Notes under the pieces: generated by a model
Told to the model about the DNA's origin: nothing
Databases searched by the model: none
Seen by the model: the letters and a program-made list of their open reading frames with translations, nothing else
Shown here: piece after piece, positions 1 through 40,613 of the stretch
How positions within the stretch are numbered: position 1 is the stretch's first letter
How the letters are laid out: each line of letters starts with the position of its first letter
Position numbers and translations under genes: made by a program
Source: an uncultured Bacilli bacterium
Lineage (GTDB): Bacteria; Bacillota_I; Bacilli_A; RF39; UBA660
Assembly: GCA_905235045.1 (NCBI GenBank)
Contig: CAJOJO010000006.1
Location: 1 to 40,613, forward strand
DNA length: 40,613 nucleotides
Direction of reading: 5' to 3'

Positions 1-476
1 TAGATACAGCATATTGTGATTATTTAAGAAAATTTGATGATAAAGTTCCATATAATTACAACGAAAAAGAATTAAGACCATTTGTTGGAGTTTTATTTAA
101 AATTGATAAATTAATGTATTTTGCACCTTTATCAAGTCCGAAACCAAAACATTTGAAATTAAAATCTAAATTAGATTTTCTTAAAATAGATAATGGTAAA
201 TTAGGTGCTATTAATTTTAATAATATGTTACCAGTTACTAAAAATAATATAATAAAACTAGATTTAGATAAGGAATGCTTAACTAAGTCTGAGGAAAAGT
301 ATTCTAAATTATTAAAAGAACAAATATATTGGTTAAATCGTAATGATGAAAAATTATATGGTAGATCTAAAAAATTATATGATAAATATATAAATGGTAC
401 ATTAGATAAAAATATATCTAAAAGATGCTGTAATTTTAAATTATTAGAAGAAAAATGTAAAGAGTATAATAATTGA
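1..476 (+). CDS. ToxN/AbiQ-family endoribonuclease toxin, 5'-partial (type III toxin-antitoxin)
   Basis: The frame is open from base 3 to the TGA at 474-476, so the N-terminus lies outside the window. The visible 157 residues follow the ToxN/AbiQ layout: YLRKFDDKVP near the start, then FVGVLFKI, the block YFAPLSSPKPKH, a middle LGAINFNNMLPV segment, and a C-terminal NFKLLEEKCKEY. ToxN proteins are about 170 residues, so only a handful are missing. In this family the toxin is an RNase held inactive by an RNA antitoxin made of short tandem repeats just upstream, which would lie left of the window. It may act in phage abortive infection or plasmid/genome maintenance. Assignment is from recognised motifs; activity is inferred. 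Confidence 0.82.
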   Translation, partial: DTAYCDYLRKFDDKVPYNYNEKELRPFVGVLFKIDKLMYFAPLSSPKPKHLKLKSKLDFLKIDNGKLGAINFNNMLPVTKNNIIKLDLDKECLTKSEEKYSKLLKEQIYWLNRNDEKLYGRSKKLYDKYINGTLDKNISKRCCNFKLLEEKCKEYNN

Positions 477-606
477 TAGTATATTATCTAAATTCTCTTG
501 GGATTAATTTTGTAAGTACAAAATAAGTTTGGTACCACTAAAAATATAGATTTTATATAGGTAAAATGTATGTTATGGTACCATCTTCTTATCCTGATAA
601 AAAAAG

Positions 607-629
607 GCCATAAAAATTATGGCATTTTT
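607..629 (+). terminator. Rho-independent terminator after toxN-like gene
   Basis: GCCATAA (607-613), loop AAA, TTATGGC (617-623), then a T run at 625-629. An A run before it (about 599-605) means it could also work on the minus strand. The rest of 477-660 shows no convincing ORF, only a widely spaced GGTACCA/TGGTACC inverted pair at about 531-585. Confidence 0.65.
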
Positions 630-660
630 GGGATAAATAAGCCTTCATCTATTTATAAAA

Positions 661-689
661 TAAAAAGTACATCAACTCTGACGTACTTT
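661..689 (-). terminator. Terminator of the tRNA-Gly transcript
   Basis: On the minus strand AAAGTAC (complement of 683-689) pairs with GTACTTT (complement of 664-670) across a 12-nt loop, followed by a U run (complement of 661-665). It sits just downstream of the tRNA. Confidence 0.6.
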
Positions 690-698
690 GATTTTAAA

Positions 699-772
699 TG
701 GAGCAGATGATGAGAATCGAACTCACGCAGTCAGCTTGGAAGGCTGAGGTTCTACCATTAAACTACATCTGC
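699..772 (-). tRNA. tRNA-Gly(UCC)
   Basis: Read on the minus strand the gene starts GCAGATG (772-766) and the acceptor closes with CATCTGC (709-703). The anticodon loop CTTCCAA carries UCC, which reads GGA. The T arm contains GAGTTCGATTCTC. The discriminator U at 702 is followed by an encoded CCA (701-699). It is 71 nt plus CCA, normal for this tRNA. A strong promoter lies just upstream and a terminator just downstream, so it is a single-gene transcript. Confidence 0.95.
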
Positions 773-790
773 ACTTAGTAGGCACTTTTA

Positions 791-818
791 ATTATACTAG
801 AAAATGAAGAATTGTCAA
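791..818 (-). promoter_or_regulatory. Promoter of tRNA-Gly
   Basis: The minus strand reads a perfect TTGACA (complement of 813-818), a 16-bp spacer, and a perfect TATAAT (complement of 791-796), ending about 18 bp before the mature tRNA 5' end. Confidence 0.85.
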
Positions 819-900
819 CATTTTTTTCTAAAAAAAATCATGTTACATATAATTTAGTAACGTAAAATAACTGTTAATTAAAGATAAATCACTAATCTAA

Positions 901-929
901 TTGAAAAATAATTAAATTTATAGTATAAT
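901..929 (+). promoter_or_regulatory. Sigma-A promoter of the 956-3454 operon
   Basis: TTGAAA (901-906), a 17-bp spacer, TATAAT (924-929). The Shine-Dalgarno AAGGAG at 941-946 of the next gene follows. Confidence 0.8.
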
Positions 930-955
930 TTAATTATCGTAAGGAGTGAATCAAA

Positions 956-1414
956 ATGAACTGGATAAAAGAAAATAAATTACTATCTATTTTGATTGGT
1001 ATTGTACTAATATTCACTATTATTATTATATGCATTATGGTTAAATTATTATCAGGAAATAATACAAGTGAATATGGTGATCGTTTAGATGGTATTGAAA
1101 AAGTTCAAATATCAAAAAAGACAACAGATAAAATGATTAAAGAATTAAAAGCGGAAGAAAAAATTGAAGATGTAACATATATACGTGATGGCAAAAAGCA
1201 ACAAGGACGTTTAATTAGCGTTATTTTAGAAGTAAAAGACACTACTCCTGAAGAAGCAAAAGAACTTGGTAATAAAGTTTTAACATACTTTGATGATGAA
1301 GAAAAAGCTTTTTATGATATTCAAGTTTATTTAGATAATGTTGATGAAAAAAATAATGAATTTCCAATAATTGGTTATAAACATAAAACAAGTGAAACAC
1401 TTGTTTGGAATTAG
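956..1414 (+). CDS. Membrane-anchored conserved hypothetical protein
   Basis: This is a 152-residue protein with a short cytoplasmic N-terminus, one membrane segment at about residues 9-31 (SILIGIVLIFTIIIICIMV) and a soluble extracytoplasmic domain of about 115 residues rich in Lys and Glu. No family was recognised. It starts at ATG 956 behind AAGGAG and shares a promoter with the receptor-like gene that follows; its stop overlaps that gene's ribosome binding site. The pairing suggests a partner or chaperone of the receptor at the membrane, but that is inference from position only. Confidence 0.75.
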   Translation: MNWIKENKLLSILIGIVLIFTIIIICIMVKLLSGNNTSEYGDRLDGIEKVQISKKTTDKMIKELKAEEKIEDVTYIRDGKKQQGRLISVILEVKDTTPEEAKELGNKVLTYFDDEEKAFYDIQVYLDNVDEKNNEFPIIGYKHKTSETLVWN

Positions 1415-1423
1415 GTGAAAAGA

Positions 1424-3454
1424 ATGAAAAAGGTTATAATAACAGTAATTTCGATACTAGTCGTATTAGGAATCGCAACAGGAGTATTATATTTTCTAAA
1501 TAAAGAGGATAGTGATTCTACTTTAACTATTTTAGAAAAACAATGGATTGAAGATAATAAAAATACAATTCAAGATTTTTCCATTGTAAATAAATTGCCA
1601 ATCTTTACATACGATGGTGAAGGCTTAGTTTATGATTTTCTAAAAGATTTAGAAGATAAAACAGGATTAGAATTTAACGTTTTAACTTATAAAAATGGTG
1701 ATGATGTTCCATCTGAATATGCTTTTAAAATAAAAGATAAACAAGATAAAAACGATATTTTAGTCTATCAAGACAACTATGTTTTAGTTGGCAAAGAAAA
1801 AATAAAATATTTAAACTTAAATGAAATAAAAGACAAAACAATTGGCGTTTTAGAAAGTGATTTAGAAAGAGCTAAATTATACTTAGATAATTCTACATTA
1901 ACTTTTACGACTTATGAAAGCATTACAGATTTAATAGAAGAATTTAATCGTGATACAACCACATTAAATTTAATTATATTACCTAAAACATTATATTTAA
2001 ATGATATTGCTAGTAATGATTATAAAATAAATTATAATATTACCGAAATGACATTAGATTATGTAATTACACTAGGCGAAAATAATACATTAAATAATAT
2101 ATTAACTAAATACTATAATAAATGGCAAGGTTTATCATTTACTGATACATTTGATAATTATTTTACTAATAGTTATTTTGCATTTACAGAAAAAACAAGT
2201 GATGAACAAGTAACTTTTCAAGGAAAACAATATAAATATGGATTTATTAATCGTGAACCATATGACCATTTAATTGATAATAAACTAATTGGTATTAATA
2301 GTGAAATTATTTCGGCATTTGCTAAAGCAAGTGGAATTGAAATTACTTTCCATGAATATAGTAATATGCAAAAGTTAATAGAAGCATTTAATAACAAACA
2401 AATTGACTTTTTCTTAAATACAACAAGTAATACAAAGTTTAAAATTGATAGTTATGAATCAGTTGATGTGTTGGATAGTAGAACAGTAGTTTTAGCTAAC
2501 GTTAATAACCCAATAATAGTAAATTCACTAAACTCATTACTTAACGAAGAAGTATATGCATTAAATAATACCAAAACAGTTGATTATCTAAATAATAAAA
2601 AAATAACCACTAAAACTTATGATAATATTAGTAGTTTAGTTTCTAAAGCTAAAGATAGTACGGTATTAGTAGTTGACTATCGTACATATGAGATATATAA
2701 AAATAATGAATTTAAAAACTATAACGTTCGTTATACATTTACTTTAGATAGTGGTTATAATTATATAATTAGTGTTAAAGATAATCAATTATTTAGTGAC
2801 TATTATGATTTCTATTTATCATTTATGAATGAGAAACAAATGGTAAATAAAATAACTTATGATGATTTTCAAATTGAAAAAAATCATCGAGTATTAAAAA
2901 ACATTATTTATATTTTAGGATCTGTATTATGTTTGCTAATTGTAACTGTAATATTTAAAGCATTTAGAACAAAGAAAGTTAAAAAGCAAGGTATAACCAA
3001 AGAAAATAAACTAAAATATATTGATATGTTAACATCATTAAAAAATCGTAACTACTTAAATGATCATATTGAAGAATGGGACGATAGTGGAGTATACCCA
3101 CAAACAATTATGATTGTTGACTTAAATAACGTTGCTTATATAAATGATAATTATGGTCATGAAGAAGGAGATAACGTTATAACTGAAGCAGCTAATATCT
3201 TAATTAAAAACCAAGTAGAACAAACTGAAATAATTAGAACTAGTGGTAATGAATTCTTAATATATTTAGTTGGTTATGATGAAAAACAAATTATTGGTTA
3301 TAAACGTAAATTAATTAAAGAATTTAAAGAATTAGCTCATGGCTTTGGTGCAGCAGTTGGATATAGTATGATTTTAGATGGATTAAAAACAATTGATGAT
3401 GCTATAAATGAAGCCGCTTTAGATATGCGTGCTAATAAGGAAGAAACTGAATAG
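1424..3454 (+). CDS. Membrane receptor with two substrate-binding domains and a degenerate GGDEF domain
   Basis: It starts at ATG 1424, 6 nt behind AGGTG; an in-frame GTG at 1415 lies inside that ribosome binding site. The 676-residue protein has an N-terminal membrane segment (about 4-25), two tandem extracellular SBP_bac_3-like domains (about 35-250 and 265-480; the second begins KYGFINREPYDHL), a second membrane segment (about 494-513), and a cytoplasmic GGDEF-type domain (about 530-676). In the last, DLNNVAYINDNYGHEEGD matches the family's metal/substrate segment, but the signature GGDEF is SGNEF at about 606-610. Such proteins sense small solutes outside and signal by cyclic di-GMP. The altered motif suggests weak or no cyclase activity, perhaps nucleotide sensing instead. 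It forms an operon with the gene upstream. Confidence 0.85.
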   Translation: MKKVIITVISILVVLGIATGVLYFLNKEDSDSTLTILEKQWIEDNKNTIQDFSIVNKLPIFTYDGEGLVYDFLKDLEDKTGLEFNVLTYKNGDDVPSEYAFKIKDKQDKNDILVYQDNYVLVGKEKIKYLNLNEIKDKTIGVLESDLERAKLYLDNSTLTFTTYESITDLIEEFNRDTTTLNLIILPKTLYLNDIASNDYKINYNITEMTLDYVITLGENNTLNNILTKYYNKWQGLSFTDTFDNYFTNSYFAFTEKTSDEQVTFQGKQYKYGFINREPYDHLIDNKLIGINSEIISAFAKASGIEITFHEYSNMQKLIEAFNNKQIDFFLNTTSNTKFKIDSYESVDVLDSRTVVLANVNNPIIVNSLNSLLNEEVYALNNTKTVDYLNNKKITTKTYDNISSLVSKAKDSTVLVVDYRTYEIYKNNEFKNYNVRYTFTLDSGYNYIISVKDNQLFSDYYDFYLSFMNEKQMVNKITYDDFQIEKNHRVLKNIIYILGSVLCLLIVTVIFKAFRTKKVKKQGITKENKLKYIDMLTSLKNRNYLNDHIEEWDDSGVYPQTIMIVDLNNVAYINDNYGHEEGDNVITEAANILIKNQVEQTEIIRTSGNEFLIYLVGYDEKQIIGYKRKLIKEFKELAHGFGAAVGYSMILDGLKTIDDAINEAALDMRANKEETE

Positions 3455-3470
3455 TTTCTTCTTTACTTTT
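3441..3470 (+). terminator. Terminator after the GGDEF receptor gene
   Basis: AAGAAACT (3441-3448), loop GAAT, AGTTTCTT (3453-3460), then a T-rich tail. The stem begins inside the last codons and overlaps the TAG stop. Confidence 0.6.
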
Positions 3471-3489
3471 AAAAAAAATATGTTATAAT
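3462..3489 (+). promoter_or_regulatory. Promoter of the 3519 gene
   Basis: TTTACT (3462-3467), a 16-bp spacer, TATAAT (3484-3489). The -35 box lies in the T-rich tail of the preceding terminator. Confidence 0.6.
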
Positions 3490-3518
3490 AAATCTTAATT
3501 ATTAAAGGGGGAATTATA

Positions 3519-3989
3519 ATGTATAAGGAATTGTTAGAAAAAAGCGGGGATTATTTTTATTTAGATTACCTACCACTAGAGGTAAATGAAGAATTAATAC
3601 CATACTATTTTGAAATAATAATAGCTAAATTAGACAACGAAAATATTAATTACCTACGAATAAAAAAAGAATTAACAAAAAATCATACTAAATCGTGTGT
3701 TGAAAAAATATTAGTTTTAGAAAAAGATTTTGCGCAAATCAAAAAAGAATTATATTTATTTACTAAAATAGCTTGTACAACTAATAATATTAATCAAATT
3801 GACGTAGTTGATTTTGCTAATATTAATTTAGCTCTTGATTGTTCAGTTAATTTATGTCATCGTTTTAATGAATACCATTTAATTAAAAAAAATAAATATG
3901 CAAAATATTCTATTTATCATACATTTGATAAATATGATATTACTAATTTAGAACAAGACTATGAAAAGAAGTATATAAAATCAAGATAA
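3519..3989 (+). CDS. Hypothetical protein (156 aa)
   Basis: The start is ATG 3519 behind a strong AAAGGGGGAA. The protein is soluble, rich in charged residues and Tyr, with no signal peptide and no family recognised. It contains two Cys-bearing stretches (KSCVEKILVLEKDF and LALDCSVNLCHRFNEYH) in what looks like a helical protein. It is a single-gene unit with its own promoter and terminator, so context gives no functional clue. Confidence 0.7.
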   Translation: MYKELLEKSGDYFYLDYLPLEVNEELIPYYFEIIIAKLDNENINYLRIKKELTKNHTKSCVEKILVLEKDFAQIKKELYLFTKIACTTNNINQIDVVDFANINLALDCSVNLCHRFNEYHLIKKNKYAKYSIYHTFDKYDITNLEQDYEKKYIKSR

Positions 3990-3993
3990 ATTA

Positions 3994-4023
3994 AAGTAAC
4001 TTATAGTTAAGTTGCTTTTTTTA
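3994..4023 (+). terminator. Terminator of the 3519 gene
   Basis: AAGTAACTTA (3994-4003) pairs with TAAGTTGCTT (4008-4017) around TAGT, with one G-T pair, followed by a T run. The run continues straight into the extended -10 of lepA. Confidence 0.8.
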
Positions 4024-4032
4024 TGTTATAAT
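4024..4032 (+). promoter_or_regulatory. Extended -10 promoter of lepA
   Basis: TGT followed by TATAAT (4027-4032), with the terminator T-tract in the -35 region. The first in-frame ATG (4042) is only 10 bp after the -10 box, so the expected transcript start is at or within a few bases of the start codon. Confidence 0.7.
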
Positions 4033-4041
4033 CTTTATGTG

Positions 4042-5838
4042 ATGCTTATGAAACAAGAAAATATTAGAAACTTTTCAATAATTGCTCATATTGATCATGG
4101 TAAAAGTACTTTAGCTGATCGTATTTTAGAACTTACTGGTGCAATTAGCGAAAGAGAAAAACAAGATCAATTACTAGATAATATGGATATTGAAAGAGAA
4201 CGTGGTATTACAATTAAATTAAATGCCGTTAACTTAAAATATCATTATAATAATGAAGATTACTATTTAAATTTAATTGATACTCCAGGTCATGTTGACT
4301 TTTCCTATGAAGTATCAAGAAGTTTAGCAGCTTGTGAAGGAGCTATTTTAATTGTGGATGCTGCTCAAGGTATTGAAGCCCAAACATTAGCTAATTTATA
4401 TTTGGCTTTAGATAATGATTTAACAATAATTCCTGTTATCAATAAAATAGATTTACCAAATGCTGATATTTCAAAAGTAAAAAAAGAAATAATCGATTTA
4501 GGCTTTAAAGAAGAAGAAATAATATGCACCAGTGCGAAAAATGGTACTGGTATCCAAGAATTAGTAGAAAGAATCATTGATGTTATACCTTCTCCTAAAG
4601 GTAATAACAAGGATAAACTACAAGCCTTAATCTTTGATAGTTACTTTGATTCTTATCGTGGTATTATTGCTTCTATTCGAGTTGTAAATGGTAGTGTTAA
4701 AATTGGTGATAAAATTAAAATGATTGCGTCACAAGCTACTTATGAAGTAGTTGAATTAGGAGTACATAATCCTCACGAAATAAAGAAAAATGAATTAAAA
4801 ACTGGTGATGTTGGTTATTTAGCTGCTAGTATTAAAAACATTGAAGATGTTAAAGTTGGTGATACAATAACTAAAGCTGATAATCCTGCTTTACCACTTA
4901 AAGGATATAAAGCAATGAAACCAATGGTTTTTTGTGGTATATATCCTACTATATCTTCGAAATTCCCAGAACTTAGAGAGGCATTAGAAAAACTAAAACT
5001 AAATGATGCTGCTTTAGAATTTATTCCTGAAACTAGTCAAGCGTTAGGCTTTGGTTTTAGATGTGGTTTTTTAGGACTTTTACATATGGAAATAATTGAA
5101 GAAAGAGTTATGCGCGAATTTAATATTGATATAATCGCAACATCTCCTTCAGTAATATACGATGTAGAATTAACTGATAAAACCCATATAATGATTGATT
5201 CACCAGCTAAAATGCCTGATAAAGTAAAAATAGCGTCAATTAGCGAACCATATATTAAAACAAATATCTTTGTTCCAAGTGATTATATTGGATCAATAAT
5301 GGAATTATGCCAAGAAAAAAGAGGAATTTATTTAAATATTGAATATTTAGATGAAAAAAGAGTTAATATTCATTATGAAATACCTTTATCAGAAATAGTT
5401 TATGATTTCTTTGATAAATTAAAATCTTATACAAAAGGATATGCTTCATTTGATTATGAATTAATTGGATATAAAAAATCTGATTTAGTTAAGATGGATA
5501 TTTTATTAAATGGTGAAGTAGTAGATGCTCTAAGTATTATCGTTCATAAAGACTTTGCTTATAAAAGAGGTAAAGCCATTGTTAATAATCTAAGAGAAAT
5601 GATTCCTCGTCAACAATTTGAAGTTCCTGTTCAAGCTAGCTTAGGTTCAAAAATAATAGCAAGAGAAACTATTAAGGCAGTTAGAAAAGACGTTTTAGCT
5701 AAATGCTATGGTGGGGATGTATCAAGAAAAAGAAAACTATTAGAAAAACAAAAAGAAGGTAAAAAAAGAATGAAAATGGTTGGTAGTGTAGAAATACCAC
5801 AAGAAGCATTTTTAGCTGTTTTAAAAATGGATGAATGA
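4042..5838 (+). CDS. lepA: Elongation factor 4 (LepA), ribosomal back-translocating GTPase
   Basis: EF4 is a ribosome-bound translational GTPase. From ATG 4042 the protein is 598 residues, the family length. G1 is AHIDHGKST (about 15-23), G3 is DTPGHVDF, G4 is NKIDLPNAD. Domains II, III and V follow, with the LepA C-terminal domain ending [20 protein letters not shown]. The start could be ATG 4042 or ATG 4048. Neither has a Shine-Dalgarno and both sit 10-16 bp after the -10 box, so the mRNA looks leaderless. The gene stands alone between a terminator and the next promoter. Confidence 0.96.
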
Positions 5839-5842
5839 AAAT

Positions 5843-5870
5843 TTGACAAATTTAAAATTTAGTATATAAT
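5843..5870 (+). promoter_or_regulatory. Promoter of the small HTH gene
   Basis: Perfect TTGACA (5843-5848), a 16-bp spacer, perfect TATAAT (5865-5870), followed by the Shine-Dalgarno AAGGGGG. Confidence 0.85.
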
Positions 5871-5898
5871 ACACATCAATAAAAAGGGGGAGATTGGT

Positions 5899-6081
5899 GT
5901 GAATAATCTTATGAAGGTTGAGTATGACTTATTTTTAGAAGGATATACTATCAAACAAATAGCTAAATTAGTAGATAGTCCAGTATTTTTTGTTAAAAGA
6001 AACTTAAATAAAATATTAAAAAAAATGGATAAAGAAAAAACTTTTATGAAAAGTAAAAAATTAACAATAAGCTTTAATTAG
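5899..6081 (+). CDS. Small helix-turn-helix protein (60 aa)
   Basis: GTG at 5899 lies 8 nt behind AAGGGGG; ATG 5911 is an alternative four codons in. The segment LEGYTIKQIAKLVDSPVFFVKRNLNKIL reads as a helix-turn-helix (about residues 14-40) with a basic tail, so DNA binding is likely. It has a strong promoter and its own terminator overlapping the stop. The family is not recognised; such tiny HTH proteins in Bacilli are often sporulation-type or phage-type regulators, which is only a possibility here. Confidence 0.7.
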   Translation: MNNLMKVEYDLFLEGYTIKQIAKLVDSPVFFVKRNLNKILKKMDKEKTFMKSKKLTISFN

Positions 6082-6093
6082 CTTATTTTTTTT
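6066..6093 (+). terminator. Terminator of the small HTH gene
   Basis: AATAAGCT (6066-6073), loop TTAATT, AGCTTATT (6080-6087), then a T run running into the next extended -10. The stop codon lies in the stem. Confidence 0.8.
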
Positions 6094-6101
6094 GCTATAA
6101 T
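6093..6101 (+). promoter_or_regulatory. Extended -10 promoter of the 6119-8014 operon
   Basis: TGC plus TATAAT (6096-6101) directly after the terminator T-tract. The predicted mRNA start falls at the AGGTG ribosome binding site (6108-6112), so the 5' leader is very short. Confidence 0.7.
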
Positions 6102-6118
6102 ATATATAGGTGAAAAAT

Positions 6119-6382
6119 ATGACTGATAAAGAATTAGCTTGTATACAAGCAGTAATTGAAGAAAGATTAAATAAATTTCTTCAAACAAAATCACATATAA
6201 CGGAAAAAGAATTAGCAATCGAAAAAACACTACTTATTTTACAATATTATAGTACAATTCCTTTTGGTGAAATAGAAGATTTAACTTTAAAAGAAAGATA
6301 TAGAAGATTGAAAGAAGATTACGCTAAAAGTGGTAAATCTGAAGAAGATATGGCGGAGATTCTTAAGGGCTTTGGAAAATGA
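6119..6382 (+). CDS. Hypothetical protein (87 aa) upstream of hemW
   Basis: ATG 6119 is 6 nt behind AGGTG; the GTG at 6110 is part of that site. The protein is short, soluble, charged and probably all helical (LTLKERYRRLKEDY). Its TGA overlaps the ATG of hemW (ATGA at 6379-6382), so the two genes are translationally coupled. No family was recognised. Confidence 0.7.
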   Translation: MTDKELACIQAVIEERLNKFLQTKSHITEKELAIEKTLLILQYYSTIPFGEIEDLTLKERYRRLKEDYAKSGKSEEDMAEILKGFGK

Positions 6383-7443
6383 AAGCAGTATATGTACATA
6401 TACCTTTTTGTAATAAAATATGTTCATATTGTGATTTTTGCAAGGTATATTATAATAAATTATGGGTTAATAACTATTTAGATAGTTTAAGTAGAGAAAT
6501 AGATCAAAGATATCATGGTGAAATGATTGACACTATTTATATTGGTGGTGGGACACCATCTAGTTTAGATATAGACGAATTAAAAAAATTATTCAGTATT
6601 TTAAAAAAAATAAAAACTAATTATAAAGAATTTACTATTGAAGTTAATTTAGATAGTTTAACAAAAGAAAAAATTGATTTATTTAAAGAAAATAAAATAA
6701 ATAGAGTAAGTATTGGTATTGAATCATTTGATGAGGATAATTTAACTTTTTTAAATCGTAAATTAACTAATTTAGATTTAATTAACTATTTAAAACAAGT
6801 CGGAATAACTAATATAAATGTTGATTTAATTTATGCTTTACCTAACGAAAACTTAAAAGTATTAGCTAATGATTTAGATAAAATATTAGAACTTGATATT
6901 CCCCATATATCAACATATTCTTTAATAATAGAACCTAATACTAAAATAAGTTCTTTAAAAAATATTGATGAAGATTTAGATTATGAAATGTATAAAATGA
7001 TATGTGATAAACTAAAAGATTATCATCATTATGAAATAAGTAATTTTAGTAAATTAGGCTATGAATCTAAACATAATTTAACTTATTGGCACAATTTAAA
7101 CTATTATGGTTTTGGTGCTTCCGCTAGTGGATATATCAATAATATTCGGTATACTAATACAAAAAGTATTACTGAATATATAAATAACTTTCATGAAATA
7201 GAACATGAAATAATAAATGAAAGAACAGATATGGAAAATGAAGTAATATTAGGCTTAAGATTATTAGAAGGTATTGATATAACTAAATTTAAGGCTAAAT
7301 TTAATAAAGATATATTTTCGGTATTTAATATTGAGCAATTACTAAAAGATAAAAAATTATTATTGTATAATAATTATTTAAAAATAAATCCTAAGTATAC
7401 TTATACTTCAAATAACATATTAATTAATTTTATAGGTGATTAA
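6379..7443 (+). CDS. hemW: HemW-like radical SAM protein
   Basis: A 354-residue radical-SAM enzyme. The [4Fe-4S] motif is CNKICSYC (C-x3-C-x2-C) near residues 11-18 after YVHIPF. It is followed by IYIGGGTPSSL (SAM binding) and the HemW C-terminal region (HNLTYWHNLNYYGFGASASGY). HemW proteins were long annotated as oxygen-independent coproporphyrinogen oxidases but are regarded as heme chaperones; no heme genes are visible here. It is coupled to the genes on both sides: ATGA overlap upstream, and the ribosome binding site of the next gene lies within its last codons. Position after lepA is as in many Bacillota. Confidence 0.92.
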   Translation: MKAVYVHIPFCNKICSYCDFCKVYYNKLWVNNYLDSLSREIDQRYHGEMIDTIYIGGGTPSSLDIDELKKLFSILKKIKTNYKEFTIEVNLDSLTKEKIDLFKENKINRVSIGIESFDEDNLTFLNRKLTNLDLINYLKQVGITNINVDLIYALPNENLKVLANDLDKILELDIPHISTYSLIIEPNTKISSLKNIDEDLDYEMYKMICDKLKDYHHYEISNFSKLGYESKHNLTYWHNLNYYGFGASASGYINNIRYTNTKSITEYINNFHEIEHEIINERTDMENEVILGLRLLEGIDITKFKAKFNKDIFSVFNIEQLLKDKKLLLYNNYLKINPKYTYTSNNILINFIGD

Positions 7444-7444
7444 A

Positions 7445-8014
7445 ATGAGTGATTTTAAAAAAGAGGAAACATATATAAAAAATATAAAATATAAAAAAGT
7501 ATTTAATGAATTATTACAATTATTACCAGATTACTTTTTTAAAGTACCAGCTTCTTCTACTGGTAAATATCATCCTAAATTTGCTTTAGGGGAAGGTGGA
7601 CTAGTTAGACATACAAAGGTAGCTTTAAAAATAGCTAATGATTTATTAACTAATAACTCAGTATTTACTACTTTTACTAATGAAGAAAAAGATTTACTAC
7701 TTTTAGGCATATTAGTTCATGATGGTTTAAAACTAGGTTTACCAGAAGAAAAATACACTAGATTTGATCATCCAATTTTAATATGTAATTATTTAACAGA
7801 AAACATTGATAAAATTTCGTTAGAAGAAAAAGAATTAAATTTTATATGTGATGCAATAAAGACTCACATGGGAGAATGGACAACTGATTATAATGGTAAC
7901 GAAGTACTTGAAAAACCAACAACTAAATACCAAAAATTTGTCCATATGTGTGATTACTTAGCTAGTCGTAAATATTTGGATGTTAGTTTTCAAAATGATA
8001 ATATAGTAGATTAG
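7445..8014 (+). CDS. HD-domain phosphohydrolase
   Basis: ATG 7445 sits 5 nt behind AGGTGA; the GTG at 7436 is inside the binding site. The 189-residue protein has the HD metal-binding pattern: His in LVRHTKVAL, the His-Asp pair in LGILVHDGLKLG, and later histidines in RFDHPIL and IKTHMGEW. HD proteins hydrolyse phosphate esters, often nucleotides. It is the last gene of the hemW operon. Substrate unknown. Confidence 0.85.
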   Translation: MSDFKKEETYIKNIKYKKVFNELLQLLPDYFFKVPASSTGKYHPKFALGEGGLVRHTKVALKIANDLLTNNSVFTTFTNEEKDLLLLGILVHDGLKLGLPEEKYTRFDHPILICNYLTENIDKISLEEKELNFICDAIKTHMGEWTTDYNGNEVLEKPTTKYQKFVHMCDYLASRKYLDVSFQNDNIVD

Positions 8015-8047
8015 AAAGCAATAATTATTGGTATAAATAGTATTTTA

Positions 8048-8056
8048 TGCTATAAT
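8048..8056 (+). promoter_or_regulatory. Extended -10 promoter of the 8085-11026 operon
   Basis: TGC plus TATAAT (8051-8056), preceded by a T/A-rich -35 region. Confidence 0.7.
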
Positions 8057-8084
8057 AGTATTGTTTAGATTGATGGTGTGTTAC

Positions 8085-9566
8085 ATGAAAGAAAACAAAG
8101 TAAAAAAATATATTTTAAAAACATTTTATATATTAGCTTTAGCTATAATTACTTTAATTTTTGTTTCTTCAGTATTCTCTAAAATAGAATTTAATGATGA
8201 AAGCTTTGAAGAATATGTTTTTTATGCTTTTAATGGTATTAGTTCATCAGATTTTTCAATGACAATATATGCTGTAAAAAAATATGGACTATTATATTTG
8301 GTTATATTATTTATTTTAATTGCTTTAACTCATAAAATAACAAAAAAAGAATATAGATATTACCCAGTAAGAAAAATTATTAATCATCGTGGTATATTTT
8401 TGGTAATAACTACTATTTTTGCATTAGCGCTTTCTTTAAATAATGTTTCTTTTTTTAAGTATATGAACAATAATATGTTAACATCAAACTTAATGAGAAT
8501 GGAATATGAAACAGTAAAAAACAGTGACATAGAATTTTCAAAAAAGAAAAATTTAGTTTTAATCTATATTGAATCCTTAGAAACAACTTTCTTAAGTAAA
8601 GAACATGGTGGAGCTTGGGATAATGAATTATTACCTGAGTTATATGATTTAATGAATGAAGAAGATAGTATTTATTTTGCAACTGATAATGATAAAAGAG
8701 GTACATACAATATGTATGGTACATCATGGACTACGGCTTCTATTATTTCAAGTACTTCAGGTATACCATTTAAAATTCCTTTAGAACAATCAAAATTTGA
8801 TAAAGAACATTACTTAAGAAAAGTTATTACTTTAGGTGATATATTAGCTTATCAAGGATATAATAGGGAAGTAATAAGTGGCGCAAATACTAAATTTGGT
8901 GCTTTATATGATTACTTTAAAATCCATGGTAATTATAATATAATTGATCCAGATACAGTAAATAAATATGATATTAAAGTTAATTATGATAAAAAAGGAT
9001 CATGGGGCTTTAATGATAAATATATATTTGATTTAGCTAAAGATAGACTTACTTATTTAGCTAATCAAGAAGAACCATTTAATGAAATATTAATTGGTAT
9101 TGATTCTCATCCAATTGATGGCTTTAAAACAAGTTATACTATAGATAAATATGATAAACAATATGAAAATGTTTATGCAACTGAATCAATTTTACTAAGT
9201 GAATTTATTTATTGGTTAAGAGAACAAGAATTCTATAAAGATACTGTTGTTGTTATTGTTGGAGATCATTTATGTATGCAAACAACCTTTATGAATGGGG
9301 TAAATATAGAAGATCGAGGAAGATTTAATTTAATATTAAATAGTGAAGTAACAACACAAAATACTAAAAATAGAGGTGTTGCTTCTTATGATTTATACCC
9401 AACAATCTTATCAGCAATGGGAGCTAATATTCCTAATAATCAAATAGGATTAGGAGTTGATTTGTTTTCTAACAAAAAAACTTTAATTGAAAAATATGGT
9501 AAAAACAAATTAAATAAAGAATTAGAAAAAAAATCATTATTCTATAATGATTTAATGAAGGAGTAG
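8085..9566 (+). CDS. LTA synthase / phosphoglycerol-transferase family membrane protein
   Basis: Start ATG 8085 was preferred, with a weak GGTG behind it; ATG 8073 is possible. The 493-residue protein has about three membrane segments in the first 135 residues and an extracellular sulfatase-fold domain. Visible active-site motifs are NLVLIYIESLE (metal-binding Glu), GTSWTTAS (nucleophile Thr), SHPIDGF and VVIVGDHL. Family members move phosphoglycerol or phosphoethanolamine from phospholipids to cell-surface polymers. Three membrane passes is fewer than the five of LtaS. It leads an operon with phosphatidylserine synthase and decarboxylase, which raises the possibility that phosphatidylethanolamine is the donor; this is inference. 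Confidence 0.85.
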   Translation: MKENKVKKYILKTFYILALAIITLIFVSSVFSKIEFNDESFEEYVFYAFNGISSSDFSMTIYAVKKYGLLYLVILFILIALTHKITKKEYRYYPVRKIINHRGIFLVITTIFALALSLNNVSFFKYMNNNMLTSNLMRMEYETVKNSDIEFSKKKNLVLIYIESLETTFLSKEHGGAWDNELLPELYDLMNEEDSIYFATDNDKRGTYNMYGTSWTTASIISSTSGIPFKIPLEQSKFDKEHYLRKVITLGDILAYQGYNREVISGANTKFGALYDYFKIHGNYNIIDPDTVNKYDIKVNYDKKGSWGFNDKYIFDLAKDRLTYLANQEEPFNEILIGIDSHPIDGFKTSYTIDKYDKQYENVYATESILLSEFIYWLREQEFYKDTVVVIVGDHLCMQTTFMNGVNIEDRGRFNLILNSEVTTQNTKNRGVASYDLYPTILSAMGANIPNNQIGLGVDLFSNKKTLIEKYGKNKLNKELEKKSLFYNDLMKE

Positions 9567-9572
9567 ATAATT

Positions 9573-10199
9573 ATGTTTTTTGCTAAATTTAATAAATCAT
9601 GTTTAATAACATATCTAGGAGTAATATTTGGTGTTTTAGCTATATATACATCTTTACAAAATATGGCTTGTAATGTAAATAAGACATTAAGTTATCCATT
9701 AATATTCCTTATTTTATCAGGTATTTGTGATATGTTTGATGGTAAGTTTGCTCGTGCTTGTAAAAGAACAGATGAAGAAAAAGCTTTTGGAATTCAATTA
9801 GATTCATTGGCTGATACTTTTTGTTTTTTAGCCGTGCCAATCGTATTTATGTTATCTTTAGACATGACAGAATGGTATTATGTTATAGTCTATGTATTAT
9901 TTGTTTTGTGTGGTGTATCACGTTTAGGATATTTTAACATTAATGCTGATTTAGATGTAGCTACTAAGGTATATCAAGGATTACCTGTTACATCAACAGC
10001 TATTATTTATCCAGTTTTAGGACTATTAAGTATTATCGTTAGTACTGACATGTTAAGAATAGTTTATTTAATCGCAACAATTTTAACAACATTTTTAATG
10101 GTAGTTAAAATTAGAATTCCTAAATTTACTAATGTATGGTATATAATTATGCCTATATTAGCTGCCATTTTAATTGTTCTTTTAATGGTGATACAATGA
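9573..10199 (+). CDS. pssA: CDP-diacylglycerol-serine O-phosphatidyltransferase (PssA-like)
   Basis: An integral membrane enzyme of 208 residues with several hydrophobic segments. The CDP-alcohol phosphatidyltransferase signature D-G-x2-A-R-x8-G-x3-D-x3-D is seen as DGKFAR, then GIQLDSLAD. The type is called PssA because the next gene, overlapping by 4 bp (ATGA at 10196-10199), is phosphatidylserine decarboxylase. It would make phosphatidylserine from CDP-diacylglycerol and serine. Confidence 0.9.
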   Translation: MFFAKFNKSCLITYLGVIFGVLAIYTSLQNMACNVNKTLSYPLIFLILSGICDMFDGKFARACKRTDEEKAFGIQLDSLADTFCFLAVPIVFMLSLDMTEWYYVIVYVLFVLCGVSRLGYFNINADLDVATKVYQGLPVTSTAIIYPVLGLLSIIVSTDMLRIVYLIATILTTFLMVVKIRIPKFTNVWYIIMPILAAILIVLLMVIQ

Positions 10200-11026
10200 A
10201 ATATTATGATCTAAATAATGATAAATATTTGTTTGAGAAAGAAAATAAAGAATTAAAATTTTTATACAATAATGTATTTGGTAGATTAGTACTTAAATTG
10301 ATAACTTTAAAATTTATTGTTAAGATGTATGCTAAATACCAAAATTCTAAATTATCTAAACATAAAATAAAGAAATTTATTAGAAAAAATAATATTAATA
10401 TGGATGAATATATTAATGAAGATTATAAATCATTTAATGATTTCTTTATGAGAAAAATAAAGCCAGAAAAAAGAAAATTAGAAGATGGTTTTATATCATG
10501 TTGTGATGCAAAATTATCAGTTTATAAAATAGATGATAATTTATCTTTAAAAATTAAAAATTCAATATATACAATTGATGAATTAATTGGCGAAGATAGT
10601 AGTGAATTTAAAAATGGATATGTTTTAGTATATCGTTTAGGAGTTACTGATTATCATCATTATATTTATCCATTTGGTGGTAAAGTTGTTAGTTCAAAAT
10701 ATATTGAAGGTAAGTTACATACAGTTCAACCTATAGCTTTAAAAAAATATAAAGTCTTTAGTGAGAATAGTAGGGAAGTTACTTTTATAGAATCACCTTT
10801 ATATGGTAAAGTAGCAATTATTGAAGTAGGCGCTATGATGATTGGTCGCATTGTTAATGAAAAAGTTAATACTTTTAAAAAAGGAGACGAAAAAGGTCAT
10901 TTTGAATTTGGTGGTTCAACAATTATTTATTTATTTGAAAATAAAATAAATATAAATAAAAAAATATTAGAAATGACTAATAATGATATTGAAGTAATTG
11001 TGAAAATGGGACAAAATATTGAATAA
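10196..11026 (+). CDS. psd: Phosphatidylserine decarboxylase proenzyme
   Basis: The 276-residue proenzyme starts at ATG 10196 overlapping the pssA stop. The self-cleavage site is GGST in FEFGGSTIIYLF near residues 238-241; cleavage before Ser creates the pyruvoyl group. Other family marks are LGVTDYHHYIYPFGG, LHTVQPIAL and VGAMMIGRIVN. It converts phosphatidylserine to phosphatidylethanolamine at the membrane and completes a two-step pathway with pssA. Confidence 0.93.
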   Translation: MKYYDLNNDKYLFEKENKELKFLYNNVFGRLVLKLITLKFIVKMYAKYQNSKLSKHKIKKFIRKNNINMDEYINEDYKSFNDFFMRKIKPEKRKLEDGFISCCDAKLSVYKIDDNLSLKIKNSIYTIDELIGEDSSEFKNGYVLVYRLGVTDYHHYIYPFGGKVVSSKYIEGKLHTVQPIALKKYKVFSENSREVTFIESPLYGKVAIIEVGAMMIGRIVNEKVNTFKKGDEKGHFEFGGSTIIYLFENKININKKILEMTNNDIEVIVKMGQNIE

Positions 11027-11030
11027 CCAT

Positions 11031-11058
11031 TTGCAATTATTTAGAATTAATGTATAAT
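11031..11058 (+). promoter_or_regulatory. Promoter of the 40-codon membrane ORF
   Basis: TTGCAA (11031-11036), a 16-bp spacer, TATAAT (11053-11058), immediately after the psd stop. Confidence 0.7.
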
Positions 11059-11077
11059 AATGATGGAGTGTGAGACT

Positions 11078-11200
11078 ATGAAAAATAAAAAAGCTTTAAT
11101 TGCGTTATTACCTGCTGTTATAATAGCTATTGTTTTAGTAGTTTTATATGTCCATAAAAAAATAAATGATAAAAATGAATTAATAGAAACAGAATGTTAA
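11078..11200 (+). CDS. Small single-pass membrane protein (40 aa)
   Basis: It starts at ATG 11078 behind GGAG (11065-11068). It encodes 40 residues: MKNKK, then one hydrophobic segment (about residues 6-25, ALIALLPAVIIAIVLVVLYV) and a charged tail ending ETEC. A clear promoter in front and a terminator overlapping its stop make it a complete transcription unit despite its size. No family recognised; the shape fits small membrane regulators or toxins of type I systems, with no antisense RNA evident. Confidence 0.65.
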   Translation: MKNKKALIALLPAVIIAIVLVVLYVHKKINDKNELIETEC

Positions 11201-11216
11201 AAAACATTCTTTTTTT
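11192..11216 (+). terminator. Terminator of the 40-codon ORF
   Basis: GAATGTT (11192-11198), loop AAAA, AACATTC (11203-11209), then seven T. Confidence 0.85.
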
Positions 11217-11290
11217 GTAAAAAAATTTAAAAAACAATATAATAATATAAAATTAATAGTAAATAATGATTTAGGAGATACATATAAGTA

Positions 11291-11353
11291 GATGGTGCGA
11301 GCTACTGTAGTGTTCGTCCAGTTATAACAGTACCAAAAACATTATTTAATTAA
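11291..11353 (+). pseudogene. Possible 3' remnant of a surface-protein gene
   Basis: Twenty codons read DGASYCSVRPVITVPKTLFN and then stop. The GVRPVI-type ending resembles the C-terminus of large Bacillota/Mollicutes surface proteins. A stop lies just upstream in frame, so the rest of the gene is gone. It is followed by a terminator, as an intact gene would be. The resemblance is from memory and could be chance. Confidence 0.35.
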
Positions 11354-11358
11354 AATAA

Positions 11359-11383
11359 AAATGTAGATTATCTACATTTTTTT
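11359..11383. terminator. Bidirectional terminator
   Basis: AAATGTAGA (11359-11367), loop TTA, TCTACATTT (11371-11379), with an A run before and a T run after. It lies between the plus-strand remnant and the convergent minus-strand gene, whose stop codon overlaps it. Confidence 0.75.
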
Positions 11384-11895
11384 ATTAAACAAATTCTTAG
11401 ATCTTTACTTTGAACATCAGTAATTTCTAATGATTTCATTTTTTCTTTTAATTTTTTATACATTTCTTTTTTTTGTAAATAGGATATTTTATTATTTGTA
11501 CATATACCAGTAATAAAAGAATACGGCATTTTAGCTAATTCTTCCGCAAAAGTTACATCATCTCTAATAGTATCTCTTATTAATATAATTGAATTCTTAT
11601 TAATAAAATCCTTTATATTATTTGAATAAGTAACATTATTTAATAAATATTTACTAATACTGTTATATTTATCATTAACAATTTCATGAATGTTATCTTG
11701 TTGATTTATTAATTTAAACACTCTTAATGCTTTAGCTAAAACTTGATTGGTTTCTAATTGTTTTTTCTCCCAACTAGTAAAAGGGTAACCAAAAGGATTC
11801 TTATTTAGAATTTCTTTTATTTCTTTTTCGTTAAATCCTTTTTCAAAAAAATATAATTTTAACATTTCACTATTATAATCTGGATTATAATTCAT
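11368..11895 (-). CDS. Hypothetical protein (175 aa), minus strand
   Basis: The only protein gene here on the minus strand. The start is ATG at 11895-11893, 6 nt behind GAGGGG; the upstream in-frame ATG at 11907 lies before that site. The protein is soluble, rich in Lys, Asn and Ile, and probably helical, with no known motif. It has its own promoter facing away from the accessory region and converges on the shared terminator. No function can be given. Confidence 0.7.
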   Translation of the reverse strand: MNYNPDYNSEMLKLYFFEKGFNEKEIKEILNKNPFGYPFTSWEKKQLETNQVLAKALRVFKLINQQDNIHEIVNDKYNSISKYLLNNVTYSNNIKDFINKNSIILIRDTIRDDVTFAEELAKMPYSFITGICTNNKISYLQKKEMYKKLKEKMKSLEITDVQSKDLRICLIKKCR

Positions 11896-11920
11896 AAAAC
11901 CCCTCATTTCTTAATCTGCT

Positions 11921-11949
11921 ATATTAACAAACAAATAATTTTTTGTCAA
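11921..11949 (-). promoter_or_regulatory. Promoter of the minus-strand gene
   Basis: The minus strand reads TTGACA (complement of 11944-11949), a 17-bp spacer, TAATAT (complement of 11921-11926). Confidence 0.8.
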
Positions 11950-11964
11950 ATTTATAAATATTTA

Positions 11965-11973
11965 TGTTATAAT
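11965..11973 (+). promoter_or_regulatory. Extended -10 promoter of the DUF488-like gene
   Basis: TGT plus TATAAT (11968-11973). It is divergent from and close to the minus-strand promoter at 11921-11949. Confidence 0.7.
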
Positions 11974-11996
11974 AGAAATTAATTTGAGGTGGTAAG

Positions 11997-12479
11997 ATGA
12001 TAATTTTAGGAACTGGTAATTATGAAAATGTTAAAAGTGGAAATACGGTATCAGTTACAGGTGATGGAGGTAACGCCTGGGGTTATTATGGTCAAGCATA
12101 TAAAAAATTAGCGCCTAAACTAGAAACTTATCTTCCATATGCTGATAAGTATAAGAATTTACATAATATTACAAATACAGAAAAATATATGGAAATTAAA
12201 AAACAAATAGAGGATGAGTATATAAAGAGTTATTATAATATTAGACTAAAAGATTTAAATATGAACGAATTATTAGAAACTTTATATGATAAATTTGGTG
12301 ATGAAATTATTCTTTTATGTCATGAATCAATTAGTGAATTTTGTCATCGAAGATTGATTGCTGATTACATTGAAATAATGACTGGTATTTATGTTCCAGA
12401 AATAAGCGTAAGTAACGAAGGTAAAATAAAAGAATTAAAGCCAATTAGATATATAGATAGATTAAAAAAATTAATATAG
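11997..12479 (+). CDS. DUF488-like protein
   Basis: This 160-residue soluble protein starts at ATG 11997 behind GAGGTGG. It carries the DUF488-type signature near the C-terminus: ILLCHESISEFCHRRLIADYIE, with the conserved Cys and the CHR triplet. The biochemical role of DUF488 is not established; the invariant Cys and His-Arg suggest ligand or metal binding. It is the first gene of the accessory stretch between psd and rbgA. Confidence 0.75.
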   Translation: MIILGTGNYENVKSGNTVSVTGDGGNAWGYYGQAYKKLAPKLETYLPYADKYKNLHNITNTEKYMEIKKQIEDEYIKSYYNIRLKDLNMNELLETLYDKFGDEIILLCHESISEFCHRRLIADYIEIMTGIYVPEISVSNEGKIKELKPIRYIDRLKKLI

Positions 12480-12482
12480 ATA

Positions 12483-12491
12483 TGATATAAT
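12483..12491 (+). promoter_or_regulatory. Extended -10 promoter of the 12509-14768 operon
   Basis: TGA plus TATAAT (12486-12491), starting 4 bp after the preceding stop; the Shine-Dalgarno AAAGAGGTG follows. Confidence 0.65.
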
Positions 12492-12508
12492 TATAAAGAG
12501 GTGTTTAT

Positions 12509-13327
12509 ATGAATAAAGAATATACAACTTTGATATTAGAAAGTAAAGATTTAGCAATTAATAGTATTAAAAAATTTTTAACAAAATTAGATATAAATCC
12601 AGAAGCTTTTGAACATATCTATAATATTGACATAAAAGTATCTTCATTAATTGACTATGATAATTTAGATGATGAAACAATTGCTTTATATGATCCAACT
12701 AGTTTTACCATTTTTCTTGATAAAGACTATTTGGATGATGTTATAATGGAAATTATTAAAAATAAAGAAGACAAAGAAATGTACGTTATTGATACAGCTA
12801 AATATCTTGTTCATGAAATGATTCATGCAATTAGAACAATTATGATTGATAATAATTACCATAAATTAGACATGGAAGAAACACAAGAAAAAGGTATTCC
12901 AAGCGTAGTACATGAATATGACTTAAAATATAATAGCAATGAAGTATCTAAAAGTACGGAAGAAACAATTGAATATCAAGAAGGATTTGAAGAGGCATTA
13001 ACTTCAGTAATATCAGTAATTATTATTATGACAAGAAAAAGTGATAAATTAGATTTAGAACCGGCAGTTAACCGAATAAGAGAAAAAGAGGCATATGATT
13101 CAGGAGAAAAAGCCACTGCTTTATTAGTTCAAACATTAGGTCCTAAAATGCTTAAATGGTTTATGACTTCTACTTATGAAGATTCATATTATAATTACTT
13201 TTTAAAAGAATATGGACCTAAATATGATGAATTAGTTAAATATATTGGTTCTTTATATAATAAGAATAATTCTAAAATTCAAAATAAAGCAGAAAACATA
13301 ATAAATGAAAATAAAAAAATAGCTTAG
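12509..13327 (+). CDS. Putative HExxH zinc-metalloprotease-like protein
   Basis: The 272-residue protein has a gluzincin-type motif HEMIHA at about residues 107-112 within a helix (AKYLVHEMIHAIRT). A later EGFEEALTS helix could supply a third metal ligand (Glu). There is no signal peptide or membrane segment, so it would act inside the cell. Two unknown genes follow closely, likely cotranscribed. The family was not recognised; the metal site is seen, protease activity is inferred. Confidence 0.7.
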   Translation: MNKEYTTLILESKDLAINSIKKFLTKLDINPEAFEHIYNIDIKVSSLIDYDNLDDETIALYDPTSFTIFLDKDYLDDVIMEIIKNKEDKEMYVIDTAKYLVHEMIHAIRTIMIDNNYHKLDMEETQEKGIPSVVHEYDLKYNSNEVSKSTEETIEYQEGFEEALTSVISVIIIMTRKSDKLDLEPAVNRIREKEAYDSGEKATALLVQTLGPKMLKWFMTSTYEDSYYNYFLKEYGPKYDELVKYIGSLYNKNNSKIQNKAENIINENKKIA

Positions 13328-13337
13328 GGTGGTATAT

Positions 13338-13892
13338 ATGGATATTACAAAACAAGAAATAATTAATAAATTAAGTTCAAGAACAATTAATTTAGCAACA
13401 AATAATTTAATTATTAATTCTTTTAATAGTGAAGAAATAGTAAATGAAATACCAGAAGTATGTGGTATTAGTTTTTCTGGATATAATCTTGATAATGAAA
13501 TAGCTTTTAATATTAAAGTAGATATGAAAAAAGTATATGTTAGAAATATTTTAACTTATTTGATGACCGAAATGCGTGATCAAAAATTATTTGAACCATC
13601 ATTCACATATAATTTACCATTTAATAATAAATATGAAGTGGTTAAATTTAATAATGTATTGCAAAATAGTAAACGCGTAATTCAAATAATTTGCTATAAC
13701 ATGGATAATTTATCTATAGAAGATCAAAAATTATTTAACGAATTATATTATTATAATAGTCCTTGGTTTAATGTAACATCATTTGTTGATGATGATTTTA
13801 TAACTTATAATTTATCTGGTAATCGTTACTTAGTTGAAAGTAAAAATTATCAAAAATATGAATTAATAAAGGAGAAAATATTAAAAATATGA
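13338..13892 (+). CDS. Hypothetical protein (184 aa)
   Basis: ATG 13338 lies 5 nt behind GGGTGG; the GTG at 13329 is within that site. It is a soluble protein with alternating strands and helices and no known motif. Its TGA overlaps the next gene's ATG (13889-13892), so the two are coupled. The gene unit 12509-14698 appears to be one operon of unknown purpose. Confidence 0.7.
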   Translation: MDITKQEIINKLSSRTINLATNNLIINSFNSEEIVNEIPEVCGISFSGYNLDNEIAFNIKVDMKKVYVRNILTYLMTEMRDQKLFEPSFTYNLPFNNKYEVVKFNNVLQNSKRVIQIICYNMDNLSIEDQKLFNELYYYNSPWFNVTSFVDDDFITYNLSGNRYLVESKNYQKYELIKEKILKI

Positions 13893-14698
13893 AAGATAAT
13901 TTAGGATTAGAATATGCTCCTTGGTATTATAAACTATTGCCACAACAAGAAATACTTACTGAAATAGCTCTAACACATAATTTTATCAATGAATTTTTTG
14001 ATAATTGTAATATAAAAGAGTTTAAAAATAAAACTGAATTTAAATTTATCAATTATGGTTCTAAACAACTAGTATTTGTTGTTTCTGTTAAAAATGGTAA
14101 ACATTATACTATGTTGGTAAATCAACCAGCTACTTCTTTTGGCATGGGTAAAAAAGAATTTGATAATTTAACTAAATTAAGTAGTGAGTATCCTAATATA
14201 GTTGTTAAACCATTAGGATATTATCATAATAATGGTAAAGAGCTATATATCACACCTTACTATTATCAAGCAAGATGTATTGGTGTTGATAATCAGTGGG
14301 GTATGTGGATACCTGAACCTACTTATCATTTTGAAAAATTTACTGAAAAAGAAGAAGAAAACATAATCTCTAAGATGATTGCCTTATTAGTTCTTTTATA
14401 TGACGATATAAATAAAACAGGAATATCAGAGTGTCGCCTAGATGGTGGCGATTTTATATTAGAAAAAGATTATGATGAGAAAGATATATTGAATAATTTA
14501 AAACTAATTGCTGCTCGTGAATTTATTAAACTAGATTTAAACGAATATCTTGATATATTAAAAAAAGAATTAACTAGTAACATAGATAATCCAATTATTA
14601 TTGGTAAAAAAATAAGGAAGGAATTGACTTCAAGTGAAGTAGAAAGCGGTATTGAATTAGGACTAAAATTAAAAGAAAAAATAAAGTGTAGGAGATAA
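13889..14698 (+). CDS. Hypothetical protein (269 aa), possibly kinase-like fold
   Basis: The 269-residue soluble protein starts at ATG 13889, overlapping the upstream stop. The order of segments (KQLVFVVSVKNGKHYTMLV, then VVKPLGYYHNNGKELYITPYY, then CRLDGGDFILE) loosely resembles an aminoglycoside-phosphotransferase or protein-kinase fold with a beta-sheet lobe followed by a helical lobe. A catalytic HxD motif is not clear, so the resemblance may be false. It is the last intact gene before the truncated ADP-ribosylglycohydrolase. Confidence 0.6.
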   Translation: MKDNLGLEYAPWYYKLLPQQEILTEIALTHNFINEFFDNCNIKEFKNKTEFKFINYGSKQLVFVVSVKNGKHYTMLVNQPATSFGMGKKEFDNLTKLSSEYPNIVVKPLGYYHNNGKELYITPYYYQARCIGVDNQWGMWIPEPTYHFEKFTEKEEENIISKMIALLVLLYDDINKTGISECRLDGGDFILEKDYDEKDILNNLKLIAAREFIKLDLNEYLDILKKELTSNIDNPIIIGKKIRKELTSSEVESGIELGLKLKEKIKCRR

Positions 14699-14702
14699 TA
14701 CT

Positions 14703-14768
14703 ATGTATGGAGCTATTATTGGTGATTTAGCTGGTAGTATATATGAGTATGATCAAATAAAAAAGTAA
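14703..14768 (+). pseudogene. Truncated ADP-ribosylglycohydrolase (N-terminal fragment)
   Basis: Behind GGAGAT an ATG at 14703 opens 21 codons: MYGAIIGDLAGSIYEYDQIK plus Lys, then TAA. This is the typical first strand of ADP-ribosylglycohydrolase (DraG-like) proteins, where GDxxGSxxE supplies metal and ligand contacts. The remaining roughly 250 residues are missing, so the gene was cut close to the point where the cassette array begins. A short tail in another frame (14764-14799) may be the far end of a deleted gene. Confidence 0.7.
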
Positions 14769-14845
14769 AAAGTATTATTGAAGGAATTAGAAATAATTAT
14801 TAACATAAACTTTTAGTTAACGAAAGTCCGAAAGTAAAAAAAATG

Positions 14846-14871
14846 AAAAGAAATTAGTATTTCTTTTTTTT
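14846..14871 (+). terminator. Terminator before the cassette array
   Basis: AAAAGAAAT (14846-14854), loop TAGT, ATTTCTTTT (14859-14867), then more T. It insulates the array promoter from upstream transcription. Confidence 0.75.
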
Positions 14872-14886
14872 ATGCAATAAAAGATA

Positions 14887-14895
14887 TGGTATAAT
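14887..14895 (+). promoter_or_regulatory. Head promoter of the cassette array
   Basis: TGG plus TATAAT (14890-14895) about 45 bp before the first leader ORF. It is the only clear promoter before the Nudix-to-HD gene group (15036-18838), the position an integron's common promoter would take. Confidence 0.7.
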
Positions 14896-14940
14896 GTATT
14901 ACGAAGAGTTTTGTATATCAAAACAAAGGAAGTGATAAAA

Positions 14941-15021
14941 ATGGAAAATTTAGAAAAAAATAGTGGGGTTAGTAAAAGCAACATCAACTATCTGGTAACG
15001 CTTTTTGCAACACTTTATTAA
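14941..15021 (+). CDS. Array leader ORF 1 (head copy, type C core)
   Basis: A 26-codon ORF behind AAAGGAAGTGAT. It differs from the others by a longer start (MENLEKNSGVSKS) and then joins the common part as NINYLVTLFATLY. The type C core (TTTGCAACACTTTA) forms its end, and the Nudix gene's ribosome binding site follows at once, with no 150-bp unit. Its place after the head promoter resembles the short ORF that overlaps attI in class 1 integrons. Confidence 0.6.
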   Translation: MENLEKNSGVSKSNINYLVTLFATLY

Positions 15022-15035
15022 AAGAGGTGATCAGA

Positions 15036-15617
15036 ATGACATTAAAAGAACAAATAGAAAAATATATACCCTATGATGAACAAGAGGAAAGAGACAAGGA
15101 ACAATATTTAGATTTCATAAATAATTGTGATGATGTATTGACTAGAAAAAATATTTTTGGGCATTTTACTGCATCCGCATTTGTAGTTAATAAAGAGCGA
15201 ACTAAAATGATTGTTGTTTACCATATTATAAATGATGGTTGGATATACCCTGGTGGACATGCTGATGGTGAGGAAGATTTATTATCTGTTGCAGTTCGTG
15301 AAGTAGAAGAAGAAACAGGCTTAAAAGTTAAAGTGTTAGATAATGATATATATTCAATTCAATCCGCTCCTGTGAAAGGGCATATTAAACATGGTAAATA
15401 TGTTTCTGCTCATCTACATTTAGATGTATTGTATATTATGGAAGCAGATGATACTATTCCTTTAGTATTTAGAGAAGATGAATCAAAAGGAGTTAAATGG
15501 ATACCTTTTGAAGAAGCAGATAATGATACAATGTGTGATTTTATAAAACCAATACATAAGAAATTAATAAAAAAATTAACTAATAATTGGGGAGTTAATT
15601 CAAATGAACGAAAATAA
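15036..15617 (+). CDS. Nudix hydrolase
   Basis: The first array gene, 193 residues, starts at ATG 15036, 6 nt behind AGAGGTG (the GTG at 15027 is in that site). The Nudix box G-x5-E-x7-R-E-x2-E-E-x-G is present as GHADGEEDLLSVAV followed by REVEEETGL, at about residues 84-107. Nudix enzymes cleave nucleoside diphosphates linked to another group, often for housecleaning of damaged nucleotides; the substrate here is unknown. Its last codons overlap leader ORF 2 in another frame. Confidence 0.93.
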   Translation: MTLKEQIEKYIPYDEQEERDKEQYLDFINNCDDVLTRKNIFGHFTASAFVVNKERTKMIVVYHIINDGWIYPGGHADGEEDLLSVAVREVEEETGLKVKVLDNDIYSIQSAPVKGHIKHGKYVSAHLHLDVLYIMEADDTIPLVFREDESKGVKWIPFEEADNDTMCDFIKPIHKKLIKKLTNNWGVNSNERK

Positions 15618-15636
15618 AATGAATATTAACTGGTAA
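15604..15636 (+). CDS. Array leader ORF 2 (type A, shortened)
   Basis: Ten codons, MNENKMNINW, behind GGGGAG and overlapping the Nudix gene end. A TAA replaces the usual TTG after Trp, so the last four residues are lost. The type A core GTCAAGACC follows at 15648-15656 and leads directly to the next gene (no 150-bp unit). Confidence 0.5.
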   Translation: MNENKMNINW

Positions 15637-15677
15637 ATAACAATTTAGTCAAGACCAATAAAAAATGAGGTGAAATA

Positions 15678-17096
15678 ATGAAGATAGGAATTGATATAGA
15701 TAACGTATTATCAAAATTTAATGAATCATTATTAGATGAGTTTTTAATGGAAGATAAAAGTAAAAGAAATAGTGGAATAGTTAATAATGATTTATATATT
15801 ACTAGAGGAATGTTTGATTGGTCTAAAGAAGAAACTGATGAATTTTATAATAATAATATTGAAAGAATTGCTATCAATTTAGATATGGTAGATAATGCAT
15901 CATATTATATAAAAAAATTAAAAGAAGATGGTAATGAAATCTATATTATTAGTGGTAGAGATAATGGTGAATATTCTGATCCTTATAACATGACTATAAA
16001 TTGGTTAAAAAAATATGATATACCTTATAATGAATTAATTTTAACAGATGCTTATAAGCATCAAGAAAAAGCAGATATATGTAAAGAAATTGGTATAGAT
16101 GTAATGATAGATGATTCTATTAATGTATGCACAAAATGTAATGAAAATGATATAGAATGTATTTTATTTGAAACACCATTTAATAAAAATGAAAATAGAT
16201 TTAATAGATTAAAAAATTGGAAAGAAATATATAACTATATAAGCAATAAAAAATTAAATGTTATATTAGATACTGATACTTATAATGAATGTGATGATCA
16301 ATTTGCTTTAACTTATTTAATAAAGAATCAAAACTTATTTAATATAGAGGCAATTACTGTTGCACCTTATTCTCATAAAGAAAGAAATGAAACAGTTATA
16401 AGTGGACGAGAAAAAAGTTATAATGAAATATTAAAAATATGTAATTGGTTAAACTTTGATACTACAAATAAAGTGTTTAAAGGGGCAGAAGATTATATTT
16501 GTAATGGATATAATGAAGATAATGAAGCAGTAAATAAAATAATTGAAGTAGCACTTAAAAATAATAAAACTTATATTTTAGGAATTGGTGCAATTACTAA
16601 TATAGCTTTAGCTATAAGGAAAGAACCTAAAATAATTGATAGAATAGAAGTAATATGGTTAGGCGGTAATCAATTAGATTATAGAGATAATTTAGAATAT
16701 AATTTTAGACAAGATGTAGAAGCAGTAAAAATAGTATTTGATTCTAAAGTAAGATTAACTATAATACCTTGTAAAAATGTTGCTTCTAAATTAAGAATAG
16801 ATATAAATGCATTAAAAGAAAATATTGGTAATAAATCAGAATTATGTAATTATTTAATTGATAGATTCTATAATGATGGATATCATGGTATCCAAGAAGA
16901 AAGAGTTATTTGGGATATATCTGTTATTGCTTATATGATAAATAAAAATTGGTTTAAAAAAGAAATAATAAGTTGTCCTGATATAAAAGAAGATACATCT
17001 TATGAATTAACTAATGATAATAATAAAATTACTATAATTACTGATATAGATAGAGATAAAGTATATGAAGATTTATTTGATAGGTTAGGAGAATAA
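15678..17096 (+). CDS. Fusion of 5'-nucleotidase (HAD, NT5C-like) and nucleoside hydrolase
   Basis: A 472-residue two-domain protein. Residues 1-190 look like the NT5C/YqfW nucleotidase group of HAD phosphatases: DIDNVLSKF supplies the catalytic aspartates and IISGRDN the second motif, with DVMIDDS later. Residues about 193-472 are a nucleoside hydrolase: DTDTYNECDDQFAL is the calcium-binding signature, with ILGIGAITNIALAI later. The two domains would act in series: nucleotide to nucleoside, then to base and ribose. The substrate is not visible. It starts at ATG 15678 behind GAGGTGA and heads a four-gene cassette (to 18838) without internal junctions. Confidence 0.87.
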   Translation: MKIGIDIDNVLSKFNESLLDEFLMEDKSKRNSGIVNNDLYITRGMFDWSKEETDEFYNNNIERIAINLDMVDNASYYIKKLKEDGNEIYIISGRDNGEYSDPYNMTINWLKKYDIPYNELILTDAYKHQEKADICKEIGIDVMIDDSINVCTKCNENDIECILFETPFNKNENRFNRLKNWKEIYNYISNKKLNVILDTDTYNECDDQFALTYLIKNQNLFNIEAITVAPYSHKERNETVISGREKSYNEILKICNWLNFDTTNKVFKGAEDYICNGYNEDNEAVNKIIEVALKNNKTYILGIGAITNIALAIRKEPKIIDRIEVIWLGGNQLDYRDNLEYNFRQDVEAVKIVFDSKVRLTIIPCKNVASKLRIDINALKENIGNKSELCNYLIDRFYNDGYHGIQEERVIWDISVIAYMINKNWFKKEIISCPDIKEDTSYELTNDNNKITIITDIDRDKVYEDLFDRLGE

Positions 17097-17099
17097 AAT

Positions 17100-17600
17100 A
17101 TGAAATTAACAGATATTAATTTAAACAATATAAAATTAGTTGTTTTTGATTTTGATGATACGTTAGCTATTCATAAGGACAAAGATTTTTCAAAACATCG
17201 TAGGGAAAGTGAAGAAAATCTTATAAACTTTTATTATAATGCATATAATAATCCAAATTGTTTTTATGATGAAATAGAGCCATGTACAAGGTCTGAAGTA
17301 TTATATAATTTGATTGATATTTTAAGGAGTAAGAATATTAAAATGTATTGTCTATCTGGTATGAAGTTTTCATTTCATCTAAAAGCAAAACAAGCTTTTG
17401 TAAATAAGCACTATGGAGAAGATATAGAAGTTATTGCTACATCATCACAAGAATTGAAATTAATAGGATTAAAAATTTTAAAAAAAATAAGTAATTGTAA
17501 TTCAGATGAAATATTACTTATAGATGATAGGCAAGATGTCATTGATCTTTTAATAGAAAATGGAATAAATGGAATAAATGTTAAAGATTTAACAATCTAA
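17100..17600 (+). CDS. HAD-family hydrolase
   Basis: A 166-residue protein with HAD motif I as VVFDFDDTLA (about residues 13-22), motif II as CLSGMKF and a C-terminal LLIDDRQD for motif IV. The cap is small. It starts at ATG 17100, three bases after the fusion gene's stop, behind AGGAG inside that gene, so the two are coupled. It is a phosphatase of unknown substrate, plausibly acting on nucleotides or sugar phosphates given its neighbours. Confidence 0.85.
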   Translation: MKLTDINLNNIKLVVFDFDDTLAIHKDKDFSKHRRESEENLINFYYNAYNNPNCFYDEIEPCTRSEVLYNLIDILRSKNIKMYCLSGMKFSFHLKAKQAFVNKHYGEDIEVIATSSQELKLIGLKILKKISNCNSDEILLIDDRQDVIDLLIENGINGINVKDLTI

Positions 17601-17615
17601 AAGTAAGGAGTTATT

Positions 17616-18227
17616 ATGAAACTAAATAGTAAAGAAGCATTGAACTTATTAAATTCTTGTATTGGTATGTCACGTGATGATAATTGGATTACACATTCAA
17701 AGTGTGTTGGAGATAGTGCAGGGACAATAGCTAAAGCATTAAATTTAGATGAAGATTATGCAAAAGCACTTGGATATATTCATGATATTGGTAGAAGATA
17801 TAAATGGAATAATTATGAAGGAGTTATACCACATGCAATAAATGGATATAATTATATTAAAGAACTTGGTTATGATGAAGAATATGCAGGAATATGTATA
17901 AAACATTCATTTTTAAATAATGATATAAATTGTTTAGCTAATGATAGAGATTATACTGATTCAACTGATCCTAATTATGAATTTTTTAAAGAATATGTAT
18001 TAAGTGAATATTCTATTTATGACAAAATAATTTGTTTATGTGATTTAATGTGTAAAACAAATATCATGACAATTGATAAAAGAATGAATGATTTATTAAC
18101 TAGACATGGAGTTTTTAAAAATACACATTATCATTTATTGGAAACAAATAAACTAAAGCAATATTTTGATAATATGTTGGGATATAATCTATATGATTTA
18201 TTTCCAGAAATAAAAGAAAATTTATAG
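17616..18227 (+). CDS. HD-domain phosphohydrolase, paralog 1
   Basis: A 203-residue protein. Metal ligands are seen as His in WITHSKCVGDSAG, the HD pair in LGYIHDIGRR, and His in CIKHSFLNND. It starts at ATG 17616 behind AAGGAG. It is clearly related to the next gene: both contain a GDSAGxIAKALN block, a KIICLCDLM/KIINLCDLM block and end GYNLYDLFPEIK. Substrate unknown; the linked nucleotidase, nucleoside hydrolase and HAD genes suggest nucleotide breakdown. Confidence 0.87.
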   Translation: MKLNSKEALNLLNSCIGMSRDDNWITHSKCVGDSAGTIAKALNLDEDYAKALGYIHDIGRRYKWNNYEGVIPHAINGYNYIKELGYDEEYAGICIKHSFLNNDINCLANDRDYTDSTDPNYEFFKEYVLSEYSIYDKIICLCDLMCKTNIMTIDKRMNDLLTRHGVFKNTHYHLLETNKLKQYFDNMLGYNLYDLFPEIKENL

Positions 18228-18235
18228 GAGAAATT

Positions 18236-18838
18236 ATGAAATTAACAAGTATTGAAGCAAGAGAACTTTTAGAAAAAGAAAGACCTAATCAAAAAGATGA
18301 TAGATGGATAGGGCACTCAATTTGTGTAGGAGATAGTGCTGGTAAAATTGCTAAAGCACTTAATGAAAAAGGAATAGATGTTGATGTTGATAAAGCAATT
18401 ACTCTTGGGTATCTTCATGATATTGGAAAATATAATGGAGAATCACATGGACATGTAATGAGAGGTTATGAATACCTAAAAGAAAAAGGGTATGATGATG
18501 AATACTGTAATATTTGCCTAACACATTCTTATTTGAATAATGATACATTATGCACAGCAGGAGGCATTCCGGGTGATATTCCATTTAGAACTGAATTTAT
18601 TAAAAATCATAAATATACAATTGAAGAAAAAATAATTAATTTATGTGATTTAATGTGTCCTCAAAGTGGCGTGGTTTATACAATTGATAAAAGACTTATA
18701 GATATTATGATTAGAAGAGGTGCTTATTCAAATACACAATATCATATTAAAGAAACATATAAGTTAAAAGAATACTTTGATAATTTACTTGGTTATAATC
18801 TATATGATTTATTTCCAGAAATAAAAGATAATTTATAG
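18236..18838 (+). CDS. HD-domain phosphohydrolase, paralog 2
   Basis: A 200-residue tandem paralog of the preceding gene, starting at ATG 18236 eight bases after its stop with GGAG overlapping the gap. The HD pair is in LGYLHDIGKYNG; other ligands lie in WIGHSICVGD and CLTHSYLNND. Sequence between the copies has diverged well beyond a recent duplication. A terminator directly follows, ending the first transcription unit of the array. Confidence 0.87.
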   Translation: MKLTSIEARELLEKERPNQKDDRWIGHSICVGDSAGKIAKALNEKGIDVDVDKAITLGYLHDIGKYNGESHGHVMRGYEYLKEKGYDDEYCNICLTHSYLNNDTLCTAGGIPGDIPFRTEFIKNHKYTIEEKIINLCDLMCPQSGVVYTIDKRLIDIMIRRGAYSNTQYHIKETYKLKEYFDNLLGYNLYDLFPEIKDNL

Positions 18839-18863
18839 AGATAGATTAAAAATCTATCTTTTT
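18839..18863 (+). terminator. Terminator inside the array
   Basis: AGATAGATT (18839-18847), loop AAA, AATCTATCT (18851-18859), then T. It directly precedes a new promoter. Confidence 0.8.
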
Positions 18864-18864
18864 A

Positions 18865-18873
18865 TGCTATAAT
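18865..18873 (+). promoter_or_regulatory. Internal array promoter
   Basis: TGC plus TATAAT (18868-18873), running out of the terminator T-tract. The next feature is leader ORF 3, so this promoter would drive the leader and the MFS gene. Confidence 0.7.
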
Positions 18874-18896
18874 TGAATAGAAATGGAGTGATTCCT

Positions 18897-18938
18897 ATGG
18901 ATAATAAAACTAATATAAACTGGTTGGTGTTTATTTAG
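18897..18938 (+). CDS. Array leader ORF 3 (type B)
   Basis: Encodes MDNKTNINWLVFI behind GGAGTGATTCC. The TAG overlaps the type B core GTCTAAG (18938-18944). Confidence 0.55.
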   Translation: MDNKTNINWLVFI

Positions 18939-19090
18939 TCTAAGATTCATTCAAAATCCTATAAAATAAGGTGAAAGTAATGATTAATTAATTACATATT
19001 TTTAAAATAAATATATAAAAATAAATAAGAATTCTAAAGAGTAGGCAAAAAATTGCATAGTATTTTAATACTTGGTGTTTACAGTCTAAC
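18938..19090 (+). repeat. Array unit, core B left / core B right
   Basis: Left core GTCTAAG at 18938, right core GTCTAAC at 19084; each is preceded by GGTGTTTA. Between them lie CTATAAAATAAGG, an AT-rich stretch shared almost base for base with the unit at 23778, and a hairpin AGTATT-TT-AATACT just before the right core. Together with the leader, this accounts for the gene-free 18839-19113. Confidence 0.65.
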
Positions 19091-19113
19091 TAATATATAA
19101 AGAGGTGATTAAA

Positions 19114-20304
19114 ATGAACAATAAAATAGGCAAAGATGCAAAACTTTTGATAATAAATGATTTGTTTTATTCTATTACTGCAGTATTTTTAGAAACTTTT
19201 TTGGTAGCTTATTTTTTAAAAATAACAAATGAGAACATTTTTGTAGTAGCAACTTATTATATTACACTTTATACATTGATGGGATTAGGTAATATATGTA
19301 TAGGAAGATTTATTAAGAAAAAACCAAATAGAGGTAAAATTTTTCTTTCTATAGGTGTTTTTTTAAGAGCAACATTCATTTTATCAATAGTATTAATTGG
19401 TAGTAAAGTTTCCAATTATCATATACTAATTGCTATTATTTATTCAATCTCTCAAATATTTTATTGGTGTGCTCATGAAGTTATTTATGTAGATGTAACA
19501 AACGAGAATAACAGAAAAAAATTTATGTCTTTAAAGAAAATATTTAGTAAAATTATCAATATATTAATCCCAATAGTATTGGGTGCTTCAATTGAATTAT
19601 ATTCATTTTCAAAGATAGCTATTTATGTTTTATTTATTAGTGTATTAGAAATTATTTCGGTTTTGTTAATTAAGAATAGTACAAAGATTTCTGATAAGGG
19701 TAAATATAGTATTACTAAATTTTTAAAATGTATAAAAGAGAATAAAATGCATAAAGAAAAATATTATAATTTATCTAGTATTGCTTATGGTATGGTTGAA
19801 AGCGTTATTAGTACAATCATAATTATCATCACAATCATGACATTTAAAACGTCAATTAACCTTGGAATACTTACAACAATATTTTCAATATGTTCAATGA
19901 TTACATTACTTTTATATAATAAATATTATAATAAAAACAATTCCAAATATATTTTAACCATATGTTCAGTAATATTATTATTAAGCGTAATTGGTTTGTT
20001 AATTGATATTAATAAAATAACATTAGTAATATATAATTTCTGTTACGCAAATATATTTTGTATATTTGAAGTTACATATAATGCTAGAAAAGGCGATTTA
20101 GTAGAAGAATGTAAGATTGAAAACTATAAGGAAGAGCATATTGGATTAAGTGCATTTACAATATCACTTGGCAGAGTAACGGGATATTTTTTAATGATGA
20201 TTGTAGCTTTATTAAATGATATTATTTATTTTAAATTATTATTGTTGATTATTACATTAATTGCGCCAATTTATTGCTTATTAATGAATAAAACATACTT
20301 ATGA
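19114..20304 (+). CDS. MFS transporter (array copy 1)
   Basis: A 396-residue integral membrane protein with about 12 hydrophobic segments and short loops, including the MFS loop-2/3-like GRFIKKKPNRGK after the second helix pair. It starts at ATG 19114 behind AGAGGTGA. It fits major-facilitator exporters of drugs or metabolites; no substrate can be read. It shares the 5' unit with the second MFS gene of the array, but the two proteins look only distantly related. Confidence 0.8.
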   Translation: MNNKIGKDAKLLIINDLFYSITAVFLETFLVAYFLKITNENIFVVATYYITLYTLMGLGNICIGRFIKKKPNRGKIFLSIGVFLRATFILSIVLIGSKVSNYHILIAIIYSISQIFYWCAHEVIYVDVTNENNRKKFMSLKKIFSKIINILIPIVLGASIELYSFSKIAIYVLFISVLEIISVLLIKNSTKISDKGKYSITKFLKCIKENKMHKEKYYNLSSIAYGMVESVISTIIIIITIMTFKTSINLGILTTIFSICSMITLLLYNKYYNKNNSKYILTICSVILLLSVIGLLIDINKITLVIYNFCYANIFCIFEVTYNARKGDLVEECKIENYKEEHIGLSAFTISLGRVTGYFLMMIVALLNDIIYFKLLLLIITLIAPIYCLLMNKTYL

Positions 20305-20306
20305 TA

Positions 20307-20315
20307 TGTTATAAT
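20307..20315 (+). promoter_or_regulatory. Internal array promoter before leader 4
   Basis: TGT plus TATAAT (20310-20315) begins 3 bp after the MFS stop. Confidence 0.55.
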
Positions 20316-20342
20316 TATGTATATTTAAAGGTGTTGATCCAA

Positions 20343-20387
20343 ATGAATGAAAATAAAACTAATATCAACTGGTTGATGTTTATTTAG
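20343..20387 (+). CDS. Array leader ORF 4 (type B)
   Basis: MNENKTNINWLMFI behind AAGGTGTTGATCC. The TAG runs into GTCTAAG (20387-20393). Confidence 0.55.
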   Translation: MNENKTNINWLMFI

Positions 20388-20531
20388 TCTAAGATTCATT
20401 CAAACTGCTATAAAATAAGAGATAATGGTACTTTCCTAATTAAATATTTTAAATTAAAATTTATAAAAATTATTAAAAATAGTAAAAAAAATGCTTAAGA
20501 ATTGATATGGTGATAACACCCCGTCAAGACC
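20387..20531 (+). repeat. Hybrid array unit, core B left / core A right
   Basis: The left end is type B (GTCTAAGATTCATTC) but the right end is type A (TGGTGATAACACCCC, then GTCAAGACC at 20523-20531). At 136 bp core to core it is the shortest unit and lacks the second hairpin. It is the mirror image of the hybrid at 23778. Confidence 0.65.
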
Positions 20532-20552
20532 AATAAAAAATGAGGTGAAAAT

Positions 20553-20804
20553 ATGGATGGAAAAGAAATAATAGAATTGCTTGCAGATTATGAACATGAT
20601 AGATGGTCAAGATGGCAAAAATATCTTTTTAGTAAATGTATTTTTAAAGAAGATGGTAGTTTAATCATTCCTAGAGAATTTGTTGATAGATGGACTAGAC
20701 AGATGAATACAAATTATGATTCTTTAAGTAATGAAGAAAAAGTATCAGATAGAAAAGAAGCAATAAAAATTTTGAATTTAATTAAGGAGAATAGACATGA
20801 GTAA
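20553..20804 (+). CDS. Small RyR-like domain protein (83 aa)
   Basis: An 83-residue soluble protein with the pattern YEHDRWSRWQKYLF near the start and LSNEEKVSDRKEAIKIL at the end. This resembles the RyR-type domain and related short proteins common in phages and bacteria (HxRW near the N-terminus, EEKxxDR near the C-terminus). Function unknown; RyR domains are thought to bind nucleotide-like ligands. Its stop overlaps the next gene's start by 8 bp, so the two form one cassette. Confidence 0.6.
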   Translation: MDGKEIIELLADYEHDRWSRWQKYLFSKCIFKEDGSLIIPREFVDRWTRQMNTNYDSLSNEEKVSDRKEAIKILNLIKENRHE

Positions 20805-21294
20805 AGGAATTATTGTTGCTGGTTTTGGTGCAATAGGGAAAACAACTTTAGGTAATAAGTATTCTAATATAATTGATTTAGAATCAGGTTATTATAAATG
20901 GGATAATAGAGGATTTGAAAGTATTCCGTATGAACAACGAAAAGGTAAAAATGAAAGACCTGAAAATCCTGAATGGCCAAATAATTATCATATGGCTGTA
21001 TTAGATGCAATTAATAAATATGATATTGTGTTAACATCTATGCACTGGCATCTACTTGATTTTTTAGAACAAAATAATATAGAGTATTATTTAGCTTATC
21101 CTACTTTAGATAGTGAAAAAGTATTAGAAGAAAGATGTTATGCTAGAGGTAATAATAAAACATTTACTGATAAACTTAAAATTAATTTACATGATTGGAA
21201 TGAAAAAATAAAATTGTATCATCCTAAGAAACTATTAATTATTTCTAAAGATGAATATTTAGAGAATGTATTAAAAAAAGAAAATATTATTTAA
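20797..21294 (+). CDS. P-loop nucleotide-binding protein (kinase-like)
   Basis: A 165-residue protein with Walker A as GFGAIGKTTL (about residues 9-18). The compact size and GKTT loop at the N-terminus fit a small nucleoside or adenylate kinase-like P-loop protein; KVLEERCYARGNN resembles a lid segment. The substrate is unknown. It starts at ATG 20797 behind AAGGAG and overlaps the preceding gene. Confidence 0.7.
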   Translation: MSKGIIVAGFGAIGKTTLGNKYSNIIDLESGYYKWDNRGFESIPYEQRKGKNERPENPEWPNNYHMAVLDAINKYDIVLTSMHWHLLDFLEQNNIEYYLAYPTLDSEKVLEERCYARGNNKTFTDKLKINLHDWNEKIKLYHPKKLLIISKDEYLENVLKKENII

Positions 21295-21307
21295 GGTGTT
21301 GATCCAA

Positions 21308-21367
21308 ATGAATGAAAATAAAACTAATATAAACTGTCTGGTAATGCTTTTTGCAACATTTAGATAA
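21308..21367 (+). CDS. Array leader ORF 5 (type C)
   Basis: MNENKTNINCLVMLFATFR, starting behind AAGGTGTTGATCC. Like the head copy it has the C-type end (TTTGCAACATTTA) and no 150-bp unit; the next gene's AAAAGAGGTG follows directly. Confidence 0.55.
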   Translation: MNENKTNINCLVMLFATFR

Positions 21368-21381
21368 AAGAGGTGAATGTA

Positions 21382-21954
21382 TTGTCTATAGAAGAGTTAT
21401 ATGAAATATTGTTAAGCGAAAAACCTAGCTATAATATATTAAATAATGAAAAGAAAATATTTGAACTTATACCAGAACTTAAGAATTGTAGAGGATTTAA
21501 TCAAAATAATGAATGGCATATATATGATGTTTATGAACACATACTTCATGTTGTAGATAGTGTTCCAGCAAATATAGTTTTAAGAATGGCATCTTTATTT
21601 CATGATATTGGTAAACCAAATTCATATACAGAAGATGAAAATAAAATAGGTCATTTCTATGGCCATTGGGATGAATCTAAAAAGATATTTGATGACTTTG
21701 CCCTTAAACATAATCTTGATTCAACAATGAGTAGTTTAATATCTAGCTTAATCTATTATCACGATATTAATATTTCTAAATTATCTAATGAAGAATTAAA
21801 TAAATTGCATGAAACACTTGGTGAACAAGGAATAAAAATGCTTTTTGAACTAAAAACAGCTGATTTATTAGCTCAAAATAAAAAATTTCATTATATTTCA
21901 AAAGATTATGAAGAACAAAAAGACAGATTATTATTGAAATATAAAAGGAAGTGA
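21382..21954 (+). CDS. HD-domain phosphohydrolase
   Basis: A 190-residue protein. The start chosen is TTG 21382, 6 nt behind AGAGGTG; the GTG at 21373 lies within that site, and every other array gene uses this spacing. HD ligands: His in YDVYEHILHVVD, the HD pair in ASLFHDIGKPNS, then FYGHWDESKK and IYYHDINI. The pattern resembles the HD module of CCA-adding enzymes and stand-alone phosphohydrolases. Substrate unknown. Confidence 0.85.
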   Translation: MSIEELYEILLSEKPSYNILNNEKKIFELIPELKNCRGFNQNNEWHIYDVYEHILHVVDSVPANIVLRMASLFHDIGKPNSYTEDENKIGHFYGHWDESKKIFDDFALKHNLDSTMSSLISSLIYYHDINISKLSNEELNKLHETLGEQGIKMLFELKTADLLAQNKKFHYISKDYEEQKDRLLLKYKRK

Positions 21955-21959
21955 TTCCT

Positions 21960-22001
21960 ATGAATAATAAAACCAATATAAATTGGTTGATAACAATTTA
22001 G
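21960..22001 (+). CDS. Array leader ORF 6 (type A)
   Basis: MNNKTNINWLITI behind GGAAGTGATTCC. Core GTCAAGACC at 22001-22009, with no 150-bp unit. Here AATTGGT (left of the core) and ACCAATT (its end) can form a 7-bp stem, extended by TGA/TCA with two bulged bases. Confidence 0.6.
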   Translation: MNNKTNINWLITI

Positions 22002-22030
22002 TCAAGACCAATTAAAAAAGAGGTGATCAC

Positions 22031-22450
22031 ATGAACTACATATTAGGATATGACTGTGATGGTAATGAAATTTATGAATATAGAGTTTTACGCGCTATTT
22101 GGTCGAATGATATAGATATAAAAGATTTAGATGATGCTGACCCAAGACAATATTGTGCTATTATAGGTGATGACGATATTGCCTATGCAATTAGTGTTTA
22201 TGATTGGTGGAATAGTGATTTAATTAGAAAACGAGAAAATATTGATGATAATGAAGAAATACCAATAATTGTAAAGCCAATAAATGAAATGGAAAATTAT
22301 GAAGTAGCACAATGTAGCGATGGGGAATTCTATTATAGTTTAGATCGTAATGAATTAAAAGAAAAATTAAATTCAATTTTAAATAATAATCATAATAAAG
22401 TTAAAAAATTGGTAAATAAAAAAGGATATAATACTCATGAATTAAAATAA
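22031..22450 (+). CDS. Hypothetical protein (139 aa), acidic
   Basis: This small soluble protein starts at ATG 22031 behind AGAGGTGATC. It is strongly acidic in the middle (DIDIKDLDDADPRQY, IGDDDIAYAI) and has a lysine-rich C-terminal end. No family recognised. As an orphan cassette gene between two type A junctions it has no informative neighbours. The C-terminus overlaps the degraded leader 7. Confidence 0.65.
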   Translation: MNYILGYDCDGNEIYEYRVLRAIWSNDIDIKDLDDADPRQYCAIIGDDDIAYAISVYDWWNSDLIRKRENIDDNEEIPIIVKPINEMENYEVAQCSDGEFYYSLDRNELKEKLNSILNNNHNKVKKLVNKKGYNTHELK

Positions 22451-22489
22451 AACAAACATAAACTGGTTGATTACGATTTAGTCAAGACC
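22437..22489 (+). repeat. Array leader 7, degraded (type A)
   Basis: ATG 22437 is followed by AAT TAA: the usual GAA codon has become a stop. The frame behind it still reads NKTNINWLITI and ends in the core GTCAAGACC (22481-22489). No 150-bp unit. CTGGT and ACCAG on either side can pair, with C-G where copy 6 has T-A. Confidence 0.6.
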
Positions 22490-22509
22490 AGATAAAAAGA
22501 GGTAAATAT

Positions 22510-23034
22510 ATGAAATTAATCAATAAAAAAGACTTTAAAAAGAATAATTATGAATACATATGGTATGCTTGTTATGGTTCAAATATTAATTATAAGAGAT
22601 TTATGATGTATATTAATGGCGGTAAACACGCAAGTAAAACTGGATGTAATGATAAATCTGAACCATTAGAATATAGAAGTTATATTATTGAACATCCAAT
22701 ATACTTTGCTGGCGAGAGTAAAAATTGGACGGGTGGCATGGCATTTTTAGACTATAAAAGTACCGGAAAAACTTATGGTAAAATATATAAAATAAAAAGT
22801 GAACAATTTAAAGATATATTCGAACAAGAAAATGAGTTATATGATACTATTATATTGTTGGGATATATAGATAAATTACCTATTTTAACTTTTACTGCAA
22901 AAAATAAATTAAACAATCTTTTAAATAATCCGAGTGACAAATATAAAGATATAATAATTGGTGGTTTAAAGGATTTGAAAGTTGATTTAACAGAAGAAGA
23001 ATTAAATAGATATTTAAGTAATTATGAGGAGTGA
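22510..23034 (+). CDS. Gamma-glutamylcyclotransferase-like (GGCT fold) protein
   Basis: A 174-residue protein with the GGCT-fold signature YGSN in WYACYGSNINYKRF (about residues 17-30). Other marks are YFAGESKNWTGGMAFLD and GKTYGKIYKI, as in bacterial GGCT-like proteins. Enzymes of this fold cyclise gamma-glutamyl groups to 5-oxoproline. It is followed 4 bp later by a gamma-glutamyl hydrolase-type amidotransferase, which suggests the pair handles gamma-glutamyl compounds. Function inferred. Confidence 0.75.
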   Translation: MKLINKKDFKKNNYEYIWYACYGSNINYKRFMMYINGGKHASKTGCNDKSEPLEYRSYIIEHPIYFAGESKNWTGGMAFLDYKSTGKTYGKIYKIKSEQFKDIFEQENELYDTIILLGYIDKLPILTFTAKNKLNNLLNNPSDKYKDIIIGGLKDLKVDLTEEELNRYLSNYEE

Positions 23035-23038
23035 TATT

Positions 23039-23728
23039 ATGAATAAACCAATAATAGGATTAGTAGCTAAACATACTAAAACTGATAGTACTAGACCTAA
23101 TTCTTTAATTAGAGATGAATACAAACAAGCAATTTTTGATAATGGGGGTATTCCAATTGGATTATTATCTCCAAATGCAGAAATAATGTTTACCGATGAT
23201 AATTGGAAACAAGAAGAAACTAAATTAGATAAAGAAAAAATTATTGATGAGATTAATTTGTGTGATGGAATAATATTATTAGGTGGTTCAGAAAGTGAAG
23301 TTTGGGAACCATTTATTGCAAAATATTGTTATGATAATAATATTCCATGTCTTGGTATATGCGCTGGACAAAATAATATTGTTAGGGCATTAGATGGAAC
23401 AATAATGCCAATTCCTAATCCTGATAAGCATTCAAGACCAAATGATATGTATGTACATAATATGAAATTAATAGATAAAGATTCAACATTTTATTCAATA
23501 ATTAAAAGAGATGAGATAAAAGTTAATTCAAGACATAAAAATGCTATTGATAATAATTCTATTTTAAATGTAGTTGCGGTGTGTGATGATAATTATAAAG
23601 AAGTTGTTGAGGCAAAGGATAAAGATTTTTATATTGGACTTAGATTTCACCCAGAATCTTTATATAAAATAGATGAAAATATGAATAATATATTTAAGAA
23701 ATTTATTGAAGCATGTAAAAGAAATTGA
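23039..23728 (+). CDS. Class-I glutamine amidotransferase-like hydrolase (peptidase C26), copy 1
   Basis: A 229-residue protein starting at ATG 23039 behind GAGGAG; the in-frame ATG at 23024 lies in the previous gene. The nucleophile elbow is LGICAGQNN with catalytic Cys at about residue 112, and the His-Glu pair is in RFHPESL. It fits the gamma-glutamyl-gamma-aminobutyrate hydrolase (PuuD) group, which cleaves gamma-glutamyl amides. It forms one cassette with the GGCT-like gene and is paralogous to the gene at 25408. Confidence 0.88.
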   Translation: MNKPIIGLVAKHTKTDSTRPNSLIRDEYKQAIFDNGGIPIGLLSPNAEIMFTDDNWKQEETKLDKEKIIDEINLCDGIILLGGSESEVWEPFIAKYCYDNNIPCLGICAGQNNIVRALDGTIMPIPNPDKHSRPNDMYVHNMKLIDKDSTFYSIIKRDEIKVNSRHKNAIDNNSILNVVAVCDDNYKEVVEAKDKDFYIGLRFHPESLYKIDENMNNIFKKFIEACKRN

Positions 23729-23733
23729 GTGGG

Positions 23734-23778
23734 ATGAATGAAAATAAAACAAATATTAACTGGTTGATAACAATTTAG
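23734..23778 (+). CDS. Array leader ORF 8 (type A)
   Basis: Consensus MNENKTNINWLITI. The ribosome binding site is poor (GAGTGGG close to the ATG). Ends in GTCAAGACC (23778-23786). Confidence 0.55.
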   Translation: MNENKTNINWLITI

Positions 23779-23938
23779 TCAAGACCCTCCAAAATAATTA
23801 TAAAATAAGGTGAAAGTAATGATTAATTAATTAAATATTTTTAAAATAAATATATAAAAATAAATAAGAATTCTAAAAAGTAGACTAAAAATAGCATAGT
23901 ATTTGATACTTGGTGTTTACAGTCTAACTTTTCAAAAA
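23778..23938 (+). repeat. Hybrid array unit, core A left / core B right
   Basis: Left core GTCAAGACC, right core GTCTAAC at 23932, 154 bp apart. From TATAAAATAAGG onward the unit matches the one at 18938 nearly base for base, so the switch of type lies between the left core and that hairpin. The hairpin AGTAT-TTG-ATACT precedes the right core. Confidence 0.65.
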
Positions 23939-23952
23939 AGAGGTGATAAAAG

Positions 23953-25161
23953 ATGAATTATGAAACAGAAAAAAAGAAATATCTGGTATCTTCAGTATTA
24001 GATACAGCAAATAATAGAATTGCTAGTGCATCTTTTATTACTGCTTTTGCTGTTTATTTGGGATTATCAGATTTAGCAATAGGAATATATGCTGTATTAG
24101 ATACGATGACAAATATAATACAAGTTTTTGCTGCACCTTTATTCTATAAAATTGGGCAATCAAAAAAAGTTGTATTAACAAATTATTCTATTTATAGAAT
24201 ATCATCTGTATCAATGGCGTTTATTCCATTTATATCAAATGATATTAGTATAAGAACAATATTGTTTTTTATTCTTGCAACAATATATGCTGTTACAGGT
24301 GAAATGGGCTACATAACTTTTGTTAATTGGCGAATGACACTAATAAAAAAAGAAGACAGAACTACATTTGCTGCTAAAAGAAATTTTTTTAAAAATACAG
24401 TTGTTTTAGCATTTAGTTTATGTATGGGTATAGTTCTAGATAGATTTACGGCATTCGGTTATGAATTATATGGATTTTTAATATTATTTATAATTGTATT
24501 TATAATTGCATTTATAGATATATACCTTAGAATTCATACCTTTAAACCAGAAGTTATTCAAGAAAAAATTGGTTTAAAAGAAAATATTATTATTCCAGCC
24601 AAAGATAAAGACTTTAGAAGCGTTCTTATAACAGGTGGATTAAATAGACTTGCTTATGGATTAGGAACAATGTATTTGAATGTTTTCTTATTAAGATATC
24701 TTAAAGTTGGTTATTTATATTATAGTATTCTTAATATATTAATTAATTTATCAGAAGCATTTTCCAGTAAATATTGGGCAAATAAATCTAAAGATAGAAA
24801 ATGGAGTAATGTTATACTGCCTATGTGTATAATTTTAATTATTTCATTTGCTATGCTACTAATTAATAATAGTATACTAGTCTATATATTACCTTTAATT
24901 TATATATTAATTGGATTTGGTAATGCTTCATATGAAATGTATGATCATATTGCTATATATGAAGCATCAAAAGATAAATATCAAACATCATATGTAACAT
25001 TTGAAAGGTTTATTGAAGGCATTGTTACAATGATACTTCCAATTCTTTCATATACAATTTTTAAAGAAAGTGATAATGCAATTAAATTAACATTTATACT
25101 TGCAATTGCTTTATATGTTATACTATTTATGTATTATAAATTTTTAAATAAGAGGAAGTGA
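23953..25161 (+). CDS. MFS transporter (array copy 2)
   Basis: A 402-residue membrane protein with about 12 hydrophobic segments. A central loop (about residues 205-225) splits it into two six-helix halves as in MFS proteins. It starts at ATG 23953 behind AGAGGTGA. Probably an exporter; the substrate is not visible. It differs in sequence from the MFS gene at 19114 although both follow the same array unit. Confidence 0.8.
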   Translation: MNYETEKKKYLVSSVLDTANNRIASASFITAFAVYLGLSDLAIGIYAVLDTMTNIIQVFAAPLFYKIGQSKKVVLTNYSIYRISSVSMAFIPFISNDISIRTILFFILATIYAVTGEMGYITFVNWRMTLIKKEDRTTFAAKRNFFKNTVVLAFSLCMGIVLDRFTAFGYELYGFLILFIIVFIIAFIDIYLRIHTFKPEVIQEKIGLKENIIIPAKDKDFRSVLITGGLNRLAYGLGTMYLNVFLLRYLKVGYLYYSILNILINLSEAFSSKYWANKSKDRKWSNVILPMCIILIISFAMLLINNSILVYILPLIYILIGFGNASYEMYDHIAIYEASKDKYQTSYVTFERFIEGIVTMILPILSYTIFKESDNAIKLTFILAIALYVILFMYYKFLNKRK

Positions 25162-25166
25162 TTTCG

Positions 25167-25220
25167 ATGAATGAAAATAGGTTAGACAAAACAAACATCA
25201 ACTGGTTGATAACAATTTAG
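25167..25220 (+). CDS. Array leader ORF 9 (type A, three extra codons)
   Basis: MNENRLDKTNINWLITI behind GGAAGTGATTTC. Nine extra bases contain GTTAGAC, the reverse complement of the type B core. Ends in GTCAAGACC (25220-25228). Confidence 0.6.
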   Translation: MNENRLDKTNINWLITI

Positions 25221-25385
25221 TCAAGACCTTCTTGAATTCCTTATAATATAAGGAAAAATTGAATAATAGATCTTGCATGATTTTAATAAAAATATGATAA
25301 AATAAGTAAAAATAAGTTAAAAATGAGTAATTTTGAATATAAAAATGCTTAGAAATTGATATGGTGATAACACCCCGTCAAGACC
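25220..25385 (+). repeat. Array unit, core A / core A
   Basis: Cores GTCAAGACC at 25220 and 25377. Inside: hairpin CCTTATAATATAAGG (25239-25253), box GATCTTGCATG (about 25269), a possible extended -10 TATGATAAAAT, a hairpin AAAAT-GAGTA-ATTTT, then TGGTGATAACACCCC before the right core. Confidence 0.7.
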
Positions 25386-25407
25386 AATAAAAAATGAGGT
25401 GATGTAT

Positions 25408-26112
25408 ATGAATAATAAACCTATTATAGGAGTAGTAAGTAAACCAAATATTTTTTGCGATGATAAATTATTTACATCACAATTTGTTTATGATGGAGTT
25501 AGAAATGCTGTATTAAAAAATGGTGGACTTGTTATAGGAATATTACCAACAAAAGTTTCTACTAAATTTTGTGATTCAGATGAAGTAGTAAATAATTCAA
25601 ATTTTTCACAATCCGAATTAGAAGATTTATATTCGTTAATTGATAAATGTGATGGTATAATAATTCAAGGTGGTTTATCCAGTGATGATTATGAGATAAA
25701 AGCAGCTAAGTATGCAATAGATAATGATATACCAATACTTGGAATATGTGCAGGATTTAATAACATTATTAGAGCAATGGGTGGGAAAGTTTTTTGTATT
25801 AATAATACAATTCATAATACTGAAGATGGCTCAATAGTTCATAAAAATATAATTAAAGAAAATACATTATTATATGATATATTAAAAACAAAAGAAATTG
25901 ATGTTAATAGTATTCATACAATGTTTGCAAAAGAGGAAGACATTAAAAATTTAGAAATATCAGCATACTCAGATGATGGATATGTTGAAGCAGTAGAACT
26001 TAGTGATAAAAAGTTTTGCTTAGGTATTAAATGGCATCCTGAATTAATGCTAAATGATGATAATATGAATAATATATTTAAATACTTTATCAAAACATGT
26101 AAAAGGAGTTGA
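25408..26112 (+). CDS. Class-I glutamine amidotransferase-like hydrolase (peptidase C26), copy 2
   Basis: A 234-residue paralog of the gene at 23039. ATG 25408 is 6 nt behind GAGGTG; GTG 25399 and ATG 25402 are upstream in-frame alternatives. The nucleophile elbow is LGICAGFNN and the His-Glu pair is in KWHPEL. It likely hydrolyses a gamma-glutamyl amide. Two paralogs in separate cassettes of one array suggest either duplication by cassette copying or independent capture; their sequences differ widely. Confidence 0.87.
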   Translation: MNNKPIIGVVSKPNIFCDDKLFTSQFVYDGVRNAVLKNGGLVIGILPTKVSTKFCDSDEVVNNSNFSQSELEDLYSLIDKCDGIIIQGGLSSDDYEIKAAKYAIDNDIPILGICAGFNNIIRAMGGKVFCINNTIHNTEDGSIVHKNIIKENTLLYDILKTKEIDVNSIHTMFAKEEDIKNLEISAYSDDGYVEAVELSDKKFCLGIKWHPELMLNDDNMNNIFKYFIKTCKRS

Positions 26113-26117
26113 TCCAA

Positions 26118-26210
26118 ATGAATGAAAATAAAACTAATATAAATTGGTTGGCTTGTATTTATGACGTACATCACTTAAACCCTTATAAAATGGGGACTTT
26201 TAAGAAATGA
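26118..26210 (+). CDS. Array leader ORF 10 (type D, 30 aa)
   Basis: Begins MNENKTNINWLACIYDVHH and runs on through the CCTTATAAAATGGGG region to a TGA at 26208. The core region TGGCTTGTA (26149-26157) differs from types A-C. Ribosome binding site AAGGAGTTGATCC. Confidence 0.55.
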   Translation: MNENKTNINWLACIYDVHHLNPYKMGTFKK

Positions 26211-26320
26211 AATCTTGCAAGTTTTAATAAAAAAGAAGCAAAAAATGAAAAAAGCAGATTAAAAATTGCTCATTTTTGAGAGGAATTAGAGTACTGGCTT
26301 GTAATATGCCGACACATTTA
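26149..26320 (+). repeat. Array unit, core D / core D
   Basis: TGGCTTGTA occurs at 26149 and again at 26295, each followed by a related TG(A/C)CG...CA(C/T)TTA segment. The unit contains the CCCTTATAAAATGGGG hairpin, the box ATCTTGCAAG, and a hairpin AAAAAT-TGCTC-ATTTTT before the right core. Confidence 0.6.
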
Positions 26321-26344
26321 ATATTTATAAAAAGAGGTGAAATA

Positions 26345-26803
26345 ATGGATATTAGAAAGGTTAATATAAATGATTATAAAGATGTAATTAATTTATATAA
26401 GCAATTATTTGATGCCGAAAAAGTTTTTGATGATAATATAGTGAGAACATATAAAGTTGACGAAAAAGAAGAGAAAAAAATAAAAAAAAGGATTAAATCT
26501 AGAAAAGAAATCTTTTTAATAGCGGAAATTGATAATAAAATTGTTGGTTTAATAGATGGATATATAATAGAAAGTATTTATTATAAGGAGAAGATATCAT
26601 ATCTTGATCATTTATGTGTAGACGAAAAATTTAGGAATAACGAGATTGGTTCAAAACTAATTGAAAAGTTCAGTGAAATATCGAAAAAGAAAGGTGCTAG
26701 TTATATAAAACTAAATGCTTTTGAGAAAAATATACCTGCGGTTAGCCTTTATAATAAGCATGGATTTGAAAGTTACTCAATTTATTATATGAAGAAAATT
26801 TAA
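26345..26803 (+). CDS. GNAT-family N-acetyltransferase (array copy 1)
   Basis: A 152-residue protein starting at ATG 26345 behind AGAGGTGA. The acetyl-CoA site is seen as YLDHLCVDEKFRNNEIGSKL (motif A; the usual R-x2-G-x-G/A reads RNNEIG) and the motif B region as ALYNKHGFE-like AVSLYNKHGFES near the end. These are the hallmarks of the GNAT fold, which transfers acetyl groups to amines on proteins, antibiotics or metabolites. Substrate unknown. Confidence 0.88.
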   Translation: MDIRKVNINDYKDVINLYKQLFDAEKVFDDNIVRTYKVDEKEEKKIKKRIKSRKEIFLIAEIDNKIVGLIDGYIIESIYYKEKISYLDHLCVDEKFRNNEIGSKLIEKFSEISKKKGASYIKLNAFEKNIPAVSLYNKHGFESYSIYYMKKI

Positions 26804-26822
26804 GTAAAAGGAGTTGATTCCA

Positions 26823-26867
26823 ATGAATGAAAATAAAACTAATATAAACTGGTTGATAACAATTTAG
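26823..26867 (+). CDS. Array leader ORF 11 (type A)
   Basis: Consensus MNENKTNINWLITI behind AAAGGAGTTGATTCC. Ends in GTCAAGACC (26867-26875). Confidence 0.6.
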   Translation: MNENKTNINWLITI

Positions 26868-27031
26868 TCAAGACCTTCTTGAATTTCTTATAATATAAGG
26901 GAAAACTGAAAAAAAGATCTTACATGTATTAAATAAAAATATGTTAAAATAAGTATAAATAAATTAAAAATAAGTAATTTCGAATAAAAAATGCTTAGGA
27001 ATTGATATGGTGATAACACCCCGTCAAGACC
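26867..27031 (+). repeat. Array unit, core A / core A
   Basis: Cores at 26867 and 27023, 156 bp apart, near-identical to the unit at 25220. TATGTTAAAAT is a possible extended -10. The right core contains ATGGTGATAACACC, whose ATG (27007) is in frame with the next gene. Confidence 0.7.
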
Positions 27032-27051
27032 AATTAAAAAGAGGTGTTATT

Positions 27052-27621
27052 ATGAAATATGATATGTTAGAAACAAAGAGATTAATTTTAAAATCTGGGA
27101 CTTATGAAGATTATTTAACTGTCTATGAATATGATTTTACTAAATTAAGAAATATAGCAGGCGAATTTGAATTTGTGAAATTAGATCAAAATAAGGTAGA
27201 AGAATATTCAAAATATCATATGGAAGAAAAAAATAATGTATTTGATTTTATAATATATTTAAAAAATAATATGACACCAATTGGGAATGTTATTTTAGAT
27301 AAAACTAATGAAATGAAAAATTCATTAGAAATAGCATTTAACTTACATCCTAACTATTGGAGAAATGGTTATATGACAGAGGCAGTTATAGAAATTATGA
27401 AATATATTTTTAATAATACAAATTATAATGCTATTATTTATGGCTATGCAGAAGATAATTATAAATCTAAAGGTGTAAATAAAAAAATAGGATTTGAGTA
27501 CTATGATGAATATGAAGAATACTATCCAAGATTTAATAAAAATATAAGAACAATAAAAACAATTATGACAAAAGATAGATTTAAAAAAATATATAATAAG
27601 GAAGTGATTATAAATGGATGA
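27052..27621 (+). CDS. GNAT-family N-acetyltransferase, RimJ/RimL-like (array copy 2)
   Basis: A 189-residue protein. It opens MLETKRLILKSGTYEDY, the standard RimJ/RimL-type start, with IGNVILDK and NLHPNYWRNGYMTEAV as the acetyl-CoA region and KSKGVNKKIGFEYYDE as motif B. ATG 27052 lies behind AGAGGTG; an in-frame ATG at 27007 inside the right core would add 15 residues and is less likely. The last codons overlap leader 12. Confidence 0.9.
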   Translation: MKYDMLETKRLILKSGTYEDYLTVYEYDFTKLRNIAGEFEFVKLDQNKVEEYSKYHMEEKNNVFDFIIYLKNNMTPIGNVILDKTNEMKNSLEIAFNLHPNYWRNGYMTEAVIEIMKYIFNNTNYNAIIYGYAEDNYKSKGVNKKIGFEYYDEYEEYYPRFNKNIRTIKTIMTKDRFKKIYNKEVIING

Positions 27622-27667
27622 TAAAAAGTTAACCCAATTAAATATTACCTGGTTGATAACAATTTAG
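27614..27667 (+). CDS. Array leader ORF 12 (type A, divergent start)
   Basis: MDDKKLTQLNITWLITI, overlapping the GNAT stop, behind AAGGAAGTGAT. The first half is unlike the other copies but the end WLITI and core GTCAAGACC (27667-27675) are kept. Confidence 0.55.
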   Translation: MDDKKLTQLNITWLITI

Positions 27668-27831
27668 TCAAGACCTTCTTGAATTCCTTATAATATAAGG
27701 AAAAATTAAAAATTAGATCCTGCATGTTTTAAATAAAAATATGTTAAAATAAGTAAAAATAAGTTAAAAATGAGTAATTTTGAATAAAAATTGCTTAGTA
27801 ATTGATATGGTGATAACACCCCGTCAAGACC
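27667..27831 (+). repeat. Array unit, core A / core A
   Basis: Cores at 27667 and 27823, 156 bp apart. Same parts as the unit at 25220: CCTTATAATATAAGG, GATCCTGCATG, TATGTTAAAAT, AAAAT-GAGTA-ATTTT, TGGTGATAACACCCC. Confidence 0.7.
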
Positions 27832-27852
27832 GATTAAAAAAGAGGTGAAATT

Positions 27853-28371
27853 ATGATTTCTTTATCAGAATACAAACAACATCTGCTCAGCTTTTATACT
27901 TGGCCAATAGATGGTAATATAGATGAAATTGAGAAAAGAAAGAAAATAATGAATGAGAAATATTCGGATGAATATTTTGAAAAAATTATTTCTGACACAA
28001 ATAGTTTTATATATGAAGTATTATTATCTGAAACTGTAAAGTATGATTATTTTAAAAAAGAAATAGATGATGATACAACTTCATATATAGATTTGAATTT
28101 ACATGGAGGTTGGCCTTCAGATACTTTATTTGTTGATGATATTTCAGGAATAATAATAAGTAAGTATTTGATGCAACAAGTTTTTGGAAGTTATTTGCAA
28201 ATTGATGTTGAATGTGATGAAATCGAAGATACAAGTGATGAAGATATTTTAAGTTATTACTATAGATATTATATTTACATGCAAGGATTTCCTGAAAACA
28301 TTGATGAAATAAAAGAAAGCTTTTTTGGAAAAAGTAAACAGTTAGTAAAAGGAGGTAATACTCATGAATGA
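27853..28371 (+). CDS. Hypothetical protein (172 aa), acidic
   Basis: A soluble, acidic protein starting at ATG 27853 behind AGAGGTGAAA. It has an aromatic-rich stretch (ILSYYYRYYIYMQGF) and no recognised motif. As a single-gene cassette it gives no context for function. Its stop overlaps leader 13, whose ribosome binding site GGAGG lies in its last codons. Confidence 0.65.
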   Translation: MISLSEYKQHLLSFYTWPIDGNIDEIEKRKKIMNEKYSDEYFEKIISDTNSFIYEVLLSETVKYDYFKKEIDDDTTSYIDLNLHGGWPSDTLFVDDISGIIISKYLMQQVFGSYLQIDVECDEIEDTSDEDILSYYYRYYIYMQGFPENIDEIKESFFGKSKQLVKGGNTHE

Positions 28372-28423
28372 AAATAAAACTAATATCAACTGTCTGGTAA
28401 CACTTTTTGCAACACTTATCTGA
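28364..28423 (+). CDS. Array leader ORF 13 (type C)
   Basis: MNENKTNINCLVTLFATLI behind AAAGGAGG, overlapping the upstream stop. The core TGCAACACTTA lies at 28408-28418. Confidence 0.6.
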   Translation: MNENKTNINCLVTLFATLI

Positions 28424-28573
28424 AATGCTTATAAAATAAGGATTCGCAAGGGACAACATCTTGCATTTTTGATATAAAAAAATTATAGAAATTAATAAAA
28501 ATAGTCAAAAAGTACTAAAAATAGTAATTTTTAGTGTTTGCATTTTGGGGTTGATATTCTTATGCAACACTTA
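28408..28573 (+). repeat. Array unit, core C / core C
   Basis: TGCAACACTTA at 28408 and 28563, 155 bp apart. Inside: CTTATAAAATAAGG, CATCTTGCAT, and the hairpin AAAAAT-AGTA-ATTTTT. This is the only C junction with the 150-bp unit; the other two (14941, 21308) lack it. Confidence 0.65.
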
Positions 28574-28591
28574 ATTATAGAAGGTGATATA

Positions 28592-29158
28592 ATGTCATTA
28601 AGGTATATAAAGAGTAGTGAATATAAAAATAAAATAGAAGAATTATATTTAACATCTTTTCCAGAAGAAGAAAGATTTCCATTTTGGATATTAGATGAAT
28701 GTTCTAAAGAAGATAATTCGGATTTATTAGCTATATTAGATAATGACAGATTTATTGGAATGTGTTATCTTGTTAATTGTAATAATGCATATTATCTTAT
28801 GTATTTAGCAGTATCTGAAGAACTTAGAAATCAAAATTATGGTTCTAGAATACTTGCTGATTTAAGAGAAAAATATGAAACACTATTTTTATCAGTTGAT
28901 GAACCAATTGATGATATAAGTATTAGACGTAAGAACTTTTATTTAAGAAATGGATTTTATGATACAAATAAGTACTATGAAGATACTAGTGTTAATTATG
29001 AAGTGTTATGCACAAATAATGAATATGAAATAACAGATGATAATATGCAAAAGAGATATACTAATATGACAAATAATTCAGAACTATTTAAAGTAATATC
29101 AAATACCTTTAATGCAGATTTTGTTAATTTAAAAGATAAAAAAATAATGAAAAATTAA
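28592..29158 (+). CDS. GNAT-family N-acetyltransferase (array copy 3)
   Basis: A 188-residue protein starting at ATG 28592 behind AAGGTGAT. MYLAVSEELRNQNYGSRIL carries the acetyl-CoA motif (R-N-Q-N-Y-G), and FYLRNGFYDTNKYYED is the motif B region. About 40 C-terminal residues extend beyond the core domain. It starts just after the right-hand C core. Substrate unknown. Confidence 0.88.
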   Translation: MSLRYIKSSEYKNKIEELYLTSFPEEERFPFWILDECSKEDNSDLLAILDNDRFIGMCYLVNCNNAYYLMYLAVSEELRNQNYGSRILADLREKYETLFLSVDEPIDDISIRRKNFYLRNGFYDTNKYYEDTSVNYEVLCTNNEYEITDDNMQKRYTNMTNNSELFKVISNTFNADFVNLKDKKIMKN

Positions 29159-29171
29159 GGAAGTGATTTCT

Positions 29172-29216
29172 ATGAACGAAAATAAAACAAATATAAACTG
29201 GTTGATATTGATTTAG
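29172..29216 (+). CDS. Array leader ORF 14 (type B)
   Basis: MNENKTNINWLILI behind GGAAGTGATTTC. Ends in GTCTAAG (29216-29222). Confidence 0.6.
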   Translation: MNENKTNINWLILI

Positions 29217-29366
29217 TCTAAGTTTTATTCAAACTCCTATAAAATAAGGATAAACTAAGTATTTAGTAATTACATTTTTTAATAGATAATTACTAAAAAG
29301 TATAAAAAATAACTAAAAATAGTTGAAAATAGCAAAGTATTTGATACTTGGTATTGACAGTCTAAG
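29216..29366 (+). repeat. Array unit, core B / core B (TATTGA variant)
   Basis: GTCTAAG at 29216 and 29360, 144 bp apart. Both cores are preceded by a TATTGA-type segment, where the other B sites have TGTTTA. The unit contains CTATAAAATAAGG, an inverted pair TTAGTAATTA/TAATTACTAA, and the hairpin AGTAT-TTG-ATACT. Confidence 0.65.
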
Positions 29367-29390
29367 ATATAGTAAACGAGGTGAAATAAT

Positions 29391-30248
29391 GTGGGATATA
29401 TTGAAAAATTAGAAAATCATAAAAGATTTGAATTGAGTGATATACAAGAATTTATACAAGAACAGTTAAAAGTGTTGGATTTGAAAGAATACGTTAATAA
29501 TATTGAAGAAGAAAATGTTTTTTGCGGAATAGCAGCATATGGTATGGATGATAAAGCAATATCTGTTAGTAATAATTTTAAAGATGATTTTAAATATTAT
29601 AAGAAAAAATGCTTTGAGTCAAATTTATTACAAATGATTTCCTGTAATAATAATGATTTATATAATTTATATATAATAAATACTGTGTTTCATGAAATAT
29701 GGCATGCAAGACAAAATAAAGAATTAAATGAAAATAGAAATTCATCTTATTCACATTTAAATGATATTTCGTTTAAAATTATGTCACTTAGTGGATCAAC
29801 ATATCATCATTATCATGATAGATATTTTACTGAATTTGATGCGATAATTAATTCTATTAAATTAACATTAAATTTTATAGAAAAATTTAATTTTCAAGAA
29901 AATGCATTGTTAATACTTAACAAATCATTTGCTAAAAAAATTTTAGATTGTTATAAAAAAACAGATTATATTGAAAATGAAGAATATGGTTCACCGATTT
30001 TAACATTAGAATTTTTAATTAAGTATTTGAGCTTTACTAATAAATTTCCTAGTTTAGAAGTAAACATGATAATTGAAATGTATAAAAATCAATATGGTTC
30101 AGATGATGATTTAAGCAATCTCATGAACGGCATTCAAATATCTGAAAGAATGTTAGAAGTTTTAAATAATATTAAAAAAGGTGATATTAGAACTACAAAT
30201 ATTTTACAAATATTAAGTTCAGAAAAAAAAGAAAATAAACATATATAA
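29391..30248 (+). CDS. Putative HExxH metalloprotein (285 aa)
   Basis: GTG 29391 sits 7 nt behind GAGGTG; an out-of-frame ATG overlaps it at 29389. The protein carries HEIWHA within a helix (NTVFHEIWHARQNKE, about residues 98-112), a zinc-metalloprotease-type motif. A later TEFDAIINS, after a His-rich stretch YHHYHDRY, may give the third ligand. No signal peptide or membrane segment. It does not closely resemble the HExxH protein at 12509. Function unknown. Confidence 0.7.
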   Translation: MGYIEKLENHKRFELSDIQEFIQEQLKVLDLKEYVNNIEEENVFCGIAAYGMDDKAISVSNNFKDDFKYYKKKCFESNLLQMISCNNNDLYNLYIINTVFHEIWHARQNKELNENRNSSYSHLNDISFKIMSLSGSTYHHYHDRYFTEFDAIINSIKLTLNFIEKFNFQENALLILNKSFAKKILDCYKKTDYIENEEYGSPILTLEFLIKYLSFTNKFPSLEVNMIIEMYKNQYGSDDDLSNLMNGIQISERMLEVLNNIKKGDIRTTNILQILSSEKKENKHI

Positions 30249-30271
30249 TTATAGATAAGGAGTTGATCCAA

Positions 30272-30358
30272 ATGAATGAAAATAAAACTAATATAAATTG
30301 GTTGATATTGTTTTATTCAACTCCTTTAACAAATCCTTATAAAATAAGGAAAAACTAA
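30272..30358 (+). CDS. Array leader ORF 15 (type F, 28 aa)
   Basis: Begins MNENKTNINWLILFYSTP and reads through the CCTTATAAAATAAGG hairpin to TAA at 30356. Ribosome binding site AAGGAGTTGATCC. Confidence 0.55.
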   Translation: MNENKTNINWLILFYSTPLTNPYKIRKN

Positions 30359-30480
30359 GAATTGAATCTTACATATTTTTATTAAAAAATAGTGAAAATT
30401 TGTAAAAAATGATAAAAATTAGCTAAAAATAATGATTTTTGGTGGAGGAATTAAGGGCTTGATATTTCCAGTTAACCCCA
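30302..30480 (+). repeat. Last array unit, core F / core F
   Basis: TTGATATT at 30302 and 30459, each followed by a loosely similar CAACTCC/TTAACCCC segment, 157 bp apart. It holds CCTTATAAAATAAGG, GAATCTTACAT, and the hairpin AAAAAT-AATG-ATTTTT. No cassette gene follows within 25 bp; a terminator-like hairpin comes next. This covers the gene-free stretch 30249-30599. Confidence 0.55.
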
Positions 30481-30500
30481 TTATAAAATAAGGGTTTTTT
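30476..30500 (+). terminator. Terminator closing the array
   Basis: CCC ... TTAT-AAA-ATAA ... GGG followed by six T. It looks like the unit's own hairpin with a T-tract added. Confidence 0.55.
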
Positions 30501-30561
30501 AACTTTTACTGAGTGTTCGGAAAATAGTAATATTGCGATGTAATCAAATTATAGAAAAGTG

Positions 30562-30570
30562 TGATATAAT
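30562..30570 (+). promoter_or_regulatory. Extended -10 promoter of the 30600 gene
   Basis: TGA plus TATAAT (30565-30570), about 30 bp before the start codon; no clear -35. Confidence 0.65.
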
Positions 30571-30599
30571 AATTATTGATATACAAAGGCAGTGGTAAA

Positions 30600-31238
30600 A
30601 TGAAAAAAGTATTTTTATATTTATATCCAATAAAAGAATTTACAAATATGTTCTTATTATCTGATGATAAATTATATGATGAATGGGGAGTAGAAAGACC
30701 ACTTCCAATATTAAACGAGACAATTAATAAAAGATATAGAGAACAAGGTTACGAAATAGTATATGTTTTATATCCTGATAAAGAAATGTTTGGAATAGAA
30801 AAACAAAATGGTGATAAGGTTATATACACTGACATAACATTTGATGAAGCTAGTGCATACGATTCAAATGGAAATGAAAAACAAAATTTTATACCTAAAT
30901 ATCCTAATGAAGAAAAAATATTAGAACAACTTGGATCTGTAGATGAATTAGTTGTTGGAGGATATCATGCTATGGATTGTGTTAAAAGAGTGGCTGAAGT
31001 TGCTTTACAAAGTGGTATTAATACATTAGTTGATTTAGATTTAACAGATTTATTCTTTAATGTATATAAACAAAAAGATTGTTTTGATATGGAAAAATAT
31101 AGTCCAGAAATGTTTAAAAAGAACATGATAGCAAGACATGGAAATTATTGGCCTGAATATATGGAAGAACTTTTTAATGAGAATTATGAAAGTCCTGTTT
31201 ATGGATTTAATATAGTTTCGCAGAATAAGAAAAAATAA
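30600..31238 (+). CDS. Hypothetical protein (212 aa)
   Basis: ATG 30600 was chosen behind a weak GGCAGTGG; an upstream in-frame start at 30576 lies too close to the promoter. The protein is soluble with alternating strands and helices. GGYHAMDCVKRVAEVALQSG, followed by INTLVDLDLTD, loosely recalls the cysteine region of isochorismatase-like hydrolases, but the catalytic triad is not clear. It has its own promoter and terminator and no array junction in front, so it marks the end of the array. Confidence 0.65.
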   Translation: MKKVFLYLYPIKEFTNMFLLSDDKLYDEWGVERPLPILNETINKRYREQGYEIVYVLYPDKEMFGIEKQNGDKVIYTDITFDEASAYDSNGNEKQNFIPKYPNEEKILEQLGSVDELVVGGYHAMDCVKRVAEVALQSGINTLVDLDLTDLFFNVYKQKDCFDMEKYSPEMFKKNMIARHGNYWPEYMEELFNENYESPVYGFNIVSQNKKK

Positions 31239-31271
31239 ATATTCATAATATTAAGATATTACGAACTGATG

Positions 31272-31294
31272 AGTAGGAGAAATCCTACTTTTTT
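31272..31294 (+). terminator. Terminator of the 30600 gene
   Basis: AGTAGGA (31272-31278), tetraloop GAAA, TCCTACT (31283-31289), then T run. Confidence 0.85.
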
Positions 31295-31302
31295 GATATA
31301 AT
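31294..31302 (+). promoter_or_regulatory. Extended -10 promoter of the recombinase pseudogene
   Basis: TGA plus TATAAT (31297-31302), with the preceding terminator's T-tract in the -35 region. Confidence 0.65.
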
Positions 31303-31321
31303 AATGAAGGGAGTTGAAACT

Positions 31322-32556
31322 ATGTCAAAATATAATGTTGGATCTTATATAAGACTATCAAGAGATGAGAATTATAGTGATTCTGAGTATAGATAATCAA
31401 ATTAAATTGGCTGATTATTATTGTGAAAATAATGGTTTAGAAATAGTAGAAAAGTATATTGATAATGGATATAGCGGAACAACTTTTGATAGACCTGGTT
31501 TTCAAAATCTTTTAAGAGATATTGAGTGTGGTTTAATTAATACAGTAATAGTTAAAGATTTATCTAGACTTGGAAGAAATTACATTCAAGTGGGTTATTA
31601 TTTACATTATTATTTTCCTGATAGAAATGTAAGATTTATTTCAATCAATGATGATTTTGATAGTTTAAAGCATGGTAACATTATGGAACGATTAGATATT
31701 CCACTAAAAAATATGATGTATGATCATATGGCATACGAAACTTCAGTTAAAGTTAAAAAATCATTAAGAATAAATAAAGAAAATGGAAACTTTGTTGGAT
31801 CTTCAGTTATTTATGGATATAGAAAAAATCCAGAAGATATTCATAAATTAATAGTTGATGATGAAGCAGCAGATGTAGTTAGAGAAATATTTAATATGTT
31901 TTTATTAGGAATGACTAAATCTGAAATTGCAGAAGAATTAAATAAAAGAGAAGTGATGACTCCTGCTTTATATAAGAAAACTCATAATTTAGGATATACC
32001 AAACCTAAGAAAGATAATAAATGGAATTATGAAATAATTGATAGAATATTAAGAGATGAAAACTATACAGGAACTTTAGTACAAGGTAAAAGAAGAAATG
32101 AAAACTATATAAGTCATAGAGAAGTAAAGAATCCAGAAATAGACTGGATTAAGTTTGAAAATCATCATGAAGAATTAGTTTCTAAAAAGGTATTTGATAA
32201 AGTTCAAGAAATGTTAAAAGTACAAAGAAGAAGTACCAATAAAAATGATCTGTTATCTGGTTATTTATTTTGTGCTGATTGTAATGGCCCAATGGCTTTA
32301 GTTAAAGGTAAGAAAAATAGCTATTACTACTGTAGAAATAATCTAAATAAAAAAATATGTACAAAACATAGAATTAGGCAAAATGATTTATATAACAAGA
32401 TTATTGAATTATTAAATTTAAAAAAAATTAGATGCTGAAATAATAGAAGAGTTAAATAGAGATTTAATTACAAAATATATTGATAAAATTATAGTTTATG
32501 AAGAAGAAAAAGTAGATGTAATTTTAAAATATGAAAGAAAAATAAAGGAGATGTAG
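31322..32556 (+). pseudogene. Large serine recombinase, frameshifted
   Basis: The true start is ATG 31322 behind AAGGGAG, reading MSKYNVGSYIRLSRDENYSD, with the catalytic Ser in YIRLSRDE. After DSE the frame hits TAA at 31394; adding two bases near 31387 would restore SESIDNQI and join the open frame to 32438. That part shows LSRLGRNYIQ, a Recombinase domain (FVGSSVIYGYRK) and a zinc ribbon (CADCNGP, later CRNNLNKKIC). A second shift at an A run near 32421-32427 and a lost coiled-coil segment separate the end (YIDKIIVYEEE, to TAG 32554-32556). It would have been an integrase/resolvase of a mobile element; a restart at 31365 would lack the catalytic Ser. Confidence 0.85.
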
Positions 32557-32559
32557 TAT

Positions 32560-33318
32560 ATGACTAAAGATACTACTATTGATATACAAATAATAGAAAA
32601 AGAAATAGAAAATGCTATTGATGAAAAAGATTTATACAGGAAGAAAATTATAAAAATGTATGAAGAAGATAAAATCATTGAAAAAGCATGCGAAATTAAA
32701 GGCCCAAAATCTAGTGCCATAGCGAAAGATTTGAAAGAAAAATTTAGCTTAATTGATAATCCGGCAAAAATTTATGAAAAGGTATTGAATTTTAAAAATT
32801 ATAAAGATTCATATTTCGAGTCAATACTTCTAATTAGAAAAGAAATGATAGATAGTAAGAATAATAAATTATTTTATTCCTATTTGTTTATGATCAGTCA
32901 TTATATTGAATTGGTTATTAAAGCTGTATTATTAAATAAAAATGAAGATTTACCATCCAGTCATAATATTTTAAAATTTTTTACCAATGATAAAGATTAT
33001 ATGATTGGAATTGGACTCAAACCAGATTATTACCAATACTGTGTGAAACAATTAAAACAAATAGGTGAGTATGCAGCGACAAATGATTTTTCTATGTGTT
33101 TTAGATTCCCATTTGATAAAAACTATCAATCAAAAATAATAACTAAAAAGATGATGAATATTAAATTTAGTGATATAGAAAGAATTGTTAATGAACAAAA
33201 ATATTTATTTTTGATTTTTGAATTAATGATTGTTTTATCAGAAAAAGAATTTTACAAAAAAGTTTATGATTTTGCTAAAAATCTTTTAAAAGAAGTTGAT
33301 ATGTATTTAGAAAAATAA
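32560..33318 (+). CDS. HEPN-like hypothetical protein (252 aa)
   Basis: The start is ATG 32560, three bases after the recombinase remnant's stop, behind AAGGAG. The central HYIELVIKAVLLNKNEDLPSSHNILKF fits the helical HEPN-type pattern (HxxELxxKxxL followed by SHN), found in many toxins and RNA-cleaving defence proteins. A clear RxxxxH catalytic motif was not found, so activity is unsure. The N-terminal 60 residues look like a charged helix. It appears to belong to the same mobile remnant as the recombinase. Confidence 0.6.
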   Translation: MTKDTTIDIQIIEKEIENAIDEKDLYRKKIIKMYEEDKIIEKACEIKGPKSSAIAKDLKEKFSLIDNPAKIYEKVLNFKNYKDSYFESILLIRKEMIDSKNNKLFYSYLFMISHYIELVIKAVLLNKNEDLPSSHNILKFFTNDKDYMIGIGLKPDYYQYCVKQLKQIGEYAATNDFSMCFRFPFDKNYQSKIITKKMMNIKFSDIERIVNEQKYLFLIFELMIVLSEKEFYKKVYDFAKNLLKEVDMYLEK

Positions 33319-33326
33319 CGTGTATA

Positions 33327-33335
33327 TGATATAAT
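33327..33335 (+). promoter_or_regulatory. Extended -10 promoter of rbgA
   Basis: TGA plus TATAAT (33330-33335), 27 bp before the start codon. Confidence 0.7.
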
Positions 33336-33362
33336 TAAATAGATTTAAAGGAAGTGATTCTA

Positions 33363-34244
33363 ATGAGTGAAAATAAAGATAAAGTGTTTTCTAATACGGT
33401 TATCAATTGGTATCCTGGTCATATGGCTAAAACTAAAAGACTAATTAAAGAACATCTCAACCTAATAGATGTTGTTTATGAGGTTATTGATGCACGTATA
33501 CCATATTCTTCTAAAATAGTTGATATAGATGATTATATAGGTAATAAACCTAAAATACTAATAATGACAAAATATGATTTATGTGATGTTACCGAAACTA
33601 ATAAATGGGTTAATTATTATGAAAATTTAGGATACAAAGTAATCAAAGCGGATTTAATAAATAATTTTAATAAGCAACAAATAATTGATATTACTAATGA
33701 ATTAATGAGTAATATAAATAATAATCGTCTTGAAAAAGGTATGAATAAAAGAAAAACACGTGTATTAGTAGTAGGAATACCTAATGCTGGCAAATCAACT
33801 CTAATTAATCGTTTGGTTGGTAAAAAAGCAACTAGTGTTGGTAATAAACCAGGAGTAACTAAAAACTTAAATTGGATTCGAATCAATGATGAATTAGAAC
33901 TATTAGATTCACCAGGTATATTATGGCCTAAATTTGAAGACCAAAAAGTAGCTTATAACTTAGCTAGTTTAACAGCAATTAAAGAAGAAATATTACCTGT
34001 ATCAGAGGTAGTTTGCTATATCTTAAAAACGCTTCATACTTATTATCCTAATTTACTAAAAGATAGATATGGCTTAACAGAAATAGACGAAGACTTTATT
34101 GAAGCTTTTGATACAATTGGACGAGCTCGTGGTTGCTTAGGAAAAGGTGGCATTGTTGATGATGACAAAGTATGCGATATTGTTTTGTCAGACATTAAAA
34201 ATGGATTATTGAAAGGAATAACATTTGATCGTTATGAAAATTAA
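33363..34244 (+). CDS. rbgA: Ribosome biogenesis GTPase RbgA (YlqF)
   Basis: A 293-residue circularly permuted GTPase needed for late 50S assembly. It opens with WYPGHMAKTKR; the G motifs come in the permuted order: TKYDL (G4), GIPNAGKSTL (G1, about residues 138-147), PGVTK (G2), DSPG (G3). ATG 33363 lies behind AAAGGAAGTGA; the GTG at 33354 is inside that site. It is the first gene of the conserved block running to the sigma factor and overlaps a 48-codon ORF. Confidence 0.95.
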   Translation: MSENKDKVFSNTVINWYPGHMAKTKRLIKEHLNLIDVVYEVIDARIPYSSKIVDIDDYIGNKPKILIMTKYDLCDVTETNKWVNYYENLGYKVIKADLINNFNKQQIIDITNELMSNINNNRLEKGMNKRKTRVLVVGIPNAGKSTLINRLVGKKATSVGNKPGVTKNLNWIRINDELELLDSPGILWPKFEDQKVAYNLASLTAIKEEILPVSEVVCYILKTLHTYYPNLLKDRYGLTEIDEDFIEAFDTIGRARGCLGKGGIVDDDKVCDIVLSDIKNGLLKGITFDRYEN

Positions 34245-34380
34245 AAAAACTAAACAACAAATTTTTAATGAAACAAAACCAAGGTATAATCCTTTTCAAA
34301 CAGGGCATGGGTTTCAAAAAGTAAAAAAATATGATAAAAAAATAGAAATAGATAAATATAAGAAAGGAAAATATGAATAA
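34234..34380 (+). CDS. Small basic protein between rbgA and mrnC (48 aa)
   Basis: ATG 34234 opens 48 codons overlapping the last 11 bp of rbgA and the first 8 bp of mrnC, so it fills the gap exactly. The protein is very basic, with the notable stretch KPRYNPFQTGHGFQKVKKY. No Shine-Dalgarno is obvious, so it would rely on coupling to rbgA. Overlap on both sides and a protein-like composition favour a real gene; family unknown, perhaps ribosome-associated. Confidence 0.55.
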   Translation: MKIKKTKQQIFNETKPRYNPFQTGHGFQKVKKYDKKIEIDKYKKGKYE

Positions 34381-34732
34381 TGTTTTAACGCTTGCTTATA
34401 TAGGCGATGCAATATATGAATTAAAAATAAGAGAATACTTAATCAAACAAGGGATTGTAAAAGTAAATGACTTACAAACATCAGCTATTAAATATGTATC
34501 AGCTAAAGCTCAAGCAAAATTTTTAAAAGAAATGATGGAAAAAGACTTTTTTAATGATGAAGAATTAGATATAATTAAAAAAGCAAGAAATCATAAATCC
34601 CATAAAATAAGATCAACTGATATAGTAACTTATAAACATGCTACTGCGTTAGAAGCATTAATTGGTTACTTATATTATAAAAATAATAATAAAAGAATTG
34701 AAGAAATAATGAATTATATAAAAGGAGAATAA
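34373..34732 (+). CDS. mrnC: Mini-ribonuclease III
   Basis: A 119-residue RNase III-like catalytic domain without a double-strand RNA-binding domain. The signature AYIGDAIYELKIREYL near the start supplies the catalytic acidic residue; ARNHKSHK and ATALEALIGYLYY (second acidic site) follow. It matures the 3' and 5' ends of 23S rRNA precursor. It starts at ATG 34373 behind AAAGGAAA, directly upstream of rlmB, the usual Bacillota order. Confidence 0.93.
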   Translation: MNNVLTLAYIGDAIYELKIREYLIKQGIVKVNDLQTSAIKYVSAKAQAKFLKEMMEKDFFNDEELDIIKKARNHKSHKIRSTDIVTYKHATALEALIGYLYYKNNNKRIEEIMNYIKGE

Positions 34733-34734
34733 TT

Positions 34735-35424
34735 ATGTATATCTATGGTAAAAATGTCGCTAATGATTATTTAAATAATAATGAAGAAATAAAAAAAGCA
34801 TATTTAAATAAAAATTTTAATGATCAAGAATTATTATCTAAATTAAACAAGAAAAATATAAACATTAAATATCTAGAAAAATATGAATTAGATAAATTAG
34901 TTGATGGTATGCATCAAGGTATTATTTTAGAAGTAAAAGATTATGAATATCATGATATTGAAGAATTTATTAATAAAAACTTCATTGTTATTTTAGATCA
35001 CATAGAAGACCCACATAACTTTGGCGCAATTATAAGAACTTGTGAAGCTGCTGGAGTAGGGGGAATAATTATTCCTAAAGATAGAGCTGTTAAAGTAAAT
35101 AGTACTGTAATTAAGGTGTCAACTGGCGCAATAGAAAATGTTCCTATAGCTGAAGTTACTAACTTAAATCAAACAATTGAATATTTAAAGAAAGCAGGGT
35201 ATTGGATAGTTGGAACTGCGATGGAGGGAACACCATATACAGAAATTGATTATAATGGTAAAATAGCTATTGTTATTGGTAATGAAGGAAATGGTATGAG
35301 TCATTTAGTAAAAGAAAACTGTGACTTTATTGCAACAATTCCAATGCAAGGTAAAACTAATAGTTTAAATGCCTCAGTAGCTACTGGAATTATTATTTTT
35401 GAAGCTTTAAAAAACAGAAAATAG
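34735..35424 (+). CDS. rlmB: 23S rRNA (guanosine-2'-O-)-methyltransferase, TrmH/RlmB family
   Basis: A 229-residue SPOUT methyltransferase. The N-terminal substrate-binding part opens YIYGKNVANDYL. The catalytic domain shows ILDHIEDPHNFGAIIRTCEA (motif 1), VIGNEGNGMSHLV (motif 2) and IPMQGKTNSLNASVATGI (motif 3), which form the SAM-binding knot. It would methylate a guanosine of 23S rRNA, G2251 by analogy with RlmB. It starts two bases after mrnC, behind AAAGGAGA. Confidence 0.93.
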   Translation: MYIYGKNVANDYLNNNEEIKKAYLNKNFNDQELLSKLNKKNINIKYLEKYELDKLVDGMHQGIILEVKDYEYHDIEEFINKNFIVILDHIEDPHNFGAIIRTCEAAGVGGIIIPKDRAVKVNSTVIKVSTGAIENVPIAEVTNLNQTIEYLKKAGYWIVGTAMEGTPYTEIDYNGKIAIVIGNEGNGMSHLVKENCDFIATIPMQGKTNSLNASVATGIIIFEALKNRK

Positions 35425-35433
35425 GTGATATCT

Positions 35434-36024
35434 ATGTATGATGAATATAACGATTATGAACTAGTTGATTTAGTTAACGAAGAAAATGAAGAAGCAAATA
35501 ATATTATATTTAAAAAATATGAGCCTTTAATTTTATCATTAGCTAAAGAAATGATGAAATATGTCCATAATAATGGCATTGATTTAAATGATATGATTCA
35601 AGAAGGAATGATTGGTTTAAATAGTGCTATCCAAACATTTAGAGAAACAAAAGAAACTTTATTTTTTACTTATGCAAAAACATGTATTAAAAGAAAAATG
35701 ATTGATTTAATAATTGCTAATAATAGACAAAAGAATCAAGCTTTAAATAATTCAATATCATTTGATCGTGATGATGATGCTGATTTATCATATTTAGTAA
35801 AAGATGAATTTAGTAATCCAGAACATATGATAATAAATGAAGAAACTAAAAAGGAAATTATAGAATATGCTATTAATGAATTATCAACCATTGAATATCA
35901 AATATTTGAATTACGAATTAATGGTTTTAATTATAAAGAAATAGCTGAGATTTTAGATATTAGTACAAAAAAAGTTGATAATGCTTTACATCGTATTAAA
36001 AATAAGTTAAAACAATTTTCGTAA
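35434..36024 (+). CDS. Sigma-70 family RNA polymerase sigma factor (SigH-like)
   Basis: A 196-residue sigma factor starting at ATG 35434 behind AGGTGA. Region 2 is seen as EGMIGLNSAIQTF and FFTYAKTCIKRKMIDLI; region 4 is the C-terminal helix-turn-helix YKEIAEILDISTKKVDNALHRIKNKL. Its place after rlmB matches sigH of Bacillus, which governs early stationary-phase and competence genes. Whether this lineage sporulates cannot be told. It is translated from the rlmB transcript. Confidence 0.88.
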   Translation: MYDEYNDYELVDLVNEENEEANNIIFKKYEPLILSLAKEMMKYVHNNGIDLNDMIQEGMIGLNSAIQTFRETKETLFFTYAKTCIKRKMIDLIIANNRQKNQALNNSISFDRDDDADLSYLVKDEFSNPEHMIINEETKKEIIEYAINELSTIEYQIFELRINGFNYKEIAEILDISTKKVDNALHRIKNKLKQFS

Positions 36025-36049
36025 AATAAAAAAAAGTTTTAAAAAATGA

Positions 36050-36078
36050 TTGACTTACATATAATAAAATGATATATT
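36050..36078 (+). promoter_or_regulatory. Promoter of the str operon
   Basis: TTGACT (36050-36055), a 17-bp spacer, TATATT (36073-36078). Confidence 0.75.
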
Positions 36079-36084
36079 ATTCAA

Positions 36085-36173
36085 GGAATTTAATTTGAAG
36101 GTTTACTTAGGTAAATCTTTAATTAAGAGCAAAAACGAAACACCTGGAAGTGTGTAATGAAAGGAGGATTTAT
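36085..36173 (+). other. Structured 5' leader of rpsL
   Basis: About 90 nt between promoter and start codon hold two hairpins: AAGGTTTAC-TTAG-GTAAATCTT (near 36097-36118) and ACAC-CTGGAA-GTGT (near 36140-36153). The Shine-Dalgarno AAAGGAGG is at 36160-36167. No terminator tail is present. This could be an autoregulatory target for a ribosomal protein, which is inference. Confidence 0.4.
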
Positions 36174-36584
36174 ATGCCTACAATAAATCAATTAGTTAGA
36201 AAAGGTAGAGGTTCAAAAACTCGTAAAAGTAAATCACCAGTTTTAGCAGTTGGATATAATAGTAGAACGAAAAAAACAACTGATCAAAACTCACCACAAA
36301 AACGTGGAGTATGTACAAGAGTTGGAACAATGACACCAAAAAAACCAAACTCAGCTTTAAGAAAATATGCCCGTGTAAGACTTTCAAATGGTATGGAAGT
36401 TACTGCTTATATTGGTGGTGAAGGACATAACTTACAAGAACACAGTGTAGTTTTAATTCGTGGTGGTCGTGTTAAAGACCTTATCGGTGTTAGATATCAT
36501 ATCGTTCGTGGTACATTAGATACTGCTGGTATTGATAAAAGACGCCAAGGACGTAGTAAATACGGAACAAAAAAGCCTAAATAG
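36174..36584 (+). CDS. rpsL: 30S ribosomal protein S12 (uS12)
   Basis: A 136-residue protein of the decoding centre. It starts at ATG 36174 behind AAAGGAGG; an ATG at 36150 is in frame but precedes the binding site. The conserved [11 protein letters not shown] and [22 protein letters not shown] blocks are present. One unusual residue: the loop normally reading DLPGVRYH has Ile for Pro (DLIGVRYH), a position where changes in other bacteria affect streptomycin response. Confidence 0.97.
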
Positions 36585-36601
36585 TAAAGGAGGAAATAAA
36601 T

Positions 36602-37069
36602 ATGCGTAAAAGACGTGCAGTTAAAAGAGATGTTTTAGCTGATCCAATATATAATTCAAAATTAGTTACTAAATTAGTTAATAGAATTATGCTAGATGGT
36701 AAAAAAGGAACAGCGCAAACTATTCTTTATGATGCTTTTGATATAGTTAAAGAAAAAACAAATCAAGATCCAATGGAAGTATTTAATACTGCAATGGAAA
36801 ATATAAAACCAGCTTTAGAAGTTAAATCAAGAAGAGTTGGTGGAGCTAACTATCAAGTTCCAATTGAAGTTAAAGATGATAGAAGTCAAGCATTAGCTTT
36901 AAGATGGTTAGTTAATTATGCTCGCTTAAGAGGTGGACACTCTATGAGTGAAAATTTAGCAAACGAAATAATTGATGCTGCTAATGGAACAGGTGGCGCA
37001 GTTAAAAAACGTGAAGATACACATAAGATGGCAGAAGCTAATAAAGCATTTGCTCATTATAGATGGTAG
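36602..37069 (+). CDS. rpsG: 30S ribosomal protein S7 (uS7)
   Basis: A 155-residue protein, family length, starting [19 protein letters not shown] and containing [11 protein letters not shown] and [14 protein letters not shown]. It nucleates assembly of the 30S head. ATG 36602 is behind AAAGGAGG, 17 bp after rpsL. Confidence 0.98.
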
Positions 37070-37087
37070 TAGAAAGGATAAAAAATT

Positions 37088-39163
37088 ATGGCTCGTGAAT
37101 ATAGTTTAGAAAAAACACGTAATTTTGGTATTATGGCTCATATTGATGCCGGAAAAACAACTATGACTGAACGTATCTTATTCCATACTCATAAAATCCA
37201 TAAAATTGGTGAAACTCACGATGGTGAATCACAAATGGACTGGATGGAACAAGAACAAGAACGTGGTATTACCATAACTTCTGCAGCAACAACTGCTTAT
37301 TGGAAAAACCATCGTTTAAATATCATTGATACTCCAGGTCACGTTGATTTTACAGTTGAAGTATCAAGATCACTTCGTGTTTTAGATGGTGCAGTCGCAC
37401 TACTTGACTCAAATGCTGGTGTTGAACCACAAACAGAAACAGTTTGGCGCCAAGCAGATGAATTTAAAGTACCTCGTATTATATTCTGTAATAAAATGGA
37501 TAAATTAGGGGCAAGCTTTGAAATGTCACTTAAATCAATTGGTGAAAGATTAGGCGTTAATTATGCACCTATAGAATGGCCAATTGGTGCTGAAAACGAA
37601 TTTAATGGAATTATTGATTTGGTTACAATGAAAGCTTACCAATATGATGGTAAACAAGAAGAAGAACCAGTTGAAATTGAAATTCCAGAAGATTTAAAAA
37701 GTATTGCTGAGACAAAACGTGCTGAATTAATTGAAGCCGTTGTTGAATATGATGATGCTTTAATGGAAAAATATTTAGAAGGTAATGAACTTACTATAGA
37801 AGAAATAAAATCAGCTATCCGTAAAGGTGTTTTAGCTGTTAAATTCTTCCCAGTAATGTGTGGTACAGCATTAGGAAATAAAGGTACTAAATTACTTTTA
37901 GATGCCGTTATTGATTATATGCCAGCCCCAACTGATATTGAATCAATTAAAGGAACTGATTTAAATGGAAACGAAATAGTAAGACATCCATCTGATTCAG
38001 AACCATTTAGTGCTTTAGCATTTAAAGTTATGACTGATCCATTTGTTGGTAGATTAACTTTCTTTAGAGTTTATTCAGGACATTTAACAAGTGGTTCATA
38101 TGTTTTAAATGCAACGAAGAACAAAAAAGAAAGATTAGGTCGTATTCTACAAATGCATGCTAATAACCGTACTGAAATTAGTGAAGTTTATACTGGTGAT
38201 ATAGCAGCAGCAGTAGGATTTAAAGATACAACAACAGGTGATACACTATGTGATGAAAAACATGCTTGTATCTTGGAATCAATGGAATTCCCAGAACCTG
38301 TTATTGAACTTACAGTTGAACCTAAATCAAAAGCAGACCAAGATAAAATGGCTATTGCTTTACAAAAATTATCAGAGGAAGACCCAACATTTAGAGCTAG
38401 TACAAACCATGAAACTGGTCAAACAATTATTGCTGGTATGGGTGAATTACACCTTGACATTATTGTTGACCGTATGAAAAGAGAATTTGGTGTAGAAGCT
38501 AATGTTGGTCAACCACAAGTTTCATATCGTGAAACAATTACCCAAGCAGCTGAATGTGAAGGTAAATATATTAAACAATCTGGTGGTCGTGGACAATACG
38601 GTCACGTATGGATTAAATTCGAACCAAATCCAGAAAAAGGTTATGAATTTGTTGATGCTATCGTAGGTGGTGTAGTTCCAAGAGAATATATTCCAGTTAC
38701 TGATAAAGGTTTACAAGAAGCTATGAAAACTGGTGTTTTAGCTGGATTCCCAATGGTAGATGTTAAAGCTACATTATTTGATGGTTCTTACCATGATGTA
38801 GACTCATCAGAAATGGCTTATAAAATAGCTGCTAGTATGGCTTTAAAAGAAGCTAAAAACAAATGTAAACCAATTTTACTTGAACCAATTATGAGCGTTC
38901 AAGTAGTAGTTCCAGAAGAATACTTAGGAAATGTAATGGGTGATATTACTGCTCGTCGTGGTAAACCTATGGGACAAGAATCACGTGGTAATGCTTTAGC
39001 AATCGATGCTATGGTACCACTTTCTGAAATGTTTGGATATGTAACTTCTTTAAGAAGTAATACTCAAGGTAGAGGTAACTATACAATGACATTTGATCAT
39101 TATGAAGAAGTTCCAAGAAATATTTCAGATGAAATCGTCAAAAAATTTGGCGGTAATAACTAA
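37088..39163 (+). CDS. fusA: Elongation factor G
   Basis: A 691-residue translocation GTPase. G1 is AHIDAGKTT (about residues 17-25), switch II is [18 protein letters not shown]4 is NKMDKLGA. Domains II to V follow; domain IV contains [15 protein letters not shown] and the end reads [18 protein letters not shown]. It starts at ATG 37088 behind AGAAAGGAT and continues the str operon. Confidence 0.98.
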
Positions 39164-39173
39164 AATGTATATA

Positions 39174-39208
39174 AACTAAAGAAAAAAGCTTGCTATTTTT
39201 CTTTAGTT
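39174..39208 (+). other. Long stem-loop between fusA and tuf
   Basis: AACTAAAGAAAAA (39174-39186) pairs perfectly with TTTTTCTTTAGTT (39196-39208) around a 9-nt loop. No T-tract follows the stem, so it may act as an RNA-processing or partial-termination element rather than a full terminator. Confidence 0.6.
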
Positions 39209-39231
39209 GATATAAAATAAATATATATAAT
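39202..39231 (+). promoter_or_regulatory. Possible promoter of tuf
   Basis: TATAAT at 39226-39231, with TTTAGT (39202-39207) 18 bp upstream as a weak -35. It would let tuf be transcribed apart from the str operon. Ribosome binding site GAGGAGG follows. Confidence 0.45.
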
Positions 39232-39250
39232 TATAGAGGAGGAAAAAATT

Positions 39251-40435
39251 ATGGCAAAAGAAAAATTTGATCGTTCAAAACCACATGTTAACATTGGTAC
39301 AATTGGACACGTTGACCATGGTAAAACAACTTTAACTGCTGCTATTTCTGCTCACTTAGCTGGAAAAAACGGAAATGAAAAAGTTGATTTTGCAAACATT
39401 GATAAAGCACCTGAAGAAAGAGAAAGAGGTATTACAATTAATACTGCTCATATCGAATATAGTACTGAAAAAAGACACTATGCACACGTAGACTGTCCAG
39501 GACACGCTGACTATGTAAAAAATATGATTACTGGTGCAGCTCAAATGGATGGAGCTATCTTAGTTATAGCTGCAACTGATGGACCTATGGCCCAAACTCG
39601 TGAACATATCTTATTATCACGTCAAGTTGGTGTACCTCGTATGGTTGTTTTCATGAACAAATGTGATATGGTTGATGATGCTGAATTATTAGATTTAGTT
39701 GAAATGGAAATTCGTGAATTATTAAGCGAATATGGATTCGATGGAGATAATACTCCAATTATTAGAGGATCTGCTTTAAAAGCATTAGAAGGTGATCCAA
39801 CATGGACTGCTAAAATTGATGAATTAATGGATGCAGTTGATACTTGGATTGAAACTCCAGTACATGACTTAGATAAACCATTCTTAATGCCAATTGAAGA
39901 TGTATTTACTATTACAGGACGTGGAACAGTTGTTACTGGACGTGTTGAAAGAGGTAAATTAAATCTTAATGATGAAGTTGAAATTATTGGTTTAAAAGAT
40001 ACTAAGAAAACAGTTGTTACAGGAATTGAAATGTTCCGTAAACAATTAGACTATGCAGAATCAGGAGATAATGCTGGTGTATTATTAAGAGGTATTGCAA
40101 GAGAAGAAGTTGAACGTGGTCAAGTATTAGCAAAACCAGGAACAGTTACTCCACATAAAAAATTCAAAGCTGAAGTTTATGTATTAAGCAAAGAAGAAGG
40201 TGGACGTCATACTCCATTCTTCAGTAACTATCGTCCACAATTCTATTTCAGAACTACAGACGTAACTGGTGTTATTGAATTACCTGCTGGTACTGAAATG
40301 GTTATGCCAGGTGACAACGTTACAATGACTGTTGAATTAATTGCTCCAATCGCTATCGAAAACGGAACTAAGTTCTCAATTCGTGAAGGTGGTAGAACAG
40401 TTGGTTCAGGTGTTGTATCTGAAATTATTGGATAA
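39251..40435 (+). CDS. tuf: Elongation factor Tu
   Basis: A 394-residue GTPase that brings aminoacyl-tRNA to the ribosome. G1 is [10 protein letters not shown], switch I ends [13 protein letters not shown]3 is [10 protein letters not shown]4 is NKCDMVD. Domains II ([13 protein letters not shown]) and III (ATDGPMAQ region onward to [10 protein letters not shown]) are complete. ATG 39251 lies behind GAGGAGGA. A strong terminator follows. Confidence 0.98.
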
Positions 40436-40437
40436 TT

Positions 40438-40465
40438 AAAAGAACTAGAAATAGTTCTTTTTTTT
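40438..40465 (+). terminator. Terminator of tuf
   Basis: AAAAGAACTA (40438-40447), tetraloop GAAA, TAGTTCTTTT (40452-40461), then T run. Confidence 0.9.
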
Positions 40466-40527
40466 GTATATTTCGACATTTTTTTTAATATTTGTTTGTT
40501 ATCATATAAAACTTAAGGAGGTTTTAT

Positions 40528-40613
40528 ATGAGTAAATTAGTAGTAAAAGAAGATATAAAAAGTAAGATATATGTAATAAGAGGTAAACAAGTAATGTTAG
40601 ATAGTGATTTAGC
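40528..40613 (+). CDS. ORF6N-domain protein, 3'-partial
   Basis: ATG 40528 behind AAGGAGG opens 28 codons to the window edge. The sequence SKIYVIRGKQVMLDSDLA is the typical start of the ORF6N domain (Pfam PF10543), found in phage antirepressor-like and other mobile-element proteins and thought to bind DNA. The rest lies outside the window. Confidence 0.75.
   Translation, partial: MSKLVVKEDIKSKIYVIRGKQVMLDSDL

Follow-up and report, generated by a model that had tools for sequence, protein, structure and literature searches.

The relatives of this gut bacterium most likely stack single-gene cassettes at the start of rbgA (ylqF) by means of a small serine integrase. In the window, i.e., the whole analysed stretch of 40,613 nucleotides, an array with 15 junctions between small accessory genes was located at 14950..30480 on the forward strand, as are all features described below. 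The accessory genes encode NUDIX, nucleoside hydrolase/NT5C, HAD, HD, MFS, GATase and GNAT proteins. The 'leader ORF' at the junctions repeats the beginning of the rbgA coding sequence; for example, the copy at 18895..18923 comprises the start codon and first codons (M-D-N-K-T-N-I-N-W), and 14 further copies occur in the array. rbgA itself, with the N-terminus ..NTVINWYPGHMAKTKR, is encoded at 33354..34244, and its target-site TGG lies at 33408-33410. In relatives, the last leader copy of the array is rbgA's own start (NINW-YPGHMAKTKR); of the first 41 loci, about 25 ended in this way, and the rbgA cluster comprised 24 loci. Moreover, an empty site was found, in which lepB is followed directly by rbgA (L290).

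These features probably reflect an integron-like system in which a serine integrase acts on cassettes at the rbgA 5' end and short junctions arise by deletion. The array would consist of stacked integrated gene cassettes. In each, left core, spacer and right core would be joined with a single gene or a few genes and with a newly copied rbgA start, which covers the ribosome binding site, the start codon and the first ~10 codons. A recombinase of the large serine integrase family without a coiled coil would use the TG in the conserved N-W codons as attB and insert cassettes there, or alternatively at an existing junction. The incoming start copy would repair rbgA, and the older start would stay behind as the leader ORF.

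Junctions of the array and the 150-bp unit

As the initial annotation had stated, ten of the 15 leader junctions in the window carry a unit of ~150 bp and five lack it, a pattern that holds in about 120 array loci of related gut Bacilli. Junction coordinates given here start at the putative crossover TG. The short junctions, without the unit, are the array's first at 14993..15019 (GCAACACTT type), two of type A at 15631..15657 and 21984..22010, one of GCAACATTT type at 21335..21361, and a hybrid at 22464..22490 (left part TTGATTACG, right part GTCAAGACC). Long junctions with assigned types were found at 18921..19091 (AGTCTAA type), 26145..26318 (GGCTTGT type), 26850..27031 (type A, TG to right-core end), 27650..27831 (type A, with a divergent leader), 28391..28573 (GCAACACTT type) and 29199..29366 (AGTCTAAG type, the same cassette being present in G122 at 97.6%). 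The last long junction of the array, at 30299..30479, marks the start of the recombinase-bearing cassette. Two further long junctions mix core types, with left AGTCTAAG and right GTCAAGACC at 20370..20531 and left GTCAAGACC and right AGTCTAAC at 23761..23929.

The long junction at 25203 illustrates the layout, with the TG at 25203..25204 followed by left core, spacer and a right core that ends at 25385. Its left core (25205..25229) reads as a 25-bp half-site, GTTGATAAC AATTTA GTCAAGACC. Counted from the TG in a profile of 226 copies, bp 1-6 and 11-15 of the left core are conserved and bp 7-10 and 16-25 are variable; the GTCAAGACC singled out by the initial annotation corresponds to bp 16-24. 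The left core looks like the right half-site of an attP, in which bp 2-9 would be RD-like, bp 10-15 the linker and bp 16-24 ZD-like. A comparable 25-bp layout is known from the attP half-site of LI integrase, where the ZD motif occupies bp 16-24 (PMC3783163).

The spacer (25230..25359) contains CCTTATAATATAAGG and a ATCTTGCATG motif, followed by phased A-tracts. Among 218 units, AAAA spacing peaked at 10, 20, 31 and 41 bp (z 51 at 10 bp), and from its sequence the spacer between the cores is predicted to be bent, phased A-tract DNA. The right core, TATGGTGATAACACCCCGTCAAGACC (25360..25385), is a second half-site-like copy directly before the ribosome binding site of the next gene. The two cores of a junction form direct repeats, as claimed earlier, with left-left distances clustered at 146 and 157 bp (73 junctions; 125/126 bp was rare). 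These two clusters alone are suggestive of helical phasing and do not resolve a period, the A-tract periodicity being the firm part.

The expectation that left and right core types match within a long junction failed at 20370 and 23761, but the two cores do agree better within a junction (14.5 of 17 positions, n=66) than between different junctions of one locus (11.0 of 17, n=360). The centres of left and right cores differ, and right cores lack a TG-centred partner. Right core and bent spacer would together form an accessory binding site that probably stands in, in part, for the missing coiled coil. Two other readings were rejected: attC-like folding, since the cores are direct repeats, and target-site duplication by a small transposon, since the core halves both repeat but have differing centres, and inverted repeats were not seen at the termini. 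A viral scan with leader plus left core matched three copies of one myophage gene, which is unrelated.

The unit might instead be a regulatory region, with a promoter and two operators (the cores) looped by bent DNA, and cassettes without it read from upstream. The right core directly before the ribosome binding site, the phased A-tracts, a TTGCAT..TAAAAT-like stretch in the unit consensus and the fixed 146/157 spacing would all suit such a region. However, each family has more than 10 core types, every one of which would need its own regulator, the same gene is found behind differing core types, and the rbgA starts and the crossover at TG would be left unexplained. As a replacement for the cassette system, a regulatory region is therefore unlikely; alongside it, the unit could have a regulatory role.

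Junctions without the unit

The initial annotation had described short type A junctions as left flank, a single GTCAAGACC and right flank, so that short equals long minus the unit. This description is correct, and the check that the annotation had proposed came out positive: the same gene was found with and without the unit in different genomes. Specifically, the copies in L151 (short) and L175 (long) are 96.9% identical, with joints of ATT before TAGTCAAGACC and GGC before TAGTCAAGACC, respectively, and those in L056 (short) and L117 (long) are 96.6% identical; L071/L176 is a further pair.

A single crossover inside the 9-bp core, as proposed, was not borne out. By hand count in the ~120 related loci, about 31 short joints retain the left-type centre and have their joint in the right half-repeat, whereas about 9-10 retain the right-type centre and have it in the left half-repeat or leader end (for example, L073 15942, L171 2557, L176 2512 and L182 6585). 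About 4 more are partial or ragged (L153 2603, L187 4166, L064 9113 and L081 8656). Because joints fall in the right half-repeat, the left half-repeat or the leader end (L057 and L138 versus L176), with ragged ends in a few, loss of the unit has no one crossover point.

These joints bear on the proposal of the initial annotation that the unit itself is mobile, being excised or inserted site-specifically between left and right cores. The mostly clean difference between short and long junctions, the three gene pairs and the co-variation of cores within junctions fit this proposal. Nevertheless, it is improbable given the scattered joints, the differing core centres and partnerless right cores, and the finding of units at leader junctions only, none having been seen away from them. 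The clean absence of the unit looks more like deletion between two short direct repeats, here the two half-sites, and unit-less junctions, which retain a complete left core, may still function. Recombination of a site-specific kind at these junctions is supported, while the 150-bp unit as the moving piece is not: judged from the sequences, the mobile item is the whole cassette, and the sharp crossover sits outside the unit, at the TG of the leader TGG. No circular form was seen.

Probable crossover point and the recombinase next to rbgA

In 251 leader copies, the third bases of ACN, AAY and ATH varied with the left flank (z 3.6, 6.8 and 4.9) and showed no linkage to the right. The last base of TGG behaved in the opposite way, with linkage to the right flank only (z 10.1). 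Left and right flanks were independent of each other (z 0.8). This linkage test narrowed the crossover to about 5-7 bp, an interval that includes the TG, where dyad symmetry is strongest. We infer that the exchange point is the AAY-TG of N-W (TGG), where cassettes would join each other or rbgA. By sequence alone, the cassette side has the 25-bp half-site layout and the rbgA side differs. Additionally, cassettes common to several genomes (88-98% identical) stop right after AACTGG, and what comes next is rbgA in one genome and another junction in a second (for example, L056/L167, L051/L135 and L057/L138). A single crossover point leaves unexplained that genes also occur behind differing junction types, the breaks lying close to the ribosome binding site.

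A serine recombinase gene with Resolvase, Recombinase and Zn-ribbon domains (Pfam PF00239, PF07508 and PF13408) is located at 31322..32438. It is frameshifted after ~24 codons, and its intact relatives have 399-424 aa. Between it and rbgA lies a gene for a HEPN-domain protein (32560..33318), the same neighbour being found in L130. At least 18 genomes have serine recombinase genes immediately upstream of rbgA, with gaps down to ~52 bp, and in L289, L267, L266, L272, L130 and L153 one lies inside a junction-bounded cassette. The short recombinases (399-424 aa) lack a coiled coil of ~100 aa that is present in enzymes of 533-552 aa from the same family of genomes. The nearest solved structures are TnpX (2mhc) and YokA (9dxh).

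This recombinase is the candidate agent of cassette insertion. At E 1e-60, no close match to the short recombinase was obtained in the array-bearing genomes G122, G025 and G034 or in many others with arrays, which suggests that most arrays depend on a trans-acting enzyme or are sedentary. In G217, which has arrays, Pfam resolvase and tyrosine-recombinase models gave no recombinase match. Across nine cassettes, recombinase identity did not significantly predict junction type (Mantel r 0.15, p 0.19), and the recombinases of the window and L130 are 95% identical yet stand behind differing junction types. A tyrosine recombinase was rejected as the enzyme, as only housekeeping Xer-like genes occur near rbgA.

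General homologous recombination through the repeated leaders, or XerC/XerD, could in principle act without a dedicated recombinase. Identity over 18-40 bp is available in the leaders, the usual gene order places xerC downstream of rbgA in several genomes, and G217 has arrays without recombinase matches. Against this, the crossover is confined to its few base pairs rather than spread across the whole leader, serine recombinases adjoin rbgA and sit in cassettes, and the cores are unlike a conserved dif site, making such a route quite unlikely.

An Rfam search of the window matched only a tRNA, and the RNA consensus fold of 191 long junctions gave no conserved structure. That leaders are regulatory peptides or attenuator RNAs ahead of each gene, as their start codon, ribosome binding site and conserved codons might suggest, is hardly credible in view of these two results, of their identity as rbgA starts, some of them broken (NINW* at 15616 and MN* at 22449), and of third-base variation that agrees with past rbgA function.

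Comparison with known systems

Integrons are the standard example of tandem single-gene cassette arrays and rely on a tyrosine integrase and folded sites. The arrays described here resemble them in their tandem, co-oriented, gene-sized cassettes, each a single small gene with a recombination site, which are exchanged between genomes, and some arrays likewise lack a nearby integrase. However, integrons have the tyrosine integrase IntI, a separate attI and an attC that is an imperfect inverted repeat (R''-L''-L'-R') folding into a hairpin, whereas the present system has direct half-site repeats, bent DNA and a serine recombinase. No tyrosine recombinase gene was found in the arrays, xerC being the only one nearby. 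Also unlike integrons, the putative attB lies inside an essential gene that every cassette would repair.

In the SCC elements of staphylococci, serine-recombinase cassettes likewise pile up in tandem at one end of a housekeeping gene that is conserved, and some of them lack a recombinase of their own; such accretion of elements with and without recombinase was found here. SCC elements are tens of kb long and are inserted at the rlmH 3' end by Ccr serine recombinases, which have a coiled coil; the target here is the rbgA 5' end. To our knowledge, SCC has no bent-DNA second site.

Tn5253 and other streptococcal ICEs are inserted at the rbgA 5' end (PMC8571831, PMC6079316, PMC4701971). The published Tn5253 insertion is downstream of nt 20 of the rbgA CDS, with an 11-bp core, and duplication of attB restores the CDS. 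Insertion in the rbgA 5' end with a restored CDS is shared with the present arrays (PMC8571831), as is the target gene; the spot after the Trp codon also agrees, to the extent that the published position shows it. However, Tn5253 is a single 64.5-kb conjugative insertion with a tyrosine Int and Xis, in contrast to tandem gene-sized cassettes with a serine recombinase. The large serine integrases (LI/A118 integrase, TnpX and SPbeta YokA) share the Resolvase, Recombinase and zinc-ribbon domains and, judged from sequence, probably the 25-bp half-site layout, but the 399-424-aa enzymes lack the coiled-coil insertion in the zinc domain. In LI this insertion contributes to the control of direction, and in phiC31 it is essential (PMC10754689). 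Neither serine-recombinase cassette arrays nor serine integrases at rbgA were found in the open-access papers that were searched, which does not prove their absence.

It is conceivable, though we hold it only tentatively, that these arrays are a second, independently built integron, in which serine integrases without a coiled coil capture, stack and reshuffle gene-sized cassettes at the start of an essential gene, and in which direction is set not by a coiled coil but by the DNA, through a second half-site at the far end of a bent 146/157-bp loop. If true, the system would lend itself directly to the stacking of genes at a single safe site, and would offer a natural large serine integrase without a coiled coil, together with matching sites, for the study of direction control. 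It would also mean that gene stockpiling evolved more than once, with a serine-integrase array system spread across a lineage of gut Bacilli.

Cassette junctions and the point of exchange

The window covers 40,613 bp of contig 6 from the 884-kb draft genome G000. It contains 15 junctions, ten with the ~150-bp unit and five without it, exactly as the initial annotation had counted, and every leader and core was located. A long-junction query matched 218 of 291 same-family genomes at E ≤ 1e-3, dozens of them strongly, while many of the weak matches were short AT-rich stretches. The exact pattern of leader and left core was found in 29 of 385 genomes of the order, all of which belong to this same family. 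From 40 stretches (≤20 kb) at the best matches, and from 80 loci listed when named genomes (MAGs of gut and rumen Bacilli, such as Candidatus Coprosoma) were scanned, we collected 266 different junctions together with 36 starts of rbgA.

The leader core reads AAAACNAAYATHAAYTGG, with third bases free to vary, and the linkage of these free bases to either flank was tested across 251 distinct copies. Of these bases, the first three were linked to the left flank (z 3.6, 6.8 and 4.9) and not to the right (z −0.8, −0.2 and 0.3), whereas for the last base of TGG the link was to the right flank (z 10.1), with none to the left (z 0.5). The base between them was linked to neither flank, and the flanks were independent of each other (z 0.8). 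Because the leader bases split in this way, exchange appears to be confined to about AAYTG. Cassettes shared between genomes (88–98% identity) stop at this point, being followed by rbgA in one genome and by another junction elsewhere. General recombination would scatter exchanges along the leader; a dedicated enzyme would keep them at one point. The two-fold symmetry of the junction peaks at TG, and some leaders read ATCAAC-TG-GTTGAT.

Numbered from TG, bp 1–6 (GTTGAT) and 11–15 (ATTTA) of the left core are conserved, and bp 7–10 and 16–25 are variable (n = 226). For LI integrase, the solved structure shows a 25-bp attP half-site that divides into a part for the recombinase domain, a minor-groove linker and, at bp 16–24, a zinc-domain motif (PMC3783163). 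The 9-bp core noted in the initial annotation, GTCAAGACC, coincides exactly with left-core bp 16–24. On this match of layout, the left core is a putative half-site.

The unit and its loss

Left and right cores had been described as direct repeats. As a general rule this holds (match of 14.5/17 within a junction versus 11.0 across junctions), except that the core types differ in two long junctions of the window (TG at 20370 and 23761). A reciprocal swap of left-core type between 20370–20531 and 23761–23929 was observed, suggesting exchange among junctions within the array. Unlike the left core, the right core lacks a conserved ATTTA; its centre is also 1–2 bp shorter. AAAA tracts between the cores are spaced 10, 20, 31 and 41 bp apart (z 51, 43, 18 and 4, from 218 units with run-preserving shuffles as background), a phasing characteristic of intrinsically bent DNA. 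Left-left distances fall into two groups, 146 and 157 bp, that differ by one helical turn. No conserved RNA structure was found in the unit. The right core, with the unit, would most likely be a further site bound by the enzyme that acts at the left core. Additionally, a terminator- or promoter-like stretch, ..TGAGTGTTCGGAAAATAGTAAT.., is conserved 3' of the right core in recombinase-type junctions (window 30476–30502; L050 14461; L077 8997).

The same gene was indeed found with and without the unit in different genomes. The proposed site-specific excision at one crossover is only partly supported: about 31 joints without the unit lie in the right half-repeat and about 9–10 in its left counterpart or at the end of the leader, and a few deletions are partial. 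Given two alternative joints in 8–9-bp repeats and these ragged cases, deletion between direct repeats fits the sequences better than a single enzyme-made crossover. The common class of short junctions may remain usable, since the whole left core is retained.

Serine recombinases beside rbgA

The serine recombinase of the window (31322–32438) lies just 5' of rbgA; a frameshift near its start, about 24 codons into the gene, may be genuine or an error of the draft assembly. Other genomes hold intact copies, and the intact relatives P0001–P0003 carry Resolvase, Recombinase and zinc-ribbon domains. Serine recombinase genes were located immediately 5' of rbgA on the same strand in at least 18 genomes, the shortest gap being about 52 bp. 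At four loci (L289, L267, L266 and L272) the recombinase occupies a cassette opened by a leader/left-core junction and closed by rbgA, and at locus L130 it lies within the array. Short enzymes (399–424 aa) are missing a coiled coil of roughly 100 residues that the aligned 533–552-aa enzymes have; coiled-coil deletion weakened LI integrase and abolished phiC31 integrase activity (PMC10754689). A close recombinase was missing from many array-bearing draft genomes, and genome G217 (93% completeness) has cassettes yet no PF00589 or PF00239 match, a Xer recombinase likewise not being found. Among nine cassettes, recombinase relatedness has so far not predicted junction type.

Larger elements at rbgA, each with two serine recombinases (523–575 aa), occur in genomes G155, G107, G111, G126 and G003. 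In G155 (contig 4, 69–110 kb; L280–L282), ~36 kb without cassette junctions separate the end of a ~20-cassette array from two tandem serine recombinases beside rbgA; this stretch is probably a larger element integrated at the rbgA site. Loci L283–L288, from several genera, carry serine recombinase pairs or triplets immediately 5' of rbgA, and the RbgA N-termini there include GGLHKSVINW and GGLQKTVINW. A HEPN-domain protein (window 32560–33318; also L130), possibly a component of a defence or toxin-antitoxin system, lies between recombinase and rbgA and travels with the recombinase. Within the array at locus L153, a recombinase-cassette remnant (1063–1363) precedes a leader of the KVFSNTVINW type, as in the window's rbgA.

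Copies of the rbgA start

The array is flanked by lepB and rbgA. In relatives, its last leader copy continues directly as NINW-YPGHMAKTKR, the start of rbgA (ylqF), and at the empty site L290 lepB is followed, after 65 nt, by rbgA (MEKINWYPGHM). Because of this continuity, the array's position and the existence of empty sites, we conclude that each cassette renews the rbgA start: it supplies a ribosome binding site of its own together with the start codon and opening codons, and the older start is stranded upstream as a useless leader. Such leftovers account for the stop codons that break some window leaders (15616, 22449). The same gene was also found behind several junction types, with breaks close to the ribosome binding site, for which a single crossover point does not account.

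The streptococcal ICE Tn5253 occupies, to judge by its published position, the same place in rbgA and uses a tyrosine integrase (PMC8571831; PMC4701971). Integrons are the closest known system in behaviour, and SCC elements in enzyme class and tandem accretion. The array system lacks defining features of each, so it was not filed as a member of any of the three. The array is best read as a serine-integrase cassette system that is integron-like in its working.

Follow-up and report, generated by a model that had tools for sequence, protein, structure and literature searches.

Cassettes upstream of rbgA

The window, by which we mean the whole 40,613-nt stretch of DNA that was analyzed (contig CAJOJO010000006.1 of an uncultured Bacilli bacterium), contains 15 junctions upstream of rbgA, the gene for a ribosome-assembly GTPase. 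Ten junctions are long, with a left (L) and a right (R) core, and 5 are short, with a single core. The features are as follows, with L–R distances given at the R cores.

14938–14990 (+), first rbgA-type 5′ fragment (MENLEKNSGVSKSNINY..), read from its sequence as the array leader; a C-type short junction is next
14991–15016 (+), short junction, C-type core only
15633–15658 (+), short junction, A-type core only
18899–18922 (+), rbgA 5′ copy (mini-ORF MDNKTNINW..), at the right end of the upstream cassette; the same peptide starts the real rbgA in relatives
18923–18946 (+), L core, type B
18947–19070 (+), inner segment with dyad box and phased A-tracts
19071–19090 (+), R core, type B, 148 bp
20372–20395 (+), L core, type B, mixed junction
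20509–20531 (+), R core, type A, 137 bp, apparent chimera
21337–21362 (+), short junction, C-type
21986–22011 (+), short junction, A-type
22466–22491 (+), short junction, A-like
23763–23786 (+), L core, type A, mixed junction
23909–23928 (+), R core, type B, 146 bp
25205–25228 (+), L core, type A
25363–25385 (+), R core, type A, 158 bp
26147–26172 (+), L core, type D
26293–26318 (+), R core, type D, 146 bp
26852–26875 (+), L core, type A
27009–27031 (+), R core, type A, 157 bp
27652–27675 (+), L core, type A
27809–27831 (+), R core, type A, 157 bp
28393–28418 (+), L core, type C
28550–28572 (+), R core, type C, only the 3′ stretch matching L, 157 bp
29201–29224 (+), L core, type B, TATTGA variant
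29347–29366 (+), R core, type B, TATTGA variant, 146 bp
30301–30324 (+), L core, type F, of the last, recombinase-carrying element
30458–30479 (+), R core, type F, 157 bp
31322–32530 (+), large serine recombinase, degraded, with 50–51% identity to the intact enzyme (411 aa) of locus L073
33354–34244 (+), rbgA, the 5′ end of which, up to codon Trp, is read as an element-borne fragment (MSENKDKVFSNTVINW)

A copy of the rbgA 5′ end (the mini-ORF) precedes every L core, and each cassette has such a replacement rbgA start at its right end; a role for the mini-ORF as a regulatory leader peptide was rejected, as it is the start of rbgA. The array is a tandem stack of cassettes at the Trp codon of rbgA (AAYTG|G), with the insertion point directly to the left of the L core. 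The same pattern was found at 25 junctions that run directly into GTATCC-like rbgA sequence. TG precedes the break in all 82 long junctions of the comparative set described below and at all 25 rbgA sites, AAYT[GA] being partly imposed by the finder; outside this set, the window junction at 14991 has TA, and that at 27652 sits within ACCTG. Whole cassettes are common to different genera (for example, 94.4% over 1345 bp between genomes G025 and G155, with the match stopping at the crossover). The cassettes, which are mostly single-gene, are stacked before an essential ribosome-assembly gene in rumen bacteria. PADLOC returned no match for 10 window proteins, and the exact pattern had no match in viral contigs. 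The pattern occurred in 112 of 193 genomes, a count that includes many chance matches (a reversed control matched too) and is not a prevalence figure.

Coupling of the left and right cores

A preliminary description of this DNA had reported that 8 of the 10 long junctions carry the same core type at both ends, and exact re-reading of the coordinates bore this out, the other 2 being mixed. Both mixed junctions look like chimeras: at 20372, a B left core and a B inner segment are followed by an A right end; at 23763, an A left core is combined with an inner segment 95% like that of the junction at 18923 (family D7). The F/F pair at 30301, previously called weak, is better than that, with 11/14 in alignment-free L–R scoring, whereas agreement in the C/C pair at 28393 is confined to the 3′ stretch (TGCAACACTT).

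The correlation of L and R against shuffled pairs, proposed in that description, was then sought in 82 long junctions from the window and its relatives, 18 of 100 profile hits having been left out because they were not full length or their crossover was unassigned. The strongest long-range couplings were L–R pairs (MI/APC over 236 columns, with an effective number of 61 for the 82 junctions), and the leading ones mostly join L 5–8 with R 160–163 and L 16–22 with R 169–175. They are identities and not complements, both cores having the same sense. Identity between an L and its own R averaged 8.48/12 versus 5.09 for other pairs, a value reached in 0 of 20,000 permutations (77 junctions gap-free in the windows compared, the 5 with gaps being dropped). 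For 16 type representatives the figures were 8.0 and 4.67 (again 0 of 20,000), and an alignment-free test on 81 junctions gave 11.3/14 versus 9.25 (sd 0.11), the highest value among 20,000 permutations being 9.75. The 2 ends are thus kept in step beyond chance, as had been claimed, which independent drift would not achieve. Shared ancestry, in which junctions would be subfamilies whose cores both keep old type marks, receives very little credence from us: the inner segments likewise sort into related groups, but descent makes an L resemble other Ls and not its own R, and the coupling persists among the 16 representatives, which were chosen to differ.

Column by column, the coupling is confined to L 4–9 and 16–23 and absent outside them in the shuffle test; across the 6 nt between the 2 stretches (L columns 10–15), own and shuffled pairs agree equally. 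The middle of the R core is 1–2 nt shorter, with a gap of 4 nt in 39 and 5 nt in 13 of 57 junctions versus 6 nt in L. The finer claim that even a B sub-variant agrees at both ends holds for the 2 window junctions concerned and not in general: among 14 scored B junctions (2 more were not scorable), 11 read TATTG/TATTG, 1 TGTTT/TGTTT, and 2, both in locus L050, TGTTT/TATTG (Fisher p 0.21).

Spacing of the cores and phasing of the spacer

The L–R distance has modes at 157 and 146 bp, with further values at 137 and 125 bp, which are roughly whole helical turns apart. Of 57 junctions (24 of 81, with scores below 11, were left out), 35 fall at 156–158 bp, 16 at 145–148, 5 at 152–155, and 1 at 124. 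Sixteen type/length classes gave a Rayleigh R of 0.66 at 10.5 bp (p about 0.001, related types not being independent), and off-phase spacings (139, 152, 154, and 155 bp) exist. A-runs in the spacer are phased at 10, 20, and 31 bp (z of 19, 12.6, and 6.8, respectively).

These features bear on the suggestion that a target core is duplicated on insertion. Had there been duplication or gene conversion, the cores would agree over their full length; the middle is unmatched, and duplication is therefore not supported, the more so with an R that is shorter, a quantized distance, and a phased spacer. One form of this explanation takes the inner segment for a small mobile element that entered a short cassette within its core, with duplication of that core; it would account for the one-core junctions (5 of 15 in the window) and for a cassette found with and without the inner segment (92.7% alike in loci L114 and L119). 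The short form in L114 reads, however, as a loss via the 4-nt repeat GTAC, and insertion occurs at rbgA, not inside a core; we regard this version as improbable. The earlier reading of these as recombination (att-like) sites stands. L and R are nonetheless not attL and attR of an inserted inner segment, since the insertion point is the rbgA codon to the left of L; the left end of a single cassette contains both.

Free variation of L, an R that follows it by identity, and a constant target could also be explained by a guide RNA transcribed from the spacer and R, the R part recognizing L DNA (cf. the donor loop of the IS110 bridge RNA) and a constant part finding rbgA. The IS110 bridge RNA itself was rejected, as the IS110 (DEDD) transposase is absent from 8 of 14 array genomes. 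No consensus RNA structure emerged (RNAalifold 0.0 kcal on 64 sequences, with shuffles giving the same, a comparison of little power), Rfam gave no match, and helical phasing with phased A-tracts speaks for DNA. A guide RNA accordingly has only a slim chance of being the answer.

A large serine recombinase beside rbgA

The window recombinase is degraded: its N-terminal part is in a different frame from the ORF at 31365–32438, and another frame break occurs close to the end. Resolvase, recombinase, and zinc-ribbon domains were found. A 411-aa large serine recombinase adjoins rbgA in 8 of 10 named loci (RbgA 46–63% identical to that of the window), within a block (78–100% protein identity) directly before the gene. 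The upstream neighbors of this block differ between loci, and the sequence agreement stops at AATTG|G. An L-spacer-R site lies upstream of the short recombinase in 8 of the 11 fetched loci that have one. A large serine recombinase encoded in the element and next to one att site, as in IME/SCC-like integrative elements, was found only for recombinase-carrying elements, not for single-gene cassettes.

On balance, we think it probable that L is the half-site at the crossover and that R is an accessory copy, with one protein binding both over a loop of curved DNA; the likeliest protein is the large serine recombinase. Cassettes would be inserted one after another at one rbgA codon, yielding a tandem stack, each with the order L, curved spacer of about 150 bp, R, Shine-Dalgarno sequence, cargo gene or genes, and a replacement rbgA start ending in AAYTG. 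Insertion between AAYTG and G would restore a readable rbgA and recreate the target, and because each insertion does so, cassettes would accrete. L would be the half-site immediately to the right of the crossover, and R an internal second copy of it with slightly tighter spacing; a whole-turn spacer with phased A-tracts would keep the two on one helical face. One DNA-binding protein would have to read both cores, and because it does, the presumed contact stretches (L 4–9 and 16–23) would stay identical while the rest drifts; core types would then be different binding specificities. We infer that this protein is most likely the rbgA-adjacent recombinase of about 411 aa, which some of the elements carry. 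TG would be the crossover dinucleotide and R an accessory (res-like) site; R would be required, and cassettes would be moved in trans.

Several observations run against this proposal. The L114 recombinase is 78% identical to that of L073, yet the L114 L core is unlike that of L073: L type does not follow recombinase sequence; a pairing of L types with recombinase types was abandoned, the cases being too few and this one arguing against it. All types share one rbgA target, with which a single set of recombinase DNA contacts is not obviously compatible. No PF07508 recombinase was found in 2 array-holding genomes (G034, 93% complete, and G122, 89%), and the window copy is degraded. The off-phase spacings also count against it, and to our knowledge large serine recombinases do not usually have accessory sites. 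That L and R are instead operators or excision-factor sites, read by some type-specific DNA-binding protein and not by the recombinase, would draw on the same coupling and looping evidence and would fit L types untied to recombinase sequence. However, no such protein was seen with the arrays, and L directly touches the crossover, where a recombinase must bind; we judge this alternative unlikely.

Comparison with known systems

The arrays may, as a tentative generalization that we hold to be possible more than probable, represent a serine-recombinase counterpart of the integron: a platform in many genera of one family whose target, the start of an essential gene, renews itself, with cassettes that bear a helically phased address in two copies. 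The letters of this address would be free to vary provided that the copies change in step, and the target would stay constant. Donor and target recognition would then be uncoupled, unlike in any described serine integrase that we know of. A large uncultured rumen lineage would have a gene-capture platform of its own, distinct from tyrosine-recombinase integrons, and the DNA code of the recombinase family, or of any other reader of L and R, could be derived from the naturally varied L/R pairs. An odd repeat becomes a recombination site that is open to testing and has its internal control built in, namely 2 copies that must agree.

Like integron cassette arrays (IntI, attI, attC), the rbgA arrays consist of mostly single genes on the same strand with a repeated recombination site between them, a leader site at one end, and cassettes common to different genomes. 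Unlike in integrons, the cores are direct and not inverted repeats, lacking the attC R″/R′ arms; the cassettes insert inside rbgA and restore it, and the adjoining enzyme is a serine recombinase. No IntI-type tyrosine recombinase was found at the arrays examined, and an integron integrase was rejected as a candidate: PF00589 matches occur in 14 of 14 genomes, none at array coordinates. The only 2 such proteins of genome G000 are taken as XerC and XerD, as they group with 2 ortholog sets found across the genomes; a partial tyrosine recombinase lies upstream in L071 only.

Res sites of the Tn3 family combine a crossover site and accessory sites that are bound by one serine recombinase, with a DNA loop and altered half-site spacing, and L and R would resemble them in these respects if one serine recombinase reads both. 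Tn3-family enzymes are, however, small resolvases that act on inverted-repeat subsites and resolve cointegrates, whereas here the recombinase is large, the cores have the same sense, and the reaction would be integration.

Among titles and opening lines of abstracts, the literature offered no match for serine-recombinase cassette arrays. SCC/ECC elements are described, in the excerpts available, as using the large serine recombinases CcrAB for site-specific chromosomal integration of variable cargo (PMC6222049); the rbgA array shares these 3 traits and differs in its target gene, in units of about 1 kb that usually hold one gene, and in a half-site duplicated within each unit. According to excerpts from 2 further reports, streptococcal ICEs, including Tn5253, target the 5′ end of rbgA and restore its coding sequence (PMC8571831, PMC4701971). 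The cassette array uses the same end of rbgA and likewise restores its coding sequence; it differs from these ICEs in that they use a tyrosine integrase (PMC4701971), that their attB is duplicated as a direct repeat, and that no cassette array is described for them in those excerpts (PMC8571831, PMC4701971).

Agreement between left and right cores

The window is part of contig C6 in a host genome of 884 kb (78% complete). By exact coordinates, its genes, which share one strand, are separated at 15 junctions: 10 are long (left core, L, and right core, R) and 5 are short (one core only). The preliminary description had reported L and R of the same type in 8 of the 10 long junctions, with 2 mixed, and exact re-reading bore this out. 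A profile search over the window and its relatives yielded 100 hits, and the 82 that were full length were aligned over 236 columns (61 effective sequences). Most top long-range couplings in this alignment pair L columns 5–8 with R columns 160–163 and L 16–22 with R 169–175, with the same base on both sides; the strongest also include some pairs inside the inner segment between L and R. The identity of a left core to its own R was 8.48 of 12 positions versus 5.09 for foreign pairs (77 of the 82 junctions), and none of 20,000 permutations reached 8.48. Among 16 mutually different representatives, the values were 8.0 and 4.67 (0 of 20,000 permutations reached 8.0), and alignment-independent scoring gave 11.3 of 14 versus 9.25. 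The correlation against shuffled pairs, proposed earlier as a check, is thus present in the larger set, and the agreement is no accident of the window. The match is strong on average and imperfect, because the own R was unbeaten by any other R in 33 of 77 junctions (10 of 16 representatives). The agreement of sub-variants did not prove general: TATTG occurs at both cores in 11 junctions and TGTTT in 1, with a mismatch in 2.

Per column, coupling was limited to L 4–9 and L 16–23; none was detected at L positions 0–3 and 10–15, and none was clear past L 23. The gap between the coupled stretches is 6 nt in L versus 4 nt (39/57) or 5 nt (13/57) in R, a pattern at odds with copying of an entire core, so the duplication of a target core on insertion that was originally suggested is not supported. 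The two-stretch pattern instead fits selection by a protein that touches the DNA at two points separated by one turn.

The L–R distance is 156–158 in 35 of 57 junctions, 145–148 in 16, 152–155 in 5, and 124 in 1; a single type may show both 156 and 145, and other junctions are 21 and 32 bp shorter. For a period of 10.5 bp, the Rayleigh statistic across 16 type/length classes, some of them off phase, was 0.66 (p about 0.001), but any period from 10 to 11 fitted nearly as well. Within the inner segment, runs of at least 4 A recur at intervals of 10, 20, and 31 bp (z of 19, 12.6, and 6.8 versus block-shuffled controls), with troughs between these peaks. We take the inner segment to be curved DNA, its curvature predicted from this spacing, that would close a loop between L and R.

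Cassette layout, mobility, and cargo

Every left core is preceded by a short reading frame, MNENKTNINW.., which matches the beginning of a protein that we take from its sequence to be RbgA, a ribosome-assembly GTPase; Pfam assigns a 50S ribosome-binding GTPase domain. Because this frame runs on into rbgA sequence at 25 places in relatives' loci, the right end of a cassette comprises a Shine–Dalgarno sequence, the start codon, and the first rbgA codons up to AAYTG, followed by the next cassette or rbgA itself. Such an end implies the order L, inner segment, R, cargo, and rbgA start, with L and R both in the left end of one cassette.

Cassettes recur across genera, with 94.4% identity over 1345 bp between genomes G025 and G155 and 97.6% over 578 bp between G153 and G184; loci L114 and L119 have one in common (92.7% over 780 bp). 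These identities far exceed those of RbgA, and the block shared by G025 and G155 stops within 5 bp of the crossover. Several cassettes in L056, L060, L072, and other loci of relatives also carry related cargo genes that different genera share at 80%–94% nucleotide identity. Of 32 junction pairs whose inner segments are alike, 31 have unrelated cargo, and likeness stops at about R position 21, so the L–spacer–R module acquires new cargo. The simplest route would be homologous recombination between inner segments, as suggested by the two mixed junctions.

Among the products of the window cargo (15027–30248) are acetyltransferases, HD-domain proteins, two Peptidase_C26/GATase proteins, a NUDIX protein, and an MFS transporter. 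For several cargo proteins in this interval there was no Pfam match, and PADLOC returned no matches among the ten tested.

A serine recombinase beside rbgA

A search with the 411-aa large serine recombinase of locus L073 returned 10 named loci, of which L110 and L073 are one contig. All come from metagenome-assembled Bacilli, under the titles Bacillales, Erysipelotrichaceae, or Bacilli; rumen samples or a rumen series appear in several titles, and we infer a rumen origin for all 10. Among solved structures, the nearest in sequence are the catalytic domains of TnpX and the TP901-1 integrase. In 8 of the 10 loci, rbgA starts about 43 bp past the recombinase stop; the recombinases are 78%–100% identical, and the RbgA proteins are 46%–63% identical to that of the window. 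The sequences are nearly identical across the recombinase as well as the borrowed rbgA start and diverge directly after AATTG, at which point another cassette-like left end follows in L113 and L119.

A wider search of 186 genomes returned 30 loci, each with no more than 1.5 kb of flanking sequence, and 18 of them contain rbgA. Ten of these 18 belong to another type of element, in which two long recombinases follow each other in tandem; pairs of about 572 and 523 aa lie directly upstream of rbgA in L128, L131–L133, and L137–L142. The longer stretches retrieved around the tandem elements gave no L–spacer–R site. Such a site lies upstream of the short recombinase in 8 of 11 fetched loci (the window, L060, L073, L114, L152, L166, L167, and L169), at more than 2 kb in L114, L152, and L169, where a cassette border may intervene; none was found in L150 (0.9 kb available) or L165, and L151 gave a weak hit only.

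Given this placement in 8 of 11 loci, the short serine recombinase is the natural candidate reader of L and R. In our reading, there is loose symmetry between the half-sites flanking TG (rbgA side reversed, GTTTATATTAGTTTT; left core, GTTGATAACAATTTAG), which would be expected for a recombinase dimer. Against this candidate, differing L types precede very similar recombinases, one constant target serves all L types, and genomes G034 and G122 have arrays but no recombinase of this kind (PF07508). Of the two claims, a common reader for L and R on the same face of a DNA loop is far better founded than the identity of that reader as this recombinase.

Other sites and neighbors

A second repeated site is a 22-bp near-palindrome, TCGGAAAATAGTAATATTGCGA or TCGGAAGATTAAGATATTGCGA.

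Positions of the 22-bp near-palindrome
Window: 30517–30538, 31243–31264
L073: 906, 1931, 2825
L077: 2691, 4162
L114: 4232, 6268
L111: 995, 1693

It borders promoter-bearing genes within recombinase-carrying elements, and the shared recombinase block has its left edge there; it looks like a nested cassette site. At about 4184 in L077, after a palindromic site, lies an inverted fragment that resembles rbgA on the right side of the insertion codon, suggesting an inversion. In L071, a tyrosine recombinase (1–465, minus strand), cut by the contig end, lies upstream of an array in divergent orientation.

Comparison with known systems

Searches of open-licence literature yielded no description of single-gene arrays with serine recombinases or of matched duplicated half-sites. 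Cassette chromosomes with serine recombinases are known (PMC6222049), strand-biased elements work with tyrosine recombinases (PMC10214605), and streptococcal ICEs with tyrosine integrases integrate in the 5′ end of rbgA and restore the gene (PMC4701971, PMC8571831).
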